Shown here one piece after another: positions 1 to 64,000 of a stretch of DNA of 64,000 nucleotides. The notes below the pieces were generated by a model. It had not been told where the DNA came from and made no database searches. It saw only the letters and a list, made by a program, of their open reading frames with translations. This DNA is from Seramator thermalis (lineage in GTDB: Bacteria; Bacteroidota; Bacteroidia; Bacteroidales; Dysgonomonadaceae), in assembly GCF_004138125.1 (NCBI RefSeq), contig NZ_RXHS01000005.1:1-64000 (forward strand), read 5' to 3'. How positions within the stretch are numbered: the stretch's first letter is position 1; every line of letters begins with the position of its first letter. The position numbers and the translations under genes are program-made.

Positions 1-96
1 ACCTTTATATTTATCGTTATGTTTCGATCATTTCAAAAAATTAAAAACAGAATAACCTCAAATCAAAATTTAGCCTTTGATTTAGCTGCTTAATCT

Positions 97-133
97 AAAA
101 AAGAAAGTGCCCTTTTGAGACACCCTCTTTTTT
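97..133. terminator. Hairpin terminator after the universal-stress gene
   Basis: Arms at 97-109 and 121-133 pair over 13 positions, two of them G-U pairs when read on the minus strand. A run of A lies on the left and a run of T on the right, so it could work in either direction. It directly follows the minus-strand stop at 139. Positions 1-96 hold nothing else I can support. Confidence 0.6.
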
Positions 134-138
134 CGTCG

Positions 139-1299
139 TCAATTCTTGAGCACAAGCAAAGGCGTTTTCGAATGGAAAATAACCCTTCGAGCCAATCCGG
201 GATTAAACATTCTGGCAAAAATATTTCTCCTCGAACTTGACATAGATATCATATCGATTTGATTTTCTTTCACAAAATTATCTATTGCAACCTCTAATCT
301 ATCATTGGCACTATCGAGTAGCTTATAATGAATCTCGAGAAGAGGATATTTTTCTTTAAGATAATTCTTCATCCCGGATAACTTTATTTCGTTCCACAGA
401 TCATCTTTCTTACTGATATGTAGAATATAAACTTCGATTTGTCGGTCTCCTATCAGTTTCATCAGTCGCTCGAATGCCACAAATTCGCGTTCTCTGAAAT
501 TGGTAAGAAATGCAATTTTGTTCATCTCACTCAGATGCTTATCCGGCGCATCATCCGGAATGGCAAAAATAGGAGTTCTGCAGCCTTCTATCACTTCTGC
601 AGTAACGCTTCCGATCAAATCCAAATCCCTTTCGCCACTGCCTCTTGTTCCCATCACAATAGCTGTGGGTTTGGCCTTGCGAGAATAATTGATAATTTCC
701 TCTTCGGGAAGACCTTCGACAAGAAGAGTTGAATAATGGATATCCGGCAACAATCCTGCTTGAATTTTATTTTGCAATGTTTTTGTCCATTCTTGCATTT
801 GGGCCTCCACTTTCTTATGGATGTTTTTGTACAATTCTTCGTCAGGAGCCTGAATAGCGAAAGTATCGCCAAAGGGAATAGCCATAGGATAGTAAGGTGA
901 AAAATATGCGTGCATCAATTTGATATGGCAGTGGAGATCGTTTGCCAGCCTAAATGCAAACTCACATGCTTTCATTGAGGGCGCAGAAAAATCAACCGGC
1001 ACAAGAATCTCTTTTGAAGTTTTATGATTATCTTCTTCGACTTTCTCTCCAGAAAATGTCTCATAATAAGATAAATCCACATCCTCAATGATGGCTAATG
1101 CTTTGGGTAGATCACTCGAATTGATTCTCACACGCACTTGCCCTGCCGGATTTGGCTGAATAATACTCACACTGTTCAGAACTGCAGGAATGCCCTCCGA
1201 TTCGAGTATCGATTTCAGAATCTGGGCCTTTCCGTAGGTGTGAATGGCTACCGTTACAAGTTCATCACCCGTTTTCTTGTTGTTTTCATTGTTTTTCAT
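139..1299 (-). CDS. DUF2007 domain fused to two universal stress (UspA) domains
   Basis: This is a cytoplasmic protein of 386 residues from the start I chose. Residues 13-75 resemble the small DUF2007 'signal transducing' domain (ILESEGIPAVL, then a PNPAGQVRVRI segment). Two universal-stress domains follow, at about 97-250 and 260-386. The first keeps the nucleotide-binding pattern as MGTRGSGERDL followed by GSVT; the second keeps only a degenerate version (SMSSSRR). Tandem Usp proteins of this kind are thought to bind ATP or AMP under stress or growth arrest, but the substrate cannot be read from sequence. The frame is open 18 codons further upstream to 1353, but that stretch contains a strong hairpin (1325-1362), so the ATG at 1297-1299 (MKNNENNKK) is preferred. 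The fusion to DUF2007 is the unusual part. Confidence 0.8.
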   Translation of the reverse strand: MKNNENNKKTGDELVTVAIHTYGKAQILKSILESEGIPAVLNSVSIIQPNPAGQVRVRINSSDLPKALAIIEDVDLSYYETFSGEKVEEDNHKTSKEILVPVDFSAPSMKACEFAFRLANDLHCHIKLMHAYFSPYYPMAIPFGDTFAIQAPDEELYKNIHKKVEAQMQEWTKTLQNKIQAGLLPDIHYSTLLVEGLPEEEIINYSRKAKPTAIVMGTRGSGERDLDLIGSVTAEVIEGCRTPIFAIPDDAPDKHLSEMNKIAFLTNFREREFVAFERLMKLIGDRQIEVYILHISKKDDLWNEIKLSGMKNYLKEKYPLLEIHYKLLDSANDRLEVAIDNFVKENQIDMISMSSSRRNIFARMFNPGLARRVIFHSKTPLLVLKN

Positions 1300-1324
1300 A
1301 ATGGGGTTATATTTAGAAATGACA

Positions 1325-1362
1325 AATCCAATATTCTTCTGATAATAGAACAATATTGGATT
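1325..1362. terminator. Strong hairpin between the small HTH gene and the Usp gene
   Basis: An 11-bp perfect inverted repeat (AATCCAATATT at 1325-1335, its complement at 1352-1362) has a further 4-bp inner stem (TTCT/AGAA). It lies between the stop of the minus-strand gene at 1385 and the start at 1299. No clear T tract follows, so it may be an attenuator, a processing site or an mRNA-stabilising stem rather than a simple terminator. Confidence 0.5.
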
Positions 1363-1384
1363 CGGAAAAGTTTAGTTGTATTTT

Positions 1385-1669
1385 CTACACACGATCTTTC
1401 TCTACAGGCGTTTCTGGATAATCCGAAAGGCCTAAAATTTCCAATGCCTTGTCAAAGATAGTTGTATCGTCCAATACTACTATTCCTCCATCGGGACCCG
1501 GTTCGATGTGAATACCCACACTTGAGCCGTATTTATAATTATGACCACCGAAATAATTACGCACTGTTTCGATATCAAGCTCTAACTCGTCTGCAATTTT
1601 GTGCATACTTCCGTCAGGCAATTTGTCCTTAAAAGATCGTAATTCATTAAATGTGAGAGTTTTCGCCAT
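1385..1669 (-). CDS. Small putative DNA-binding protein
   Basis: This is a soluble 94-residue protein with no signal peptide or membrane segment. Residues 20-45 (MHKIADELELDIETVRNYF) look like a short helix-turn-helix, and a glycine-rich segment, GPDGGIVVLDD, follows. I recognise it as the type of small conserved Bacteroidales protein annotated as 'DNA-binding', not as a characterised family. The start codon at 1669 gives MAKTLTFNELRSF. The gene is flanked by a 13-bp direct repeat (CGGAAAAGTTTAG at 1363-1375 and 1726-1738), one copy on each side, which could be an autoregulatory site. That role is inference only. Confidence 0.7.
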   Translation of the reverse strand: MAKTLTFNELRSFKDKLPDGSMHKIADELELDIETVRNYFGGHNYKYGSSVGIHIEPGPDGGIVVLDDTTIFDKALEILGLSDYPETPVEKDRV

Positions 1670-1717
1670 GGCTCTTTAATTTTTTATGATTAATAATAAT
1701 TATTTTTTATCACGCTT

Positions 1718-1737
1718 TAAACTTACGGAAAAGTTTA
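1718..1737. repeat. Inverted repeat and 13-bp motif upstream of the small HTH gene
   Basis: TAAACTT (1718-1724) and AAGTTTA (1731-1737) form a 7-bp inverted repeat with a 6-base loop. The right half is part of the 13-mer CGGAAAAGTTTAG that recurs at 1363-1375 beyond the other end of the gene. It lies 49 bp upstream of the start at 1669 and downstream of the PAP2 gene, so it may be an operator or a weak terminator. Confidence 0.35.
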
Positions 1738-1782
1738 GATATAAGCAATTATTTAATGAAAAAAATTCAAAAGAATAATTTG

Positions 1783-2475
1783 TTATCGGTATAAAAACGG
1801 ACTAAGAGCAACAATCAATAAAATATAGCACGGAATGCAAATAGAAATTATTTTTGCACTTTGTTCATTATAAACGGATTGTAATGGCTTGGATAACTCA
1901 ACATGAAAACATTTGAGACGAACCCATTTATATAATTCGAAAAACAAAAATGCGATCAAAACTCCCACAAGTGCACCAAAAAAGATATCCGAAATGAAAT
2001 GCACGCCCAAATAAATACGAGAATAGCTGTTGATGGAAGCCCAGAGGATGGAGGTAATCGTAACCCATTTATTGCGAAATAGCAACGAAATAAAGGTAGC
2101 AATTCCAAAACTTGTACAAGCATGTCCCGAAACAAACCCATACATTCCCCCGCGATAATTGCGAACTATATCGATATATTGTTCAAAACCGGGATAATGT
2201 GTAGGCCTGAAGCGATGAAAAAGCGGCTTGAATATAGAGGAAGAAACAAAATCAGATATGCCAAAAACCAATAGAAAAAGAACGAGCGTTAGAATCGCTT
2301 CCTTATAGGGTGTTTTGTAGAACATCATGAATATCAGAAACAAAAAAAGAGGCAACCATACAATAGGTCTAGTATATGTCCACATGAGGTTATCCAAGAA
2401 GGGAGAATCGCTTCCGTTGAGCGCAAAAAAAAGATCTCGCTCGAGAGGTAGAAATCGATCTATAAGTTCATTCAT
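1783..2475 (-). CDS. PAP2-family membrane phosphatase
   Basis: This is an inner-membrane protein of 230 residues with about six hydrophobic segments. All three motifs of the PAP2/acid-phosphatase superfamily are present: K-x6-RP (KPLFHRFRPTH), SGH (SGHACTSF), and SR-x5-H-x3-D (SRIYLGVHFISD). The catalytic histidines lie on the periplasmic side in this family. Likely substrates are a lipid phosphate, such as undecaprenyl diphosphate, phosphatidylglycerol phosphate or lipid A phosphate, but which one cannot be told. The gene begins 6 bp after the stop of batE and probably shares its transcript, although that is not proof of a common function. Confidence 0.85.
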   Translation of the reverse strand: MNELIDRFLPLERDLFFALNGSDSPFLDNLMWTYTRPIVWLPLFLFLIFMMFYKTPYKEAILTLVLFLLVFGISDFVSSSIFKPLFHRFRPTHYPGFEQYIDIVRNYRGGMYGFVSGHACTSFGIATFISLLFRNKWVTITSILWASINSYSRIYLGVHFISDIFFGALVGVLIAFLFFELYKWVRLKCFHVELSKPLQSVYNEQSAKIISICIPCYILLIVALSPFLYR

Positions 2476-2481
2476 ATTATT

Positions 2482-3267
2482 TCATATTATTTCTACAAGT
2501 TCCTTTGGAATCCAGCCGACACTCCCATTTGCAATTTGAATTTCATACCAGTTGGCGTCTGTTCCTTTTATCTTAACTTTGGTTCCTGCATGGAGTTGAA
2601 AGATTTCCTTACTATTGATATCGGGCGATGTCTTGATAGAAGCGGCTGCCGACATCACAATGCCTGTTTCGCGATGAAGACGTAAATTTTTTTGATTGAA
2701 AGCAAAAATATTGGCAACGATAGTAAGAAGCAGAGCAAATAAACCGACATAAAAAGAAGTTTTTTTGAGCCATAACATTCTCGAGAACAGATACCCGGCT
2801 AAACAAAGCAGAAAAACGAAAAAGGATACGATAGCAAATTTGCTCCACTGATTTGAATTGAAAATATTTTGAACAGAACGAACCCAATTCGAAAGAAAAA
2901 ACGTTCCGGAGGCATCTATTTTGTCCTCAATGCGCATACGGGCAAATTGTAAATTATGACGAATATCTCCATCTCCCGGATCCAGTAGAAGTGCTCGTTC
3001 GTAATTGAGTATAGCTTGCGCTATCTGCCCATCACGAAAATAAGCATTACCCAGATTATAATAAATTTCGGGCGATTCCTTTCCTTCGGAAAGATGTTGC
3101 GCAACTACTCCTTCGTACAATTCTATGCTTTTTTTGAAATTACCGGCACGATAGGCTTCTTCCGCAGCTTCAGCACCCGTTTTACTTTGAGCCGAAACCG
3201 AAACGAAGAAAAAAAGAAAAGAAGACAAAAGAATGGTAAAAGCCGTATGTATAGACTTCGTTTTCAT
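2482..3267 (-). CDS. batE: BatE: TPR and SH3 domain membrane protein
   Basis: This 261-residue protein has a signal sequence (residues 1-27), two to three tetratricopeptide repeats (about 30-110, including YYNLGNAYFRDGQIAQA), two membrane segments (about 145-165 and 170-192) and a C-terminal bacterial SH3 domain (about 205-261, ending near SVGWIPKELVEII). It is the last gene of the Bat operon. Bat proteins are linked to oxygen tolerance in Bacteroides and resemble a MoxR/VWA chaperone-like membrane complex; their precise action is unknown. The gene follows batD with a 4-bp gap and precedes the PAP2 gene. Confidence 0.85.
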   Translation of the reverse strand: MKTKSIHTAFTILLSSFLFFFVSVSAQSKTGAEAAEEAYRAGNFKKSIELYEGVVAQHLSEGKESPEIYYNLGNAYFRDGQIAQAILNYERALLLDPGDGDIRHNLQFARMRIEDKIDASGTFFLSNWVRSVQNIFNSNQWSKFAIVSFFVFLLCLAGYLFSRMLWLKKTSFYVGLFALLLTIVANIFAFNQKNLRLHRETGIVMSAAASIKTSPDINSKEIFQLHAGTKVKIKGTDANWYEIQIANGSVGWIPKELVEII

Positions 3268-3271
3268 AAAC

Positions 3272-5113
3272 TTATTTTTTACCGTTTGTTTTTAATTGAT
3301 TTTCCATTTTTCCAATTGCCTCAATCGTCTTGTCATACAACTGATCCATTGCGTGATCGGCTTCTGCAGGAGCGTAACGTGCAAACTCGCAGGCATCGAG
3401 TATCTGCATGAAGGTAGTAATAAGCGATTCTTCAACTCCCTGTTTGGACAATTCTGCCCCAACATTTTCTCTCGACAGTTGAGCCAGAGGAATAGACAAT
3501 TTGTCGCTAAAATATCCCCATAAGGCTCTTAAAACTTCATCGTAAAACTCTTCTTTACGGTGCTCTTTCAAAAACTTATCGGCCATTTTCAGTCTCTTTG
3601 CGGCTACTTTGTTGGCCTGCCGGTTGCGCATCAAGGCAACGTTGGCATTTTGCTCGGCCTGCTTTCGATAAACTACATAAAGGCTGATAAACAATGCGAG
3701 CGGGATTATATACCAAAGCCAATAAACGAAAGAGCCGACAAAAAACTCGTTTTTGGAATAAAATGTTGGCTGACCAATTTTAAGAAATCGAATATCGTCT
3801 TCAACTTTCACATTTTGCTGATTAATGTAACTGCTGGCATTGGCCTTGGATGGATCACCTTTGGCAACTTCGATGGAATATTCGGGCGATTTCAGAATTT
3901 TATAGGCTCGAGTTGACAAGTCAAAATAAGAAAATTCAATCGCAGGAATTGTATATTTGCCTTCATAACGAGGTATAACGAGATATTGTATTTTTTTCGT
4001 TCCCGAAAGACCATTAGAAGTTATTTGTACTTTATTGTCAACTGTTGGATCGTAAACTTCGAAATTGGAAGGAAATTCGATTTTCGGATTCTGAATCAGT
4101 TTTAAATTTCCGGTTCCTCTTATTTCCAACGTGAGCGTAATCGGTTCATTGGCCCTGGTTTGTTGGGTACTGATGGTCGGGTGGAAAGTGAATTGACCTA
4201 CTGCACCCGTGAAGCTTTCGGGTTTATCGGCGGGAAGCGGTTTGACATCGATCGTAACCGGATTGGTAACGAGAGCTTTTTTTACATCAACCATTACTTC
4301 CTGTGAGCCGAAAAAACTTTCGATCCTTCGACCTGAAGGAACTGAAAAAACCATCTCGATGCGTCCGCTCGGAATCGTAATTTTGCCGGATCTTTGAGGG
4401 AAGAGAAGCGTTTTACGCAGATCGGCCGTATAGTAATTGCGTCCGTTGAAATTTTCGATCTGCATTTGCTGATTTGCCGGTAAATCTACTTCTTCAACCA
4501 TAAATCCATCGAATTCCGGAAACTGAATTTTTCCCAAATCCGTAACGTTGTACGTGGTATAAAGTCTGAAAGTAACGGTGAATCCTTCCTGTTCGTAAAT
4601 GTTATTTTTCGAAACAATGGCTCGAATAAAAGCATCGTTGGAACTCAACGTTGCCGAACCTCCTCGAGTGGATGGATTTCCGCCTCCCGACTGTCCTTTA
4701 GGAATGTTTTCTTCACTAATTACCTTAATTTGTACTGGATTAGAAGTGTAGGTAGCTCCATCTACCTTGACGGAAGCAGGACCAATGGTATAAGTGCCTT
4801 CCTTGTCCGCCACCAGAATATAGGTATAGGATACAGAGCTTTCGGAAGTTGTTTTTCCGTTTATGGTTTGCTGACTGTAACTGGTAGAAACGGATGGTCC
4901 GAAAAGAATTTCGAACCCATTCATGTTCGATGGCAATCTCAAGTCTTTGCCCTCTTTGTTGAGCGTATAAGTTAATCTGAATTGCTGACCTTTGACCACC
5001 GTAGCTGGTGCTGAGGCCCGAAACGTAACCTGAGCGTGCGCCGTAAAAGCAAAAACAACCAACGAAACGATGAGTATGTTTTTGAATTGTAACATATTTC
5101 TGATTTCTTTCAT
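3272..5113 (-). CDS. batD: BatD oxygen-tolerance protein
   Basis: This 613-residue protein has an N-terminal signal peptide. A long periplasmic region of repeated beta-sandwich (BatD) domains covers about residues 30-450. One membrane helix near 460-485 (WYIIPLALFISLYVVY) is followed by a cytoplasmic helical tail of about 120 residues. BatD is the scaffold-like member of the Bat operon. The ATG at 5111-5113 gives MKEIRNMLQFKN; a second ATG at residue 7 would give a more typical signal peptide, MLQFKNILIV. It lies 6 bp downstream of batC and 4 bp upstream of batE, so translation is probably coupled. Confidence 0.9.
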   Translation of the reverse strand: MKEIRNMLQFKNILIVSLVVFAFTAHAQVTFRASAPATVVKGQQFRLTYTLNKEGKDLRLPSNMNGFEILFGPSVSTSYSQQTINGKTTSESSVSYTYILVADKEGTYTIGPASVKVDGATYTSNPVQIKVISEENIPKGQSGGGNPSTRGGSATLSSNDAFIRAIVSKNNIYEQEGFTVTFRLYTTYNVTDLGKIQFPEFDGFMVEEVDLPANQQMQIENFNGRNYYTADLRKTLLFPQRSGKITIPSGRIEMVFSVPSGRRIESFFGSQEVMVDVKKALVTNPVTIDVKPLPADKPESFTGAVGQFTFHPTISTQQTRANEPITLTLEIRGTGNLKLIQNPKIEFPSNFEVYDPTVDNKVQITSNGLSGTKKIQYLVIPRYEGKYTIPAIEFSYFDLSTRAYKILKSPEYSIEVAKGDPSKANASSYINQQNVKVEDDIRFLKIGQPTFYSKNEFFVGSFVYWLWYIIPLALFISLYVVYRKQAEQNANVALMRNRQANKVAAKRLKMADKFLKEHRKEEFYDEVLRALWGYFSDKLSIPLAQLSRENVGAELSKQGVEESLITTFMQILDACEFARYAPAEADHAMDQLYDKTIEAIGKMENQLKTNGKK

Positions 5114-5119
5114 AAAGCT

Positions 5120-5833
5120 CTACCAATCTTTGTTTTGTCTTCTATTTTCTTCGGCTTTCTGTTGACGCTCCTGAGCTTTTATTTGCTGCACTTTTTGTTG
5201 AGTTTCTTTTTCGTCCTGTTCTATAGCTTGCAAAATTTGCCGCGCATTACTTTGCGACATTTGCTCGGGCTCGTTGGGTTGCTCGGGTTTCTGATTTTTG
5301 TTTTGTTGATCCTGCGGCTGTTGTTGCTGTTCGTTTTGCTGTTGCTGCTGATTTTTATCTTGATTATTTTGATTTTCTGATTGTTGCTGATCTTGCATAA
5401 TTTTTTGGGCAACCGCCAAATTGTATCGCGTCTCCTCATCATCAGGATTCAATCGTAGAGCATTTTTGTATGCTTCAATAGATTTTTCGATTTCTTTTTT
5501 TTGCAACAATGCGTTACCGATATTATGCCATGCAGCCGACATCTTGGCAGGATCATCCTTTTCTATAGACAGATAATGATTCATCTGCTCGATAGATTTG
5601 TTCCACTGTTTTTGTCGATAAAAAGCATTCCCCAAATTGAAATTAGCTTCCATCGATTTTGGATTTTCTTCGATTGCATCCTGATAGAATTTGGACGCTT
5701 CGGTGTATTTTTGCTCCTGGAAAGCTTTGTTGCCTTGTCGGATATTTTTGCGCACATTTTTCTGTGCGGATAACGAAAAGGTAATCATCAACATCGATAC
5801 CACCAGCACATATTTTGAAATAACGGTTTTCAT
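5120..5833 (-). CDS. batC: BatC: TPR protein with a glutamine-rich tail
   Basis: This 237-residue exported protein has a signal peptide (residues 1-23), three TPR units (about 30-135, including EANFNLGNAFYRQKQWNKS), and a low-complexity tail rich in Q, N, E and K (about 140-237). The tail is visible in the DNA as TTG/CTG-rich sequence at about 5260-5400. TPRs suggest protein-protein contacts with the VWA proteins BatA and BatB. The start codon overlaps the end of batB by 4 bp, as expected for an operon with coupled translation. Confidence 0.85.
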   Translation of the reverse strand: MKTVISKYVLVVSMLMITFSLSAQKNVRKNIRQGNKAFQEQKYTEASKFYQDAIEENPKSMEANFNLGNAFYRQKQWNKSIEQMNHYLSIEKDDPAKMSAAWHNIGNALLQKKEIEKSIEAYKNALRLNPDDEETRYNLAVAQKIMQDQQQSENQNNQDKNQQQQQNEQQQQPQDQQNKNQKPEQPNEPEQMSQSNARQILQAIEQDEKETQQKVQQIKAQERQQKAEENRRQNKDW

Positions 5834-6852
5834 TTGAAAAGTTGAATGTTTTTGAATAACGGATTTTTTTTGTCGTATATCAAAATCTCGAAGATCAAGA
5901 GAATCAAAATCATCCAGGCAAAAATCGGAAATTTTTCGTCGTACTCCGAGTACGATAGCGTTTGCGAATCTTTGGTTTGAAGTTTATCCAGTTCCGATTG
6001 CAATATACGCAGCGCCGTATTGGAATTGTCCACTTGCACATACAAACCCTTGCCTGCGGCTGCGATATCTTTACATATCTGCTCGTTAAGTTTCGATAAA
6101 ACGATATTTCCCTGCATATCGGTTTTAAAATCGCTACTATTTTCATCAAGTGGAACGGGTGAACCCTGTGGCGAACCTATTCCAAGAATATTTATCATGA
6201 TTCCCTTATCTGCAGCTTGTTTGGCTGCTTCTATCGCGTTACCTTCATGATCTTCACCGTCGGTGATGAGGATCATTGCTTTGTCAACATCTTTTTCACT
6301 CGAAAAAGAATTCACCCCCAAATTGATAGCGTCCGCAATCGCCGTTCCCTGTACAGGAACAAGGCTCGGATCAATGGTACTCAGAAACAATTTGGCCGAT
6401 TGCGTATCGGAAGTCATGGGCATTTGCACAAAAGCCTCTCCCGCAAAAACTATGAGTGCCACCTGATCATCCTTGCGTTCATCGATAATGCGGCTCAAAA
6501 GTTGTTTGGCTCGCGACAAACGATCAGGTGATACATCGCGAGCAAGCATCGAGTTCGAAACATCTATGGCGATGACCAATTCAATGCCTTTCTTATTTAC
6601 TGTTTCTACTTTCGTACCAAACTGTGGTCGCGCAAGCATAAAAATGCCCAGAGTAAATACCAAAAAAATAATCCAAAATTTCAGATACGACCGTTTTAGG
6701 GAAAGTTCCGGCATCATTTGTTTCAGCAACGACAATGTTCCCAGCTTCTTCACATCGTTGCGTTTACGAATGTTCATCCATACATAAAATGCAACCAAAA
6801 TGGGAAGCGCTATCAACAAATAAAGAAATTCAGGACTACCAAATCGAAACAT
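5830..6852 (-). CDS. batB: BatB: membrane-anchored von Willebrand factor A protein
   Basis: This 340-residue protein has two N-terminal membrane helices (about 8-27 and 58-78), a VWA domain (about 90-290) and a C-terminal membrane helix (about 310-330). The metal-binding MIDAS motif is intact as DVSNSM, with the later threonine and aspartate in ILITDGEDHEG. BatA and BatB are paralogues in the same operon and are thought to form a metal-dependent adhesion pair. It overlaps batC by 4 bp. Confidence 0.9.
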   Translation of the reverse strand: MFRFGSPEFLYLLIALPILVAFYVWMNIRKRNDVKKLGTLSLLKQMMPELSLKRSYLKFWIIFLVFTLGIFMLARPQFGTKVETVNKKGIELVIAIDVSNSMLARDVSPDRLSRAKQLLSRIIDERKDDQVALIVFAGEAFVQMPMTSDTQSAKLFLSTIDPSLVPVQGTAIADAINLGVNSFSSEKDVDKAMILITDGEDHEGNAIEAAKQAADKGIMINILGIGSPQGSPVPLDENSSDFKTDMQGNIVLSKLNEQICKDIAAAGKGLYVQVDNSNTALRILQSELDKLQTKDSQTLSYSEYDEKFPIFAWMILILLIFEILIYDKKNPLFKNIQLFK

Positions 6853-6918
6853 ATTTTATTTGATGGCTATGCCGCTAATTTATTGTGAAATTAATTTTAT
6901 TCTCTCAAAATTCAATAC

Positions 6919-7902
6919 TCAAGGAATGGTTCGAAGCCACGTTCTACGCAAAATCAATTCTATCAAAATAAGTGCTAATGCCGCCAGAGCAAAAGGAAGA
7001 AACAATTCTTGCTTTCGTGTAACATTCTGAACACTAATCAGGTATTTTTCCATCTGATCTATTTCGCGATAAACTTCACGAAGTCCTTCCGTATCCACAG
7101 CACGGAAATATTGACCACCGGTAAGCGATGCAATTTCGGTCAAGGTTTTTTCGTCGATATCTACCGGCATATTCTGGATACGCATTCCAAAAGGCGTCTG
7201 CACGGGCGTAGGTGCCATTCCTTTGGTTCCAACTCCGATTGTATAAACACGAATGCCGTACGATTTGGCCAAATCGGCAGCGGTAAGCGGTGCAATCTGA
7301 CCCCGATTGTTGGTTCCATCCGTGAGGAGAATCACAACTTTCGATTTCGAAGGACTGTCTTTGAGGCGATTAACACTATTCGCCAATCCAAGCCCGATGG
7401 CCGTACCGTCCTCGATCATACCGAAATTCACATCTTTCAATAAATTAAGCAATACTTTATGATCGGTGGTGAGGGGACATTGGGTGAAGCTTTCTCCGGC
7501 GAAAATCACCAGCCCTATCTTATCATTTTTGCGATCTGTGACAAATTCCGAAGCTACTTTTTTTGCGGCTTCTATCCGATTGGGTTGCAAATCCTGTGCA
7601 AGCATCGATCCCGAAACGTCTAAAGCCAAAACAATATCAATACCTTGCGATTCGGTTTCTTCCCAACTATTAACCGCCTGAGGCCTTGCTATCACGATGA
7701 TGATAAGTGCTATGGAGATCACGCGCAAAACGAAAGGGAAATGGCGCATATAAACCCTCATATTTGGCTTAACTTTTTTGAAAGCTTGAGTCGAAGCCAA
7801 CTTGAAAGAAGCCTGCATCTTCGACAGTTTGACAACATACCAGGCGATAAGCGGGATCAGCAACAACAGTAAATACAAATATTCAGGGTTTGCAAATTGC
7901 AT
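6919..7902 (-). CDS. batA: BatA: membrane-anchored von Willebrand factor A protein
   Basis: This 327-residue paralogue of BatB has the same layout: N-terminal hydrophobic segments, a VWA domain (about 85-285) and a C-terminal membrane helix (about 303-322). The MIDAS motif is DVSGSM, with LLTDGTNNRG further on. A 66-bp gap separates it from batB, the largest inside this operon; it contains no obvious promoter box. Confidence 0.9.
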   Translation of the reverse strand: MQFANPEYLYLLLLLIPLIAWYVVKLSKMQASFKLASTQAFKKVKPNMRVYMRHFPFVLRVISIALIIIVIARPQAVNSWEETESQGIDIVLALDVSGSMLAQDLQPNRIEAAKKVASEFVTDRKNDKIGLVIFAGESFTQCPLTTDHKVLLNLLKDVNFGMIEDGTAIGLGLANSVNRLKDSPSKSKVVILLTDGTNNRGQIAPLTAADLAKSYGIRVYTIGVGTKGMAPTPVQTPFGMRIQNMPVDIDEKTLTEIASLTGGQYFRAVDTEGLREVYREIDQMEKYLISVQNVTRKQELFLPFALAALALILIELILRRTWLRTIP

Positions 7903-7942
7903 ATATTTCTTCGAATAAAAACTTCAACATCAATTTAATTAT

Positions 7943-8992
7943 CTATCCATTATCAGAATCACCCTCTCCCCTATCCTTTTTCGATTCCGATTTATCGGGC
8001 AGCGGATCAGGTTCACGTGTTTGATTCACAAAAAGGTAAGCGTTCATTATGCTCAAATCGTTCTCATCTGGATATGGTTTGTATTTGGCAAATTTCACCA
8101 AGTCGGCAACCGAGAGTATTTGCTTCAAATTCTCATAAACCGAATCGGCATCACTTAACTTTCGAATTTCGTTTAAAATTTCGCCTGAAGTCATTTCCAG
8201 CGCATTTATTCCGTACCTTTCTGCGAGATATATTCGCAAAATGTCCGCAATTTTTGTGTAAAATTCCTTTTCGCGCCCTTCTTGCCGTCCAAGTTTATCG
8301 GCCTTAAGCTTATCAAGAGCCTGTATGGCACGTACGTGGGCAGGAAGCACTTGGGGCGGAGTAAAGAAATATCCTTTGCGTTTCTTCTTTAATACGAAAT
8401 ATATCAAGGCAAGCACAATTGCAGCCAACAGACCAACGCCCAAAATCATCCAAAGAATCCACAGATAATCTGTCCAAACAAAAGGTGGTTTCTGTATTGG
8501 CTTGATATCGTTCAATTGCAATTGATTAAAGTCGATCGAATCGGTTTCTTTGTTTTTGAGTTTTTCCAAATATGTTCTTGTGGAGTCTTTAAGCACAGGT
8601 GAAGTTACTTTCAACCCGAATGAGTTGGAAAAAATGGTATCGGTGCCATCGAAAACAGGCATCCGAGGAATATTATAAAGAGTCGAATCGAAGGAAGTAA
8701 CGACATATTTGAAATTAAGTGTCATTACATTGTTTTCGATTGTGGTATCGGGTTTGAGCATCGCGAGCACTTCAACACCCGGAACGATTTCTTTTTCGTA
8801 AACAGGAATTTGGATGTTTTTGCCTTTCGGAGTAATAACCTGCAGGTTGATGAGCGCCTGCTGACCGATCATGATTTCGGAAGGCTGAATCGTGGCCCGC
8901 ACCGAAGCCCTTTGCGCCGAAAGAATCGTAGGTGCAATAAATAACGCGACAGATCCTATCCAAAAAAATATTTTATGCAGTGACTTATTCAC
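7943..8992 (-). CDS. BatD-like membrane protein of the Bat operon
   Basis: This 349-residue protein has a signal peptide (1-26), a periplasmic beta-rich domain similar to the first BatD repeat (about 28-160), one membrane helix (about 180-202, LWILWMILGVGLLAAIVLAL) and a cytoplasmic helical domain (about 215-325). The last part resembles the DUF4381-type C-terminus found beside MoxR and DUF58 genes. The tail is very charged. It sits between the DUF58 gene and batA, the usual place for this conserved but uncharacterised member of the cluster. Confidence 0.75.
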   Translation of the reverse strand: MNKSLHKIFFWIGSVALFIAPTILSAQRASVRATIQPSEIMIGQQALINLQVITPKGKNIQIPVYEKEIVPGVEVLAMLKPDTTIENNVMTLNFKYVVTSFDSTLYNIPRMPVFDGTDTIFSNSFGLKVTSPVLKDSTRTYLEKLKNKETDSIDFNQLQLNDIKPIQKPPFVWTDYLWILWMILGVGLLAAIVLALIYFVLKKKRKGYFFTPPQVLPAHVRAIQALDKLKADKLGRQEGREKEFYTKIADILRIYLAERYGINALEMTSGEILNEIRKLSDADSVYENLKQILSVADLVKFAKYKPYPDENDLSIMNAYLFVNQTREPDPLPDKSESKKDRGEGDSDNG

Positions 8993-9004
8993 GTGTAAAC
9001 TTCA

Positions 9005-9874
9005 TTATTTTCGTTGTTGAAAAAGCTGTAGTAACGACTTCACATAATCGTCATCGGTGGAAACCGACACATTATCTACTTTACTCTGACGAAAAGCGTT
9101 ATACATTTCTGTTTGGCGATCGTTCCACCATTTGCTATAGCAATCACGTACATTCTTCGAGGAGGTATCCATCCATACATCTTCTCCCGTTTCGGGATCG
9201 TGCAATTTCATCAGTCCGACCGGAAGAAGTCGTGTACTCATTTTGTCATACACCTGAATGGCAACAATATCATGTTTACGGTTGGCTATACGCAATGCCT
9301 GTTTATAATCGCTTTGATCGACGAAATCTGAAAGAAGAAAAGCAGTACAACGTTTTTTGATGGCATTTGTCATATATCGCAAAGCCATGTCGATATCGGT
9401 ACCCTTGCTTTTGGGCTCGAAACTCAAAATCTCGCGAATGATGAAAAGAATATGCTTTCTACCTTTTTTAGGAGGAATAAATTTTTCGATTTCGTCGGAA
9501 AAGAAAATTACACCGATTTTATCGTTGTTCTGAATTGCCGAAAAAGCAAGCGTTGCAGCAATTTCTGCCACCATGTCGCGCTTAGTCATCGTAGAAGTAC
9601 CAAATGTCAAACTGTTTGACACATCAATCAGCAGCATTACGGTTAACTCTCGTTCTTCTTCGAAAATCTTTACGTAAGGTCGGTTGTAGCGAGCAGTAAC
9701 ATTCCAGTCAATGTCGCGAAGGTCGTCGCCATATTGATATTCGCGTACTTCGGAAAACGCCATACCTCGTCCCTTGAAAGCCGAATGATATTGTCCGGCG
9801 AAAATATTTTGCGACAATCCGCGTGCTCGAATTTCTATATGTCGAACTTTCTTTAATAACTCCGTTGTTTCCAT
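9005..9874 (-). CDS. DUF58 domain protein of the MoxR/Bat cluster
   Basis: This soluble 289-residue protein carries the DUF58 signature (YQYGDDLRDIDWNVTAR, about residues 47-63), followed by a VWA-like fold with DVSNS near residue 88. DUF58 proteins are partners of MoxR ATPases, which are thought to insert metals or assemble complexes. It lies 48 bp after moxR and 12 bp before the BatD-like gene, all on the minus strand. Confidence 0.88.
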   Translation of the reverse strand: METTELLKKVRHIEIRARGLSQNIFAGQYHSAFKGRGMAFSEVREYQYGDDLRDIDWNVTARYNRPYVKIFEEERELTVMLLIDVSNSLTFGTSTMTKRDMVAEIAATLAFSAIQNNDKIGVIFFSDEIEKFIPPKKGRKHILFIIREILSFEPKSKGTDIDMALRYMTNAIKKRCTAFLLSDFVDQSDYKQALRIANRKHDIVAIQVYDKMSTRLLPVGLMKLHDPETGEDVWMDTSSKNVRDCYSKWWNDRQTEMYNAFRQSKVDNVSVSTDDDYVKSLLQLFQQRK

Positions 9875-9922
9875 TATTCTGCTTCGATTGACTTTACAAA
9901 AAAATCATTCATTGTCTCCTTA

Positions 9923-10918
9923 TTAAGGTACTTCCACCTTATTGAGAATTTCACTGATGATTTCTTCGGATGTCATATTATTGGCTTCAGCTTCGTACGT
10001 AAGACCAATGCGGTGACGAAGCACATCGTGACAAACTGCGCGAATGTCTTCGGGTATTACATAGCCGCGACGCTTGATAAAAGCAAAACTTCGAGCGGCG
10101 AGCGCCAAATTGATGGATGCTCGGGGAGATCCGCCAAAACCAATCATATCTTTGAGATTGGGCAAACCAAACTGTTCGGGGAAACGAGTTGCAAAAACAA
10201 TATCGACAATATACCGTTCTATTTTTTCGTCAATATACACTTCGCGAACCACTTTGCGGGCATCAAGAATTTCATCGGTTGTTACTACCGGTTTGTCAAT
10301 TCCCACAGGTTCGAAAATATTTTGGCGGATAATGCGCTTTTCTTCTTCTTTTGAAGGGTATCCAATGACAACTTTCAACATAAAACGGTCCACCTGTGCT
10401 TCAGGCAACGGATAGGTTCCCTCCTGCTCTATCGGATTTTGTGTAGCCATTACTAAAAAAGGATTCGGCAACCGATAAGTAGATTCTCCGATGGTAACCT
10501 GACGTTCCTGCATGGCTTCGAGTAATGCACTCTGAACTTTTGCCGGCGCACGATTGATTTCATCTGCCAATACAAAGTTGGCAAAAACGGGCCCGTGTTT
10601 CACCTGAAACTCTTCGTTGCGCTGGCTGTAAATCATTGTACCGACAACATCAGCCGGCAATAAGTCGGGAGTGAACTGAATACGGTTGTATTTGGCATCG
10701 ATCAGTTGAGCCAGAGTTTTGATTGCAAGCGTTTTGGCCAATCCCGGAACTCCTTCCAGTAAAATATGTCCATCGGACAAAAGCCCGATTAAAAGCGACT
10801 CTACCAAATGTTTCTGTCCTACAATTACATGATCCATTCCCGTGGTTATGGTCTGAACGAAAACGCTTTTCTGTTCAATTCTCTCATTTAATTCTTTGAT
10901 ATCAACTACTTGACTCAT
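9923..10918 (-). CDS. moxR: MoxR-family AAA+ ATPase
   Basis: This 331-residue cytoplasmic ATPase has Walker A (GVPGLAKT, about residue 56), Walker B (VLADEINRAPAK, about 120) and the sensor segment MATQNPIEQEGTYPLPEAQ. MoxR proteins act as chaperones for their VWA partners, here BatA, BatB and the DUF58 protein. It is the first gene of the Bat operon, and the operon promoter should lie in the 479-bp gap upstream. Confidence 0.92.
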   Translation of the reverse strand: MSQVVDIKELNERIEQKSVFVQTITTGMDHVIVGQKHLVESLLIGLLSDGHILLEGVPGLAKTLAIKTLAQLIDAKYNRIQFTPDLLPADVVGTMIYSQRNEEFQVKHGPVFANFVLADEINRAPAKVQSALLEAMQERQVTIGESTYRLPNPFLVMATQNPIEQEGTYPLPEAQVDRFMLKVVIGYPSKEEEKRIIRQNIFEPVGIDKPVVTTDEILDARKVVREVYIDEKIERYIVDIVFATRFPEQFGLPNLKDMIGFGGSPRASINLALAARSFAFIKRRGYVIPEDIRAVCHDVLRHRIGLTYEAEANNMTSEEIISEILNKVEVP

Positions 10919-10959
10919 ATTTATTTGATTGTTAAATTTCCGGATAAAATTACGAACTA

Positions 10960-10967
10960 CAAAAATA
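10960..10967 (-). promoter_or_regulatory. Candidate -7 box for the Bat operon
   Basis: On the minus strand this reads TATTTTTG, matching the Bacteroidetes -7 consensus TAnnTTTG, 42 bp upstream of the moxR start. No clear TTG appears at the -33 position, so the call is tentative. Confidence 0.35.
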
Positions 10968-11397
10968 GATATGTTAAATCGGTTTCGGGCAGATTTGGGG
11001 TTAAAAATCTTTAAGGTTTTCAGATTGTTAGGTCAACCAAAAATGCAATTCCGAAATCAACGGGATCACGATACATATCGGTATCGATTACTTACTTTTA
11101 TTTGCATGGATTATGAAATATATTTGCAGTTATCATATTGTTACCATGGAATTATATGGGAGGAACCTGGGAGTTGCCTCGGAGCTATGTCGGAGCTATA
11201 ACAAAAGAAAGATATAGATGGATGAAAGAAAACAGGGAGTATAAATAAGGTTTTGAACTGGTTTGAAACAATAATCACACGTGTTTTGATGAAATGTTTT
11301 GAAAAAAATTTCAGGATTGAGCTTATCCATTTTCGGGGAGAGAGAAAAGCATCTAAACAAATATTTCGGAAATCAGGCAACTTGGAAAGTCATCCAT
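10968..11397. other. Intergenic region between lipB and moxR with no gene seen
   Basis: This stretch has no open frame with a recognisable protein on either strand. It includes a short direct repeat, CGGAGCTAT, at about 11179-11198. No tRNA, hairpin terminator or mobile element was recognised. Confidence 0.5.
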
Positions 11398-12081
11398 TTA
11401 TCGAAAATCCATTCCAAATATTTTCGTGAACGAATGTTTCATCCTATCCTTAACTTGTTGATAATCTATTTCTTCTCCCAGCTCTTTTTGTATAGAAGTA
11501 ACGCCCCGATCGACGAACCCACACGGATTGATATAAGAAAAATACGTCAAATCGGTATTCACATTCAGAGCCAAACCATGCATGGTTACAAACCGACTTG
11601 ATCGAACACCGATGGCACATATTTTCCGCGCTTTTGCGGGATGCGAAGCGTCAATCCAAACACCCATCGCTTTTTCATCTTTTTCTCCCAAAATTCCATA
11701 ACTGTCAAGCACATCAATCACCACATCTTCGAGCAAATCAATATATTTTTTAATTCCGATTCCGAATGATTCCAAATCGATGATAGGATAAGCAACCAAT
11801 TGTCCGGGTCCGTGAAAAGTAATGTCCCCTCCCCTATCGATAGAATAAAAATCGATATTTTTGCTTTTGCAAATTTGTTCCGTGATGAGCAAATTGTGTT
11901 TATCGCCATGTTTGCCAAGTGTGTAAACCGGTTCGTGTTCGCAAAACAAGAGATATTGATCTCCGCAACCGCTTTTATTCACTTTCGATCGAATAAGCGA
12001 ATCAAACAGTGTTTCCTGATAGTCCCAAGCCTGTTTGTATCGAATTCGCCCTAAATCCTGAAAAGTTACTTTTTGGTTCAT
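11398..12081 (-). CDS. lipB: Octanoyl-ACP:protein N-octanoyltransferase
   Basis: LipB transfers octanoate from acyl carrier protein to the lipoyl domains of 2-oxoacid dehydrogenases and the glycine cleavage H protein, the step before LipA. The family segments RGGDITFHGPGQLVAYP and MHGLALNVN are present, and so is the catalytic cysteine in NPCGFVDRGVTS. I start it at the ATG at 12079-12081 (MNQKVTFQDLG, 227 residues). An ATG five codons upstream is possible. It follows lipA by about 40 bp on the same strand. Confidence 0.9.
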   Translation of the reverse strand: MNQKVTFQDLGRIRYKQAWDYQETLFDSLIRSKVNKSGCGDQYLLFCEHEPVYTLGKHGDKHNLLITEQICKSKNIDFYSIDRGGDITFHGPGQLVAYPIIDLESFGIGIKKYIDLLEDVVIDVLDSYGILGEKDEKAMGVWIDASHPAKARKICAIGVRSSRFVTMHGLALNVNTDLTYFSYINPCGFVDRGVTSIQKELGEEIDYQQVKDRMKHSFTKIFGMDFR

Positions 12082-12123
12082 ATGCAAGAAATTCAAAGTA
12101 AACTTGCGTTTTTAGTTTTGTTC

Positions 12124-12963
12124 TTACACATGTTTTTCGGCGTGATAAGACGAACGCACGAGTGGCCCGCTTTCGACAAATCTGAAACCTTTTTTTAAAC
12201 CTATTTCGCGATATTTGGCAAATTGTGCAGGGGTTACATATTCGGCAACAGGATAGTGTTTTCGGGTAGGTTGCAAATATTGACCTATCGTCATTATTTT
12301 GCAGCCGACTGCCAATAAATCATCCATAGTTTGTAAAACCTCTTCTTCCGTTTCACCTAGTCCAACCATTATTCCGGATTTGGACCTGACGGTTCCGCTT
12401 TTCGAAATGATTTCTATAGTTTTGAGACTGATATCATATTTGGCGCGACTGCGCACAAGTGGTGTAAGCCTACGGACTGTTTCGAGGTTGTGTGAAATTA
12501 TATTGGGACGTGCATCGATGACCTTTTGAATCAATTCGGGTTTAGCATCGAAATCGGGAATAAGCGTTTCGATAGTGATATGAGGATTCTTTTCTTTTAT
12601 ACACTCAATAGTCTTTGCCCAAAAATCGGCACCGCCGTCAGGTAAGTCATCTCTATCGACACTCGTGATGACACAATGTTTCAACTTCATATTTGAGATA
12701 GTATCGGCTAACCTTTGGGGTTCGTTCCAATCTACCGGATGTGGCCTGCCGGTTATTGTTGCACAAAATTTACACGATCTCGTGCAGATTTCTCCCAAAA
12801 TCATAAAGGTAGCTGTTCCGTTTCCCCAGCATTCAGCTTTATTGGGACATTTTCCACTCACACAGATTGTATGCAGATGTCGTGTTTCGACCAATTCTTC
12901 AGTTTTAAAATATTGCTCACCCTTTGGAAGAGCAATCTTCAGCCATTCGGGTTTTCTTTCCAT
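12124..12963 (-). CDS. lipA: Lipoyl synthase
   Basis: This radical SAM enzyme inserts two sulfurs into protein-bound octanoyl groups. The auxiliary-cluster cysteines (CVSGKCPNKAEC) and the radical SAM motif CTRSCKFC are both present, as is the C-terminal RSSYHAEKHV ending with the conserved RSSY serine. The start at 12961-12963 (MERKPEWLKIALPKG, 279 residues) matches the family; the frame is open 14 codons further, but that extension runs into the promoter region. It is paired with lipB downstream. Confidence 0.93.
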   Translation of the reverse strand: MERKPEWLKIALPKGEQYFKTEELVETRHLHTICVSGKCPNKAECWGNGTATFMILGEICTRSCKFCATITGRPHPVDWNEPQRLADTISNMKLKHCVITSVDRDDLPDGGADFWAKTIECIKEKNPHITIETLIPDFDAKPELIQKVIDARPNIISHNLETVRRLTPLVRSRAKYDISLKTIEIISKSGTVRSKSGIMVGLGETEEEVLQTMDDLLAVGCKIMTIGQYLQPTRKHYPVAEYVTPAQFAKYREIGLKKGFRFVESGPLVRSSYHAEKHV

Positions 12964-13002
12964 TATTTTGACTTTTTCAATGATTAAACATTCTTGATTC
13001 CG

Positions 13003-13010
13003 CAAATTTA
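13003..13010 (-). promoter_or_regulatory. Candidate -7 box for lipA-lipB
   Basis: TAAATTTG on the minus strand fits TAnnTTTG and lies 40 bp upstream of the chosen lipA start. The -33 element is not convincing. Confidence 0.35.
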
Positions 13011-13095
13011 GTATATTTTCCGGCCAACCTGCCTATTTTATCAATTATTATCGTAGTTAACTTGTCTAACTATTTTTAAACGAATACAATTCAAA

Positions 13096-13121
13096 TTGTA
13101 GAAACAAAACCCGTATCTTTG
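13096..13121 (+). promoter_or_regulatory. Promoter of tgt, which decides its start
   Basis: TATCTTTG at 13114-13121 is a perfect Bacteroidetes -7 box, with TTG at 13096-13098 as a -33 element (15-bp spacing, a little short). The first possible TTG start of the tgt frame (13119) lies inside this box, so it cannot be the translation start. Confidence 0.55.
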
Positions 13122-13151
13122 CCTCCACAAAATTCAAAGCAAAAATTCAGT

Positions 13152-14282
13152 TTGGACTTCCAACTTATACACACCGATGCGAAATCGAGTGCCAGAGCAG
13201 GAATTATAACAACCGATCATGGCCTAATCGAAACGCCGATATTCATGCCCGTTGGGACTGTTGGCAGCGTAAAAGCTGTTCATATTAGCGAGTTGAAAAA
13301 CGATATAGGGGCCCAAATCATTCTGGGAAATACGTATCATTTGTATTTGCGACCCGGATTGGAAATTCTGCGACAGGGAGGAGGATTGCACAAATTCAAC
13401 AGTTGGGACAGGCCAATACTTACAGACAGCGGTGGTTATCAGGTGTTTTCGCTTTCCGACAATAGAAAATTAAATCCCGAAGGAGCCGAATTTCGATCGC
13501 ACATCGATGGTTCAAAGCATTTTTTCACACCCGAAAAAGTGGTAGATATCCAGCGCATTATCGGCGCCGACATCATGATGGCTTTTGACGAGTGCACCCC
13601 CGGGAATGCCGATTACAACTATGCAAAATCGTCTCTCGAACTTACCGAACAATGGCTCGATCGCTGTCTGAAACGTTTTGCCGAAACCGAATGTCCCTAT
13701 GGGCATCGGCAAACTCTATTTCCCATCGTTCAAGGTTGCATTTATCCCGATCTGCGCAAACGCGCAGCCGAAAATGTTGCTTCAAAAGAAGCCGACGGAA
13801 ATGCGATTGGCGGACTTGCAGTAGGTGAGCCTACCGAAAAAATGTATGAAATGGTGGAATTGGTAAATGAAATTTTACCCAAAGACAAACCTCGATACCT
13901 GATGGGAGTTGGCACTCCGGCAAATATTTTGGAAGCCATCGAACGTGGAGTGGATATGTTCGACTGCATCATGCCTACTCGTAACGGTCGTAATGGACAA
14001 ATTTTCACTAAAAATGGTATTATGAATATGCGCAACGAAAAGTGGAAAGACGATTTTTCTCCGATCGAAAAAGATGGGGCTTCTTTCGTCGATTCGCTTT
14101 ACAGCAAAGCTTACCTGCGACATCTGATCAATGTGAACGAAATACTCGGACTGCAAATTGCATCCATTCACAATCTTGCATTCTATATATGGCTTGTAAA
14201 AGAAGCAAGAAAACATATTATTGCAGACGATTTTTCGTTGTGGAAATCGAAAATGATTGAAAACGTAACCCGTAGATTATGA
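13152..14282 (+). CDS. tgt: tRNA-guanine transglycosylase (queuosine pathway)
   Basis: Tgt swaps guanine for preQ1 at position 34 of GUN-anticodon tRNAs. The catalytic core is clear: DSGGYQVFSL, then FDECTPG, GGLAVGEP, and MPTRNGRNGQIF. Starting at TTG 13152 gives a 376-residue protein beginning with the family's DFQLIHTDAKSSARAG segment; the longer frame from 13119 starts inside the promoter. The four zinc ligands of the E. coli type are not all there: the C-x-C-x2-C segment is replaced by GASFVDS, and only histidines remain. This may be normal for the phylum. The stop overlaps the next start (ATGA). Confidence 0.92.
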   Translation: MDFQLIHTDAKSSARAGIITTDHGLIETPIFMPVGTVGSVKAVHISELKNDIGAQIILGNTYHLYLRPGLEILRQGGGLHKFNSWDRPILTDSGGYQVFSLSDNRKLNPEGAEFRSHIDGSKHFFTPEKVVDIQRIIGADIMMAFDECTPGNADYNYAKSSLELTEQWLDRCLKRFAETECPYGHRQTLFPIVQGCIYPDLRKRAAENVASKEADGNAIGGLAVGEPTEKMYEMVELVNEILPKDKPRYLMGVGTPANILEAIERGVDMFDCIMPTRNGRNGQIFTKNGIMNMRNEKWKDDFSPIEKDGASFVDSLYSKAYLRHLINVNEILGLQIASIHNLAFYIWLVKEARKHIIADDFSLWKSKMIENVTRRL

Positions 14283-15388
14283 AAGTAGCGTTGGACAAAA
14301 AATCTTTGAAATTGCTTAAACTCGATAGATATATCATCAAAAAGTTTTTGGGAACCTTCGTGTTCATGATCCTGCTCATCATATCTATAGCAGTGGTATT
14401 CGATATCAACGAAAAGATAGATAAATTCATGACAAACAGTGCGCCACTCAATGAGATCATTTTCAATTATTACCTTAATTTCATTCCTTATTACGCCAAT
14501 CTGTTCAGTCCGCTGTTTGTTTTTTTGGCTGTCATTTTCTTTACTTCCAAAATGGCGAACGACTCCGAAATTATTGCAATCCTTTCGAATGGGATCAGTT
14601 TCAAACGGCTCATGAAACCTTATATGATTTCGGCTTTGATTATAGCCGTTACCTCTTTTGTTTTCGGGGCCTATATCATACCGCCGGCCAACAAATCGCG
14701 TATCGAGTTCGAACAAAAATATGTCAATCCCAACAAACGTAAAATAGGAGATCATGATATTCAGTTTAAAGTAGCTCCCGGCACAATTGCCTATTTCGGC
14801 AATTTCGACCTGCAAACCAATACAGGATACAATTTTTCGCTCGACAAGTTCGATAGTCTCAACTTAGTTTCCCGTCTGACTGCTCAGTCCATTCGTTACG
14901 ATTCGGCCTACCAATGGACTATAAGCAATTATCAAATCCGTCATTTTGATGGTCTCAAAGAAAGCATTACACGGGGAAACAGCATTGACACTACATTGCA
15001 AATAGTCCCCAACGATTTTATCATTGCTTCGAGCGATCAGCAAGTGATGACTTCACCGCAACTCCGAAACTACATTCAAAGTCAAAAAGAGCGTGGTATG
15101 GGCAATATTCAGCCTTTCCAGATCGAGTACCACAGCCGCATTGCTTCGGCTCTTTCGGCATTTATTTTGACCATCATTGGGGCATCGCTTTCGGCTCGAA
15201 AAGTAAAAGGAGGCATGGGCCTGAATATCGGTATCGGATTGGCGCTAAGTATGACCTATATCCTTTTTATGACCATCAGTTCGTCGTTTGCCGTTTCGGG
15301 AGTTATGACCCCAATGTTGGCAGCATGGATTCCCAATTTTATTTTTGCAGGAATAGCTGTATATTTGTATCGTAGAGCACCTAATTAA
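14279..15388 (+). CDS. LptF/LptG-family lipopolysaccharide export permease
   Basis: This 369-residue inner-membrane protein has three N-terminal and three C-terminal membrane helices flanking a periplasmic beta-rich domain (about residues 130-265), the YjgP/YjgQ layout. The N-terminal LDRYIIKKFLGTF is typical. In E. coli, LptF and LptG form the membrane part of the ABC machine that extracts LPS. Which of the two this represents cannot be decided. Its ATG overlaps the tgt stop, so the two are co-translated; that pairing is common in Bacteroidales. Confidence 0.88.
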   Translation: MKVALDKKSLKLLKLDRYIIKKFLGTFVFMILLIISIAVVFDINEKIDKFMTNSAPLNEIIFNYYLNFIPYYANLFSPLFVFLAVIFFTSKMANDSEIIAILSNGISFKRLMKPYMISALIIAVTSFVFGAYIIPPANKSRIEFEQKYVNPNKRKIGDHDIQFKVAPGTIAYFGNFDLQTNTGYNFSLDKFDSLNLVSRLTAQSIRYDSAYQWTISNYQIRHFDGLKESITRGNSIDTTLQIVPNDFIIASSDQQVMTSPQLRNYIQSQKERGMGNIQPFQIEYHSRIASALSAFILTIIGASLSARKVKGGMGLNIGIGLALSMTYILFMTISSSFAVSGVMTPMLAAWIPNFIFAGIAVYLYRRAPN

Positions 15389-15427
15389 CAGAAAAGTTGT
15401 AATTTCACAAATTAAACGAGACTCATC

Positions 15428-16243
15428 ATGACAAAAAAATTGATATGGATTTTCGTTTTGCTTTGTTCATCACTTCAGTTCACCAAAGCTCAAACCAAAT
15501 ATCCCTATATAGTGATTTCTACAAACTTTGGCGATATGAAAGTAATGCTGTACGACGATACCCCAAATCATAGCGAACACTTTCTGAAACTTGTGAAACA
15601 AGGATATTTTGACGGAAGTCTTTTTCATCGCATCATCAAAGACTTCATGATTCAGGGTGGGGCACAAGATTCGAAAAATGCTCCTGCCGGCGCTTCCATC
15701 GGGGCCGGACGAATGGATATGGAAATTTTACCGGAATTTCGTCCGGGTCACTTTCACAAAAAAGGAGCTCTGGCAGCTCCACGTAGAGGAAATGAAGAGA
15801 ATCCCCAAAAAAAATCGGATGCCTCGCAATTTTATATTGTCGATGGCAAAACCTACACACAAGGACGTCTCGACACACTGGAAATGGCGGTAAATGTTCC
15901 TATCAAAAACACTATTATCAAACAACATTATAATCCGCACAAAGACGAATTGGCAAGACTTAAAACTACCGATCCTTCAGCCTTCAACGCTTTGCTCGAT
16001 TCGGTTTTGCAGGTTGTGGATTCTGTTTATGCCCAAGCTCCGGGCAAATTAAAAATTGCAGAAGAAAAACGCGAAGCATATTCGTCGTTAGGTGGTGTAC
16101 ACACGCTCGATGGAGAATATACTGTTTTTGGTGAAGTTATTGAAGGATTGGATGTCATCGATAAAATTGCCGACCTTGAAACCGACGAAAGAGATCGTCC
16201 CAAAAAAGACGCAAAAATTATACGTGCCTACGTCGTAGAATAA
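15428..16243 (+). CDS. Exported cyclophilin-type peptidyl-prolyl isomerase
   Basis: This 271-residue protein has a signal peptide (1-21) and a cyclophilin domain. Motifs include SLFHRIIKDFMIQGG, GALAAPR with the catalytic arginine region, and the C-terminal YTVFGEVIEGLDVID. A charged insertion of about 65 residues (about 145-205) interrupts the fold between the SQFYIVDG and GGVHTLDG segments, as in other Bacteroidetes members. It probably helps fold exported proteins in the periplasm. Confidence 0.88.
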   Translation: MTKKLIWIFVLLCSSLQFTKAQTKYPYIVISTNFGDMKVMLYDDTPNHSEHFLKLVKQGYFDGSLFHRIIKDFMIQGGAQDSKNAPAGASIGAGRMDMEILPEFRPGHFHKKGALAAPRRGNEENPQKKSDASQFYIVDGKTYTQGRLDTLEMAVNVPIKNTIIKQHYNPHKDELARLKTTDPSAFNALLDSVLQVVDSVYAQAPGKLKIAEEKREAYSSLGGVHTLDGEYTVFGEVIEGLDVIDKIADLETDERDRPKKDAKIIRAYVVE

Positions 16244-16321
16244 TTTATTCTTACGTTTTCCGATAAAGACTTATCTCGATAATTATAGATGGTATTAAAC
16301 CTATTTCAAAAAACAGTTATC

Positions 16322-17395
16322 ATGCAAAATAAAATCCGCATCAAAGACATTGCCGAAAGAGCCGGTGTTTCAACAGGAACTGTAGATCGCATTCTTCATA
16401 ATCGGGGAAAAGTTTCGAAAAAAGCACGAGAAGCCGTAGAAAAGGTACTGAGTGAAGTGGACTACAAGCCCAATATTCACATCAGTGGTATGTCTTTAAA
16501 ACGAAAATACCGCATCATTATTACCATGCCTCATATTTTTCCGGGCGAATACTGGGAAAGTATCCGGAACGGTATTTTACGCGCTTTGGAAGAATATCAG
16601 AATATTCGCGTCGATTATCAAATTATTACCTATAACCAATACGATATTTTTTCTTGTCGTAGTATTTTTGATCAAATTATAAAAATGGAAGCCGATGCCA
16701 TGATCATCGGACCTACATTTGCTGCCGAAACCGTAAAATTGACAAACGAACTTGATAAAAGGTCTATACCCTATATTTTTGTCGATTCGGCCATAAAGCA
16801 ATCGTTTCCACTGGCTTTTTTTTCATCAGATCACTACACATGTGGATATTTAATGAGCAAACTTATTACTTCCATCATACCGAAATCGAGTGATATTGGA
16901 ATATTGCAAGCCGTGAGAATCGGTAACGAAAGCGCAAATACGACTGTATTGCGAAAAAAAGGATTTATGGATTACCTTTCTGAAAAAAAATTGGATAACA
17001 AAGTACTTTCTATTCCTTTTTCGCTTCTCGAACCGGAAAAAAACAACTTCTTTCTATCGCAATTTTTCAAGGAAAACAAAAATGTGGGTGGAATTGTAGT
17101 TTTAAATTCTCGAGGAAATATCATTGCCAATTATATGTACGAGAATCATATCGATAATATCAAACTCGTTTGCGTGGACTTGACTCAACCCAATATCGAA
17201 GCTTTGAAAAAGGATAAAATTTATTTTCTGATCGGACAGGAACCGGAACAACAGGGTTTCATGGCAATGAAAACCCTGATCGAATATTTGGTTTTCAGGA
17301 ATCCCGTACAAGTTGAAAATTACGTTCCGCTGGATATCCTTACCAAAGAAACCATCAATTATTATAGGGAATTTAATGAAGCAATTTTCGGGTGA
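16322..17395 (+). CDS. LacI-type transcriptional regulator at the end of the D-arabinan locus
   Basis: This 357-residue protein has an N-terminal LacI helix-turn-helix (RIKDIAERAGVSTGTVDRI) and a periplasmic-binding-protein-like effector domain (about 65-345). The GTVDRILHNRGKVS variant is typical of the Bacteroidetes subgroup that senses sugars. The frame is open 11 codons upstream, but the ATG at 16322 (MQNKIRIKDI) matches the family. It faces the last gene of the minus-strand carbohydrate operon (kinase) with a 71-bp gap, so it is a plausible second regulator of that locus; this rests on position only. An imperfect repeat TTATC-TC-GATAA at 16271-16282 could be its own operator. Confidence 0.85.
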   Translation: MQNKIRIKDIAERAGVSTGTVDRILHNRGKVSKKAREAVEKVLSEVDYKPNIHISGMSLKRKYRIIITMPHIFPGEYWESIRNGILRALEEYQNIRVDYQIITYNQYDIFSCRSIFDQIIKMEADAMIIGPTFAAETVKLTNELDKRSIPYIFVDSAIKQSFPLAFFSSDHYTCGYLMSKLITSIIPKSSDIGILQAVRIGNESANTTVLRKKGFMDYLSEKKLDNKVLSIPFSLLEPEKNNFFLSQFFKENKNVGGIVVLNSRGNIIANYMYENHIDNIKLVCVDLTQPNIEALKKDKIYFLIGQEPEQQGFMAMKTLIEYLVFRNPVQVENYVPLDILTKETINYYREFNEAIFG

Positions 17396-17466
17396 GACGG
17401 CTTCAATAAAATGATCCCGAGAAAAATCGACACCCAATCCTTTTATCACAGATTATTTCAACAGAA

Positions 17467-19110
17467 CTAAATTTCTTTATCGAGAAATAAGCCGAATTCA
17501 TTATACCGTTGATAAAGTTTCCGATATACCTCCCGATTTTCGGGTCGAGGATGGTATTCCGACAGATATCCCTTCCCCATTATATTTTGAGCCGATATGA
17601 TATCCTCAAAAATGCCGGCAGCAACAGCCGCACATATCGCAACACCCATCGCTCCCGCTTGTTGTGCGGCAGCTACCTTTATGGGAATCTCCATGATATC
17701 CGAAAGCGTTTGCATAACATAAGGCGATTTGAGAGAAATGCCGCCAACGCCAATAACCTCCGTGATTTTAACCCCTTCCTTTTCAAGATGCTCCATAATG
17801 GCACGCGAACCAAAAGCTGTAGCCTCAACCAGACTCTTATACAATTGTGCAGGTGTTGTCCCCAAAGTTAATCCCGTTATGCCGCCTTTTAATTTTTGAT
17901 CGGCATAAGGCGTACGACGCCCATTTAACCAATCGTTAGCAACAAGATCCAAGGCATTAACCGGCAATTTTTCCGCCGCTTCGGTCAATTTCGGGAGTAT
18001 TCGTCCGATAACATTTTCTTTATCATCCTTTTTTACATTATCGGGCAGTAAATCGAGCGTCCAAGATAAAACATCTCTAAACCATGCATATACATCACCA
18101 AAAGCAGACTGTCCGGCTTCGAACCCAATAAATCCGGGAATAACTGAACCGTCAATCTGCCCACTAATACCCGGTATAAGTTTATCCTTAACATCCTCTT
18201 TAGGTATTACCACAATATCGCAGGTAGAAGTGCCGATAATCTTCACCATCGCATAGGGTTTGATCTCAGCGCCGATTGCCCCTGCATGAGCATCAAGAAT
18301 CCCAACCGATATTTCTACAGATTGCGGCAATCCCAAGCGGTCCGACCACTCTTTTGTGAGTTTGCCGGCACTCATATCACTGGTGCATGTTTTTTTGCTT
18401 AAATGCCTTGCAAAATCGCCAAGCAACGGATCAAGCACCAAAAGAAAATCCGGTGAAGGATAACCACCCCATTCTTCCGCCCACATACATTTATGCCCTG
18501 CAGCACAACGACTGCGTTTCACCTTTTCGGGCTTCAAGTTTCCCGTCAGCAAGGCAGGCATCCAGTCACAATGCTCAATAACCGAATAGGCATCTTTTCG
18601 AATATCTTTATTCGTGCGTATAACATGCAATGCCTTTGCCCAAAACCATTCGGAGGAATAAATGCCACCCGAACGCGAAGTAAAATCCGTTTGCCAGCGA
18701 TGGGACAACTCATTGATTTCGTTCGCCTCCTGAATAGAAGTATGATCTTTCCACAAAATAAACATCGCATCGGGATCATCGGCATACTGAGGCAATAATG
18801 CCAACGGCATGCCATTCTCATCCGTCAAACAAGGTGTACTGCCGGTAGTGTCAATGCCCATCGCTACAATTTGCTGTTGCTCGTCGGAAGTAAGCTTCGA
18901 CAATACCCCATGAACGACTTCTTCCAACGAATCGATATAATCCTGCGGATGCTGACGATACTGATTTTTTGAAGCATCGCAATACAATCCTTTCTTCCAT
19001 CGAGGATAAAAGGCTGTATGGTCAGCAATTTCTTTACCTGACGTTGTATCGACTACTATCGCACGACAGGAATCCGTGCCGTAATCTATGCCTATTACCA
19101 ATTTGTCCAT
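17467..19110 (-). CDS. araB: AraB-type ribulokinase, predicted to phosphorylate D-ribulose
   Basis: This 547-residue FGGY kinase starts with the phosphate-binding IGIDYGTDSCRAIVVD and contains CDASKNQYRQHP, DTTGSTPC and GGISLKSPYVMQ, all typical of ribulokinases. AraB enzymes accept both L- and D-ribulose. No L-arabinose isomerase (araA) or epimerase (araD) lies nearby, while a FucI-type isomerase, which makes D-ribulose from D-arabinose, and FucP are in the same operon. I therefore infer D-ribulose as the substrate, giving D-ribulose 5-phosphate for the pentose phosphate pathway. It is the last gene of the operon, 26 bp after fucP. No clear terminator is visible in the 71-bp convergent gap to 17395. 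Confidence 0.87.
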   Translation of the reverse strand: MDKLVIGIDYGTDSCRAIVVDTTSGKEIADHTAFYPRWKKGLYCDASKNQYRQHPQDYIDSLEEVVHGVLSKLTSDEQQQIVAMGIDTTGSTPCLTDENGMPLALLPQYADDPDAMFILWKDHTSIQEANEINELSHRWQTDFTSRSGGIYSSEWFWAKALHVIRTNKDIRKDAYSVIEHCDWMPALLTGNLKPEKVKRSRCAAGHKCMWAEEWGGYPSPDFLLVLDPLLGDFARHLSKKTCTSDMSAGKLTKEWSDRLGLPQSVEISVGILDAHAGAIGAEIKPYAMVKIIGTSTCDIVVIPKEDVKDKLIPGISGQIDGSVIPGFIGFEAGQSAFGDVYAWFRDVLSWTLDLLPDNVKKDDKENVIGRILPKLTEAAEKLPVNALDLVANDWLNGRRTPYADQKLKGGITGLTLGTTPAQLYKSLVEATAFGSRAIMEHLEKEGVKITEVIGVGGISLKSPYVMQTLSDIMEIPIKVAAAQQAGAMGVAICAAVAAGIFEDIISAQNIMGKGYLSEYHPRPENREVYRKLYQRYNEFGLFLDKEI

Positions 19111-19136
19111 GAATCTTCTCTTTTTAATATTGAAAT

Positions 19137-20609
19137 CTATGCCTGTTTATTTTTTTCATCGGAAACAAACCGTACCTCTTTTTCGCGGGCAATGGTGAAA
19201 CTATAAACAGTGATAATAATGAAAGCGATAGCCGGAACCCAGTAGGCAAATTTTATGTTTCCCGATTGATCGGAAAGAATACCCTGGATTTGCGTCAAAA
19301 GAGCAGCTCCTGCAATAGCCATCACCATGCCTGATCCGGCAATCTTGGTATCTTCGCCCAAGCCTCTCATGCCAATACCGTAAATGGTGGGAAACATAAG
19401 CGACATGCATCCCGATATTCCCATTAGGGCATAGACTCCGACAAAACCCGAAGCATAAATGGCCGTAATCGAACAAATAACCGCCAGTACAGCCAAAGCA
19501 GAAAGGAGGTTAACCGGTTTGGTGTATTTCATCAACCACGTGCATATGAAACGGCCTGCCACGAAAAGAATGAGCGATAGAATATAATATGTTGCACCCG
19601 CTTGTTCCGCTGTCCTTGGTAATAGAGCATCCAATCCGATCCAGTCACAAAAACCATAAAAAGTGCCGGCAACAGGTTCAATACCACGTAAAGCGCCGAT
19701 AATTGCCTCGGAAGAAGGATTATTCCCTAATCCTGCAATGATCGCATCGAAATTCAATTGCTGCATCACATAACGAATAATAAACGACCATACCGCAATT
19801 TGCGCGCCTACATAAAAAAATTGCGCTATTACTCCGCCAACATAGTTCTTATTCCTTTTTAACCGATTAAAAGTAGCTTTCAGATTCAACGTTTTATCCT
19901 CGTCTTGAGCTCTCGGCATTTTTGTAAAAAATATAGACAGAAAGAGAATCAGCATTACCAGTCCCAATGCCAAATATGCCATGGTAACCGCATGAAGTTC
20001 CGTTCGCTGTATAGTTAACAGTTCTGTTTGGTTCAAAATTGCCCTATCTGAAGCACTCATTGTATTGAGCTGCGATAATACGAATATTTGACTAGTAATT
20101 ACTCCAGTTAACGCACCAAAAGGATTAAACGATTGAGAAAAATTCAATCTTCTTGTAGCCGTAAAAGGATCTCCCAACGCATAAACGTATGAGTTGGCAG
20201 AGGTTTCCAGAATAGAAAGCCCGGCAAATAATACAAAAATGGCAAAAAGATACATGGCAAAACAGAAAAATTTATTGATGCCGATCGTCAACATTGCGGG
20301 ATAAAACAACAGCGAACCCGTTATACAAAATCCCAAGCCCAATAGAACTCCCGATTTAAAGGTGTGCTTCTTGATAAACATTGCTGCAGGAAGAGCAAAA
20401 CATCCATATCCCAACAAATAACAAACCACCTGAATCCATGCTGTCTGTGTATCGGTAAGACTCATGATACGCTTGAAAGCCGCAAGCATGGTATCCGTCA
20501 TATTATTGGGTACCGCCCAGATAAAAAACAAGGAGGTAAGTAGAATGAACGGGAAAACGATCCCTTCGGGAACCAACCGATGCTTTTCTAAATGATTATT
20601 CGAATTCAT
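19137..20609 (-). CDS. fucP: FucP-type sugar:H+ symporter, predicted D-arabinose uptake
   Basis: This 490-residue major-facilitator protein has about 12 membrane segments. The N-terminus FFIWAVPNNMTDTML and the ETSANSYVYALG segment correspond to the two acidic residues that drive proton-coupled transport in E. coli FucP. E. coli FucP carries both L-fucose and D-arabinose. Because fucose-specific aldolase genes are missing here and D-arabinan hydrolases are present, D-arabinose is the likelier cargo. It lies 26 bp before the kinase and 15 bp after the mutarotase-like lipoprotein gene. Confidence 0.87.
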   Translation of the reverse strand: MNSNNHLEKHRLVPEGIVFPFILLTSLFFIWAVPNNMTDTMLAAFKRIMSLTDTQTAWIQVVCYLLGYGCFALPAAMFIKKHTFKSGVLLGLGFCITGSLLFYPAMLTIGINKFFCFAMYLFAIFVLFAGLSILETSANSYVYALGDPFTATRRLNFSQSFNPFGALTGVITSQIFVLSQLNTMSASDRAILNQTELLTIQRTELHAVTMAYLALGLVMLILFLSIFFTKMPRAQDEDKTLNLKATFNRLKRNKNYVGGVIAQFFYVGAQIAVWSFIIRYVMQQLNFDAIIAGLGNNPSSEAIIGALRGIEPVAGTFYGFCDWIGLDALLPRTAEQAGATYYILSLILFVAGRFICTWLMKYTKPVNLLSALAVLAVICSITAIYASGFVGVYALMGISGCMSLMFPTIYGIGMRGLGEDTKIAGSGMVMAIAGAALLTQIQGILSDQSGNIKFAYWVPAIAFIIITVYSFTIAREKEVRFVSDEKNKQA

Positions 20610-20624
20610 ATCCTTTATGTCCTA

Positions 20625-21872
20625 TCAAAATATGTGTTTTACTTTATCGATGCCTACTCCCAATAATTTTTCACAGATAGGTGACAAAACCGGTTCATCG
20701 CCAACAAAATGAAAAACATGATGCTGATGTGAGAGCGATCCGCCAGGTTTTAAAAATGCGGCAGGCGAACAACTTTCCAGTTCGAGGAAAGGCCCCATAA
20801 TGCTGCCATCTTCCAGGGGACCATCATTATAAGCATTCAAGGCATCCCCAAATAGTGGATCTTTTTTTGGATTCCACTCCTGGTTGAGGTAAATTTTCGA
20901 AGGATCAACGTCAAAAGTTACGATTGTCAGTCGCTTCGAAATAGGATCGTAATTACCGGCTATCCCTTTTGTCCGTTTTGCATTCATTCCTATTTTACTG
21001 CGGTATTTCCCATCCGTTTTCAAATAAAGAATTCCGCCTTCATCTCTCAAGCGATCGGGAGGAATTTCGCCAAAATAATCGGTAGTGGCTACTTTCCCTA
21101 GTTCTTTTTCGTCGCCTTCTCGATAAGGCACAATGGTGATGGCTGAATCTGATGGATGAAACATATCGAGCATCCAGATACAAACGGTGCCGGTTTTGGG
21201 TGTCCATTCAAAATCGTTTTTATTGGTAATTTTGTTATCGGTCGTGTAAGCAACGACACTTACTTCTCCCGGTAAGGATAGGGAAAGTAGCTGAGAGATA
21301 ACCGATTCGGGAAGCAACGATATTTTTCTTTCTACATTTACTTTCAGTAGGTTACCTTGATAATTTTTCAGTTCCATGTCTTTGGTAAACATAGCCTCCT
21401 TTTGCGAAACATGCTCAACCTGCCAAGTTTCGATATCAAATCCTTTCGGTGTATGCCAATTATCGTAAATTTGTTCAACGCCAGGTTCGAAAAAAATAGA
21501 ATATTTACCCCCTTCAGGGCCTAACCAAAGTCGGTTCTCGCCACCATAGCCATTCATATGTTCGTCGATTACGCCGGAATCGAATACCTTGTAGTTGACG
21601 AAACCGAGACTTCTTCCATCCAATCCGTTTGCCGTAGAAGTAAATACTTTAGCCTGATATTTTGCCGAAACAATCACCTGTGCTTTTTCATCATCCGATT
21701 TGAGCATAATCAAGCTGTCTTTTTCCGAGAGATAATTCAAATCATACCCGAAAGTTCCTTTTTCATACGTTTTCTTCATATTTTCTGACGTTTTTTTATT
21801 GCCTATGCAGGAGAAAAACATTATTCCCCCCATAGCTACCGGTAAAATAAAATTTACATAATTCATTTTCAT
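20625..21872 (-). CDS. Mutarotase-like lipoprotein (DUF6786-type), function unknown
   Basis: This 415-residue protein has a lipoprotein signal ending in MFFSC (cysteine at about residue 22), so it is membrane-anchored. The body is beta-rich, and segments such as GYGGENRLWLGPEGG and a late HHVFHF resemble galactose mutarotase/aldose-epimerase folds. I believe it belongs to the Bacteroidetes family DUF6786, from memory. A role in anomer conversion of released sugars, or as a sugar-binding or cleaving protein, would fit its place between hydrolases and the permease. No catalytic residue can be assigned with confidence. Confidence 0.65.
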   Translation of the reverse strand: MKMNYVNFILPVAMGGIMFFSCIGNKKTSENMKKTYEKGTFGYDLNYLSEKDSLIMLKSDDEKAQVIVSAKYQAKVFTSTANGLDGRSLGFVNYKVFDSGVIDEHMNGYGGENRLWLGPEGGKYSIFFEPGVEQIYDNWHTPKGFDIETWQVEHVSQKEAMFTKDMELKNYQGNLLKVNVERKISLLPESVISQLLSLSLPGEVSVVAYTTDNKITNKNDFEWTPKTGTVCIWMLDMFHPSDSAITIVPYREGDEKELGKVATTDYFGEIPPDRLRDEGGILYLKTDGKYRSKIGMNAKRTKGIAGNYDPISKRLTIVTFDVDPSKIYLNQEWNPKKDPLFGDALNAYNDGPLEDGSIMGPFLELESCSPAAFLKPGGSLSHQHHVFHFVGDEPVLSPICEKLLGVGIDKVKHIF

Positions 21873-21882
21873 TGTGTTAATA

Positions 21883-24006
21883 TCATTTTATAAATCTTTC
21901 AATCTCTCCAAATTTATCCCAAATACGATTATAAGCTTCAGCGGCGGCTCCATTTCCCCAATCGTAAATAGTAAATTCTCCCATCCCAAGACCTTCAGGA
22001 CTTGTTCTTCCATTGTGACCGTAATTTTCCATGGTAAACCCATAATCTTCGGGACCAAAAAAAGGCCATGTCTTTTCCCATTGCACTTTTGTTCTGGGAT
22101 TTTCCGGACAATACATCATTACAAACGATGACTTTAAAGCAGAAATGCCACGTTCATAATATTCCGACATACCTAATAACTCCCCATAACGCAAAATAAT
22201 TTCAGCAAAAAGGCTTCCCCGAGCATCGTTCCATTCGGCGTCGGAATTCATTACTCCAAAACCACCCAAAACATTTACATACATATATGACGGTTGCCAC
22301 GATGCCTGTGTCATCAGCATTTCATCAAGTGTTCGCTGACCATATCGTAAATATATCTTGTCCTTAGTAATCCTATAACATTCATATAAAGCTTCTGCTG
22401 TCCAAAACATGGAAAAATTATTCTGCTTGTAGATATTGTTTCTACCTACTTTTTTGCCTACCAAATGATCCGATCCGTAACGTGAGCAAGACCAGTAGGT
22501 CTCAAAATCCTCCCAACGCCCTACAGGGATGATATTATGGATTACCGCATCCATAGCTTTCAGCGCCGCCTTTTTGTATTCCTGTTTACTGGTCAATTCA
22601 TATAGCTTCAGGAGAAAAGTGACTGACATAGCAGTCTCAGGCGATTCGTTCAAATGATCCATTGGCTTTTGAGTGTGCAAATCAAGCCATACAGGGAAAA
22701 AACCGTTCTCCGACTGAATATTGAGCAACGAGCGGGCATATTGTTCCGCATAGCGAAGCAACCGTTCATCCTTTTCCAGTTCATCATACCAACGGAGCAT
22801 CAATAGTGCTGTCCAGCTCATATCAAGGATATGGAAAGGCGATTCTCTCGGATTCCAGGTATAAGGGTTCCGGTTTGAGTTTCCCCAATAATGGGTATCC
22901 CATCCTTTACTACGGTGATATTTCCTTCCCTCTATTTCCACCTCTTCCATTTCAGTGCCAATAAGTCCGTAGAAAAATCCATTCTTCTGAGGAAAGGAGA
23001 GTGCCAGCTCCTTAGTAAGCTGTGCTTTCTCCATCAACGCGCTATTTCCTGTTCGTCTTGCATAACGGAATAGACCTCCTGCAGAACGCAGGGAGCTAAA
23101 CCATGCCTGGTTCCATACGGAACGGAACTCTCGTTCATTCACCTCTCCCGGATAGTTGGGGCTCTGTGTTACGTTGACAATAAAAACAGGTGCACCCACC
23201 TTGTTTCCATTCAGTTCAAACTCCTGCCATACAGCATCAGCCCAGCTGTTGAACGCCCAGTTGTAGGTATGCTCCACATATCGTTCCAAATCGGCATCTA
23301 CCGGATTCCCGGCCTGATAAAGATCATGTCCCCAACGATCCCAGAAGAAATCGAGCGGCTTTCTGAAAGGGTTTTTAAGTGACACTTCGTCAGTATGCAC
23401 CATCAGGAAAAATCCGATCTCCACTTCTCCTGCCTGATACTCAGCGCCCAATTCACGGACAAACAGGACATGATCGTCGACCCTGCTGTTACTCATCCCC
23501 AATACCAAGCGATTATTTTCAGCATCGAGATCGAGATACCACCTTACCGGAGTTCCCTTTTTCATGATGTCCAGATCGGGAATTAGGGTAATCACTTGTC
23601 GGTCGTCTGCAGCAATCAGCGCCGGAGAACGGAACACATGCTGATCAATGATATGCCGGGGAGTAGGCGTGAGATGGGGTGCCCAATGGAATGAAGGGGA
23701 AAAGTCGGGAGTAACAACCACTTGCCAATCATCCTGCCGTATGGTTTGATTGAGGAAGAAACAGAATTGTATGTGCAGGCAATTCTCGTCCACTACCTCA
23801 ATTTGGCTGATTCCCTTTTCATTTCCCAACAAGTCGTATTGAACCTTACTAATGGTTTTTTGCCACATACTGGGTAACTTCACTTCCATTGGCAACGGCA
23901 GATTTTGCATCTCCGCATTCTGTGCCTGCAATAGGGACGAGAAAACCAAGACTGTAGTCAATACGCTATAAATAAGTCTCTTCATCATTTTCTGGTCTAT
24001 TTTCAC
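21883..24006 (-). CDS. Secreted (alpha/alpha)6-barrel-like protein, candidate new glycosidase
   Basis: This 707-residue exported protein (a start at the second or third methionine is also possible) has a signal peptide ending near LLQAQ. Residues about 30-230 look beta-rich. Residues about 240-690 show repeated helical units of the six-hairpin type: ALMEKAQLTKELALSF, LLRYAEQYARSLLNIQSE, EYKKAALKAMDAVIHN, IYLRYGQRTLDEML. Acidic candidates for catalysis occur in HLNESPETAMS, GRWEDFETYWSCSRYG and YDWGNGAAAEAYNRI. I do not recognise a named GH or lyase family. It lies within a run of D-arabinan enzymes, 8 bp after a GH172 gene and 11 bp before the mutarotase-like gene, so a side-chain or linkage-specific glycosidase is the natural guess. 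Confidence 0.6.
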   Translation of the reverse strand: MKIDQKMMKRLIYSVLTTVLVFSSLLQAQNAEMQNLPLPMEVKLPSMWQKTISKVQYDLLGNEKGISQIEVVDENCLHIQFCFFLNQTIRQDDWQVVVTPDFSPSFHWAPHLTPTPRHIIDQHVFRSPALIAADDRQVITLIPDLDIMKKGTPVRWYLDLDAENNRLVLGMSNSRVDDHVLFVRELGAEYQAGEVEIGFFLMVHTDEVSLKNPFRKPLDFFWDRWGHDLYQAGNPVDADLERYVEHTYNWAFNSWADAVWQEFELNGNKVGAPVFIVNVTQSPNYPGEVNEREFRSVWNQAWFSSLRSAGGLFRYARRTGNSALMEKAQLTKELALSFPQKNGFFYGLIGTEMEEVEIEGRKYHRSKGWDTHYWGNSNRNPYTWNPRESPFHILDMSWTALLMLRWYDELEKDERLLRYAEQYARSLLNIQSENGFFPVWLDLHTQKPMDHLNESPETAMSVTFLLKLYELTSKQEYKKAALKAMDAVIHNIIPVGRWEDFETYWSCSRYGSDHLVGKKVGRNNIYKQNNFSMFWTAEALYECYRITKDKIYLRYGQRTLDEMLMTQASWQPSYMYVNVLGGFGVMNSDAEWNDARGSLFAEIILRYGELLGMSEYYERGISALKSSFVMMYCPENPRTKVQWEKTWPFFGPEDYGFTMENYGHNGRTSPEGLGMGEFTIYDWGNGAAAEAYNRIWDKFGEIERFIK

Positions 24007-24013
24007 AAGTGTT

Positions 24014-25951
24014 CTAATCTATTCTTTCGAGTGTAATCAAATTCAGCTCGAACTGATCGGATTTTCCATTGCTCCTCACATGAAAAGTGATGGAATTTGT
24101 CTGGGATGTAAGTTGAATATCTCCCACATGGATATTCTCCCTGAAAGTCTCTTGGGCTGCTTTAGTCGGTATCCAATCCGAGAGCCTATTCTGCCGTTGC
24201 CATACCTGAAAATCGGCACCACCGGGTTTTTCGTGATAATTGACCAATACCTTGTATTTTCCTTCCGGCACATCCGTGAGCATTACTCTTACCGCACCCT
24301 GCCCGAAGGAAGTAAACATCAACCCTCTATCTAAAATAGCCTGCATCCCTCTGTCGAGAGTGATTTCCATCAACTGCGGAAAATAGACATGGGTAGAAGG
24401 CAGATAAACCTCGCGTAATTCAATAGTAGGTTCCATTTTTTCCTTAAGAGGTTGTGCCGCATAAAAAAATGCTACCGATATGTAATCCACGGGAAAATTA
24501 TTGCCTGATTCGCCGTGCTCTATTCCGTGATAAATCTCTTTCTCGAAAGACAATTTGTCGGAAAGGAAAAAGCGATAACCACCAGTGCGCCCCATAGGCA
24601 ATGAATAATCGAGCGAACCGTGTATGGGCATGCTGATTCCCCTGTCCCAACGATCGAGCAAGGCGTACCATCCTCCGTTATAATAATCTTCCGAACCGGT
24701 GCCATGCAAACGCATTTTTCCATCCACATACGTGGTATCATCACCCTCAAAAAAGAGGGTCATGCCTGGGCGCAGTCCCTGTGCCTGATGAATAGTTCCC
24801 ACGTAATGCCCTTTCCCTTCGATCTCCATAAAGGTATGAAACTGCCCTATTTCGGGCTTTTCTCTTCTCCAAACGGTATAAAATTTTCCCTCATCCTTCA
24901 CATTCCGTCCATTATCGTTATAATACACTTTCACGTTGACCGGTACAGGATTCTGACATACTCCCTCCCTTTCCTTATAGACAAGTTTCATAGAGGCAGA
25001 ACGATCGAAAGGCATAGGCAGGTAACAATAGTTGGAAGTCTCCTGCCGACCCATCAGGATACTGCGCATGGCCGGCTTGCCGTAAGCATATCCGAAGAAA
25101 TCGGCCACAGGGGCATAGATCGCTTCTACCTTTTCATCGTCCCATTTCGCCGAAAGGATAATATCTTTATAAATACCCTCGAACGATGTTCCTCCATCAA
25201 TTTCAAAGCCTACAATACGTCCGGCCGTTTTTTTGTCGAAAAATGTGAACTCCTCACCCGGTTGCAGCGTAAAACTTTTTTGTTCCGTTTCAATTCCGTC
25301 CGACAAACCCGATGTATAATTTTGTACCGTTGGAAAAATGCCGGACCACAACATGCTTATTTCCGACAAAAGCTCTCGGTCGGATTCCGAGAAGTTCCCT
25401 GTCCAACTTTCCACATCCATGCCCGGCAGTTTTCGAGCTTGTATCTGATGGAACATTATCTTTTCTCCTTCAAACACAACCTTCAGTGATTTTTTGAAGG
25501 GGATGGGAATGTAGCAATAATATCCGCCTATTTCGTTTCCGCAAACAGGTTTTACGAACGGATACACCTCTCCCGAGAAGAGATCCATAAACCGAATTTT
25601 CAACCGCGGTATTTTTTCTCCATCGAAATAAAACGACAGTATATCGCTGGTCGGGGTAGGGGTCCAAATCCTGTTTACCACACCGGGCCCTTCAAATTCT
25701 GCAAGGACAAGGTGTGCGTTCTCTTTCCGGACATATGAATATTTTCCCGAAAAACCGTCGTCGTTGCCCCACGTGCGATCGTAGCTCGATTCTTGCTCTA
25801 TAAGTTGATTGTGACGATATGCGGGAAGCAAATCCACTCGTTTTAGTAACGCCAGTTCTTTTCGGAATGTGTGTGTTTGCGAATATGTGTTTAAGCCGCA
25901 AATAAATAGCAATACGACACCCGGAAAAATTTTCAGCGATATCTTTCTCAT
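24014..25951 (-). CDS. GH172 (DUF2961) protein, long form with C-terminal extension
   Basis: This 645-residue exported protein has the GH172/DUF2961 core in its first 450 residues: LAEFEGPGVVNRIWTPTP, PRLKIRFMDLF, CYIPIPFKKSLKV, and the two glutamate segments FFEGDD and GTGSEDYYNGGWY, 19 residues apart. A C-terminal beta-domain of about 150 residues follows, ending in a segment that resembles a carbohydrate-binding fold (SITFHVRSNGKSDQFEL). GH172 includes exo-alpha-D-arabinofuranosidases and difructose-anhydride synthase. The frame runs to 26041, but the start at 25949-25951 (MRKISLKIFPG) gives a proper signal peptide and avoids overlap with the upstream gene. Confidence 0.85.
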   Translation of the reverse strand: MRKISLKIFPGVVLLFICGLNTYSQTHTFRKELALLKRVDLLPAYRHNQLIEQESSYDRTWGNDDGFSGKYSYVRKENAHLVLAEFEGPGVVNRIWTPTPTSDILSFYFDGEKIPRLKIRFMDLFSGEVYPFVKPVCGNEIGGYYCYIPIPFKKSLKVVFEGEKIMFHQIQARKLPGMDVESWTGNFSESDRELLSEISMLWSGIFPTVQNYTSGLSDGIETEQKSFTLQPGEEFTFFDKKTAGRIVGFEIDGGTSFEGIYKDIILSAKWDDEKVEAIYAPVADFFGYAYGKPAMRSILMGRQETSNYCYLPMPFDRSASMKLVYKEREGVCQNPVPVNVKVYYNDNGRNVKDEGKFYTVWRREKPEIGQFHTFMEIEGKGHYVGTIHQAQGLRPGMTLFFEGDDTTYVDGKMRLHGTGSEDYYNGGWYALLDRWDRGISMPIHGSLDYSLPMGRTGGYRFFLSDKLSFEKEIYHGIEHGESGNNFPVDYISVAFFYAAQPLKEKMEPTIELREVYLPSTHVYFPQLMEITLDRGMQAILDRGLMFTSFGQGAVRVMLTDVPEGKYKVLVNYHEKPGGADFQVWQRQNRLSDWIPTKAAQETFRENIHVGDIQLTSQTNSITFHVRSNGKSDQFELNLITLERID

Positions 25952-25965
25952 TATTCCTCGGTTTT

Positions 25966-27138
25966 TTAATTCACTTCTAATTGCTGCCAATCGGGTAATT
26001 GTGGAAATTTGGTATGAGGCTCTTTTTGATACCAAAAACAAGTCGAAGATATATCCGATTTCTGGGGCAAATACCGTCCTCCATGGCGCCAGCCCAAGTC
26101 CTGAATCGTGATGCGCAAATCCTTTTTAAAACGAACAGGATCCATGATGTGCCAGCGATAAAGCCCAAAACGCTGTCCTGCTTTATACGTCAGATCAGGG
26201 GATATTACCTGCACAAGTCCGCTGTAAGGGGTGGTAAAGGTGACATATTTTCCATTCCGGTCGAAATTGTACGAGCCACAAAAATAATCTTCCGTTCCCG
26301 TACCGCAAATCGTAGGAAATTTTGTGTCGCCATCGAGAAAGAATTTGATCTCTCCTTCTCCCCACCAACCATTATTATTCACTTGCCATGCCAGATAAAC
26401 ACCAACAAAATGCCCCGCGCCTTTAACATTATCGATAATCGTATAATCCGACGTTTCGTTCACTTTTGTCCTGCGAAACTGCGCATGAAAATAGGCCGCA
26501 TCATCCGGAACATCGGTAAGTGTGTAGTCTATTTGGTAATAAAGCCGCATTTCGTCCTGATCATTGATATTTTCCATCGTAATCCGGCATTTCTTCCGAA
26601 AAGGCATCGGCCAGTAACAATTAAATGCACTTCCCGGATTGACACAAACGGCAAGCGAATTAAGATGAGCATATTCACCCCATCCCATCCCAAAAAAATC
26701 GCCTACCGGTACTTCAACCGAAGGAGTTTCTTCATCGTCCCAGTAAATACGGACAATGGAAAATCGCCAATTACCGGTAGGTGTCATCCAGATATGCTGA
26801 ATGGCTCCCGGACCGTCAATTTCGGCCAAGGTAATTGTCTCGCCGGGTTTAATAATGATAAAAGGATTAACCTTCCATCCTTGTCCAAGATCTCGTGCTG
26901 CCAAAGAAGCATTGGCCGTATTTCTCGTTGCTTCCGGATCAGGTATGGCCATCCCTCCCTTTCCTTTTTCTCCCGTAAAGTTTTCGGGACTGATCGATCT
27001 TGTTTCGGCATCGGAAAGCCGATGCAGATTTCCCATATTCATATTCAATCCGTTGAACCTTTCATTTTGTCCCAAAAGATTCGTAGATGAAAAAATCAAA
27101 ATAAATAAAAGACTGTAAACAATTGATTTAGATTGCAT
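25966..27138 (-). CDS. GH172 (DUF2961) predicted exo-alpha-D-arabinofuranosidase
   Basis: This 390-residue exported protein has a signal peptide ending near NLLGQ. The GH172 core is complete: ITLAEIDGPGAIQHIWMTP, SVEVPVGDFFGMGWGEY, CYWPMPFRKKCRI, and the two glutamates in GEGEIKFFLDGD and GTGTEDYFCGSYNF. Known members cleave terminal alpha-D-arabinofuranosyl residues. It overlaps neither neighbour: 14 bp to the next GH172 and 45 bp from GH116. The compact size fits the hexamer-forming GH172 enzymes. Confidence 0.88.
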   Translation of the reverse strand: MQSKSIVYSLLFILIFSSTNLLGQNERFNGLNMNMGNLHRLSDAETRSISPENFTGEKGKGGMAIPDPEATRNTANASLAARDLGQGWKVNPFIIIKPGETITLAEIDGPGAIQHIWMTPTGNWRFSIVRIYWDDEETPSVEVPVGDFFGMGWGEYAHLNSLAVCVNPGSAFNCYWPMPFRKKCRITMENINDQDEMRLYYQIDYTLTDVPDDAAYFHAQFRRTKVNETSDYTIIDNVKGAGHFVGVYLAWQVNNNGWWGEGEIKFFLDGDTKFPTICGTGTEDYFCGSYNFDRNGKYVTFTTPYSGLVQVISPDLTYKAGQRFGLYRWHIMDPVRFKKDLRITIQDLGWRHGGRYLPQKSDISSTCFWYQKEPHTKFPQLPDWQQLEVN

Positions 27139-27183
27139 AATAAAAAAAATTTATAGTGAATTAATACTCAAACTTCTATTTTA

Positions 27184-30100
27184 CTATTTTACTATTTTGC
27201 CTGAAACGATAAATTTATTCACGTCAATATGCCCGTAAACCACGTTTAATGAAGGCTTTCCTCCCTTATATGTAATTGTTCCAAATCCCGTAGCAGTACT
27301 GATAAAACTCGTAAAATCACCGATTTTTGAATCGATATACATCGTTTTGTCCACCGCATCGTATCGAACACCTGTCAAACCTTGCAACATTCCATAACTT
27401 GACATGGCTCGTGCGTACCAATGCCCGCATTCATATTCATCGAAAGGATTTCTCACCGTTCCATCATATCTTTTTCGGCACTCTCGAACAATTTCCAATC
27501 CTTTTTCTACTTCTCCTTTAAACATGAGATGACTCGCAACCTGATACTCTATTCCTGTCCAAACTTCATTGCTGTAAACAAAAGGTAAGGAAAGTTCACC
27601 ACCTTTCGGCCAGGTACATAACAAAAGTCCACCCTCGTTTCCGCAAGCATACGTAGGTCGCTGTGGATTGGCATGATCCATTAAATCCGTTTTTAAATTG
27701 TATTGATGAACAGCAAGCAGATGACTTTTAACTTTCTGGTGATCAACAATTTCGTTAAGGCCACATACCGACGCTAACCACATTCCCAGAATACCGTCCG
27801 AAAGACATCCCTTTCCATACTGATATTTGGGCCCTTCTTTTTTCAATAAAGCAAGTGCTTCCTCCGAATATGCCCCGCCAAAAGATTGCACTTCAAGTGG
27901 ATTGGGAGCTAGTAACCCTTCCCATTGAATTTTTTGAATGAAATACTCTCCATCATAAAGATCATTTTCAATATATTTTTTCCCTCTTGACAAGAGCGTT
28001 TCGTATTCATTATAGGGCTTTTTTAACTCCTCGCTCATTTCAATGAAAGCAGTTAAAGCACCCAAATAAAAACTGGTACACATTCCATCAGGTCCCCAAA
28101 ACTCGATATCGTACGTATTATGATGAGGCTCTTCAAGATAACCTTTCCGCTTTGGATCCCACGTACGAATGCAATAATCGAGACTCAATTTAACGTAAGG
28201 GTAAAGACTTTTCATCCACTCCGTGTCACCATTGATATGCCAATCGCGATACACTTTCATGATACCGCCCAATTGCCCATCCGCAGCTGCATGAAAATTA
28301 TGCGGCGGAGGAGTAAGTGGAAGATTAGCTCTGAAATTCTGGTGTCCTTCTTCATTCTGATTAATCTTATATTCCGTTTCACGCAATGTCCTTTCTAAGG
28401 CAGGGAATAAATGAGGAATTGCTTGAGCATAATTCCACACATGCGTACAACTTCCATGACAACAACCGGAATTATCATTACAACCCTCCCACGCCCAAAG
28501 CCTTCCATCAGCCATTCTCAAAACGGTAGGGGATTTCAAAATGGTAAGATTGGCAGCAATAGCTTCCATTACTTCCGGCGGAAGAGTAGATGCATAAAAA
28601 GCACCTCTGAACAATTCACTTTTCTTTTTAAGGTCATCAGCATGAAGATCCCAATATTGAATGAGTTCATTCAGATTTTGAAAACGGGAAGCATACCAGG
28701 GTTTATAAAATCTCTCTGACGAAGAAAATGTTTTTTGCTGTTCTTCGGCTTCAATGATTTCCCACTCTCCATAATCTTCACCTTCAAAATTCGCCAAAAG
28801 AGTAGCCGAAGAAGAAGAAGGAACGAAAAGATCTTCTGCCCGATCATCTGTCAAGACAAATTGATCGGCAAGAATATGCCCCCACACTGCAGTCTCCAAA
28901 TCGACGATTTTTATCCGAGCAGTTTTGCCAACATATTCCTTTAAATCCCAAACTTGTTCATTTAAAACCTCGGACTGATTACCGGTGGCTGTTTTTATAA
29001 TTTCATCATCGACCACCAAATTTACGGAAGTTTTATCTTTTTGGGTTCCGCCACCTACCAAAAATTTCAGAAATCTTTTATTGATTTTGAACTCGGGTGA
29101 CAATAAAATACCCATCTGTCCATCACCATTATGATCAAATGTATTGACCAACTGTTTACCGGCAAATCCCGAAACTTGCTGTTGGCCGGGAGCAGTGCCT
29201 TTAGATGGTTTGTCTCCGAAAGCATTACCGGTGAACATGGCTTGTCCAATGGATAAATCGGATTTTGGTAAATACCAGCAAAAATTGACCCTGACAACTT
29301 TTTCGTTTCCGGGAAGCAAGGAGAACGGTACATAAATAGACGCTCCCGGCGACACTCCTTCAATCGGAGGATGGCTTATCAGATTTCCTTCCCGAATATT
29401 TTTCCATAAAATAGTCTGGGAATCAAACCAACCGCCTCTAAACCAACAATGATCAACAACCGCCTTATCACCATTAACATAAATTCCAAAACCTCCAACA
29501 GCATTTCCACCTCCATTACCGGCTTTTGTCAATCTGAAACCATTTCTTAACGCAGAAATATTACCTTTCTCGTCAATAAAGTTCTTTGCATTGTATGAAA
29601 AAACAGCATCAATTTTTTTCCCCGAAGTATTTTTAAAATGATATTCCAATACCCCCACCGGTAAACTCGAATTATCTTCATCAGTAGGAATAAAAGGACT
29701 CCAACCAGTAATTTCAATTTCGAGCGGAATATCTTTATCTTGCAATTCAATTGTGGCAAAAGGGAAACGAGCCAAAAAAGAACCGTTTTCGAAGCGTGGT
29801 AAACCGTAATTCCGATTACCACCACCATTCCCTGTTCCGGGCGGACCAAACAATTTCCATTTCGGTACCACTGCTTCCAGGACTTTAGCACCTCTTTCAA
29901 TACCTTTTATACTTATAGCAGCAAAAGCATAGGGTTCATTATATATGTCAGGCCGATTGTTCACCGAAAGATGCGAAATGGCTCCCGTTCCCGCAAGACA
30001 GAACATTCCGGCGCCAATACCTCCTATCGGGAAAGCAATTCTATTTAAATATTCATTCTCGTATTTTCCGTTGAAAACTCTTTTCGTCCTTTCCAATTGA

Positions 30101-30234
30101 ATTTTAACCGGATCAATGGTCGGATGCTGCTTCAATAAGCTTTCAGCTGATGCAAAGCCGGGGATATTTGACGCGGCGATCGTGCCTAACCCAATTTTCT
30201 TTAGGAATGCCCTGCGATTGTTATTCATTTCCAC
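27184..30234 (-). CDS. GH116 glycosidase with an inserted beta-sandwich domain
   Basis: This 1016-residue exported protein starts with a Tat-like signal (NRRAFLKKIGLG). The N-terminal beta domain has the GH116 mark FPIGGIGAGMF (about 68-78) and the C-terminal (alpha/alpha)6 barrel has GCCHGSCTHVWNYAQAIPHLFP (as GCCHGSCTHVWNYAQA, about 590-605), EEPHHNTYDIEFWG (about 701-714) and GCLSDGILGMW (about 809-819), the last probably holding the acid/base aspartate. GH116 contains beta-glucosidases, glucosylceramidases and exo-beta-D-arabinofuranosidases; the neighbours favour the last. About residues 340-500 hold an extra domain with FLVGGGTQKD, wDLKEYVGKTARIKIVD and WGHILADQFV, the pattern of a lectin-like domain also seen in GH32-type proteins. 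Its start overlaps the preceding stop by 14 bp. Confidence 0.9.
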   Translation of the reverse strand: MEMNNNRRAFLKKIGLGTIAASNIPGFASAESLLKQHPTIDPVKIQLERTKRVFNGKYENEYLNRIAFPIGGIGAGMFCLAGTGAISHLSVNNRPDIYNEPYAFAAISIKGIERGAKVLEAVVPKWKLFGPPGTGNGGGNRNYGLPRFENGSFLARFPFATIELQDKDIPLEIEITGWSPFIPTDEDNSSLPVGVLEYHFKNTSGKKIDAVFSYNAKNFIDEKGNISALRNGFRLTKAGNGGGNAVGGFGIYVNGDKAVVDHCWFRGGWFDSQTILWKNIREGNLISHPPIEGVSPGASIYVPFSLLPGNEKVVRVNFCWYLPKSDLSIGQAMFTGNAFGDKPSKGTAPGQQQVSGFAGKQLVNTFDHNGDGQMGILLSPEFKINKRFLKFLVGGGTQKDKTSVNLVVDDEIIKTATGNQSEVLNEQVWDLKEYVGKTARIKIVDLETAVWGHILADQFVLTDDRAEDLFVPSSSSATLLANFEGEDYGEWEIIEAEEQQKTFSSSERFYKPWYASRFQNLNELIQYWDLHADDLKKKSELFRGAFYASTLPPEVMEAIAANLTILKSPTVLRMADGRLWAWEGCNDNSGCCHGSCTHVWNYAQAIPHLFPALERTLRETEYKINQNEEGHQNFRANLPLTPPPHNFHAAADGQLGGIMKVYRDWHINGDTEWMKSLYPYVKLSLDYCIRTWDPKRKGYLEEPHHNTYDIEFWGPDGMCTSFYLGALTAFIEMSEELKKPYNEYETLLSRGKKYIENDLYDGEYFIQKIQWEGLLAPNPLEVQSFGGAYSEEALALLKKEGPKYQYGKGCLSDGILGMWLASVCGLNEIVDHQKVKSHLLAVHQYNLKTDLMDHANPQRPTYACGNEGGLLLCTWPKGGELSLPFVYSNEVWTGIEYQVASHLMFKGEVEKGLEIVRECRKRYDGTVRNPFDEYECGHWYARAMSSYGMLQGLTGVRYDAVDKTMYIDSKIGDFTSFISTATGFGTITYKGGKPSLNVVYGHIDVNKFIVSGKIVK

Positions 30235-31333
30235 TATTGTTGTTTAAATTGAATTCATTAACTACGGCGTCATAAGGGTGTCGATTCTTTATCTGCCAGA
30301 TAAACTGTTGCGGTGAGAGCGGGGTAATCCCAAAAACAAACTGTTCTCCATTTTTAAACGGTGATTTCAATTCAAAGTTTTCAATTGAAATACCTCTCGG
30401 AATGGGGGTTTCACTTGCCCAATAGGTAAAACGCCCGTTGACCAATCCGGTCAGTTTCTCCTGAGGGTTCTTCTGTGCCCAATATTGCGTTGCCTGTTTC
30501 CCGGTAAATTTCCAATGTACATTTGTCTCGGCTGCGTACACCGCTTTACTGTAGTCTTTTTCATTGGGTGCAGCAATAAAATAAGCGTCCCCCTTCCAAC
30601 TCCGTATCATCTCTTGTTGAGAAAAGTACGCATGTGACGTAAAATGGATATCCTTGTAACCAGACCACAAATCGAGTGAGGATTTTTCTCCGTCTTTTAA
30701 GAAAAGCGTTCTCAAACGGGCTTTGTTTCCCATGGTAGCGGTCGTTATGAAATAATCCAGATCAACGGAGCCGCTATATGTATTCGTCGTTATCTCAAAT
30801 TCGTAAGGGCGGGATTCGAAGAAACGAAGGCGAACATACACTTTGGCTCCGTTATCAAAAGGTTCGGAAAAAACATACAAGGTAAGCGTCTCCTCCCCGT
30901 CTATCTTTTCCACTACCCCTCTTGCCGGGTATTGCTCATTTAAAGATAAAACAGCCGTAGCATCGTCAGAGCTCCAAAAACGTTTTCCCCATTCATCCTT
31001 ATCCAGACTACTCTTTTCAAGTTCCGAATACCCACGTTCTTCAGCTCCTCTCGGAATTGGCTCAAAAGCAATAAAATTCATCACCTCAGGAAATTCATAA
31101 TCCAGATAGGGAGTGTAAATTCTGATCAATCCTCTGGGGCCCGGTAACGGAGCCAATCCCACAATTATACCATTGGCATGGCCCCATTCCGGCATCGCCG
31201 GTTTTCCCTGTACCGGTTGTATCCAGGTGCCAACCGTATCGGGTGGCGCCAATTGCTTCCAATCCGAAAAACTCTGCTGAGTACCCGAACGGAGGAGTAT
31301 CAGTAAAAATAAAGAAAGTAGTAACTGTCGCAT
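30221..31333 (-). CDS. Secreted protein of unknown function in the D-arabinan locus
   Basis: This 370-residue protein has an N-terminal signal peptide (MRQLLLSLFLLILLRSG) and no lipobox. The body appears mostly beta, with aromatic-rich segments such as PRGLIRIYTPYLDYEF, YVRLRFFESRPYEFEI and YWASETPIPRGISIENF. The last is the sort of pattern seen in mutarotase-like beta-sandwich proteins, but I cannot name a family. Its stop codon overlaps the GH116 start by 14 bp and it begins 36 bp after the GH183 gene, so its expression is tied to GH116. It could be a binding protein, an esterase-free accessory domain or a new enzyme. Confidence 0.55.
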   Translation of the reverse strand: MRQLLLSLFLLILLRSGTQQSFSDWKQLAPPDTVGTWIQPVQGKPAMPEWGHANGIIVGLAPLPGPRGLIRIYTPYLDYEFPEVMNFIAFEPIPRGAEERGYSELEKSSLDKDEWGKRFWSSDDATAVLSLNEQYPARGVVEKIDGEETLTLYVFSEPFDNGAKVYVRLRFFESRPYEFEITTNTYSGSVDLDYFITTATMGNKARLRTLFLKDGEKSSLDLWSGYKDIHFTSHAYFSQQEMIRSWKGDAYFIAAPNEKDYSKAVYAAETNVHWKFTGKQATQYWAQKNPQEKLTGLVNGRFTYWASETPIPRGISIENFELKSPFKNGEQFVFGITPLSPQQFIWQIKNRHPYDAVVNEFNLNNNSGNE

Positions 31334-31368
31334 ATCTCTGTTTTCTAAATAACCGTTTGTACTTTTCT

Positions 31369-32802
31369 TTAATCCTGAAAGCTACCCATATCTGCTATTT
31401 CGGCTTTCATCAAAAAAACATTGTAGGGCATCCACATCGACATAAGGAAATAGAGATTTTCTCCTGTTTCCGATAGGGGATGGAAATAGGACCCGTACAA
31501 TTGTGGATAATCCTTTCCTGCTGCCAATTCATATGGCTCACTCCAAGGACCAGTAAGCTGTTTCGCAGTACGCATTGTGATATTATACCGGTCACCATTG
31601 AAATAGGCAATAAACCACTTGTTGAATGTCTCATTATAAATGAATGATAACTCTCCCACTTTATCGTTAATAATAATAGTTGCCAGATTTTCATCTCCTT
31701 TTTTCCACTCACCGGAAGAGCCGTTCCAGTATTCATACTGATCCCTGTTTTCAATATCCGATTCAAGAAAACGGGCAAGAGCGGCTTTGCTGTCTCTACC
31801 GGTTTGCGTACCGATCATATAAACATACCCATCTTTCTTAAAATATCCTCCTTGCCCAAAAGGACTATCGGAGGAGAATGTAATGCCATCACATTTTTCC
31901 CATGTTTGCCCGTTATCCATCGATTTGTACATCCCGGAATAATTAGTGATCCATCCAGTCCAGTTCCTGATATTGAAATAATGGACATAATCAATCCCGT
32001 TAGCACGGATAGCAGCAGAAGGAATAGACGTCCAGTCTCCATTTCCAGATGTGTCTTTTCCTCCATGTATGATTTCTCGAGCATCACCCCTCGCATCAGT
32101 CACCATGCTTCTGAAAGTCAATCCGTCATCCAAATTTTTATCTTCAGAAAAAGCGAGTACATTACTTCTCCAACAACATCCATTAGGCCCAGGATTGGTG
32201 GGATTTGGCTTGAAATCACGGCCGAAAGTATCGCCAAAGAATATCCCATATTTATCGGGGCCCATCTCCCAGATAATACCCAGATCCGTTCCACCAACAT
32301 TCCATTTCAATGGAGTATTATTGGGACTGGGGAATGTTTCTCCGGACATCTGAGCTCCCGTAACACGTGCTATTCGCATCACATTGCGGATAAAAAAACC
32401 CCACCTATTATCTATACTGAGTGAAATTTCTTTAGAAACATTTCCATCCCGATAAACGGCTTTCAGTAAAAGTTTGAAAAAATGTGGGTCGGAAGCCCTT
32501 ACCGTATATTTGAAAAGATACGGTGATGAAAGCACACTCCGACTGATCTTTTCCGAATAACTTTCTCCTCCACTCTTATTCACGATCAGATAATCAATAT
32601 TGTCAAGATTTTTAAACTCGAGAAGTGTAGAAACAGTCTTTGTCTTCTTGTCGGGTATAAGATCTGTTTCAGCCACCGAGATCTCATCAATCGGAATATA
32701 AGGCTTATTCCTACCTTCTTCTTTACCGCAAAAGGATACACTCAATGCAATGATTGAAAAGGCTATAAATATACGATAGTTTTTATTTTTCTCTACATTC
32801 AT
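31369..32802 (-). CDS. DUF4185/GH183 lipoprotein, predicted endo-D-arabinanase
   Basis: This 477-residue lipoprotein has a signal ending in SVSFC, followed by G-K-E-E-G. That matches the X-K-(D/E)2-X lipoprotein export signal for the cell surface known from Capnocytophaga. Residues about 35-130 form a small beta domain. The rest is the DUF4185 five-bladed propeller: GTDLGIIWEMGPDKYGIFFGD, GCCWRSNVLAFSED, SGMYKSMDNGQTWEK and MRTAKQLTGPWSEP. GH183 enzymes cut alpha-1,5-linked D-arabinan internally. A surface location suits the first cut on the polymer. An IS element ends 22 bp upstream of its ATG. Confidence 0.88.
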   Translation of the reverse strand: MNVEKNKNYRIFIAFSIIALSVSFCGKEEGRNKPYIPIDEISVAETDLIPDKKTKTVSTLLEFKNLDNIDYLIVNKSGGESYSEKISRSVLSSPYLFKYTVRASDPHFFKLLLKAVYRDGNVSKEISLSIDNRWGFFIRNVMRIARVTGAQMSGETFPSPNNTPLKWNVGGTDLGIIWEMGPDKYGIFFGDTFGRDFKPNPTNPGPNGCCWRSNVLAFSEDKNLDDGLTFRSMVTDARGDAREIIHGGKDTSGNGDWTSIPSAAIRANGIDYVHYFNIRNWTGWITNYSGMYKSMDNGQTWEKCDGITFSSDSPFGQGGYFKKDGYVYMIGTQTGRDSKAALARFLESDIENRDQYEYWNGSSGEWKKGDENLATIIINDKVGELSFIYNETFNKWFIAYFNGDRYNITMRTAKQLTGPWSEPYELAAGKDYPQLYGSYFHPLSETGENLYFLMSMWMPYNVFLMKAEIADMGSFQD

Positions 32803-32815
32803 AAACTTTTATCCT

Positions 32816-32824
32816 ATAAAAATT
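32816..32824. repeat. Left copy of the 9-bp IS target duplication
   Basis: ATAAAAATT here is repeated exactly at 34255-34263, immediately outside the two ends of the insertion sequence. An intact duplication points to a fairly recent insertion. Confidence 0.85.
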
Positions 32825-34254
32825 CATTGTTGTCCGGTAAAACCGGTAATTTGATTTTTGATCACGATTTAAAGGGCTTTCTGCCCAGTTTTCCGTGTAT
32901 TTCTAAAAGCAAGCCCCTTCCCATTGAGCAAAGAGTGAATATTGATCTGTCATGCCTTTTTGACGAGATTTTTGCTCTTCAATAAGTTCCTGCCAGGCTT
33001 TTTCAGGATTCTCAAAGAATCTTCTGACATCGATGTAACTCATCAAGTGCTGCCTGATTACGGAAACCATGTTTGAAAATGCCCATTTCCGCTTAATTTG
33101 GCTTTTGAGTATCATCAGCAGCAAGTTGGCCAGCATAACCGACCAAATTTGTATGATAATGGCGTTCTCGTTGTCTCCCAGAAAATATTTCAAGGGAAAG
33201 TTCTGCTTCAGCTGCTTGAAAAGCAGCTCAATCTGCCATCTTTTTTTATAAATCCGGGCGATCACTTCTGCCGGAAGTTCCATATTATTGGTAATGAACT
33301 CAAACAGGCGTCCATTGGTGGAATCCCAGTAAGCTATGCGTCTTGAGAGATGCTTTTCAGTTTTGTTCTTACCGTAGGAAAGCTCAATCTGTTCATCTTT
33401 CAGGACACCTGAATCGGCATCATCCGGAATATCAAACTCTTCGCGTGCCTGATAAAGAGCATTATCCTTTAAGCGGGTTACATACCAGATTCTTTTACGG
33501 GTGAAAACCTCATACTGTGCGTAATCCACATATCCTTTGTCAAAGCAAAGAATAGAATCTTCAGGAAGATTTACCTCCTTTAGCAAAAGATGGTCGTGTT
33601 TTGCGGCTTCTGTATAACGGATGAAACAGGGCTGGTTATCTTCCGAACGGATGATGGTATGGGCTTTGATACCACCCTTCTTCTTTCCATTTTCAGGATT
33701 TCGTCCTACGCCCTTCAAGATATTCTTGAACAGCGTTATCGTGGTCGAATCCATGATATAAAGACGCTTCATATCCTGTTTACTCAAGCTGCTGTCCGTT
33801 AAACTACCGGAGTAACGTCGATAGGTATCGTAATATACCCGGGCAAAGATATCGGGTGTGCGACGGGCATTGGCCTCTGAAAGAGTGCTGCGCCGGACAA
33901 CATAATCAAGGCCGAGGTGCCCGAGACGATGAGCATTAGATAGCAGGCCCAATACGGTCTCACGAATGGAGTTGTAGCCCTCGAAAGCAACAAACAACAT
34001 CACAACAATATGTTTATGGCCGGTGAATCGCTTCACATACTTATCAGCTCCCAACGCTTTGGATGCCTTTGATATTTTTGACTTGTCCAATAAATTTAAC
34101 AGCTGTGTAAAGATCGGCTGTCCGCTAAAATTTGTACCTTTGCCCATGTCGGTTATCTTTTTTTGTTTTGCAACTATAAAGGTAAACCTTCTGGGGGAAT
34201 TACCGAAAGGGGGTCCCCTTCATTTTAGCGTATATGTTTTACCGGACACCAATG
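32825..34254 (-). mobile_element. Intact IS4-family insertion sequence
   Basis: The element is 1430 bp. The terminal inverted repeats are 19 bp with 18 matches: CATTGTTGTCCGGTAAAAC at 32825-32843 and the complement of CATTGGTGTCCGGTAAAAC at 34236-34254. It is flanked by the 9-bp direct repeat ATAAAAATT. It carries one transposase gene on the minus strand, the same orientation as the surrounding operon. A short palindrome (AAGGGG-GT-CCCCTT, 34207-34220) lies in the leader of the transposase and could limit read-through expression. The insertion separates the susCD half of the operon from the GH183-to-kinase half. Confidence 0.93.
32903..34147 (-). CDS. IS4-family DDE transposase
   Basis: This 414-residue transposase has an N-terminal DUF4372-like region (about 1-75) and a DDE catalytic domain. 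The aspartates are in YIMDSTTITL and CFDKGYVDY, and the IS4 signature Y-x2-R-x3-E-x6-K is exact in YKKRWQIELLFKQLK. The frame is complete, with no stop or frameshift, so the element may still be active. Confidence 0.95.
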   Translation of the reverse strand: MGKGTNFSGQPIFTQLLNLLDKSKISKASKALGADKYVKRFTGHKHIVVMLFVAFEGYNSIRETVLGLLSNAHRLGHLGLDYVVRRSTLSEANARRTPDIFARVYYDTYRRYSGSLTDSSLSKQDMKRLYIMDSTTITLFKNILKGVGRNPENGKKKGGIKAHTIIRSEDNQPCFIRYTEAAKHDHLLLKEVNLPEDSILCFDKGYVDYAQYEVFTRKRIWYVTRLKDNALYQAREEFDIPDDADSGVLKDEQIELSYGKNKTEKHLSRRIAYWDSTNGRLFEFITNNMELPAEVIARIYKKRWQIELLFKQLKQNFPLKYFLGDNENAIIIQIWSVMLANLLLMILKSQIKRKWAFSNMVSVIRQHLMSYIDVRRFFENPEKAWQELIEEQKSRQKGMTDQYSLFAQWEGACF

Positions 34255-34263
34255 ATAAAAATT
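34255..34263. repeat. Right copy of the 9-bp IS target duplication
   Basis: This ATAAAAATT is identical to 32816-32824 and directly abuts the right terminal repeat. Confidence 0.85.
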
Positions 34264-34299
34264 CAAATTCGAGACTCTCAAGAAAAATAGATAGATAAT

Positions 34300-34352
34300 A
34301 GGTGTACCGCCAAGCTTTATTACTAAAATAAGTAACTGCTTTCGGTACACCT
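34300..34352 (-). terminator. Stem-loop after the susD-linked lipoprotein gene
   Basis: AGGTGTACCG (34300-34309) pairs with CGGTACACCT (34343-34352), with an additional inner AAGC/GCTT stem, 26 bp after the stop at 34378. On the minus strand a T-rich stretch with TTTTT follows. It could terminate or slow transcription between the susCD part and the hydrolase genes, or act as an RNA-processing and stability element that sets their ratio. Confidence 0.45.
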
Positions 34353-34377
34353 TCCTTTACTCACATAGCAACAGTTG

Positions 34378-34788
34378 TTATTCAATTTCAATAATCACAC
34401 CTTCGGAATAAACCCTGTCCGTAAACCCTTCTTCTTTTGCTTCAGGAGTCAGAAAACCCAGTAATTTGACAATAAACCGGTACTTTTTATTCGGATCTAC
34501 TGTAACCTCTGCTGTATTGATTTCATTAAATATGGAGAACTTTTGCCGGTAAATATCATCCTCCACCACTTGAATACTTACTTCCAGTGGTCGCTTGAAA
34601 TCTTGCGGGATATTGTCGGGTATTTGCCATGACAATTTAACCACATTCCCTTCCAGCGTATAAGATAAATTCTCTACTTTAGGTAAAAAATGATTAAAAT
34701 CTTTCCTATCAAGAATATCTCTATCGTAACATCCAGTAAATAGAACTAAGATGAGAGATGCAACAATCAGTTTTTCTATTTTTCTCAT
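34378..34788 (-). CDS. Small lipoprotein after SusD (DUF4945-like)
   Basis: This protein of about 136 residues has a lipoprotein signal ending in LFTGC and one predicted beta-sandwich resembling a fibronectin type III fold (NVVKLSWQIP, TAEVTVDPNKKYRFIVKLL). The frame is open to 34809, but the start at 34786-34788 (MRKIEKLIVASLIL) gives a standard lipoprotein signal of 20 residues. Its place right after susD is where SusE- or SusF-like glycan-binding surface proteins are found. The DUF4945 assignment is from memory and tentative. Confidence 0.6.
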   Translation of the reverse strand: MRKIEKLIVASLILVLFTGCYDRDILDRKDFNHFLPKVENLSYTLEGNVVKLSWQIPDNIPQDFKRPLEVSIQVVEDDIYRQKFSIFNEINTAEVTVDPNKKYRFIVKLLGFLTPEAKEEGFTDRVYSEGVIIEIE

Positions 34789-34811
34789 AATCATAAATTT
34801 AATTTCCAATA

Positions 34812-36620
34812 TTAATATCCCGGATTTTGTGTATAGTTACCTTTAGCCCATTTCATTTGATTTTGGGGGATGGGGAAAAATTCATCCCTTCCGGCAGTAA
34901 AGCGGGCAACAGACAACCATGAGAATCTGGTTTTCTCTACAGCAAAATAGTTATTCATAACATCCTCTAGAATACCCCAACGCTGCAGGTCGAAGAAACG
35001 GCGTCCTTCACCAGCCATTTCCAATCGGTTTTCCCACAGCATTGCTTTCCATGCAAATTCTTTACTCCAAGTACAATTGTCTCCCGGTTTATAGATCTCT
35101 ACATGATAATTCATAACAGGTGTACCGTCTGCATTGATTAACCAACCAGCGCTATGAGCAGCTCGCTGACGGACTTTATTGATAGGAATTAAAGCTTCAT
35201 TCCATCTGTCCAACTGAATCAATACTTCCGCTTTCCATAATAACACCTCATCGTAGCGTATCATCCGCTTATTCATCGAATTGAACTGCCATCCATCATA
35301 GAGAAGACAACCGCAACCCGGGTGGGGTAATTCTTTTACCGATTTTAACCAACCATATTCAGCTCCGTTCCTTATTCCCCTACTTTCAAAAATCAGGTTC
35401 GGATCGTATTTCCACGGATGTCCAGGAACACCTGCTGTATGACTGAAACGAGGATCCCAAGTGTATTTATTAAAATACGCCGGATTTCCTGCATCAACAA
35501 GGGCAATATTATCACTTCCATCCACATTCTTGATGTAATCTCCATAGCAATCTTTATTGTAATCATCAAATAGGGGCAATCCGTCAGGTCCCGTTTTAAA
35601 AGCATTCCCCATATTATAACTGATATGATGGAACCCACAACATTGAAATCCAGCCCACTTCCATGGATGATTCAATCCTTCTCCTCGATTGATTTTTCCT
35701 CCGGTGAAACTGCCATCATTAATAGAATATTGAATTTCCCAGATTGACTCCTTTGTGTTGTTGTCGGATGTATGAATAAAGTTTTCTCCGAAATCTGCAC
35801 AAAGATCTACCTTCCCTCCTTCCTGTTCGGTAAGCTTATTCAAGTAAACCAATGCTTCCGAGAGCCGGTCTTTATTGATATTGATTACCTGATGCCTATC
35901 GTCCTGCTCGTATGCCATGAACATTAGCGTTCTGGCTACCATCGCTGTGGCAGCATTTTTATCAACTCTTCCTTTCTCTGGTTGTACATCGGGTAGAGAC
36001 ACTTCAGCATCTTTAAAATCGTTCAGAATTCGCTCCCAAAGATACAAATCATTGGGATAATTGGGGTCCCTGTTAGGAATCGCTTCAAATGCAGCAGTTC
36101 CTCCCACCACATTTTCGTCTATATAAGGTATATATTTGAAAAACTGTTTGAGCCTGAAATGAACAAAAGCCCTGATAAACTTCATCTCCCCTATTCTTAC
36201 ATTCTTCAAAGGAAAATCCTTTTCGGAGATGTTATTCAGCTTCTGTATCGCTGTATTGCAACGCTGAATGATTTGATAAGAAACATACCATGGATAATCA
36301 AGTGGCCAACCGTTTGGAGTCAGATTCACAAAGGTTTCCATAAAACCCCATCCGTCACCTCCATCCCATACACCCCCTCCTCCTTTATATGAGTCGTCGG
36401 ACCGCATAGATCCAGACCACCAGGGTGAAAAGGGAGAGTCCCAGGATGGTATGTCAGTAATTCTTGCATATGCCGCTGTCACAAAACCTTCCATATCTTC
36501 TGGAGAAGTCAGCAAACTCTCATCCAATACCTGTTTTGGAGGAACATCCAAAAAATCGGAGCAGCTATTTGCCGTAACGATGAAGGCAACAACTAAAAAA
36601 ATGTATTTTAACTTTTTCAT
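34812..36620 (-). CDS. SusD/RagB outer-membrane glycan-binding lipoprotein
   Basis: This 602-residue lipoprotein has a signal ending in TANSC followed by SDFLDVPP, the standard SusD beginning. The helical TPR-like scaffold is clear (RCNTAIQKLNN, GEMKFIRAFVHFRL), and the C-terminus has the usual ENRLEMAGEGRRFFDLQRWG. SusD forms the lid of the SusC channel and delivers oligosaccharide to it. Here the cargo is inferred to be D-arabino-oligosaccharide. A 114-bp gap to susC contains no recognisable element. Confidence 0.95.
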   Translation of the reverse strand: MKKLKYIFLVVAFIVTANSCSDFLDVPPKQVLDESLLTSPEDMEGFVTAAYARITDIPSWDSPFSPWWSGSMRSDDSYKGGGGVWDGGDGWGFMETFVNLTPNGWPLDYPWYVSYQIIQRCNTAIQKLNNISEKDFPLKNVRIGEMKFIRAFVHFRLKQFFKYIPYIDENVVGGTAAFEAIPNRDPNYPNDLYLWERILNDFKDAEVSLPDVQPEKGRVDKNAATAMVARTLMFMAYEQDDRHQVININKDRLSEALVYLNKLTEQEGGKVDLCADFGENFIHTSDNNTKESIWEIQYSINDGSFTGGKINRGEGLNHPWKWAGFQCCGFHHISYNMGNAFKTGPDGLPLFDDYNKDCYGDYIKNVDGSDNIALVDAGNPAYFNKYTWDPRFSHTAGVPGHPWKYDPNLIFESRGIRNGAEYGWLKSVKELPHPGCGCLLYDGWQFNSMNKRMIRYDEVLLWKAEVLIQLDRWNEALIPINKVRQRAAHSAGWLINADGTPVMNYHVEIYKPGDNCTWSKEFAWKAMLWENRLEMAGEGRRFFDLQRWGILEDVMNNYFAVEKTRFSWLSVARFTAGRDEFFPIPQNQMKWAKGNYTQNPGY

Positions 36621-36734
36621 ATGATAATCTTTAAAATATTTTACTTTTTTACTAAAGTACTAATAAACCTATACTCATTATTTTTCTTGTTTTGATAATG
36701 ATAGTGATTTGTATACATCTTCCGAAACTATAAG

Positions 36735-39700
36735 TTAGAATGTTACATTAATTCCAAAAGTCATTGTAAATGGCGTCAAATAACCATACCCAGGCATTTC
36801 GGGATCGAAGCTGGTATATCCTTTTTTCTTAAGCGTAAAAACGTTATGTGCCGAAGCATAAATCCTAAGGTTCTGCATCATTATTGTGTATGCAATCTTT
36901 TTCGGAAAGGTATATCCCAACTCTATGTTTCTCAACTTCAGATAGGATCCATCTTCTACAAAATAGGAAGAAAACCGTTGCTCACTATTTGGATTTGAAT
37001 TAGACATAGCAGGAATATCCGAATAGACATTATCGAAATACCATGCCCCTAATATTCTTTTTTCGTGATTCTTTCCTGCAGGCACCGAAATACTCCATAG
37101 ATCGCTTTCCTGTTTCCAGGCATTATTTACCATATTTCCATATACACCTTGGAAAAAGATATTCATATCAAAATTTTTGTAACCGAGGTCAAAGGTAATA
37201 CCTCCAAAAAAATCTGGATCAGAAATTCCTATATAAGTTCGGTCATACAACTCATCAATGACTCCGTTACCATCCAGGTCTTTATAACGAATTCTTCCGA
37301 CCGCTTTCCCTGTCTGTTCAGCATGATTATCCACTTCTTCCTGCGTCTTGAAGATTCCGTCTGCCACCATCCCATAAAAGATATTAGGCGTTCTGCCTAT
37401 CACAAAATCGCGCATGCCATCACCAGGGTATCTATTAATCACATTTTCAGGAAGTTCTATTAGTTTTGTCTTATAAGAGCCAATATTGGCAGTGATGGCA
37501 TATTGAAAATCAGCCATAGGGTTATTTCTGTAAGTAATTTCAAACTCAATACCCTGATTATTCATATAGGCACCATTAATCCACGGCTCTCCTCCTTCAC
37601 CCATTACGGCAATATAGGGAACTTGTACCAACACGTCTTTCGTTTTTTTAAAATAATAGTCTAACGCACCGAATAAGCGTTGATCCATAAAACCAAAATC
37701 TATACCCAAGTTAGTCTGAGTTGTCGTCTCCCACTTAAGATCGGGGTTCCCGATCCAAACTCTCCTATAACCAGACCAGAGAGTACCTGTTTCATTACCC
37801 TCTATCGGATAAGACGTACTAAAATAATCGGTCGTGAAAGGTGTAGAAGTATATCCACGCGGCAATCCTTGTACGCTCCCGTTCGTACCCCAGCTTACCC
37901 GGAATTTTAAGTCTGATACCGCTTCAATATCAGCCATAAAAGATTCGTCATTAATCCTCCATCCGGCCGAGACAGCAGGAAAAGTACCATATCGGTTATT
38001 TGGGCCAAAGAGGGAAGATCCGTCACGTCGTAACGTGAACGAGAGAAGATACTTTGAATCAAAGGCATAATTTACTTTACCAAAAAGTGAAAAATAGGTG
38101 TATTCATCTGCCGAGCTACCCAGTGAATATTTCGAACCGGTAGTTACACCAATATGAGCAAAATCTCGGTCTTCCAAGTATATACCTTCTCTTCTTGCCG
38201 AAAATCCTTCTTGTACGAATCGCGTAAATTCGATACCTGACACTGCATCAATTGAATGTCTTTTTGTATTCAGCGTATAAGAGAGTGTATTTGTCCACAC
38301 GTAGCTGAGCGGGTGAGATTGATAACTTCCAACGTAATTCTCATCATTACTATTCCGTCCCCCTGTCTCAGACCATTTCCCGTCGATAATTCTGCTGTAT
38401 GCATTTCCATAATCTACCCCGAACTGCGTACGGGCCGATATCCCTTTCCAGATATCAAGGTCAAGGAAAATATTACCGATTATCTTGACATAATTATTGA
38501 TATTATCCTTATTCATTGTCAGAACACGTACCGGATTAGTAAAGTCGTCAAAACCCGGAGTTCCTGCCCAGTTTCCATTTATATCGTAAACAGGACAGGC
38601 AGGAGGATTGATCATTGCCCAACGTGTTTCATTCCTATCATTATATTGCAAATACGACAACGCAATATTTTCACCAATTTTCAACCTGTTATTCAATAAA
38701 TTGTATTCTGTATTGGCACGGACTGAATATTGTCTGAAGAAAGTATGAATCTGTGTACCTTCATTATTGAAATATCCCAATGAGAACAGACTTTTTGAGC
38801 GATCCATTCCATGGGAAACAGTCACCTGATGATTTGTCATCAATGCGGTACGAAAAATTTCGTCCATCCAATCCGTATTCGAGCCCTGTACCGTTTTCTC
38901 CGGATTTAACCACTCTGCCGGCTTCACCTCATCGAGCACTGCTATTCCGTTTTCGTTTCTGTGCCAGGTAAAATCATAAGGAGTGGGCAATGACATAGGA
39001 ACACCGTATACCTTTTCGTCATATGCATGAGCTCTGAAAGCGGCTATTCCATATTCTTCTGCATTCATCAATCTGGGTACGTTCAAAACAGAACTAAATG
39101 AGACACTTCCATTATACTCTATGGATAGGGCTCCTTCTTTCCCTTTTTTTGTCTGAATTAAAATAACCCCTCCAGATGCACGTGCACCATATATACTGGC
39201 TGAAGCAGCATCTTTCAATACCTGGATTGATTCTATATCGTCGGCATTAATATCTCTGAGATTGAGATTTTCCGTAGGCATTCCATCCAACACGATCAAC
39301 GGCTTTACACCGCCCGAAAGAGAAGAGAGCCCCCTTATCTGAATATTAACGTGTTCGGCAGGATTTCCCCCATTTGTTGTGATGTACACACCGGGAAGTT
39401 TTCCCTGTAATGCTTTCATTGCGTTGGCTGAAGGATTTCTTATAATATCAGTGCTTGCTGCTATGGAAACAGATCCGGTAAGATCAGCTTTTTTTTGTGT
39501 CATATAACCCGTAAAAACCACCTCATCAAGCATGGTTGCTTCATCTTCCATAACCACATTAATTACCGTCACTCCTCTCACAGATCGTTCCACTGTTTTT
39601 TTACCGATAAAAGAAAAAACTAGTACAGCATCTTCTGAAGACACTTCCAACTGGTATCTTCCATCTATATCGGTAGTGGTACCGACAGTAGTACCTTTTA

Positions 39701-39866
39701 CATATACACTTGCTCCAGGCAATGGCTCATTTGTGTTCTGTTCTATAACAACTCCCCTGACGGTTTTATCCTGTTGTGTCTCGTCAGGTAACTGTGTAGC
39801 AAAAACATAAACAGTAAATTCCAGAAACAAACAAACCAAAACAAGTTTGCTTATAAAATTTTTCAT
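36735..39866 (-). CDS. SusC/RagA TonB-dependent outer-membrane importer
   Basis: This 1043-residue protein has a signal peptide (1-23), a carboxypeptidase-regulatory-like domain (about 36-115, RGVVIEQNTNEPLPGASVYVKG), a plug domain (about 125-240, including IQIRGLSSLSGGVKPLIVLDG and ASIYGARASGGVILI) and a 22-strand barrel to the C-terminal aromatic residue (FTMTFGINVTF). It has no N-terminal STN domain, so no anti-sigma signalling is expected. It pairs with the SusD downstream and lies 27 bp after a GH172 gene. Confidence 0.96.
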   Translation of the reverse strand: MKNFISKLVLVCLFLEFTVYVFATQLPDETQQDKTVRGVVIEQNTNEPLPGASVYVKGTTVGTTTDIDGRYQLEVSSEDAVLVFSFIGKKTVERSVRGVTVINVVMEDEATMLDEVVFTGYMTQKKADLTGSVSIAASTDIIRNPSANAMKALQGKLPGVYITTNGGNPAEHVNIQIRGLSSLSGGVKPLIVLDGMPTENLNLRDINADDIESIQVLKDAASASIYGARASGGVILIQTKKGKEGALSIEYNGSVSFSSVLNVPRLMNAEEYGIAAFRAHAYDEKVYGVPMSLPTPYDFTWHRNENGIAVLDEVKPAEWLNPEKTVQGSNTDWMDEIFRTALMTNHQVTVSHGMDRSKSLFSLGYFNNEGTQIHTFFRQYSVRANTEYNLLNNRLKIGENIALSYLQYNDRNETRWAMINPPACPVYDINGNWAGTPGFDDFTNPVRVLTMNKDNINNYVKIIGNIFLDLDIWKGISARTQFGVDYGNAYSRIIDGKWSETGGRNSNDENYVGSYQSHPLSYVWTNTLSYTLNTKRHSIDAVSGIEFTRFVQEGFSARREGIYLEDRDFAHIGVTTGSKYSLGSSADEYTYFSLFGKVNYAFDSKYLLSFTLRRDGSSLFGPNNRYGTFPAVSAGWRINDESFMADIEAVSDLKFRVSWGTNGSVQGLPRGYTSTPFTTDYFSTSYPIEGNETGTLWSGYRRVWIGNPDLKWETTTQTNLGIDFGFMDQRLFGALDYYFKKTKDVLVQVPYIAVMGEGGEPWINGAYMNNQGIEFEITYRNNPMADFQYAITANIGSYKTKLIELPENVINRYPGDGMRDFVIGRTPNIFYGMVADGIFKTQEEVDNHAEQTGKAVGRIRYKDLDGNGVIDELYDRTYIGISDPDFFGGITFDLGYKNFDMNIFFQGVYGNMVNNAWKQESDLWSISVPAGKNHEKRILGAWYFDNVYSDIPAMSNSNPNSEQRFSSYFVEDGSYLKLRNIELGYTFPKKIAYTIMMQNLRIYASAHNVFTLKKKGYTSFDPEMPGYGYLTPFTMTFGINVTF

Positions 39867-39893
39867 ACGTAAATCTATTATTTAATTTATAAA

Positions 39894-41090
39894 TTATTCA
39901 TTTCCCCACAGAGTAGGACTATTGCCCTTTGCTTTTCTCCACGCATCGCGCCATTTATGGATTTCCGAAGGACCGATAAACGGCATCAGTTTGCGTTGTT
40001 CTTTTGTGGGAGCCGGGGGCAACATCATGGCTTTGTCCTGATACCAGTAGGCAACCGATCCCAGATCGAGTGTCAGATTGTTGTTGTGTCCATGTTCGAT
40101 GGTTCCTTTAATTCCGTTTTCGAAGAAAATCGGATCGTTGATAAAGAAACGATACAAATGAGTTCTTCCAAGCCAACCGATGTCATTATTTATTCGTGGA
40201 TAGCCGAAAAACAGGCTGGTATAAGGTTCCTTTGGGCACCAGGAGGTATTAAAGAAATCTTCGGTTCCGGTTCCGGTCATCGATGGGATTTGTTCACCAT
40301 TAATAAACCACATGTCATCCCCTTCGCCGTACCACATTGGGGTAGGAGAATGCACATAGTAATTGATGCCCACAAAATGCCCTTTACCTTTTGTGTCGAT
40401 AAATACGTAATTATTTTCTCCCGTAGTATTATTCCCTTGAGGGCCAAGAGTTCCCCATTCATTTTCCCCATCAGGCAATGCATTGGTCAGTTTGTGATTG
40501 TACCAGGCATGAAAACGGCCCATGCCATTAGGTAATTTATCCATTTCGAGATAATCGACATAATAATAGAAAGCATCGATGTTTCGGTTGGTTTGATTCT
40601 CTATTTCGATGCGTGCGCCTTTTTCGAATGGCATGGCAAAATAGCATGACAATCCGGTACCATTCACAGGCCCTGCATTCAGCGGAAAGGAAGAATAATT
40701 GTATTGTTCATTCCAACCCTGGCCAAAGAAGGGCCCAATAGGAGATTCAACAGAAGGATAATCGTTGCCATCCCAATACATGCGGATAATGATGTCATTT
40801 CTGTTCAATTCGGCAGGGGGCGGAGCAATGGTAATCCAGATGTGGTTGATGACTCCCTTTCCCGATATTTCGGCAATGGTTCGCTTTTCGCCGGGTTTGA
40901 TTCCGGACATATTATCGGCGTTGCCGCCTGTCCTATCATAACTGCTGATCCGCTTGTTCGTAACTCCGCTTTTTATCTTTGCCAGATCGAACATTTCTCC
41001 CGACATTTCATTTTGGGAAAATAACGAAATAGCGAGGATTGAAAAAAGAAAGATAAAAACATGCCGTTTTCCTAAAATTAACTTTTTCAT
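39894..41090 (-). CDS. GH172 (DUF2961) predicted exo-alpha-D-arabinofuranosidase
   Basis: This 398-residue exported protein has a signal peptide ending near SLFSQ. The GH172 core is complete: RTIAEISGKGVINHIWIT, SVESPIGPFFGQGWNEQY, CYFAMPFEKGARIEIEN, and the two glutamate segments GEGDDMWF and GTGTEDFFNTSW, 21 residues apart. That spacing equals the catalytic pair reported for the bifidobacterial GH172 enzyme, as I recall it. It is the only hydrolase upstream of susCD in the operon, 24 bp after fucI. Confidence 0.88.
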   Translation of the reverse strand: MKKLILGKRHVFIFLFSILAISLFSQNEMSGEMFDLAKIKSGVTNKRISSYDRTGGNADNMSGIKPGEKRTIAEISGKGVINHIWITIAPPPAELNRNDIIIRMYWDGNDYPSVESPIGPFFGQGWNEQYNYSSFPLNAGPVNGTGLSCYFAMPFEKGARIEIENQTNRNIDAFYYYVDYLEMDKLPNGMGRFHAWYNHKLTNALPDGENEWGTLGPQGNNTTGENNYVFIDTKGKGHFVGINYYVHSPTPMWYGEGDDMWFINGEQIPSMTGTGTEDFFNTSWCPKEPYTSLFFGYPRINNDIGWLGRTHLYRFFINDPIFFENGIKGTIEHGHNNNLTLDLGSVAYWYQDKAMMLPPAPTKEQRKLMPFIGPSEIHKWRDAWRKAKGNSPTLWGNE

Positions 41091-41114
41091 GAATACATTT
41101 TTTTGGAATGATTT

Positions 41115-42890
41115 TTATTTATACAAAGCTCCATAAGTTGAGCAAGCTCGATAATCTGCTCCTTCATTATCTGAACCGAAAGCTGACCATGCAGCAGGTC
41201 GAAATATTTTCGATTCATCGACATTATGCATGCATACCGGTATACGCAATGCTGAAGCTAACGTAATCAAATCGGCACCTATGTGTCCGTAACTGATAGC
41301 TGCGTGATTGGCTCCCCAATAGTTCATCACGGAATAAACATCCGTAAAACGACCTTTCCCCGTTATTCTTGGTACAAAAAATGTCGAAGGCCAGGTTTTG
41401 TCGGTACGTTTGTCAATAATTTCGAATACATTTTCCGGAAAAGTAGCGGTCCATCCTTCGGCTATTTGCATGACCGGGCCTAAACCCTTGATCAAATTGA
41501 TACGACACATGGTTACCGGCATCCCTCCCTTGGTAAGAAATTTGGAAGAATAACCTCCTCCTCGCATATATTCCAACGAAGCGGGGTGCCAGGTCGTTGC
41601 ATTCAGCATTTTATTTACCTCTTCTTCGGTAATCTTCCAGAATGGCTTCATTACCGGATTCCCGTCCTCATCGGTTTGTTCACCAGTCCCATCCAACGTA
41701 CAGGAACCTGAATTGATAAGATGAATAGCCCCATCTTTTAATATCCCATCCGGTTTCCATCCACTTACTCTTTCAATTGATTCAGGACTCCAATACGAAC
41801 GTACATCCGCAAAAATTTGAGCTCGATTTGTCAATAAATGATTAAATAGCATGCTAATAGCATTCAAATGATCATTTTCCGTTGCAAAAACATAGGGTTC
41901 ACGAATCCCGTTCCAATCGAAGGAGGAATTCAACATCGCTTCCGAAAAATCGCCATCGGGCAGATAATCCGTCCACTGACGTTGTCCTTGAAAACCTCCG
42001 GCGATGGCATTATGTCCTAAGGCTTCTTCACCAAACCCCATTTTATCGAGTACAGGATTACCAATCATGAGATCACGCATGATCATTGTCATCTTTACCA
42101 CAAATTCCCAATCCTTGTCTTTCTGTTCACGCGTTTTTTTCAAATGTTCAGGATTATAATCTTCTCCTTCACGCGACATACAATTTTCTCTTGTCCATTT
42201 CATCGCTTTTTGAAATTCATCGTTGTCATAAATTCCAAGTTCTATGCAACGCAATATCTCAACGGCATCAACAAATTCTGCTCTCATTCCAAGATAATCC
42301 TGCAAAAAATCGGGATTTGGCATTGAACCGCCAATACCCATCGCTACCGAACCAATGGTCAGATAAGATTTCCCACGCATTAGTGCCACAGCAAGTCCCG
42401 CACGACCAAAACGCAATAATTTCTCCTTGACATCGTCTGGAATTGTAGTATCTCCGGCGTCCTGCACATCTTTGCCATAAATACCGAATGTCGGCAATCC
42501 TTTTTGATTATGAACTGCCAATGCCGCTGCCAAATATACGGCACCGGGACGCTCACTTCCGTTAAATCCCCAAATAGCTTTTGGAATCATCGGATTCATA
42601 TCTATGGTTTCCGAACCATAACACCAGCATGGCGTTACCGACAACGACAAACCTACTCCTTCACGTTCGAATTTCTCGGCACACATAGCCGCTTCCTTCA
42701 CTCCACCTATGCACGTATCAGCTATCACACACACCACAGGAGAACCATCCGGATAACGCAACACTTCGCTATATAATGTTGCGACACTCTTTGCCAGATT
42801 CATTGTCGTTTCTTCCAATGATTCCCTAATCCCTTTTCTACGTCCGTCAATTATGGGACGGATACCGATTTTTGGATAATTTGTTTGCAT
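41115..42890 (-). CDS. fucI: FucI-type isomerase, predicted D-arabinose to D-ribulose
   Basis: The protein is 591 residues, the same length as E. coli L-fucose isomerase. It begins with [22 protein letters not shown]. Metal-binding and active-site segments are present ([20 protein letters not shown], written here as [17 protein letters not shown], and [14 protein letters not shown]). FucI of E. coli is the same enzyme as D-arabinose isomerase. The locus lacks fuculokinase and the fuculose-phosphate aldolase, so the D-arabinose reaction is inferred to be the relevant one. It is the first gene after lacI, with a palindromic operator candidate at 42904-42917, 14 bp upstream of its ATG. Confidence 0.93.
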
Positions 42891-42903
42891 ACTACTTATT
42901 GTT

Positions 42904-42917
42904 GTTAAACGTTTAAC
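42904..42917. promoter_or_regulatory. Perfect 14-bp palindrome, candidate LacI operator
   Basis: GTTAAACGTTTAAC is a perfect palindrome with the central CG step typical of LacI-family operators. It lies in the 47-bp gap between lacI and fucI. Binding there by the adjacent regulator would block transcription into the whole locus. No TAnnTTTG box is visible inside the gap. Confidence 0.65.
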
Positions 42918-42937
42918 CTACTAAAGAAAAAAATTTA

Positions 42938-43936
42938 TTATCTTAATATCAATTCTGCATCCAGAAAACATTTCTCTACTTTCAAATTCCTCCCTTCTAT
43001 CTGATCAAGCAATATCTGTATGGCATGTTGAGCCATTTCTTCGATGGGCTGTTTGACGAAAGGAATAGAAAAAGGAACCAAATAAAAAGCATCGCTCTCA
43101 TCAAAACACATAATCTGGATATCCCTTTGTAAAACTAGATGATGTTTACACAGCGATTTTACACCTGCAATGGAAATCGAATTCGTAGCAAAAAAAATCC
43201 CGTCTATCTTTTCTTCCTTCTTTACCAAATAAGAAATAGCTCGGTCGATATCGCTCTTCAAAAATTCATACCGTACTTCTTGAATATTGTCCTCTTTATA
43301 AAGTCCAACTTCTTTCACGGCTTCGCAATACCCTCTCTTTCGTTCATTGATGTGAAAATGATTCTGCTTGTACATTACAAAAGCAATATTTTTACACCCT
43401 TGTTGGATCAATTGTTTCGTCGATTTATACGAGATTTCATAATTATTGATCAACACCGAGTTTACAGGCAAATCCGGATAGCTTCTATCAACCAGTACCA
43501 ACGGCATTTTATCCTTCATTAAATCTTCGATCAGAAATTCGCTTCCTTCCGTTGGAGTGATGATTAAACCGTCTACCTGCCTTGATTTTAATAGTTTAAT
43601 CATCCTTTCCATATTTTTGACCTGTTCATTTGTGTTGGCTACAATTACGGTATAGCCTTCCTTTTCGGCATATTCTTGAACATATAAGGCTAACGTTCCA
43701 AAGAACACATTTGAAATATCCGCCACAATTAAACCGATCGTTTTGGATCGTCCCATCTTTAATCCCATGGCGAATGTATTAGGCACATAATTTAATTCGG
43801 CCGCTTTATCCAATATCTTCTTCGCCGTATCTCTACCGACCCTCCCATTTTTATCCTTCCCATTCAAAACAAGAGAAACCGTCGCAATAGAAACTCCCAA
43901 TTCCTCAGCTATCATTTTTAGAGAAACTCTTTCCAC
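42938..43936 (-). CDS. LacI-family repressor of the D-arabinan locus
   Basis: This 332-residue protein has an N-terminal LacI helix-turn-helix (SLKMIAEELGVSIATVSLVLNG) with the hinge helix around residues 46-58, and a PurR-like effector domain (KTIGLIVADISNVFFG, then VDGLIITPTEG). It is the first gene of the minus-strand run, 47 bp before fucI. Its ligand is probably D-arabinose, D-ribulose or an arabino-oligosaccharide; this is inference from neighbours. A related site at its own promoter suggests autoregulation. Confidence 0.9.
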   Translation of the reverse strand: MERVSLKMIAEELGVSIATVSLVLNGKDKNGRVGRDTAKKILDKAAELNYVPNTFAMGLKMGRSKTIGLIVADISNVFFGTLALYVQEYAEKEGYTVIVANTNEQVKNMERMIKLLKSRQVDGLIITPTEGSEFLIEDLMKDKMPLVLVDRSYPDLPVNSVLINNYEISYKSTKQLIQQGCKNIAFVMYKQNHFHINERKRGYCEAVKEVGLYKEDNIQEVRYEFLKSDIDRAISYLVKKEEKIDGIFFATNSISIAGVKSLCKHHLVLQRDIQIMCFDESDAFYLVPFSIPFVKQPIEEMAQHAIQILLDQIEGRNLKVEKCFLDAELILR

Positions 43937-43968
43937 ACGCCTTGCTATTAAAATAACGAAACTTTATG

Positions 43969-43993
43969 CAAAAGTAAAAAGTCAAACGATTAA
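43969..43993 (-). promoter_or_regulatory. lacI promoter box with overlapping operator-like site
   Basis: On the minus strand TACTTTTG (43969-43976) fits the -7 box TAnnTTTG, 33 bp upstream of the lacI start. Directly upstream, TCAAACGATTAA (43982-43993) matches 10 of 12 bases of the palindrome core TTAAACGTTTAA at 42905-42916. The site lies between the -7 and -33 positions, where a repressor would act. Confidence 0.5.
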
Positions 43994-44253
43994 TGAAAAT
44001 AAAATTAATATGTTTTACAACATATTTCACTAATTTAGAAATAATACAAATAATTTTTTGTTCCTTTTCATAGTAAAAACGCCCAAAAAACAAAAAGAGC
44101 TTAGATTTATAGCTTTACTCATGTCATATAAATAAAAATAACCTATTGTTTTTATTTTGCATACTATTGTTATTGAGATAATTATTATCGAGAGGGCTCA
44201 GCAATATAAAGTTACACAACACACCCTTGGGTTAAAAATGCAAAAAGCAAATT
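43994..44253. other. AT-rich intergenic region, no gene seen
   Basis: No coding frame or RNA gene was recognised between lacI and ychF. A 9-bp inverted repeat of only A and T (44130-44138 with 44149-44157) could be a weak hairpin after ychF. This marks the left border of the housekeeping region. Confidence 0.4.
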
Positions 44254-45357
44254 TCATACATTAAACCGGAAGTGCATGATATCGCCGTCCTGCACCACGT
44301 AATCTTTTCCCTCGACATACATTTTGCCTGCTTCTTTTACCGCTGCTTCAGAACCGTAAGTTATATAATCTTCATATTTGATGACTTCCGCACGAATAAA
44401 TCCTTTCTCGAAGTCGCTATGAATAACTCCGGCACATTGTGGAGCTTTCCATCCCTTATGAAATGTCCATGCGCGAACTTCCTGAGGTCCTGCAGTGAGA
44501 AAAGTCTGCAGATTCAATAATTTATAGGCCGATTTTATCAAACGATTCATACCTGATTCTTCCAGTCCTATTTCGTTCAAAAACATTTGTCGCTCTTCAT
44601 AAGAATCAAATTCGGCAATTTCCGATTCTATTTTTGCGGCAACTACGAGAATTTCGGTATTTTCGTTTTTAACTGCCTCACGAACAGCATCGACATATTT
44701 ATTTCCCGTGACAACACTTTTTTCGTCCACGTTGCAAACATACAAAACCGGCTTATCGGTCAGCAAAAAAAGATCGAGAGCAATTTTTTGTTCATCTTTG
44801 GTATCGAAAGTTACGGTGCGTGCCGATTGGCCGCGCAACAAAGCTTCACGTATTTTGGAATATACTTCGAATGCTATTTTTGCATCTTTGTCTCCTCCGG
44901 TTTTGGCCTGCTTTTCCACTTTATTGATGCGCGCATCGATTGTTTCCAAATCTTTTAGCTGCAATTCCGCATCAACAATCTCTTTGTCGCGAACCGGATC
45001 AACTCGTCCATCAACGTGCGTAACATTATCGTCGTCGAAACAACGAAGAACATGCAAAATAGCATCTGTTTCGCGAATATTGGCCAAAAATTTGTTACCC
45101 AATCCTTCACCTTTGCTTGCACCTTTCACTAAACCTGCGATATCCACTATTTCGACAGTTGTTGGAACAATGCGTTGTGGATGAACCAATTCAGCCAATT
45201 TATTCAATCGTTCGTCGGGAACAGTAATTACGCCTACATTAGGTTCGATAGTGCAAAACGGAAAATTGGCCGCTTGAGCTTTTGCATTCGATAAACAATT
45301 GAAAAGGGTGGATTTACCTACGTTTGGAAGTCCTACTATACCGCATTGAAGAGCCAT
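44254..45357 (-). CDS. ychF: Ribosome-associated ATPase YchF
   Basis: This 367-residue Obg-like P-loop protein has G1 GLPNVGKSTLFN and G3 DIAGLVKGASKGEGLGN. The G4 motif is NVDE instead of NKxD, which is why YchF prefers ATP to GTP. A coiled-coil arm (about 125-165) and a C-terminal TGS domain (about 280-365) complete the family layout. It is involved in translation and stress responses. Confidence 0.95.
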   Translation of the reverse strand: MALQCGIVGLPNVGKSTLFNCLSNAKAQAANFPFCTIEPNVGVITVPDERLNKLAELVHPQRIVPTTVEIVDIAGLVKGASKGEGLGNKFLANIRETDAILHVLRCFDDDNVTHVDGRVDPVRDKEIVDAELQLKDLETIDARINKVEKQAKTGGDKDAKIAFEVYSKIREALLRGQSARTVTFDTKDEQKIALDLFLLTDKPVLYVCNVDEKSVVTGNKYVDAVREAVKNENTEILVVAAKIESEIAEFDSYEERQMFLNEIGLEESGMNRLIKSAYKLLNLQTFLTAGPQEVRAWTFHKGWKAPQCAGVIHSDFEKGFIRAEVIKYEDYITYGSEAAVKEAGKMYVEGKDYVVQDGDIMHFRFNV

Positions 45358-45424
45358 CTATCCGGAAATTTTTGAATATAAAACATTAACAGCAAAATAA
45401 TTGATTTTTACTGAATTCGGGTTG

Positions 45425-45455
45425 CAAAGATAGCAAAAAACAATGATTTAAGCAA
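45425..45455 (-). promoter_or_regulatory. Promoter of ychF
   Basis: On the minus strand TTG (45453-45455), a 20-bp spacer and TATCTTTG (45425-45432) match the Bacteroidetes consensus. The -7 box is 67 bp upstream of the start codon. Confidence 0.65.
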
Positions 45456-45480
45456 TTAGTTTTGACGACACCCAATGGAT

Positions 45481-46431
45481 TTACAAACCATATTTTTCGG
45501 ATATTTCGAGCATTCTCTCAATGGGTTTCACCGCTTTCAGGCGAATTTCCTCATCGATGAATATTTCAGGAGTTTCATTTTTCAAACAAGCATACAGTTT
45601 TTCCAATGTATTCATTTTCATGTAGAAACATTCGTTGCAAGCGCATGTTGAATCTTCGGGAGGTGCAGGAATAAACAATTTGTCTGGATTGTCTTTTTGC
45701 ATCTGGTGCAAAATCCCGGCCTCGGTTGCTACTATAAATTGTTTTCTGTCGGACCGGGTTGCAAATTTCAATAAAGAAGAAGTAGAGCCAATGTGATCGG
45801 CTATTTGAAGCAGATAATTTGGACATTCGGGATGAGCGAGTAACAAAGCTTCGGGATATCGTTTTTTCAATTCCAAAATTTTATCCATCGAAAACTGTTG
45901 ATGCACGTGGCAGTAACCATTCCATAAAAGCATATTTCTTCCCGTGAGTTTATTGATATAATCACCCAGATTCCTATCGGGACCAAAAATGATTTTCTCT
46001 TCTACGGGCAATGATTCCACGATTTGTCGCGCATTTGTCGAAGTTACGACAATATCTGTAAGAGCTTTTACCGCGGCAGTGGTATTTACATACGAAATTA
46101 CCGTGTGATCGGGATGCTCTTCTATAAATTTTTTAAATTCATCAGCAGGACAGCTATCGGCCAATGAACAACCTGCGGCAGTATCAGGAATAAAAACTCG
46201 CTTTTGGGGAGATAATATTTTAGCCGTTTCGCCCATAAAATGCACACCGCATAAAACAATGATATCTGCCGATGTTTTTGCCGCCCATTGAGCCAATGCC
46301 AAACTATCGCCAACAAAATCGGCAATATCCTGTATTTCGGGTTCTTGGTAATAATGACTCAATATAATGGCATTTTTTTCTTTTCTGAGTTTATTTATTT
46401 CGTCGACGAGAAATTCTTTTTTCATTTTCAA
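45481..46431 (-). CDS. nadA: Quinolinate synthase A
   Basis: This 316-residue iron-sulfur enzyme condenses iminoaspartate and dihydroxyacetone phosphate to quinolinate for NAD synthesis. The family segments ILSHYYQEPEIQDIADF, GVHFMGETAKIL and ATEAGILHQM are present, along with the cluster cysteines, the last in CACNECFYMKMN. The start could be the first or third codon (MKMKKEF). nadB and nadC are not in this window. A long 16-bp inverted repeat lies in its predicted leader. Confidence 0.94.
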   Translation of the reverse strand: MKMKKEFLVDEINKLRKEKNAIILSHYYQEPEIQDIADFVGDSLALAQWAAKTSADIIVLCGVHFMGETAKILSPQKRVFIPDTAAGCSLADSCPADEFKKFIEEHPDHTVISYVNTTAAVKALTDIVVTSTNARQIVESLPVEEKIIFGPDRNLGDYINKLTGRNMLLWNGYCHVHQQFSMDKILELKKRYPEALLLAHPECPNYLLQIADHIGSTSSLLKFATRSDRKQFIVATEAGILHQMQKDNPDKLFIPAPPEDSTCACNECFYMKMNTLEKLYACLKNETPEIFIDEEIRLKAVKPIERMLEISEKYGL

Positions 46432-46527
46432 CTTCTATATTTATTTCTTTCTAAAATTTAAAAGAAGGTATGATGAATATGATAATCTGTTGAAATTGTT
46501 GATTACTTTTTTTACCTTTCCACGAAA

Positions 46528-46567
46528 ATAAGTTATGAAAAGAAAAAGCAATCTTTTCATAACTTAT
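46528..46567. promoter_or_regulatory. 16-bp perfect inverted repeat in the nadA leader
   Basis: ATAAGTTATGAAAAGA (46528-46543) and its exact complement (46552-46567) enclose an 8-base loop. A -7-like box for nadA lies just beyond, at 46576-46583, so the repeat would begin at about the first transcribed base. It could be a stabilising 5' stem-loop, a translation-control element or an operator for an NAD-responsive repressor. Confidence 0.55.
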
Positions 46568-46575
46568 AAACAGTA

Positions 46576-46603
46576 CAAATTTAATTTAATACTTAAATTT
46601 CAA
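46576..46603 (-). promoter_or_regulatory. Candidate promoter of nadA
   Basis: On the minus strand TTG (46601-46603), a 17-bp spacer and TAAATTTG (46576-46583) resemble the Bacteroidetes consensus, 145 bp before the start codon. Confidence 0.45.
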
Positions 46604-46941
46604 TCGATTACAAATTTTATCAACATTTGTTTATATCTTGCAAAGTTAATAATTAATTTCTTTTTTGTTACGGGTGGCAGTTGATAACTCATGAATGAAA
46701 ACGTGATAAATTTTTTCAGTTTTTGTTCTTAAAATCAACTTTTGGTCTGCTTAAAATTTTTTTGAATTTTGCAAATCGAAATATGATTTTTTCGTGAACA
46801 TACGTTTGACAAGTTATCAACATTTTTTTGCCGATGATTTTGCGGATGAACAAAAATTATATATCTGTGTTTTTTGTGTATTAAAACGGAAACCATTTAT
46901 GGATTCCGGCTATATTTTTAAACAACTAATCTCCGAAAAGT
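46604..46941. other. AT-rich intergenic region between nadA and the arsC-like gene
   Basis: No convincing gene was seen. A 64-codon plus-strand frame (46794-46988) runs into the arsC-like gene in another phase and has no recognisable features. The region probably holds the promoter for the arsC-like/dusB pair, but no perfect -7 box stands out. Confidence 0.4.
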
Positions 46942-47325
46942 ATGAATCTTCTCTTTTTGCAATATCCATCGTGCGGAACATGTCGTAAAGCTGCCAAATG
47001 GCTACGTGAAAATAATATAGAAGTTGTTTCTCGTCACATTGTGGACGAAAATCCTTCGGAAAAAGAGCTTTCGGAATGGATTGAAAAAAGCGGCTTGCCG
47101 ATTCTGAAATTTTTCAATACTTCAGGTCAGGTTTACAAGGAGAATAATCTGAAAAATATCGTCAAAACGGCTTCGAACGAAGAACTCATCCGCTTGTTGG
47201 CTCAGAGCGGAAAGTTGATCAAACGACCCATTCTTGTAGCAGATGATTTTGTTTTGGTCGGATTCGATGAAATGGAGTGGGGAAATAAATTAAAAAATTA
47301 CGTACAGACAAAACCTTCGAAATGA
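46942..47325 (+). CDS. ArsC/Spx-family thioredoxin-fold protein
   Basis: This 127-residue cytoplasmic protein begins MNLLFLQYPSCGTCRKAAKWL, with the redox CxxC motif at residues 11-14. FFNTSGQVYKE and KRPILVADDFVLVGF follow, as in arsenate reductase-like and Spx-like proteins. The Spx regulators of Firmicutes contact RNA polymerase; in Bacteroidetes the role is unknown, and arsenate reduction is not certain. Its stop overlaps the dusB start (ATGA), so the two are co-translated. Confidence 0.85.
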   Translation: MNLLFLQYPSCGTCRKAAKWLRENNIEVVSRHIVDENPSEKELSEWIEKSGLPILKFFNTSGQVYKENNLKNIVKTASNEELIRLLAQSGKLIKRPILVADDFVLVGFDEMEWGNKLKNYVQTKPSK

Positions 47326-48329
47326 AAATTGGAGAAATAGAGTTTTCTCGCTTTCCGGTTTTTTTGGCTCCGATGGAGGATGTAACCGATATAGGCTTTC
47401 GGCTTTTGTGCAAAAGATTTGGAGCCGACATGGTTTATACCGAATTTGTTTCGAGCGACGCTTTGGTTCGAGAAGTAAAAAAAACCAGGGAAAAACTGGT
47501 GATTAGCGATGACGAACGTCCCGTTGCTATTCAAATCTACGGTCGCGATCCCGACGCGATGGCAGAGGCTGCCAAAATTTGTGAGGAAGCCAATCCCGAT
47601 GTAATCGATATAAATTTTGGTTGTCCGGTGAAAAAAGTTGCCGGCAAAGGTGCCGGATCCGGGATGCTTAAAACGCCGGAACTAATGCTCGAAATTACGG
47701 AAAAGGTGGTGAAAGCGGTCAAAAAACCGGTTACGGTGAAAACACGGTTGGGTTGGGATGAACATTCGAAAATCATCGTTTCGCTGGCCGAGCAATTGCA
47801 AGATTGTGGTATTGCAGCACTTACCATTCACGGTCGAACGCGCGCACAGATGTACACCGGCGAAGCCGACTGGACACTGATCGGCGAAGTGAAGAACAAC
47901 CCGCGAATGCATATTCCCATTATTGGAAATGGCGACATCGACTCAGCGGAGGTTGCCAAAAAACGATTCGAGGAAACGGGTGTGGATGCCGTGATGATTG
48001 GAAGAGCAAGCATTGGCCGACCATGGATTTTTAGCGAAGTAAAACATTTTCTCACCACAGGCGAGCGGCTTCCACCGGAATCATTCAAATGGTATTTGGA
48101 TGTCCTCAAACAACAAGTTTTGCAGAGTGTGGAACGGTTGGATGAACGTCGTGGCATTTTGCATATTCGACGTCATTTAGCAGCTACACCCTTGTTTAAG
48201 GGCATTCCCGATTTCAAACCGACACGCATTGCGATGTTGCGAGCCAGTACAATCGATGAGTTGTTTGCCATTATGGACGAAATTCCCGAAAAATTTGATC
48301 GAATAAGTTTTATTAGTAAGCACAATTAA
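47322..48329 (+). CDS. dusB: tRNA-dihydrouridine synthase B
   Basis: This 335-residue flavoenzyme reduces uridines in the tRNA D-loop. The N-terminal barrel has FLAPMEDVTDIGFR and IDINFGCPVKKVAGKGAG (catalytic cysteine in GCPVKK); TIHGRTRAQMYTG, IPIIGNGDI and MIGRASIGRPWIF follow. Starting with the TGA overlap of the arsC-like gene, the length is normal for the family. Confidence 0.94.
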   Translation: MKIGEIEFSRFPVFLAPMEDVTDIGFRLLCKRFGADMVYTEFVSSDALVREVKKTREKLVISDDERPVAIQIYGRDPDAMAEAAKICEEANPDVIDINFGCPVKKVAGKGAGSGMLKTPELMLEITEKVVKAVKKPVTVKTRLGWDEHSKIIVSLAEQLQDCGIAALTIHGRTRAQMYTGEADWTLIGEVKNNPRMHIPIIGNGDIDSAEVAKKRFEETGVDAVMIGRASIGRPWIFSEVKHFLTTGERLPPESFKWYLDVLKQQVLQSVERLDERRGILHIRRHLAATPLFKGIPDFKPTRIAMLRASTIDELFAIMDEIPEKFDRISFISKHN

Positions 48330-48343
48330 ATACTCGTTTCGTA

Positions 48344-49885
48344 TTATTTCCGGAGTTCATCGGTGATTGATCTTAATTCGCCGGAGGACATTTTAATATT
48401 ATCCAGGATTACCGACTGCATCTTAAAATCTTTCGGATTATGTAATTTTTGATTCGAAATTATTGGCAAATTAGTTGCTCGTGCTGCTTTCGGTTGTACC
48501 GGTTGGTATGAATTGTCGCCGGTAATCAAATATAAGGCTTGACCCAGAAACACGTCTTTCGTATCACCCAATGGCGTCCAATAATCGATATATCCAAAAC
48601 CTTCGTTAAAAATGTTGCTTGAATCGGGAAGCAATCCATCGGTAGCCGAAAAATCGAGTCCGCCCTTATCGGTATATTTTGCTACGATTGGTTGCATAGC
48701 CCAGTTCGTTAAAGATTGTTGTTCGTCACTTGTTAATTCATTTTTGTCGTAGATAGGAACAGCTCTGACATTTCCATTTTCATCAGGCAAAGTGTCGTAG
48801 GCATGTAGCGTCCATGATGCTGTGTATTTACCGCCGGTTTTGTTGCCAATATGAATCACTTCCATGTAAGGTTTCAGACAAAAAATGGTTAATTCGGCTG
48901 CCGAATACGAATCGCGTGTAGCAATAATATAGATGCGGGGCAAATCAAGATTATTTGTAAGCGGATTTTGTTCGGATGTATTGTCGTACTCACCCAATAA
49001 GTAACTTCTACTATATTTATGGGCATCAAAATAATTGTTTAAATCGGTGTTGTAAGAAAGTTTAACCAATGTCGATTTCGATTGTACATAATTTTTAGGG
49101 GCAACGAGCGAACTTAGGTAGGTGGCTGCCGTAATTGCACCACCGTGATTGTACCGTAAATCCAGAACCAAATCAGTTATACCTGCCGTTTTTAATTTTG
49201 AAAATTCTTGGAATAGGGAATTATTGAATTCGGATATAAAATCCGTGTAAAACAGATAACCGATTTTTTTGTCGCCTATTTCATAAATACTGTCCAGAAG
49301 CACAGGATTGGTGCTGATAACAGTGGGAGTGATTGAAATGTCTCTGTCTTTTACGATGTCGTTTGCAGTAAGTTTATAAATTGAAAAGGTTACCGGATCA
49401 CTTCCGTAAAGTTTTCCGAAATTACTATCGGTAATCGGTTTGCCGTCGATTTGACCGATGATATCCAGTCGTTTCAATCCGGCATTTGATGCAGGAGTAT
49501 CGGGAAATACATAATTGACAATTGCGTAATTTTGCGAATTTGCATTCATAAATGTAAACGAAGGGGCACCCGATGCTTTTGGAGTACCCGAGAAATCGTT
49601 GAGCAATGATTGAACATCATCCGTTATCCACGACCAACCGTGTTGGCGGTCTGTGCTATTCAGGATTCTGTAGAAATAAGCTTCGGGATCGGTATCGGCA
49701 ACCGTAGGTTTTTTGTTTACAACTTCATTTGCCCACAGATAATAAGTGGACATTCCGTCGTAAACAAATTGCGAAACGGGGTTTATTGTATCATTGGATG
49801 TGTCAACGGGAGAATCTTTTTCGCAGGAAGTCAGTATGAACGAAAACAACACTGCAATGAGGCCGAGAAATAAAATTTTTTTCAT
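48344..49885 (-). CDS. S41-family (C-terminal processing) peptidase lipoprotein
   Basis: This 513-residue lipoprotein has a signal ending in LTSC, followed by EKDS. An N-terminal helical domain (about 35-110), a PDZ domain (about 115-200, with ASNAGLKRLDIIGQIDG) and the peptidase S41 domain (about 215-430) follow. The catalytic serine lies in RDSYSAAELT, and LVLDLRYNHGGAIT is the core strand. The cut substrates are unknown. It converges with dusB, with a 14-bp gap. Confidence 0.9.
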   Translation of the reverse strand: MKKILFLGLIAVLFSFILTSCEKDSPVDTSNDTINPVSQFVYDGMSTYYLWANEVVNKKPTVADTDPEAYFYRILNSTDRQHGWSWITDDVQSLLNDFSGTPKASGAPSFTFMNANSQNYAIVNYVFPDTPASNAGLKRLDIIGQIDGKPITDSNFGKLYGSDPVTFSIYKLTANDIVKDRDISITPTVISTNPVLLDSIYEIGDKKIGYLFYTDFISEFNNSLFQEFSKLKTAGITDLVLDLRYNHGGAITAATYLSSLVAPKNYVQSKSTLVKLSYNTDLNNYFDAHKYSRSYLLGEYDNTSEQNPLTNNLDLPRIYIIATRDSYSAAELTIFCLKPYMEVIHIGNKTGGKYTASWTLHAYDTLPDENGNVRAVPIYDKNELTSDEQQSLTNWAMQPIVAKYTDKGGLDFSATDGLLPDSSNIFNEGFGYIDYWTPLGDTKDVFLGQALYLITGDNSYQPVQPKAARATNLPIISNQKLHNPKDFKMQSVILDNIKMSSGELRSITDELRK

Positions 49886-49917
49886 AGGAAATATATGAAG
49901 TATGTAATTGAATTTAT

Positions 49918-50526
49918 TTACAATATCAGAATGCCCTTTCCCTGACGGATAATTACGGGTTCATCGCCGGTACAATCAACTACGGTCGAAGGTTCTATGC
50001 CGCCGGGTCCGCCATCTATCACAATATCTGCTATCGATGACCATTTTTCGTGGATCAGTTCGGGGTCAGTCAGATATTCTATCTCATCATTGCCTTGCGA
50101 CACCGATGTACTCAAGATAGGGTTTCCCAATCGTTCGGCTAGTTGGCGAACGATATTGCTATCGGGCACGCGGATGCCGACGGTTTTTTTGTTTTTGTAA
50201 ATTTTCGGTAGGGATGATGTTGTCGGCAAAATAAACGTAAACGGCCCGGGAAGATTGCGCTTCATCAGCTTGAAAGTAGGTGTATCCACTTTGGCATATT
50301 CGCTGATTGAGCTTAAATCGCTGCAAATAATCGAAAGGTTGCTTTTTTGGGGATTGATGCCTTTGAGAGCACATATTTTTTCCACGGCACGAACGTTGAG
50401 TGCATCACAACCGATGGCATAAAGCGTGTCGGTGGGATAAATGATGGTTCCACCGTCACTGAGCACCGAAACTACTTTGTCGATTTCGCGGGAATTGGGA
50501 TTGTCGGGATATATTTTTATCAACAT
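49918..50526 (-). CDS. Sua5/YciO/YrdC-family threonylcarbamoyladenylate synthase
   Basis: This protein of about 202 residues has a YrdC fold: GGTIIYPTDTLYAIGCDA, then KRNLPGPFTFILP and VGIRVPDSNIVRQL. The family makes threonylcarbamoyl-AMP for t6A37 of tRNA; YciO-type homologues have an uncertain role, and this one could be either. The frame is open to 50670, but the ATG at 50524-50526 (MLIKIYPDNPN) matches the family start, and the upstream part overlaps the fabI terminator. Confidence 0.88.
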   Translation of the reverse strand: MLIKIYPDNPNSREIDKVVSVLSDGGTIIYPTDTLYAIGCDALNVRAVEKICALKGINPQKSNLSIICSDLSSISEYAKVDTPTFKLMKRNLPGPFTFILPTTSSLPKIYKNKKTVGIRVPDSNIVRQLAERLGNPILSTSVSQGNDEIEYLTDPELIHEKWSSIADIVIDGGPGGIEPSTVVDCTGDEPVIIRQGKGILIL

Positions 50527-50544
50527 AACGGATGCAAATGTATA

Positions 50545-50582
50545 AAAAAATAACTCTGAATAGACTTTCAGAGTTATTTTTT
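50545..50582 (-). terminator. Terminator of fabI
   Basis: A 16-bp perfect inverted repeat (50545-50560 and 50567-50582) has the A run on one side and the T run on the other, so it works for minus-strand transcription out of fabI. The GC core is ACTCTGA/TCAGAGT. Confidence 0.85.
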
Positions 50583-50629
50583 GCCAAAGGATCGGCGGGT
50601 ACGAATGAGATATCTCCCTGAAAGGAGAA

Positions 50630-51487
50630 CTATCCGTAAACGATTTGTCCGTTTTGGTCACGGGCTTCATCGAGTCCGTTACTATACTGCTTCATGGCTC
50701 GAAGGCTCATACCCATACTCGAAAATCCGCCGTCGTTGTAGAGGTTTTGCATGGTAACTTTTCGGGTAAGATCCGAAAACATTACGATGCAGTAGTCGGC
50801 ACAGTCGTCCGCATCCGCGTTTCCGAGAGGTGCCATTCGGTTGGCAAAGTCCATCAAATCTTCCATTCCTTTCACGCCGCTGCCGGCGGTTGTCATCGTA
50901 GGCGATTGTGAAATGGTGTTGATGCGAACTCCTTTTTCGCGGCCGTAAATGTATCCGAAGCTACGTGCGATAGATTCGAGCAGTGCTTTGGCATCGGCCA
51001 TGTCGTTATAGCCGTAAAATGTGCGTTGAGCAGCTACATACGAAAGTGCAAGCACGGATCCTCCCTCTGCTATAGCGTCCAATTTGCGTGCAACTTGAAG
51101 CATTTTGTGAAATGAGATGGCCGAAATATCGAGCGTCTTCATGAACATGTCGTAATCCAGATCGTCGTATGTCCGTTTTTTGCGTACGTTGGGAGACATG
51201 CCGATAGAATGAAGTACGAAATCGATCTTGCCTCCCAAAATCTCTACCGATTTTGAAAATACCATTTCGAGATCATCCACATTGGTCGCATCTGCAGGCA
51301 GGATCTCGGCATTGAGTTTCTCACCTAATTTGGCTGTATCGCCCATACGAACTGCCACGGGCGTGTTGGACAGGGTGATGGTTGCTCCTTCTTCAACGGC
51401 TCTTTCGGCAACTTTCCAAGCGATGGACATGTCGTTCAATGCGCCGAAAATGATGCCTCGTTTGCCTTTCAATAAGTTGTGATTCAT
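50630..51487 (-). CDS. fabI: Enoyl-ACP reductase (NADH)
   Basis: This 285-residue SDR enzyme performs the last step of fatty-acid elongation. It shows GKRGIIFGALNDMSIAWKVA (FabI-type dinucleotide site), SIGMSP, and the Y-x6-K catalytic pair in YGYNDMADAK. The sequence TFYGYNDMADAKALLES confirms the FabI rather than the FabG class. An operator-like palindrome surrounds its -7 box. Confidence 0.95.
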   Translation of the reverse strand: MNHNLLKGKRGIIFGALNDMSIAWKVAERAVEEGATITLSNTPVAVRMGDTAKLGEKLNAEILPADATNVDDLEMVFSKSVEILGGKIDFVLHSIGMSPNVRKKRTYDDLDYDMFMKTLDISAISFHKMLQVARKLDAIAEGGSVLALSYVAAQRTFYGYNDMADAKALLESIARSFGYIYGREKGVRINTISQSPTMTTAGSGVKGMEDLMDFANRMAPLGNADADDCADYCIVMFSDLTRKVTMQNLYNDGGFSSMGMSLRAMKQYSNGLDEARDQNGQIVYG

Positions 51488-51540
51488 CTTTTAGTTTTCT
51501 TTTTGTAATCTGCAAAACAGAAGTGTTTAAATATAAAATC

Positions 51541-51565
51541 TGCACAAAAGTACAAAAAATGTGCA
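51541..51565 (-). promoter_or_regulatory. fabI promoter box flanked by TGCACA/TGTGCA arms
   Basis: TACTTTTG on the minus strand (51545-51552) fits the -7 box, 58 bp before the start. TGCACA (51541-51546) and TGTGCA (51560-51565) form an inverted repeat around it, and a further TTTTGTGCA occurs at 51578-51586. The arrangement suggests a regulator binding over the promoter. Confidence 0.45.
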
Positions 51566-51657
51566 ATATATAAACATTTTTGTGCATAATTGGTTCGTAT
51601 TTCAACCTATTTCGGAGTCGAAATGGTGCGAAAACTTTGCCGAATATTTATTTTCCG

Positions 51658-53052
51658 TTAAATTTCCATCGCGAAACTGGGTTTACGGTTGATCCATTTG
51701 CCGCGAGTGAAATCGGGAAATTCCAATAATTGACCGCCGTTGGCGATGGATTGTTCCGATAGAGCCGAGATGGCGCTCCAGGCTGCTGCATCGTAGCAGT
51801 CCAGCGGAACGGGTTTGTTTTCGCGCACGGCGTTAAACAGGTCCATCATCATCACGTAGTCCATTCCGCCGTGACCGGCATTTTGCGCCGCATCGCCGTA
51901 TCTTTTCCACAGCGAGTGATCATATTTGGCAAACCAGTCGCTCGATTTGTCCCACTGATGGGGCTTCGATTTTCCTTCGATGTAAATTGTATCGCCGTCA
52001 TTGTACCATAAACCTTCGGTTCCCTGCAGGCGAAAGCCGAGTGAATAGGGTCGGGGGGAGTTGGTATCGTGTGTTACGATGATGGTTTCGCCTTTCACCG
52101 TGTTGATCATGGTAGTAACGATATCGCCCAGTTTAAAATCGATGTCGGCATACGGATGATTCGGGCCTCCGTTATCGACGATGAATTTGTGCAAGCCCCG
52201 ACTCTTGGTTGCCATCGACGAAAGCGAAACGAAGAGATTTCCTCGGTTAATGTCGAGCCACGTGCCTACGGGTCCGATACCGTGGGTAGGGTATAGATCG
52301 CCGTTTCGCTTCACGGAATGGAAAGTTCGCCATACGGCTTCGCCGATAGCTCCCGGTCCCATTTTCAGTTCGGTGCCGGGAACGTACGAATAGGATTTAC
52401 CGTCGTTGAATTTCACGGCGCGCAAATCGTGCTCATAGCCGCAACGGCAGTGTATCAATTCGCCAAAAAGGCCTTCGCGAACCATTTTAAGTGCGGCCAT
52501 CACGTCGCGCCGGTAGCATACGTTTTCGAGAATCATGAGTTGCGAACCGGTTTCTTCGGAAGTGTTCACCAAATCCCAGCATTCGTCCATCGTGTTGGCG
52601 GCCGAAACTTCCACACCAACGTACGGCACTCCGGCTTTCATGGCGGCAACCGACATGGGCACATGCCATTCCCACGGACTGGCAATCAGTACTACATCGA
52701 ATTCTTCGTTGGCGAGCATTTTTTCGTATTCATGTTCACCTCCTTTGTAAATTTTAGGAAGTTCTTTCCCTTTTCGTTTAAAGGTTTCTTTGGTCATGTT
52801 GAGCGAAAAGTCGGAAACATCACAAATCGCCACGATTTTGGCATCGTCGAATGACAATACGTTATTGAAGTGTTCTTGCGAACGAAATCCCGTCCCAATG
52901 AATCCGACCCTGATTTTTCCGTCTTTTGATGGAATTCTTTGTTTTTGTGGGGCAACGATAGGCACTTTTTGCGCTGCACTTGCCAATGGAGCTGTTGCCA
53001 ATCCGGCGCCGGCTATGGCGGCCGTTTTCAAGAAATTGCGTCTGGTACTCAT
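51658..53052 (-). CDS. GH109-type oxidoreductase-fold glycosidase
   Basis: This 464-residue exported protein has a Tat-type signal (MSTRRNFLKTAAIAGAG) and a Rossmann-fold Gfo/Idh/MocA domain (IRVGFIGTGFRSQEHF is the NAD site). It contains the GH109 marks WEWHVPMSVAAMKAGVPY, GVEVSAANTMDECW and NAGHGGMDYVMM. GH109 members use tightly bound NAD to cleave alpha-N-acetylgalactosaminides by an oxidation-elimination mechanism; other substrates are possible. It stands alone on the minus strand. Confidence 0.85.
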   Translation of the reverse strand: MSTRRNFLKTAAIAGAGLATAPLASAAQKVPIVAPQKQRIPSKDGKIRVGFIGTGFRSQEHFNNVLSFDDAKIVAICDVSDFSLNMTKETFKRKGKELPKIYKGGEHEYEKMLANEEFDVVLIASPWEWHVPMSVAAMKAGVPYVGVEVSAANTMDECWDLVNTSEETGSQLMILENVCYRRDVMAALKMVREGLFGELIHCRCGYEHDLRAVKFNDGKSYSYVPGTELKMGPGAIGEAVWRTFHSVKRNGDLYPTHGIGPVGTWLDINRGNLFVSLSSMATKSRGLHKFIVDNGGPNHPYADIDFKLGDIVTTMINTVKGETIIVTHDTNSPRPYSLGFRLQGTEGLWYNDGDTIYIEGKSKPHQWDKSSDWFAKYDHSLWKRYGDAAQNAGHGGMDYVMMMDLFNAVRENKPVPLDCYDAAAWSAISALSEQSIANGGQLLEFPDFTRGKWINRKPSFAMEI

Positions 53053-53312
53053 GATAATTGTTGGTTGTGTGGTTTAAAATATTGTTGATCAATTGCTTTC
53101 AATACAATCCTTTTTCTTCTAAAGGGCATGATGTGTGCAAGATCATCTCCTTATTATTTGTTCGTGAAAAAGTAAATTATAGTGTTTGCATCTTTTTTTG
53201 CCGCTTTCACAAAAGTAAGTGTTTCCCTCTTTTTATCAAATTTTATGTCGAACGAAATGAACATTTTGCCACAAAATTGTTATTATTCCATAGAGACTTT
53301 CCGGAATATGTT

Positions 53313-54035
53313 ATGATTGTAACTTATATTTTTCATAGTGGCTACGTGATCGAAACCGAACGATTTTCGATTGTTTTCGATTTTTATAAAGATGCAAAGA
53401 AATCTGATGGAACTTATTTTGTGCGGGATTATCTGCTGAAAAAACCTGAGGATTTATACGTATTTTGTTCACATTCTCATCCCGATCATTTCAATCCGGA
53501 AATTCTATCGTGGAAAGAAAAGAAAAATAATATTACCTATATTTTTGCTAATGAGCTGCTCGAAAACAAGCAAACCATTGGAACAGGCGTGCATTATCTC
53601 GCCAAATATGCAAAGTTCGAGGATTATAACCTTTGGGCACAACTGTTTGGATCGACCGATTTGGGTGGTTCGTTTTTAGTGAATGTGAACGATAAGTTGA
53701 TCTTTCACGCGGGAGATCTCAATAACTGGCATTGGAAAGAAGAAGTTTCCAAAGAAGAGGCTCTTGTTTTCGAAAACAATTACCTTTGCGAATTGGAATT
53801 GCTTGCCGAAAACGTGAATCATCTTTATCTTGCCATGTTTCCAATAGATCCGAGGCTTGGTAAAGAATACATGCGGGGAGCAGAACAGTTTGTCAGTAGA
53901 ATTCCTACGGAGTATCTCCTCCCCATGCATTTTGGCGAACAATACGCTAAAGTCAACGCTTTCGAAAACATTGCCCGGCAAAACAACTGCAATTATCTTA
54001 AAGTAACTCATACCGGTCAGTCATTCGAACTATAA
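53313..54035 (+). CDS. MBL-fold metallo-hydrolase
   Basis: This 240-residue cytoplasmic protein has the metal-binding HxHxDH motif (CSHSHPDHFNPE) and a later HAGDLNNWHW and LPMHFGEQY. It resembles the YtnP/UPF0173-like branch of the metallo-beta-lactamase superfamily, and its substrate is unknown. The frame is open to 53058, but that extension is rich in Phe, Cys and Lys with no domain, and the ATG at 53313-53315 (MIVTYIFHSGYVIET) matches the family. It is followed 13 bp later by the VOC gene. Confidence 0.82.
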   Translation: MIVTYIFHSGYVIETERFSIVFDFYKDAKKSDGTYFVRDYLLKKPEDLYVFCSHSHPDHFNPEILSWKEKKNNITYIFANELLENKQTIGTGVHYLAKYAKFEDYNLWAQLFGSTDLGGSFLVNVNDKLIFHAGDLNNWHWKEEVSKEEALVFENNYLCELELLAENVNHLYLAMFPIDPRLGKEYMRGAEQFVSRIPTEYLLPMHFGEQYAKVNAFENIARQNNCNYLKVTHTGQSFEL

Positions 54036-54048
54036 ATTTGAAAACGAA

Positions 54049-54429
54049 ATGAATATTACAAGCAGATTTGATCACTACAACATCAACGTATTCGACCTCG
54101 ATCGCAGTTTGGCTTTTTACCGCGATGCGCTGGGGCTTACTGAAGTCCGCCGAAAAGTTGCCGAAGACGGGTCATTTATTCTCGTTTATCTGGGCGATGG
54201 TGTTACCGGATTTTCGCTCGAACTCACTTGGCTTCGCGATTGGGATAGGCCTTACAATATGGGAGATAATGAGCAACACCTTTGCGTGCGCGTGCAGGGC
54301 AATTACGATTCCATTCGGGCTTATCACAAGGAAATGGGTTGTGTTTGTTACGAAAATCACGACATGGGTCTCTACTTCATTAACGATCCCGACGGATACT
54401 GGATCGAAATATTGCCTCTTCAAAATTAA
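54049..54429 (+). CDS. VOC-family protein (glyoxalase I-like)
   Basis: This 126-residue protein has two beta-alpha-beta-beta-beta modules. It begins RFDHYNINVFDLDRSLAFYRDALGL and ends FINDPDGYWIEILPLQN. The metal ligands of glyoxalase I appear at H (FDHYN), E (LELTW), H (NEQHLCVRV) and E (YWIEI). Lactoylglutathione lyase activity is the common annotation, but glutathione use in this group of anaerobes is doubtful. It sits 12 bp upstream of ispG, so it is probably co-transcribed. Confidence 0.8.
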   Translation: MNITSRFDHYNINVFDLDRSLAFYRDALGLTEVRRKVAEDGSFILVYLGDGVTGFSLELTWLRDWDRPYNMGDNEQHLCVRVQGNYDSIRAYHKEMGCVCYENHDMGLYFINDPDGYWIEILPLQN

Positions 54430-54441
54430 TATCAATTCAGA

Positions 54442-56295
54442 ATGGATTTTTTTAATTATCATCGCCGTCCAACCATCGATGTGCATATCGGAAATATCAC
54501 GATGGGAGGCAGTCATCCCATTGTGTTGCAAACGATGACCAATACCAACACGCTCGACACCGATGCGAGTGTGGCACAATGCGAGCGAATTATTGCTGCC
54601 GGAGCCCAACTCATCCGACTCACGGCACAGGGTGTGCGCGAAGCCGAAAATCTTCGCAACATCAAACAGCAGCTTCGCGACAAAGGTTATTCTACACCTC
54701 TTTCAGCCGATATTCACTTCAATCCTCGTGCCGCCGAAGCTGCAGCCAAAATTGTGGAAAAGGTTCGCATCAATCCGGGCAACTTTGTGGACAAACAAAA
54801 AACATTTGCCCAACTTGAATATACCGACGAAGAATATCTTCAGGAATTGCAGAAAATTCGTGTAAAAGTGGTCGATTTTCTCAACGTGTGCAAGGAGTAT
54901 GGCACGGCGGTACGCATCGGTGTTAATCACGGATCGCTTTCCGATCGCATCATGAGTCGTTATGGTGATACCCCTCAAGGAATGGTGGAATCGTGTATGG
55001 AATATCTGCGTATTGCTTTGGACGAAGGTTTCACCGATATTGTGATTTCGATGAAAGCCTCCAATACATTGTTGATGACCAAGGCCGTCCGTTTGCTCGT
55101 TGACAGGATGGATAAGGAAAACATACACTTTCCTCTCCACTTGGGCGTTACGGAAGCCGGTAATGGTGAGGATGGGCGCATCAAATCGGCAGTAGGAATC
55201 GGTGCATTGCTTTCTGACGGATTGGGAGACACAGTTCGTGTTTCCTTGAGCGAGGATCCTGAAGCCGAAATTCCGGTAGCACGAAAATTGGTTGATTATG
55301 TTCTGCAAAGGCAAGGGCATCCGAAAATTGAAGGAAAAATCTTTGAAGGATTCGACCCTTTTTCCACCGATCGGCGCAATACATCTGCAGTTCGCAATAT
55401 CGGCGGAGATTTTGTGCCTGTTGTTATTTCGGATCGCAGCCAAACCGAAGATATGACGATACATCCACATTTCATTCCCGATTTTATGTATGTCGGAGCC
55501 AGTATTCCCGCGAATTTTCCGAAAGGAATGAAAGCGATTGTCGATTATAAGGGATGGCACAACGAGATCGATCGTTTCCCTCTTTTTACGGTTCAAAACA
55601 TGAACGAAATTCCCAACTCGGAGGCTAATGTCAATTTTCTGCGAATATCTTATCCCCAATTATCGGATGAGGTGATGAATATGTTGAAAACCTATCCCAA
55701 TGTGGTGGCGATATTAACCACAAACCATGTAAATGGGGTAGGGGAGCAGCGCGCTTTTTTTCATGCATTGCTCAATGCCGATTGTCGTGTACCGGTCATC
55801 TTGCAACGCCATTATGCCGAGAATGATCCTGAAGATATTCAGGTGAAGGCCGGTGCGGATTTCGGAACCGTTCTGCTTGACGGTTTTGGAAACGGTGTGA
55901 TGTTGAGTAATGTGGGAACTATTTCGCCTGTGGATATCGATTCTTACGCTTTCGGCATATTGCAGGCTGCACGTGTTCGCACAAGCAAAACCGAATTTAT
56001 TTCGTGCCCGAGTTGTGGCCGCACATTGTTCGATTTACAAACAACGGTTGCGTTGATAAAGCAGCATTTTTCGCACCTCAAGCATCTTAAAATCGGCGTG
56101 ATGGGTTGTATCGTTAATGGGCCCGGAGAAATGGCCGATGCCGATTACGGTTATGTCGGGGCTGAACATGGCAAGATTTCACTCTACAAAAAGAAACAGC
56201 TCGTCGAAAAAAACATTCCGCAAGAGCATGCTGTGGAGCGACTCATCCGGTTAATCAAAGACAATGGCGATTGGGTGGATCCGGATGATAATTAA
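54442..56295 (+). CDS. ispG: HMBPP synthase (large type with inserted domain)
   Basis: This 617-residue 4Fe-4S enzyme of the MEP isoprenoid pathway is the large form found in Bacteroidetes and plants, with an extra central domain of about 250 residues (about 250-500). It starts with VHIGNITMGGSHPIVLQTMT. The C-terminal cluster cysteines are in CPSCGRTLFDL and GCIVNGPGEMADADYGY. It likely shares a transcript with the two genes upstream. The end is marked by a perfect terminator at 56301-56325. Confidence 0.96.
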   Translation: MDFFNYHRRPTIDVHIGNITMGGSHPIVLQTMTNTNTLDTDASVAQCERIIAAGAQLIRLTAQGVREAENLRNIKQQLRDKGYSTPLSADIHFNPRAAEAAAKIVEKVRINPGNFVDKQKTFAQLEYTDEEYLQELQKIRVKVVDFLNVCKEYGTAVRIGVNHGSLSDRIMSRYGDTPQGMVESCMEYLRIALDEGFTDIVISMKASNTLLMTKAVRLLVDRMDKENIHFPLHLGVTEAGNGEDGRIKSAVGIGALLSDGLGDTVRVSLSEDPEAEIPVARKLVDYVLQRQGHPKIEGKIFEGFDPFSTDRRNTSAVRNIGGDFVPVVISDRSQTEDMTIHPHFIPDFMYVGASIPANFPKGMKAIVDYKGWHNEIDRFPLFTVQNMNEIPNSEANVNFLRISYPQLSDEVMNMLKTYPNVVAILTTNHVNGVGEQRAFFHALLNADCRVPVILQRHYAENDPEDIQVKAGADFGTVLLDGFGNGVMLSNVGTISPVDIDSYAFGILQAARVRTSKTEFISCPSCGRTLFDLQTTVALIKQHFSHLKHLKIGVMGCIVNGPGEMADADYGYVGAEHGKISLYKKKQLVEKNIPQEHAVERLIRLIKDNGDWVDPDDN

Positions 56296-56300
56296 ATGAA

Positions 56301-56325
56301 AAAAGGTGGCGGAAAGCCACCTTTT
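56301..56325. terminator. Bidirectional terminator between ispG and the OsmC gene
   Basis: AAAAGGTGGC (56301-56310) and GCCACCTTTT (56316-56325) form a perfect 10-bp stem with a 5-base loop. It separates the convergent ispG (+) and OsmC (-) genes with A and T runs on both sides. Confidence 0.92.
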
Positions 56326-56331
56326 CACTTC

Positions 56332-56766
56332 TCATTTCAAAGAAATGTGAAGTGGGGTCGGATTAGCTATATTATCACTGACCGGACAACGCGACTCGAT
56401 GGTTTTTATCCATCTTGCAAGCGTTTCTTTATCGGCATCGGCATCGGGAGTAATTTCAACGTTGATTTCTTTGTATCCTGCCCTTTCGGTTGTTTCTTTT
56501 CCAAAGAGCTTATCGGTGTTTAACGTACCGGATAATTTAATTTCTACGCTGCGTAGCGTGAAGTTCATTTCTCTTGCTACAACATGACACATCACGTTTA
56601 AGCAGCCCGAAAGGGCTGCAAGCAGGTATTCAACAGGGTTTGCGCCCTCGTTGGTACCTCCCAGTTCAGTCGGTTCATCTATAATCATCTGAAAGCTTCT
56701 TGCTTTTACGATGGTTTTTGTTGGATTTGCGCTATGCGCATTTACACGAAATGTTGAGTCTGCCAT
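56332..56766 (-). CDS. OsmC-family peroxiredoxin-like protein
   Basis: This 144-residue protein has the OsmC layout, with the peroxidatic cysteine in GCLNVMCHVVAREM and the resolving cysteine in ESRCPVSDN. It contains GANPVEYLLAALSG as the fingerprint. Members reduce organic hydroperoxides with thiols. It has its own short upstream region facing the tRNA gene. Confidence 0.9.
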   Translation of the reverse strand: MADSTFRVNAHSANPTKTIVKARSFQMIIDEPTELGGTNEGANPVEYLLAALSGCLNVMCHVVAREMNFTLRSVEIKLSGTLNTDKLFGKETTERAGYKEINVEITPDADADKETLARWIKTIESRCPVSDNIANPTPLHISLK

Positions 56767-56947
56767 AATTTTAAAATTTGGGAAAAACGTTATAGTTAAT
56801 TGTGGCTGAATTCCACTTTTTCAAAAGTAATAATTAACTTGATATAAAAACTTTAATTATCCTTAAATGTATATTTGTGTCAATTGTTTCGTAATTCCCA
56901 AAAAAGTAGTAATATTGCACCCGCTTTCAATGAATAATTGAAACAAA

Positions 56948-57021
56948 GGTCCCATAGCTCAGTTGGTCAGAGCACCTGACTCATAATCAGGGAGTCCTTG
57001 GTTCAAGCCCAAGTGGGACCA
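56948..57021 (+). tRNA. tRNA with CAU anticodon (Met or Ile2)
   Basis: A 74-nt cloverleaf fits: acceptor GGTCCCA with TGGGACC, D-stem with TAGCTCAGTTGGTCAGAGC, anticodon stem CCTGA/TCAGG with the loop CTCATAA (anticodon CAT at 56982-56984), and T-stem CTTGG/CCAAG with loop TTCAAGC. CCA is not encoded. Whether it is elongator Met or Ile2 (where C34 is modified to lysidine) cannot be decided from this sequence alone. Confidence 0.9.
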
Positions 57022-57034
57022 CTCGTACAAAAAC

Positions 57035-57061
57035 AAAACCGCTGAATTTCGGCGGTTTTTT
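57035..57061 (+). terminator. Terminator after the tRNA
   Basis: AAAACCGC (57035-57042) pairs with GCGGTTTT (57052-57059), followed by a T run. It ends the tRNA transcript 14 bases after the gene. Confidence 0.85.
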
Positions 57062-57532
57062 ATTTTTCAGTCCGGATTCCGGTTGCAATTGTGTAACTAT
57101 TATTCGGATCAATTTCGTAGAATAATGGAGGAACGGTTTATATCAATCCTATTTTTAATGTATTACAGATTTTCTTTCTTTTCCTTACTTCGACAAACAT
57201 TTGGGAGAGCACAGGATATTCTTGAGTTATATGACAAGGAAGTCGAAGAGAAACAGGTTACGGAATATCCACTCACTAACATCGAAAACATTCTGCTCAA
57301 CAGTACCCGCCTGATATTGGATCAGTCAATTGAACGAGTTAGGAACAACTTAACTATCGCCAATCCTATCATCAATAAATCAACCAATCGATAAATCGTC
57401 AAGTCGGTTACTATTTCTCCATTCTCCATTGTCGAATCATACTATCGCCGTATTTGCGCCGTACTTGGCTCTTGTTGACCTTGCACAAACTCCAAAAGAT
57501 GGTAGCTGTTTTTGTCGGTGATTCGTTATGTC
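57062..57532. other. Gap after the tRNA with a doubtful small frame
   Basis: A 103-codon plus-strand frame (57083-57394) encodes MEERFISILFLMYYRF and a helical RAQDILELYDKEVEEKQ. I recognise no family. The ending (about NNLTIANPIINKSTNR) is low-complexity. It may be a short orphan gene or a decayed remnant beside a tRNA, a common integration site. No integrase or att repeat was seen. The rest of the gap (57395-57532) holds nothing I can support. Confidence 0.3.
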
Positions 57533-58312
57533 TTATCCTGCTACATTTGTTGCGATGCCCAATTGCTGAACTTTTCGGGCAATTGCATTGAGTGTGTCCA
57601 TAGAGGCCTTTTTAAGACCGCCGGCGGGCGTTTCGCGATCGATAGTGTAGATCATCACTTCGCGAGGGCGAAGCGTGTCAACAAGCTCCAACCAGGCTGA
57701 AACTTCACGTTCTGTCGTGTTGTCGATTTGCGTTCCTTCAAATTCTCCTTTCAAAAACATGGTTTGCAGGATAAAATTCCCCTCGAACTTGCGATAAAGC
57801 TCTACCTGTTTTGCCACAGAATAGTTGGGTGAATTGGGGCGATCGATGAAGCGTACCGTATCGTCGAAAGCCGAATCGAGTTTCAGCACGGGATTGTCGA
57901 TTTTTGTAAGCGCTTCAAACACACTTTTTTTCCCGACATTCATGCCGTTTGAAAGTACACTGATTTTGGCGTTCGGAAAATATCGGTTTCGTAGCTCCAA
58001 GGTATCTTCGATGATTCCTTCAAATTCGGGGTGCATTGTGGGCTCACCATTTCCGGCAAACGTAATTACGTCGAGTTTGGTTTGTTCGCGATGAAGCGTT
58101 TGGAGTTTGTCTTTGAGCGCTTCACGCACGTTTTGGCGATCGGGCAAGTGTGTTTTGGAGCGGAAATCCTTGTTGAATCCGCATTCGCAATAAAGACAAT
58201 CAAACGAACACAATTTGCCGTCGTAGGGTAAGAGATTCACTCCCAACGAAGTGCCCAAACGCCGGCTATGAATGGGCCCATACACAATTTCGTGGAAAAG
58301 GATGGTTGACAT
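57533..58312 (-). CDS. Radical SAM protein of unknown substrate
   Basis: This 259-residue protein carries the cluster motif CxxxCxxC as CSFDCLYC (about residues 34-41) and FAGNGEPTMHPEF (SAM-binding GNGEP segment). It resembles the small single-domain radical SAM proteins annotated as 'Fe-S oxidoreductase' or YfkA/B-like. There is no auxiliary cluster region. The substrate is unknown. The next gene upstream on the same strand is yqaA-like, 19 bp away. Confidence 0.78.
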   Translation of the reverse strand: MSTILFHEIVYGPIHSRRLGTSLGVNLLPYDGKLCSFDCLYCECGFNKDFRSKTHLPDRQNVREALKDKLQTLHREQTKLDVITFAGNGEPTMHPEFEGIIEDTLELRNRYFPNAKISVLSNGMNVGKKSVFEALTKIDNPVLKLDSAFDDTVRFIDRPNSPNYSVAKQVELYRKFEGNFILQTMFLKGEFEGTQIDNTTEREVSAWLELVDTLRPREVMIYTIDRETPAGGLKKASMDTLNAIARKVQQLGIATNVAG

Positions 58313-58331
58313 AAACGTTTAAAAAATTAAG

Positions 58332-58784
58332 TTATAACCATGAAACAATCTGACCGGTTCCAAATCCGATAATCACATACCGTAAGAATTTTCCGATCGT
58401 CATTGTTGTCAATACTGTCGGAGTATTGGCGCGCATAAATCCCAACGCTACCAAAATTGCATCGCCTATAGCGGGAAGAAATCCAAAAAAACCCATAACA
58501 GCTCCCTTTCCGTGCAACCATTTGATGGTACTGTCGATTTTTTCGGGTTTTATCTTGAAATATTTTTCGAGCCATTCCGTTTTGCCAAGTCTTCCGATGT
58601 AGTAGCAGGTAGCACCACCGGCCGCATTTCCGATGGTGGCGAACAGTATGCATGTCCAAATATCCATTCCTACGGCGATGAGGGCTGCAAAAACGACTTC
58701 AGAGCTGAATGGCAGCACCGTTGCCGCAAGAAAAGAAGCGAGCAGCAAACCCCAATATCCATATTCTGACAATCCCTCGAGCAT
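58332..58784 (-). CDS. YqaA-type small DedA-like membrane protein
   Basis: This 150-residue inner-membrane protein has a VTT (SNARE-associated) domain, with GNAAGGATCYYIGR and FFGFLPAIGDAILVALGFMR. DedA-type proteins are linked to lipid flipping and membrane homeostasis. It lies 27 bp after polA on the same strand and before the radical SAM gene. Confidence 0.85.
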   Translation of the reverse strand: MLEGLSEYGYWGLLLASFLAATVLPFSSEVVFAALIAVGMDIWTCILFATIGNAAGGATCYYIGRLGKTEWLEKYFKIKPEKIDSTIKWLHGKGAVMGFFGFLPAIGDAILVALGFMRANTPTVLTTMTIGKFLRYVIIGFGTGQIVSWL

Positions 58785-58811
58785 GATTTTCTGATGTTTT
58801 TTTGAAAAAAA

Positions 58812-61613
58812 TCAATGAGCTTCGAGCCAATTTTTGCCGTATCCAAAGTCGGTTTTGAGCGGAACAATCAGTTTGCAGGCATGTTCCATCTCTTCTACCA
58901 CGATTTTTCGTACGGTATCGAGCTCTTCTTCCACTACGTTAAAGTCGAGTTCATCGTGTACTTGCAGAATCATTTTCGACTTCAGTTTTTCCTTTGCAAA
59001 GCGGTCGTGTATCTTTATCATGGCCACTTTGATGATGTCGGCCGCACTTCCCTGTATAGGTGCGTTTATTGCATTGCGTTCGGCAAAACCCCTCACATTT
59101 GCATTTCGCGAGTTGATGTCGGGCAAATATCGTTTTCGACCGAAAATGGTTTCTACGTATCCTTTTGTGCGTGCAGTGGCGATACTTTTGTCCATGTAAC
59201 GCTTAACGTCGGGAAAGGTTTCGAAATATTCGTCGATCAATTGTTTGGCTTCCGAGCGCGAAATCGAAAGTCGTTCGGACAATCCGAATGGTGTGATGCC
59301 ATAGATAATGCCGAAATTTGCCGTTTTGGCTTTGCGGCGCATGTCTGCCGTAACCTCTTCGATGGGAACGTGATAGATTTTGGATGCTGTGGCTGCGTGA
59401 ATGTCCTGGTCGTGCAAGAAAGCTTCAACCATGTTTTTGTCGGCACTCAAGTGTGCCATGATGCGCAGTTCGATTTGCGAATAATCCGATGATGCGAATA
59501 CACATCCTTCGTCCGGAATAAACACTTTTCGCATTTCTTTTCCGCGCTCGTCCCGTACGGGAATATTTTGCAAATTCGGATTTGTACTGCTCAATCGGCC
59601 TGTGGCTGCAACGGTTTGATTGAATGAAGTATGAATTTTTCCGCTTCGCGGATTTATCAGTTGAGGGAATGCGTCGATATAGGTGCTGAGCAATTTTTTA
59701 ATGCCTCGCTGTTCGAGAATTTTGTCGATGATAGGATGTTTCCCTCGCAGTTTTTCGAGTTCTTCTTCGTTTGTGCTGTACTGACCGGTTTTTGTTTTCT
59801 TTGGTTTTTCCACTATTTTCATACGGTCGAACAGTATTTCGCCGATTTGTTTCGGAGAATTGACGTTAAAATCGATTCCTGCCATTTGCACGATTTCATG
59901 TTCTATTGTCGAAAGTTCTTCGGTTAGTTGCTTCGACAATTCTTCGAGGGCCTTCAAGTCGAGGCGAACGCCTGTCCATTCCATGTCGGCCAGCACGTAA
60001 ATCAGCGGACATTCAACTTCGTAGAGAAGTTTATCGAGGTTGTTTTCGTGAATTTTCTTCTCGAGAACGTTTTTTAGTTTCAACGTTATGTCGGCGTCTT
60101 CCGCAGCATATTCGCAAACAATTTGTGGATCGATGTCGCGCATGTTGAGCTGGTTTTTTCCCTTTGGTCCGATAAGCTCGTCGATATGAATTGTTTTATA
60201 CTTCAAAAATGTTTCTGCCATGTAATCCATGCCGTGTCTCAATTCCGGATTAAGGAGGTAGTGAGCGATCATCGTGTCGAACAGTTTCCCTTTTACTTCA
60301 ATGCCGTAATTTCGGAGTTCAAGCATATCGTATTTGAGGTTTTGTCCGACTTTTTCAATGTTTTCGTTTTCGAAAAACGGTTTGAAGAAATTCACCTGTC
60401 TTTGCGCTTCTTCGCGGTTCGATGAAATGGGAATATAAAAGGCTTCGCCTTCGTCGAATGCAAAAGACATTCCTACTAGTTCGGCCAATAATGGATCGGT
60501 GCCGGTGGTTTCGGTGTCGAAACATACCGATGGTTGAGCGCATAGTTTGCGATTTAGTTCTTCCAATTTCTCGTCACCTTCTATCAATACGTATGAATGT
60601 GGTGTGGAATGTATATCGGTGAAATCTTTTGGCAGATCGAATAGCGAAGGCCGGGGCGCAATTTCTTCGAGTGGTTCGTCAAACAAATTGCCTTGCATGG
60701 GTTGCTGTGGTTTGGATGTCTGTTTTTCCATATTTGTTTGCGGATTCAGAATTCTGTTTGTCAATGTTCTGAACTCCAACTCGTCAAAAATTTCTCTTAA
60801 TGCCGCCTCGTCAATTTGCTGACGTTTTAAGTTGTCCGTCTCGATTTTTAGTGGGACGTCGGTTTTGATGGTTGCAAGGAATTTTGAAAAAAGTATTTGA
60901 TCTTTATTTTCTTCAACTTTCTCCTTTATCGAGCCTTTCAACTGTTTTGTGTTTTGCAGTAAATTTTCAATACTGCCAAATTCCGTAAGCAGTTTATCTG
61001 CGGTTTTTGGCCCTACGCCGGGGCAACCGGGTATATTATCGGATGCATCGCCCATTAATCCCAACAAATCAATCATTTGTTGAGGATTCTTCAGGTTATA
61101 TTTTTCCAATACTTTTTCGTAGTCTAAAATCTCGAAATCGTTGCTTCCGTATTTGGGCTTGTAAATGAAAATATGATCGTCCACCAGTTGAGCATAATCT
61201 TTGTCAGGAGTCATCATATAGACATCGAAGTTACTTTTGTCCACTTGTTTTGCAATAGTCCCGATCACGTCGTCGGCTTCGTATCCTTCCACTTCGAGGA
61301 TTGGAATGCGATAGGCCTCCAGAATTTTTTTTATGACAGGTATGGCTGTTTTGATATCTTCAGGGGTAGCTTCCCGTTGTGCTTTGTAGGATTCGAATTG
61401 TGTATGTCTGAAAGTTGGTCCTGCAGGGTCGAAAGCTACCGCAATGTGTGTCGGATTTTCCTTTCGGAGCACTTCTTCCAATGTATTCACAAATCCGAAA
61501 ATTGCTGATGTGTTTACACCCTTCGAGGTCATTCGCGGATTTTTGATGAAAGCGTAATAGGATCTGTAAATCAGCGCATAAGCATCAAGTAGAAAAAGCT
61601 TATTTTTTGTCAT
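58812..61613 (-). CDS. polA: DNA polymerase I
   Basis: This 933-residue enzyme has all three domains: a 5'-3' exonuclease (about 1-290, LFLLDAYALIYRSYYAF and GDASDNIPGCPGVGPKTA), a 3'-5' exonuclease (about 340-540, with the intact DxE motif in VCFDTETTGTDP) and the polymerase (about 560-933, DYSQIELRIMAHLS, QVHDELDFNVVEEE). Proofreading should therefore be active, unlike in some firmicute Pol I proteins. The start lies in the gap to the divergent polyprenyl synthase. Confidence 0.96.
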   Translation of the reverse strand: MTKNKLFLLDAYALIYRSYYAFIKNPRMTSKGVNTSAIFGFVNTLEEVLRKENPTHIAVAFDPAGPTFRHTQFESYKAQREATPEDIKTAIPVIKKILEAYRIPILEVEGYEADDVIGTIAKQVDKSNFDVYMMTPDKDYAQLVDDHIFIYKPKYGSNDFEILDYEKVLEKYNLKNPQQMIDLLGLMGDASDNIPGCPGVGPKTADKLLTEFGSIENLLQNTKQLKGSIKEKVEENKDQILFSKFLATIKTDVPLKIETDNLKRQQIDEAALREIFDELEFRTLTNRILNPQTNMEKQTSKPQQPMQGNLFDEPLEEIAPRPSLFDLPKDFTDIHSTPHSYVLIEGDEKLEELNRKLCAQPSVCFDTETTGTDPLLAELVGMSFAFDEGEAFYIPISSNREEAQRQVNFFKPFFENENIEKVGQNLKYDMLELRNYGIEVKGKLFDTMIAHYLLNPELRHGMDYMAETFLKYKTIHIDELIGPKGKNQLNMRDIDPQIVCEYAAEDADITLKLKNVLEKKIHENNLDKLLYEVECPLIYVLADMEWTGVRLDLKALEELSKQLTEELSTIEHEIVQMAGIDFNVNSPKQIGEILFDRMKIVEKPKKTKTGQYSTNEEELEKLRGKHPIIDKILEQRGIKKLLSTYIDAFPQLINPRSGKIHTSFNQTVAATGRLSSTNPNLQNIPVRDERGKEMRKVFIPDEGCVFASSDYSQIELRIMAHLSADKNMVEAFLHDQDIHAATASKIYHVPIEEVTADMRRKAKTANFGIIYGITPFGLSERLSISRSEAKQLIDEYFETFPDVKRYMDKSIATARTKGYVETIFGRKRYLPDINSRNANVRGFAERNAINAPIQGSAADIIKVAMIKIHDRFAKEKLKSKMILQVHDELDFNVVEEELDTVRKIVVEEMEHACKLIVPLKTDFGYGKNWLEAH

Positions 61614-61661
61614 AAATATCTTTAATATTCGAGTTAATCTGCGTAAAGTTACAAATATTTG

Positions 61662-61691
61662 TTGCTTTAAGCAGAAATATTTCTACTTTTG
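61662..61691 (+). promoter_or_regulatory. Promoter of the polyprenyl synthase gene
   Basis: TTG (61662-61664), a 19-bp spacer and TACTTTTG (61684-61691) match the Bacteroidetes consensus. A possible TTG start at 61689 lies inside the -7 box, which favours the ATG at 61710. Confidence 0.7.
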
Positions 61692-61709
61692 TACGGAAGA
61701 ATAGGTTTT

Positions 61710-62684
61710 ATGGATTTCAGTCAGGTTATTAAAGACGCTCTCCGTCTGGAATTGATTCGTTTCGAAATTGCTCTTAGAAAATCTGTTGAAAATGATAATC
61801 GTTGGATTTCGGCTATCATTAATCATGTTCTATCAGCCGAAGGCAAGCGAATACGTCCAATGTTGGTTTTTCTCACAGCTAAATCGTGCGGGGGCGTCAC
61901 TCCGGCAACTTATTATGGTGCAGTTACTATCGAGTTATTGCATACTGCCTCTCTTATTCATGATGATATTCTTGACGAATCCTCCATCCGTCGCGGACAA
62001 CCTTCTGTCAATGCGGTTTTTGGTAACCATCAAGCGGTGTTGAGTGGTGATTATCTGCTATCTACTGCACTTCGCGAGAGTGTTAAGACCGGGAATCTCG
62101 AAATTGTTGATATTATTTCTCATCTTGGTCAAAATCTCACAGAAGGAGAACTCAGTCAGTTTGCCATTGCTAATGAAGCAATTATTGACGAGGACGAATA
62201 TTTCAACGTTATCGACAAAAAAACCGCTTCGCTTCTTGCTGCATGTGCCAAAGTAGGAGCTTTGACCTCCGGCGCCGATCGTGATACTGTGAATAATTTC
62301 GAAAGATTTGGACGAATTCTTGGCATTACATTTCAGTTGAAAGATGATATTTTCGATTATTACAGTCAAGATGTTGGCAAGCCTACCGGCAGTGATATTA
62401 AAGAAGGAAAAATTACCCTGCCTCTCATCTTTGCGCTGCAAAATGCACCTCGTTCCGATGCTGACGAGATGCTCGAGATAATTCGTTCTCGAACTTATTC
62501 TGATGCCAATGTTGCTACACTTTTGCAGTTTGCAAAAACACACGGTGGAATAGATTATACCAATCAAAAGATAGATGCTCTACTCGCTGAGGCCGATTCC
62601 ATTTTGGAATCGTTAAGTTTGAACGAAGATTATCGACCGCTCTTGCAACTTTTGTTCAAGTATTTAAAAGAGAGAAGTTACTGA
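61710..62684 (+). CDS. Polyprenyl diphosphate synthase
   Basis: This 324-residue trans-prenyltransferase has both aspartate-rich motifs, the first in LIHDDILDESSIRRGQPSV (DDxxD) and the second in LKDDIFDYY. It is expected to make a long-chain polyprenyl diphosphate, probably the menaquinone side chain, from the isopentenyl diphosphate supplied by the ispG pathway. The product length cannot be read with certainty. The ATG at 61710 (MDFSQVIKDAL) is chosen because the upstream TTG lies inside the promoter. Confidence 0.92.
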   Translation: MDFSQVIKDALRLELIRFEIALRKSVENDNRWISAIINHVLSAEGKRIRPMLVFLTAKSCGGVTPATYYGAVTIELLHTASLIHDDILDESSIRRGQPSVNAVFGNHQAVLSGDYLLSTALRESVKTGNLEIVDIISHLGQNLTEGELSQFAIANEAIIDEDEYFNVIDKKTASLLAACAKVGALTSGADRDTVNNFERFGRILGITFQLKDDIFDYYSQDVGKPTGSDIKEGKITLPLIFALQNAPRSDADEMLEIIRSRTYSDANVATLLQFAKTHGGIDYTNQKIDALLAEADSILESLSLNEDYRPLLQLLFKYLKERSY

Positions 62685-62710
62685 TTACAATTGCTTTTAA
62701 AGAATAAAAA

Positions 62711-62738
62711 AAAGCACCACCCTTCAAGATGGCGCTTT
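62711..62738 (-). terminator. Terminator of the hsp20 gene
   Basis: AAAGC-A-CCA (62711-62719) pairs with TGG-C-GCTTT (62730-62738) with one mismatch. On the minus strand a run of T follows, so it ends the hsp20 message; read the other way it could also end the prenyl synthase. Confidence 0.6.
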
Positions 62739-62779
62739 CCCGCTTTATTACGTTTTCCTATTTGCGGGGCTAAAAGCTG

Positions 62780-63229
62780 TTATTGAATTTCGATGCGTTT
62801 AGCCTTTGTAACGTTTTCATCTTCTTTCTTGACAGGTATCTCTACCATCAAAACACCGTTTTCAACTTTCGCATTTATTTTGTCTTTCTCCGCATTTTCA
62901 GGGAGAATCATCGTTCTTTGGAATTGTGTGTAAGAGAATTCGCGTCTCAGGTATTTACCTTTTTTGTCTTTTTCTTCACTTTCGTTTTTCTTTTCGAAAC
63001 TGATGATCAAGTTGTTGTCATCATCCACCATCACATTGCAATCTTCCTTCGTCATTCCCGGAGCAGCGACCTCTACCACAAATCCATTTTCTTCTTCACG
63101 AATGTTGATTGCAGGTACCGACCTATTGCTCGTCAGCCATTCGTTACCGAAGAAATCGTTGAATACACTCGGTACTAAATCGTTGAATACGCTCGGTAAC
63201 CAATTGGTTGTTCTTTTTACCAGTGCCAT
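62780..63229 (-). CDS. Small heat-shock protein (Hsp20/alpha-crystallin)
   Basis: This 149-residue protein has the alpha-crystallin domain (about 40-140) with AAPGMTKEDCNVMVDDDN, SYTQFQRTMILPENAE and the C-terminal GVLMVEIPVKKED; near the N-terminus is a short duplicated SVFNDLVPSVFNDFFG. It forms oligomers that hold unfolding proteins. A perfect Shine-Dalgarno sequence precedes it, unusual for this phylum, which suggests strong or heat-inducible expression. Confidence 0.93.
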   Translation of the reverse strand: MALVKRTTNWLPSVFNDLVPSVFNDFFGNEWLTSNRSVPAINIREEENGFVVEVAAPGMTKEDCNVMVDDDNNLIISFEKKNESEEKDKKGKYLRREFSYTQFQRTMILPENAEKDKINAKVENGVLMVEIPVKKEDENVTKAKRIEIQ

Positions 63230-63237
63230 AGTTGTGC

Positions 63238-63245
63238 CCTCCTTT
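63238..63245 (-). promoter_or_regulatory. Perfect Shine-Dalgarno site of hsp20
   Basis: AAAGGAGG on the minus strand lies 8 bases before the ATG at 63227-63229. Most starts in this window have no such motif. Confidence 0.75.
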
Positions 63246-63327
63246 CTTATTTTTTATTTTTCAACTTTCACTATCAAACAAGCAAATGGCATGCCAATCC
63301 ATTTTCGTAAAGTTTACCTATTTGAAA

Positions 63328-63380
63328 ATGACAAAATGTCATAAAATATCAAATTAATAGGTTGTTATTGGCCAAAGCTA
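63328..63380 (-). promoter_or_regulatory. hsp20 control region: -7 box and 15-bp palindrome
   Basis: ATGACA-AAA-TGTCAT (63328-63342) is a perfect palindrome with a 3-base centre. About 30 bp further upstream TAGCTTTG on the minus strand (63373-63380) fits the -7 box TAnnTTTG, so the palindrome would lie just inside the transcribed leader. The -33 element is not clear. Confidence 0.4.
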
Positions 63381-63462
63381 TGTCAAAATGTATGATTATT
63401 GGAGAAAATCACAACTCTTTGCTAAAAGTGGCTGTGAACGTCGAGTGCAAAAATCGATTCAA

Positions 63463-64000
63463 TTAGTCCTCAATTGCTTTCAATAATGTATTTGCCAATC
63501 GGCTTGTGCCTATTCTGAAAAGGTCTTTGTTGCACCATTCGTTACCCAATATTTCTTTCACAATTGTGTAATATTTTACGGCATCTTCAACTGACGAAAC
63601 ACCTCCGGCAACTTTGAATCCGATTTTCGTCTTCGTTTTGTCGTAATACGATTTTATGGCGTGGCACATCACGTACGCAGCTTCAAGTGTTGCTCCTTCA
63701 TAAATTTTTCCGGTTGATGTTTTGATGAAATCAGCTCCCGAATACATCGCCAGAATGGCTGCATTGTGAATGTTTGTGGCAGTTTTAAGTGCTCCGGTTT
63801 CGAGAATTACTTTTAGTTTTGCTTCGTGGCAGGCAAACTTCACTTCTTCGATTTCTTCGCACATCTCTTCATATTCTTCTCCGAAAAAGAGGCCCAAATT
63901 AATGACAATGTCAATTTCGTCGGCGCCATCCATGACGGCAAGTGCCGTTTCGGCAATTTTTGTTTCGGTAAAAGTCTGCGAGGTAGGAAATCCTCCTGAA
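63463..64000 (-). CDS. deoC: Deoxyribose-phosphate aldolase, cut by the window edge
   Basis: The C-terminal 179 residues are in the window, and the gene continues past 64000. The frame reads GGFPTSQTFTETKIAETAL before MDGADEIDIVINLGL. The Schiff-base lysine is in DFIKTSTGK, and the proton-relay lysine is in GFKVAGGVS. DeoC splits deoxyribose 5-phosphate to acetaldehyde and glyceraldehyde 3-phosphate in nucleoside salvage. The apparent start at 63931 is internal. Confidence 0.93.
   Translation of the reverse strand, partial: SGGFPTSQTFTETKIAETALAVMDGADEIDIVINLGLFFGEEYEEMCEEIEEVKFACHEAKLKVILETGALKTATNIHNAAILAMYSGADFIKTSTGKIYEGATLEAAYVMCHAIKSYYDKTKTKIGFKVAGGVSSVEDAVKYYTIVKEILGNEWCNKDLFRIGTSRLANTLLKAIED

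Follow-up and report, generated by a model that had tools for sequence, protein, structure and literature searches.

The polymer D-arabinan is known as a constituent of mycobacterial cell walls. Two clusters dedicated to its breakdown are among the closest described systems, namely, PUL42 of Dysgonomonas gadei, a D-arabinan PUL (Al-Jourani et al. 2023, PMC10115798) in which a GH116 gene has been noted (PMC10509167), and the D-arabinan cluster of Microbacterium arabinogalactanolyticum, for which D-ribulose 5-phosphate is named as the product (Shimokawa et al. 2023, PMC10509167). For the kinase step, it has been reported that AraB phosphorylates D-ribulose (PMC12307932), that its kcat is similar on D- and L-ribulose, and that AraB together with FucI lets evolved E. 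coli grow faster on D-arabinose (PMC6452873).

Here, we analyze a window of 64,000 nucleotides from Seramator thermalis (contig NZ_RXHS01000005.1), in which a sequence-only reading had assigned a ribulokinase, FucP and FucI to D-arabinose, rather than to L-fucose or L-arabinose. We are confident that the cluster is a Bacteroidota D-arabinan utilization locus with its own D-arabinose catabolic cassette. The D-arabinose reading is sound, but the kind of cluster is not new: the accompanying remark that sugar release and sugar catabolism had not been seen described together is overturned by D. gadei PUL42 and the Microbacterium cluster, both already in print.

Gene content and predicted route

All genes of the cluster lie on the reverse strand. 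A D-arabinan locus consisting of GH183, GH116, three GH172/DUF2961 proteins, a SusC/SusD pair and a LacI-family regulator is bracketed by the kinase and FucP on one side and FucI on the other. The open reading frames and identities claimed for the three catabolic genes agree with both the coordinates and the family profile scores: the AraB-type ribulokinase (17467-19110, 547 aa) scores 685 bits with the ribulokinase model NF003154 (cut-off 428) and 581.9 bits with the L-ribulokinase model TIGR01234, marginally below the cut-off of 583.25; the FucP-type sugar:H+ symporter (19137-20609, 490 aa; structural relative 3o7q) scores 391 bits with TIGR00885 (cut-off 280); and FucI (41115-42890, 591 aa) scores 1039.8 bits with TIGR01089 (cut-off 850).

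The polymer-degrading enzymes are related to characterized D-arabinan hydrolases. The GH183 (DUF4185) endo-D-arabinanase homologue (31369-32802; PF13810, 320 bits) is closest, among solved structures, to the endo-alpha-D-arabinanase 8hhv (E 5.6e-53), and its D173 and D191, invariant in an alignment of 3 rows, have the spacing of D170 and D188 named in the D. gadei report (PMC10115798). Three PF11175 proteins are present, two of which, set against solved enzymes, are predicted exo-D-arabinofuranosidases: the GH172 protein at 25966-27138 (329 bits), with the exo-alpha-D-arabinofuranosidase 8ic8 as its closest solved relative (E 1.6e-118, compared with 6.6e-46 for alphaFFase1), and the one at 39894-41090 (269.6 bits), a relative of D. 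gadei DgGH172c that matches 4kq7 (1.4e-212) and 8ah3 (4.7e-186). The third is a two-domain DUF2961/GH172-like protein (24014-26041; 191.8 bits). The closest solved relative of the GH116 protein (27184-30234) is the exo-beta-D-arabinofuranosidase 8ic6 (E 1.3e-108, compared with about 1e-11 for GH116 beta-glucosidases), and the His and Arg to which D-Araf recognition has been ascribed correspond to its H598 and R635 in the alignment. The SusD homologue (34812-36620; PF07980) and the SusC homologue (36735-39866; TIGR04056, 830.8 bits) complete a set that marks D. gadei-type PULs, namely, GH183, GH172 genes, a SusC/SusD pair and a fucose isomerase gene, all found in the cluster.

The locus also encodes a DUF4945 protein (34378-34788; PF16303, 154.8 bits), a predicted secreted protein with a weak GH88-like match (21883-24006; PF07470, 28.2 bits against a cut-off of 26.6), and a protein with an N-terminal hydrophobic stretch and no Pfam or NCBIfam match (30221-31333), homologues of which occur in other D-arabinan clusters. 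The model of the latter (pLDDT 79.7) is a beta-sandwich whose matches are limited to beta-sandwich domains of varied enzymes, with one Foldseek hit at E<=0.001 and a best fold match of Z 14.6 (rmsd 3.1, 216 aligned).

The DUF6786 protein (20625-21872; PF20583, 512 bits) matches no Pfam epimerase model. Its structural model (pLDDT 90.3) displays the aldose 1-epimerase fold across most of the chain, with a Foldseek match to 3nre (E 9.1e-12) and comparable similarity to 3k25 (Z 21.4, rmsd 3.2, 257 aligned) and 3ty1 (Z 21.3, rmsd 3.6, 278 aligned). Cys22 is invariant in 25 of 25 rows, as are E364, E366, H382 and H388, possible candidates for the catalytic Glu and His. DUF6786 is likely to be a lipoprotein with an aldose-1-epimerase fold, and is a candidate D-arabinose mutarotase.

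Taken together, these genes would form a route in which GH183 cleaves D-arabinan, SusC/SusD import the fragments, and the GH172 and GH116 enzymes free D-arabinose. DUF6786 would probably accelerate the interconversion of the D-arabinose anomers in the periplasm, and FucP would bring the sugar in. FucI, a predicted D-arabinose isomerase, would produce D-ribulose, which the AraB-type kinase, a predicted D-ribulokinase, would convert to D-ribulose 5-phosphate, which is itself a pentose phosphate pathway intermediate.

The IS element and transcription of the cluster

The LacI-family protein (42938-43936; PF00356, PF00532) probably regulates the cluster via the palindrome GTTAAACGTTTAAC (42904-42917), a putative LacI-type operator before fucI. 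Between the FucI half of the cluster and the half with FucP and the kinase sits an IS4-family element (32816-34265; NF033592, 202.9 bits), with a transposase at 32903-34147, inverted repeats at 32824-32843 and 34236-34255, and an exact 11-bp direct repeat at 32816-32826 and 34255-34265. Because this element interrupts the cluster, the single transcript envisaged in the sequence-only reading is doubtful in this strain, and FucP and the kinase may be cut off from the fucI promoter.

It is conceivable, although we consider it unlikely, that the D-arabinose pathway is correctly identified yet silent in this strain, the insertion having parted FucP and the kinase from that promoter. The mid-cluster position of the element and its exact target duplication fit such a scenario, as do the colinear cluster of Petrimonas, which has no IS element, and the fact that the only operator-like palindrome in 17001-44300 is the one before fucI. 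However, the transposase has the same orientation as the cluster genes, which leaves room for read-through or for an outward promoter. Scans for promoter- and terminator-like sites were rejected as evidence: the counts (41 against 45.7 expected, and 23 against 18.7, respectively) are near chance and decide nothing.

L-fucose, L-arabinose and the lineage of the cassette

The absence of araA, araD and class-II aldolases, on which the sequence-only reading had relied, holds for the window and fails for the genome. In a whole-genome search, matches to PF00596 (class-II aldolases, the FucA/AraD family) and PF02610 (AraA) were found on contigs C22 and C36 only, and the window therefore has neither. 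The L-arabinose genes araD, araA and araB, the last encoding a separate AraB, form an operon at C22:290782-294677, and C36 carries a tandem class-II aldolase and a RhaD-ADH-like protein. Given that araA, araD and an aldolase all occur elsewhere in the genome, we dropped their absence as an argument for D-arabinose. Locally, there is no PF00596 match anywhere on contig C33, and the L-fucose operon pattern (fucK and fucA with fucI and fucP) is lacking; nor are araA and araD found beside the window ribulokinase, as they would be in an L-arabinose operon.

The genomic comparison drew on the best 80 of 549 loci, 30 of these 80 being from Bacteroidota by title; with L039 (from the genome of L037), L041 (3 kb) and 50 other loci excluded, 28 GH183-bearing Bacteroidota genomes were used. 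Of these 28 genomes, 14 have FucI and an AraB-type kinase no more than 25 kb apart, compared with 6 of the 392 genomes sampled as background, a count that may be low because at most 3 candidates per genome were scored. GH183 is in the same stretch as the pair in 11 of the 14. Within the same set of best loci, in 9 of the 28 genomes, some with short contigs, a FucI by DUF6786, GH183 or GH172 lacks an AraB-type kinase in its 25-kb neighbourhood, and FucI was not found in 3. In an order-level sample, PF13810 was detected at E 1e-10 in 12 of 393 genomes, only 3 of which, the window genome included, exceed 280 bits; the stretches read in the other two, 40 kb in G337 and 60 kb in G060, showed neither FucI nor FucP nor the kinase.

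An L-fucose pathway with an aldolase elsewhere, such as the one on C36, appears highly improbable. The names FucI and FucP come from L-fucose, unlinked class-II aldolases are present in the genome, and the L-fucose locus on contig C8 must itself use distant genes because neither fucK nor fucA adjoins it. However, that locus (GntR-fucI-fucU-fucP-alpha-L-fucosidase) is separate from the cluster, the open reading frames scanned in the latter include no fucosidase, and a class-II aldolase is unmatched in 5 of the 14 genomes with the pair (from the best 80 of 549 loci). Moreover, the cluster has a single FGGY kinase, which belongs to the AraB type; such kinases phosphorylate ribulose at C5, whereas FucA requires the 1-phosphate. 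No more probable is a second L-ribulokinase for L-arabinose that adjoins FucP by chance: the kinase does score as a ribulokinase with E. coli-type models, and in G395, with AraA and AraD on another contig, no AraB-type kinase was found other than the one paired with FucI, which could therefore also serve L-ribulose there, but S. thermalis has the full araD-araA-araB set on C22 and, among the 14 pair genomes from the best 80 of 549 loci, AraA is unmatched in 8 and lies within 25 kb of the FucI-paired kinase in none.

The linked D-arabinan enzymes, the separate L-sugar loci, the recurrence of the pair in GH183 genomes and its presence in genomes without an AraA or class-II aldolase match give the assignment to D-arabinose good support. 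Counting against it are the GH183 genomes in which FucI stands without an AraB-type kinase or is missing, the kinase of G395, the substrate-site residues shared by both kinase groups, and the IS element. Trees place the locus kinases and locus FucI apart from the L-arabinose and L-fucose paralogues, with exceptions. The window kinase, 54% identical to AraB of C22, clusters with other FucI-locus kinases (L108, of G418, was labelled D-arabinan although FucI of G418 sits on another contig), and the window FucI falls on the D-arabinan-locus side, with the C8 paralogue on the opposite side (L135, L137, L165 and L176 were labelled "none", their neighbours being in another stretch). The window FucP is 38% identical to FucP of the C8 L-fucose locus. 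W120, K207, D273 and E331 of the kinase align with W126, K208, D274 and E329 of its solved relative 3qdk, which we take to be substrate contacts, and are invariant and identical across 16 FucI-locus and 14 araBAD kinases. The column of L272 (window numbering) is I or L in all 16 of the former and F (12), Y (1) or M (1) in the latter, E195 separating the groups less cleanly; the FucI types differ at several positions, including 13, 63 and 67 (34 rows compared with 6, with L135, L137, L165, L176 and Sunxiuqinia L158 and L159 counted as D-arabinose type and L161 and L173 excluded). Descent confounds all these group-separating columns. Among solved structures, the window FucI matches 3a9r best ("D-arabinose isomerase"; 965.9 bits against 886.3 for the best L-fucose isomerase), but this name was discarded as evidence of specificity because 3a9r is also the top match of the C8 paralogue (926.9 against 913.9 bits).

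AraB-lineage kinases appear to have entered FucI/D-arabinan loci at least twice. We tentatively suggest that the kinases so recruited turned into D-ribulokinases, mirroring in nature the laboratory-evolved route through FucI and AraB, and that DUF6786 might be a periplasmic lipoprotein devoted to D-arabinose mutarotation, doing for this sugar what FucU does for L-fucose and supplying a D-arabinose-specific branch of FucP with the appropriate form.

Comparison with described systems

Bacteroidota D-arabinan loci hereby gain a complete proposed route from the polymer to the pentose phosphate pathway, including the kinase step, in which DUF6786 and the 30221-31333 protein stand out as uncharacterized parts of a system that would dismantle a mycobacterial cell-wall polymer. 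In such loci, the labels "L-fucose isomerase", "L-fucose permease" and "L-ribulokinase" are probably misleading.

For D. gadei PUL42, from which the window cluster differs in having an IS insertion, the word "ribulokinase" is absent from the main text of the report, where D-arabinose catabolism is not worked out (PMC10115798). The Microbacterium cluster has an ABC transporter in place of SusC/SusD and FucP, and exo-enzymes without a signal sequence (PMC10509167); kinases of the related Actinomycetota loci analyzed here are only 21-24% identical to the window kinase. In evolved E. coli K-12, D-ribulose is formed by FucI and phosphorylated to D-ribulose 5-phosphate by AraB, as in the route proposed here, but the E. 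coli route arose from regulatory mutations in fucR and araC, with FucK still essential (PMC6452873), whereas in the window the locus itself includes an AraB-lineage kinase. The E. coli D-ribulokinase DarK, inserted in the fuc locus, likewise joins a ribulokinase to FucI and FucP for D-arabinose; however, DarK is grouped with D-ribulokinases apart from AraB, in contrast to the AraB-type window kinase, and polysaccharide enzymes are not mentioned in the available text of that report (PMC12307932). Against this background, what appears to be new is the repeated entry of AraB-lineage kinases into such loci and DUF6786 as a candidate mutarotase.

The cluster and its putative D-arabinose route

The three genes from which the sequence-only reading had drawn its pathway, namely, those for an AraB-type ribulokinase (17467-19110), a FucP-type symporter (19137-20609) and FucI (41115-42890), all on the minus strand, were borne out in existence and coordinates by an ORF check of the window. 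FucI, whose gene is preceded by that of a LacI-type regulator, is followed on the same strand by GH172, SusC, SusD, DUF4945, an IS4-family element, GH183, an unknown protein, GH116, two more DUF2961/GH172 genes, a weakly GH88-like protein and DUF6786, with FucP and the kinase beyond; the IS element aside, neighbouring genes overlap by as much as 76 bp or stand up to 114 bp apart. Judged by its polysaccharide enzymes, the cluster probably acts on D-arabinan. Among solved structures, the GH116 protein resembles the exo-beta-D-arabinofuranosidase 8ic6 (E 1.3e-108) far more than it does GH116 beta-glucosidases (about 1e-11), and its H598 and R635 align with His446 and Arg483, named for D-Araf recognition in a GH116 enzyme (PMC10509167), assuming that chain numbering equals that of the paper plus 4, an offset that fits both residues. 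One GH172 protein is closest to the exo-alpha-D-arabinofuranosidase 8ic8 (1.6e-118, versus 6.6e-46 for a fructan enzyme), another has matches to the uncharacterised 4kq7 (1.4e-212) and to 8ah3 from D. gadei (4.7e-186), and GH183 matches the endo-alpha-D-arabinanase 8hhv at 5.6e-53.

Two further products deserve mention. The 707-aa protein encoded at 21883-24006, with a weak GH88 match alone, recurs in the majority of closely related clusters and is possibly a further glycosidase. The product of 30221-31333, a beta-sandwich in the predicted model, matches no Pfam or NCBIfam family and has homologues both in Bacteroidota loci and, among the matches listed, in four Actinomycetota GH183 loci (L071, L093, L096, L101; 44-52% identity); it is a candidate new D-arabinan protein.

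FucI would convert D-arabinose to D-ribulose, which the AraB-type kinase would phosphorylate for entry into the pentose phosphate pathway; because the product of such kinases is the 5-phosphate, no aldolase is necessary. We infer the specificity of the window FucI, kinase and FucP for this route. FucI is known to act on D-arabinose, and in E. coli FucK and FucA can complete an alternative route; the kcat of AraB is similar for D- and L-ribulose, and AraB improved the growth of evolved strains on D-arabinose (PMC6452873). That AraB-type kinases phosphorylate D-ribulose, as originally proposed, agrees with a report in which AraB performs this step and feeds the pentose phosphate pathway (PMC12307932).

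Competing sugar pathways and the FucI-kinase pairing

The supposed absence of araA, araD and the aldolase did not survive a genome-wide search, which found these genes on other contigs. Contig C22 carries araD, araA and araB, then a GH127 gene; C8 carries an L-fucose locus (L012, 10262-16337) consisting of GntR-fucI-fucU-fucP and an alpha-L-fucosidase, adjoined by neither fucK nor fucA; and C36 carries rhaA, rhaB and a RhaD-ADH-like protein scoring under the cut-offs of its models, as well as, at L015 (5131-7744), a 432-aa tandem class-II aldolase, below every NCBIfam cut-off, that adjoins a zinc-type alcohol dehydrogenase. Similar tandem aldolase matches recur in several related genomes. No sign of an aldolase co-regulated with the cluster, the finding that the sequence-only reading had named as counting against it, emerged from these sequence searches. 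The four FGGY_C kinases of the genome are RhaB, the window kinase, AraB and a XylB-like protein (best score XylB, under cut-off) next to xylose isomerase, and none reaches the FucK model. Identity to genomic paralogues is 68% for the window FucI, 38% for FucP and 54% for the kinase.

The pairing of FucI with an AraB-type kinase was assessed across relatives. A GH183 alignment search yielded 80 named loci, the best 80 of 549. Thirty of these are from Bacteroidota, and for 28 of the thirty the source genome was searched in full. FucI was matched in 25 of these 28 genomes (three lack it), an AraB-type kinase at E 1e-60 in 24, class-II aldolase in 22 and AraA in 14. FucI and the kinase lie within 25 kb of each other in 14 of the 28; the fetched stretch also contains GH183 in 11 of them, a FucP closest to that of the window in 10, and DUF6786 in 11, plus one more by separate comparison. 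Among 393 genomes of the window's order, with at most three kinase candidates scored per genome, the pair occurs in seven, the window's own genome included, that is, in 6/392 others (Fisher p 2.6e-14 against 14/28, ignoring relatedness and the different sampling of the two sets); the pairing, therefore, occurs also without a nearby GH183. Three of these six background genomes have the set of LacI, FucI, DUF6786, FucP and kinase complete or nearly so, and in G320, also one of the six, the portion that was read holds the window's cluster minus GH183 and GH116.

Within the 14 pair genomes of this best-80 set, AraA is unmatched in eight and class-II aldolase in five (G401, G410, G411, G415 and G420; four MAGs and an isolate draft of Hoylesella buccalis, G410), so that no L-arabinose or L-fucose route is visible there. 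In the genome of Petrimonas sp. IBARAKI, whose title calls it complete, the cluster is colinear with that of the window, AraA is unmatched, and the single above-threshold AraB-type kinase lies in the D-arabinan cluster. Another relative, G395, has AraA and AraD, and its FucI-paired kinase is the sole AraB-type kinase found. The pairing is not strict: 9 of the 28 genomes, several represented by short contigs, place FucI next to DUF6786, GH183 or GH172 yet show no AraB-type kinase closer than 25 kb to it; three, as noted, lack FucI; in one, FucI adjoins a RhaB-like kinase instead; and in one, the cassette is divided between two contigs.

Kinase and FucI lineages and the DUF6786 protein

In the kinase tree, 16 FucI-locus kinases lie apart from 14 AraA-adjacent ones, with the single exception of Sphingobacterium L133, a long branch nested in the AraA-linked side. 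The starred branches require two changes or more, so the simplest reading is that AraB-lineage kinases were recruited into FucI loci at least twice. In the FucI tree, a 97/95 branch parts the proteins of D-arabinan-type loci from those of L-fucose loci, except for two Sunxiuqinia copies that adjoin DUF6786 and group with the L-fucose side. At L146 of Sphingobacterium corticibacterium, FucI and DUF6786 stand beside an AraA-clade kinase and a FucP closer to that of C8, apparently an independent assembly of the same pathway.

DUF6786 (20625-21872) is present in 30 of the 393 order-sample genomes, and its link to FucI is strong, not exclusive, since a FucI is found no more than 25 kb away in 13 of the 30 but not in the other 17. 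Its Cys22, at a lipobox-like position, is invariant in all 25 alignment rows, one of which alone is picked out by the Pfam lipoprotein model. The predicted structure (pLDDT 90.3) resembles aldose 1-epimerases, the best match having Z 21.4 with 257 residues aligned at rmsd 3.2; the same superfold also turns up in YidC and in sugar phosphorylase domains (Z 14 to 15). We read DUF6786 as a candidate periplasmic D-arabinose mutarotase.

Regulation and relation to described loci

Between the LacI gene and fucI, 20 bp past the end of the former and 13 nt ahead of the latter, stands a perfect 14-bp palindrome. Its core, TTAAACGTTTAA, recurs 25 and 89 nt upstream of fucI in Petrimonas and 13 nt upstream in G320, Proteiniphilum has two copies of a one-base variant, and the core is lacking in the C8 locus and in all ten of the more distant loci of D-arabinose type that were examined. 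This position before fucI, with no second palindrome of the kind in 17001-44300, fits an ancestral cluster that was one regulated unit. The single transcript originally proposed is doubtful for this strain, given that the IS4-family element (32816-34265), flanked by an exact 11-bp target duplication and missing from the Petrimonas cluster, is inserted between DUF4945 and GH183, so that expression of FucP and the kinase off the fucI promoter cannot be assumed.

Among the open-licence PMC papers listed by our searches, we found none on DUF6786 by name and no description of either this protein or an AraB-lineage kinase in Bacteroidota D-arabinan loci. The new points are two and modest, and the kind of locus is already known: the view that sugar release and catabolism had not been described together gives way to a published case, PUL42 of Dysgonomonas gadei, which, like the window cluster, unites the two in one cluster (PMC10115798).
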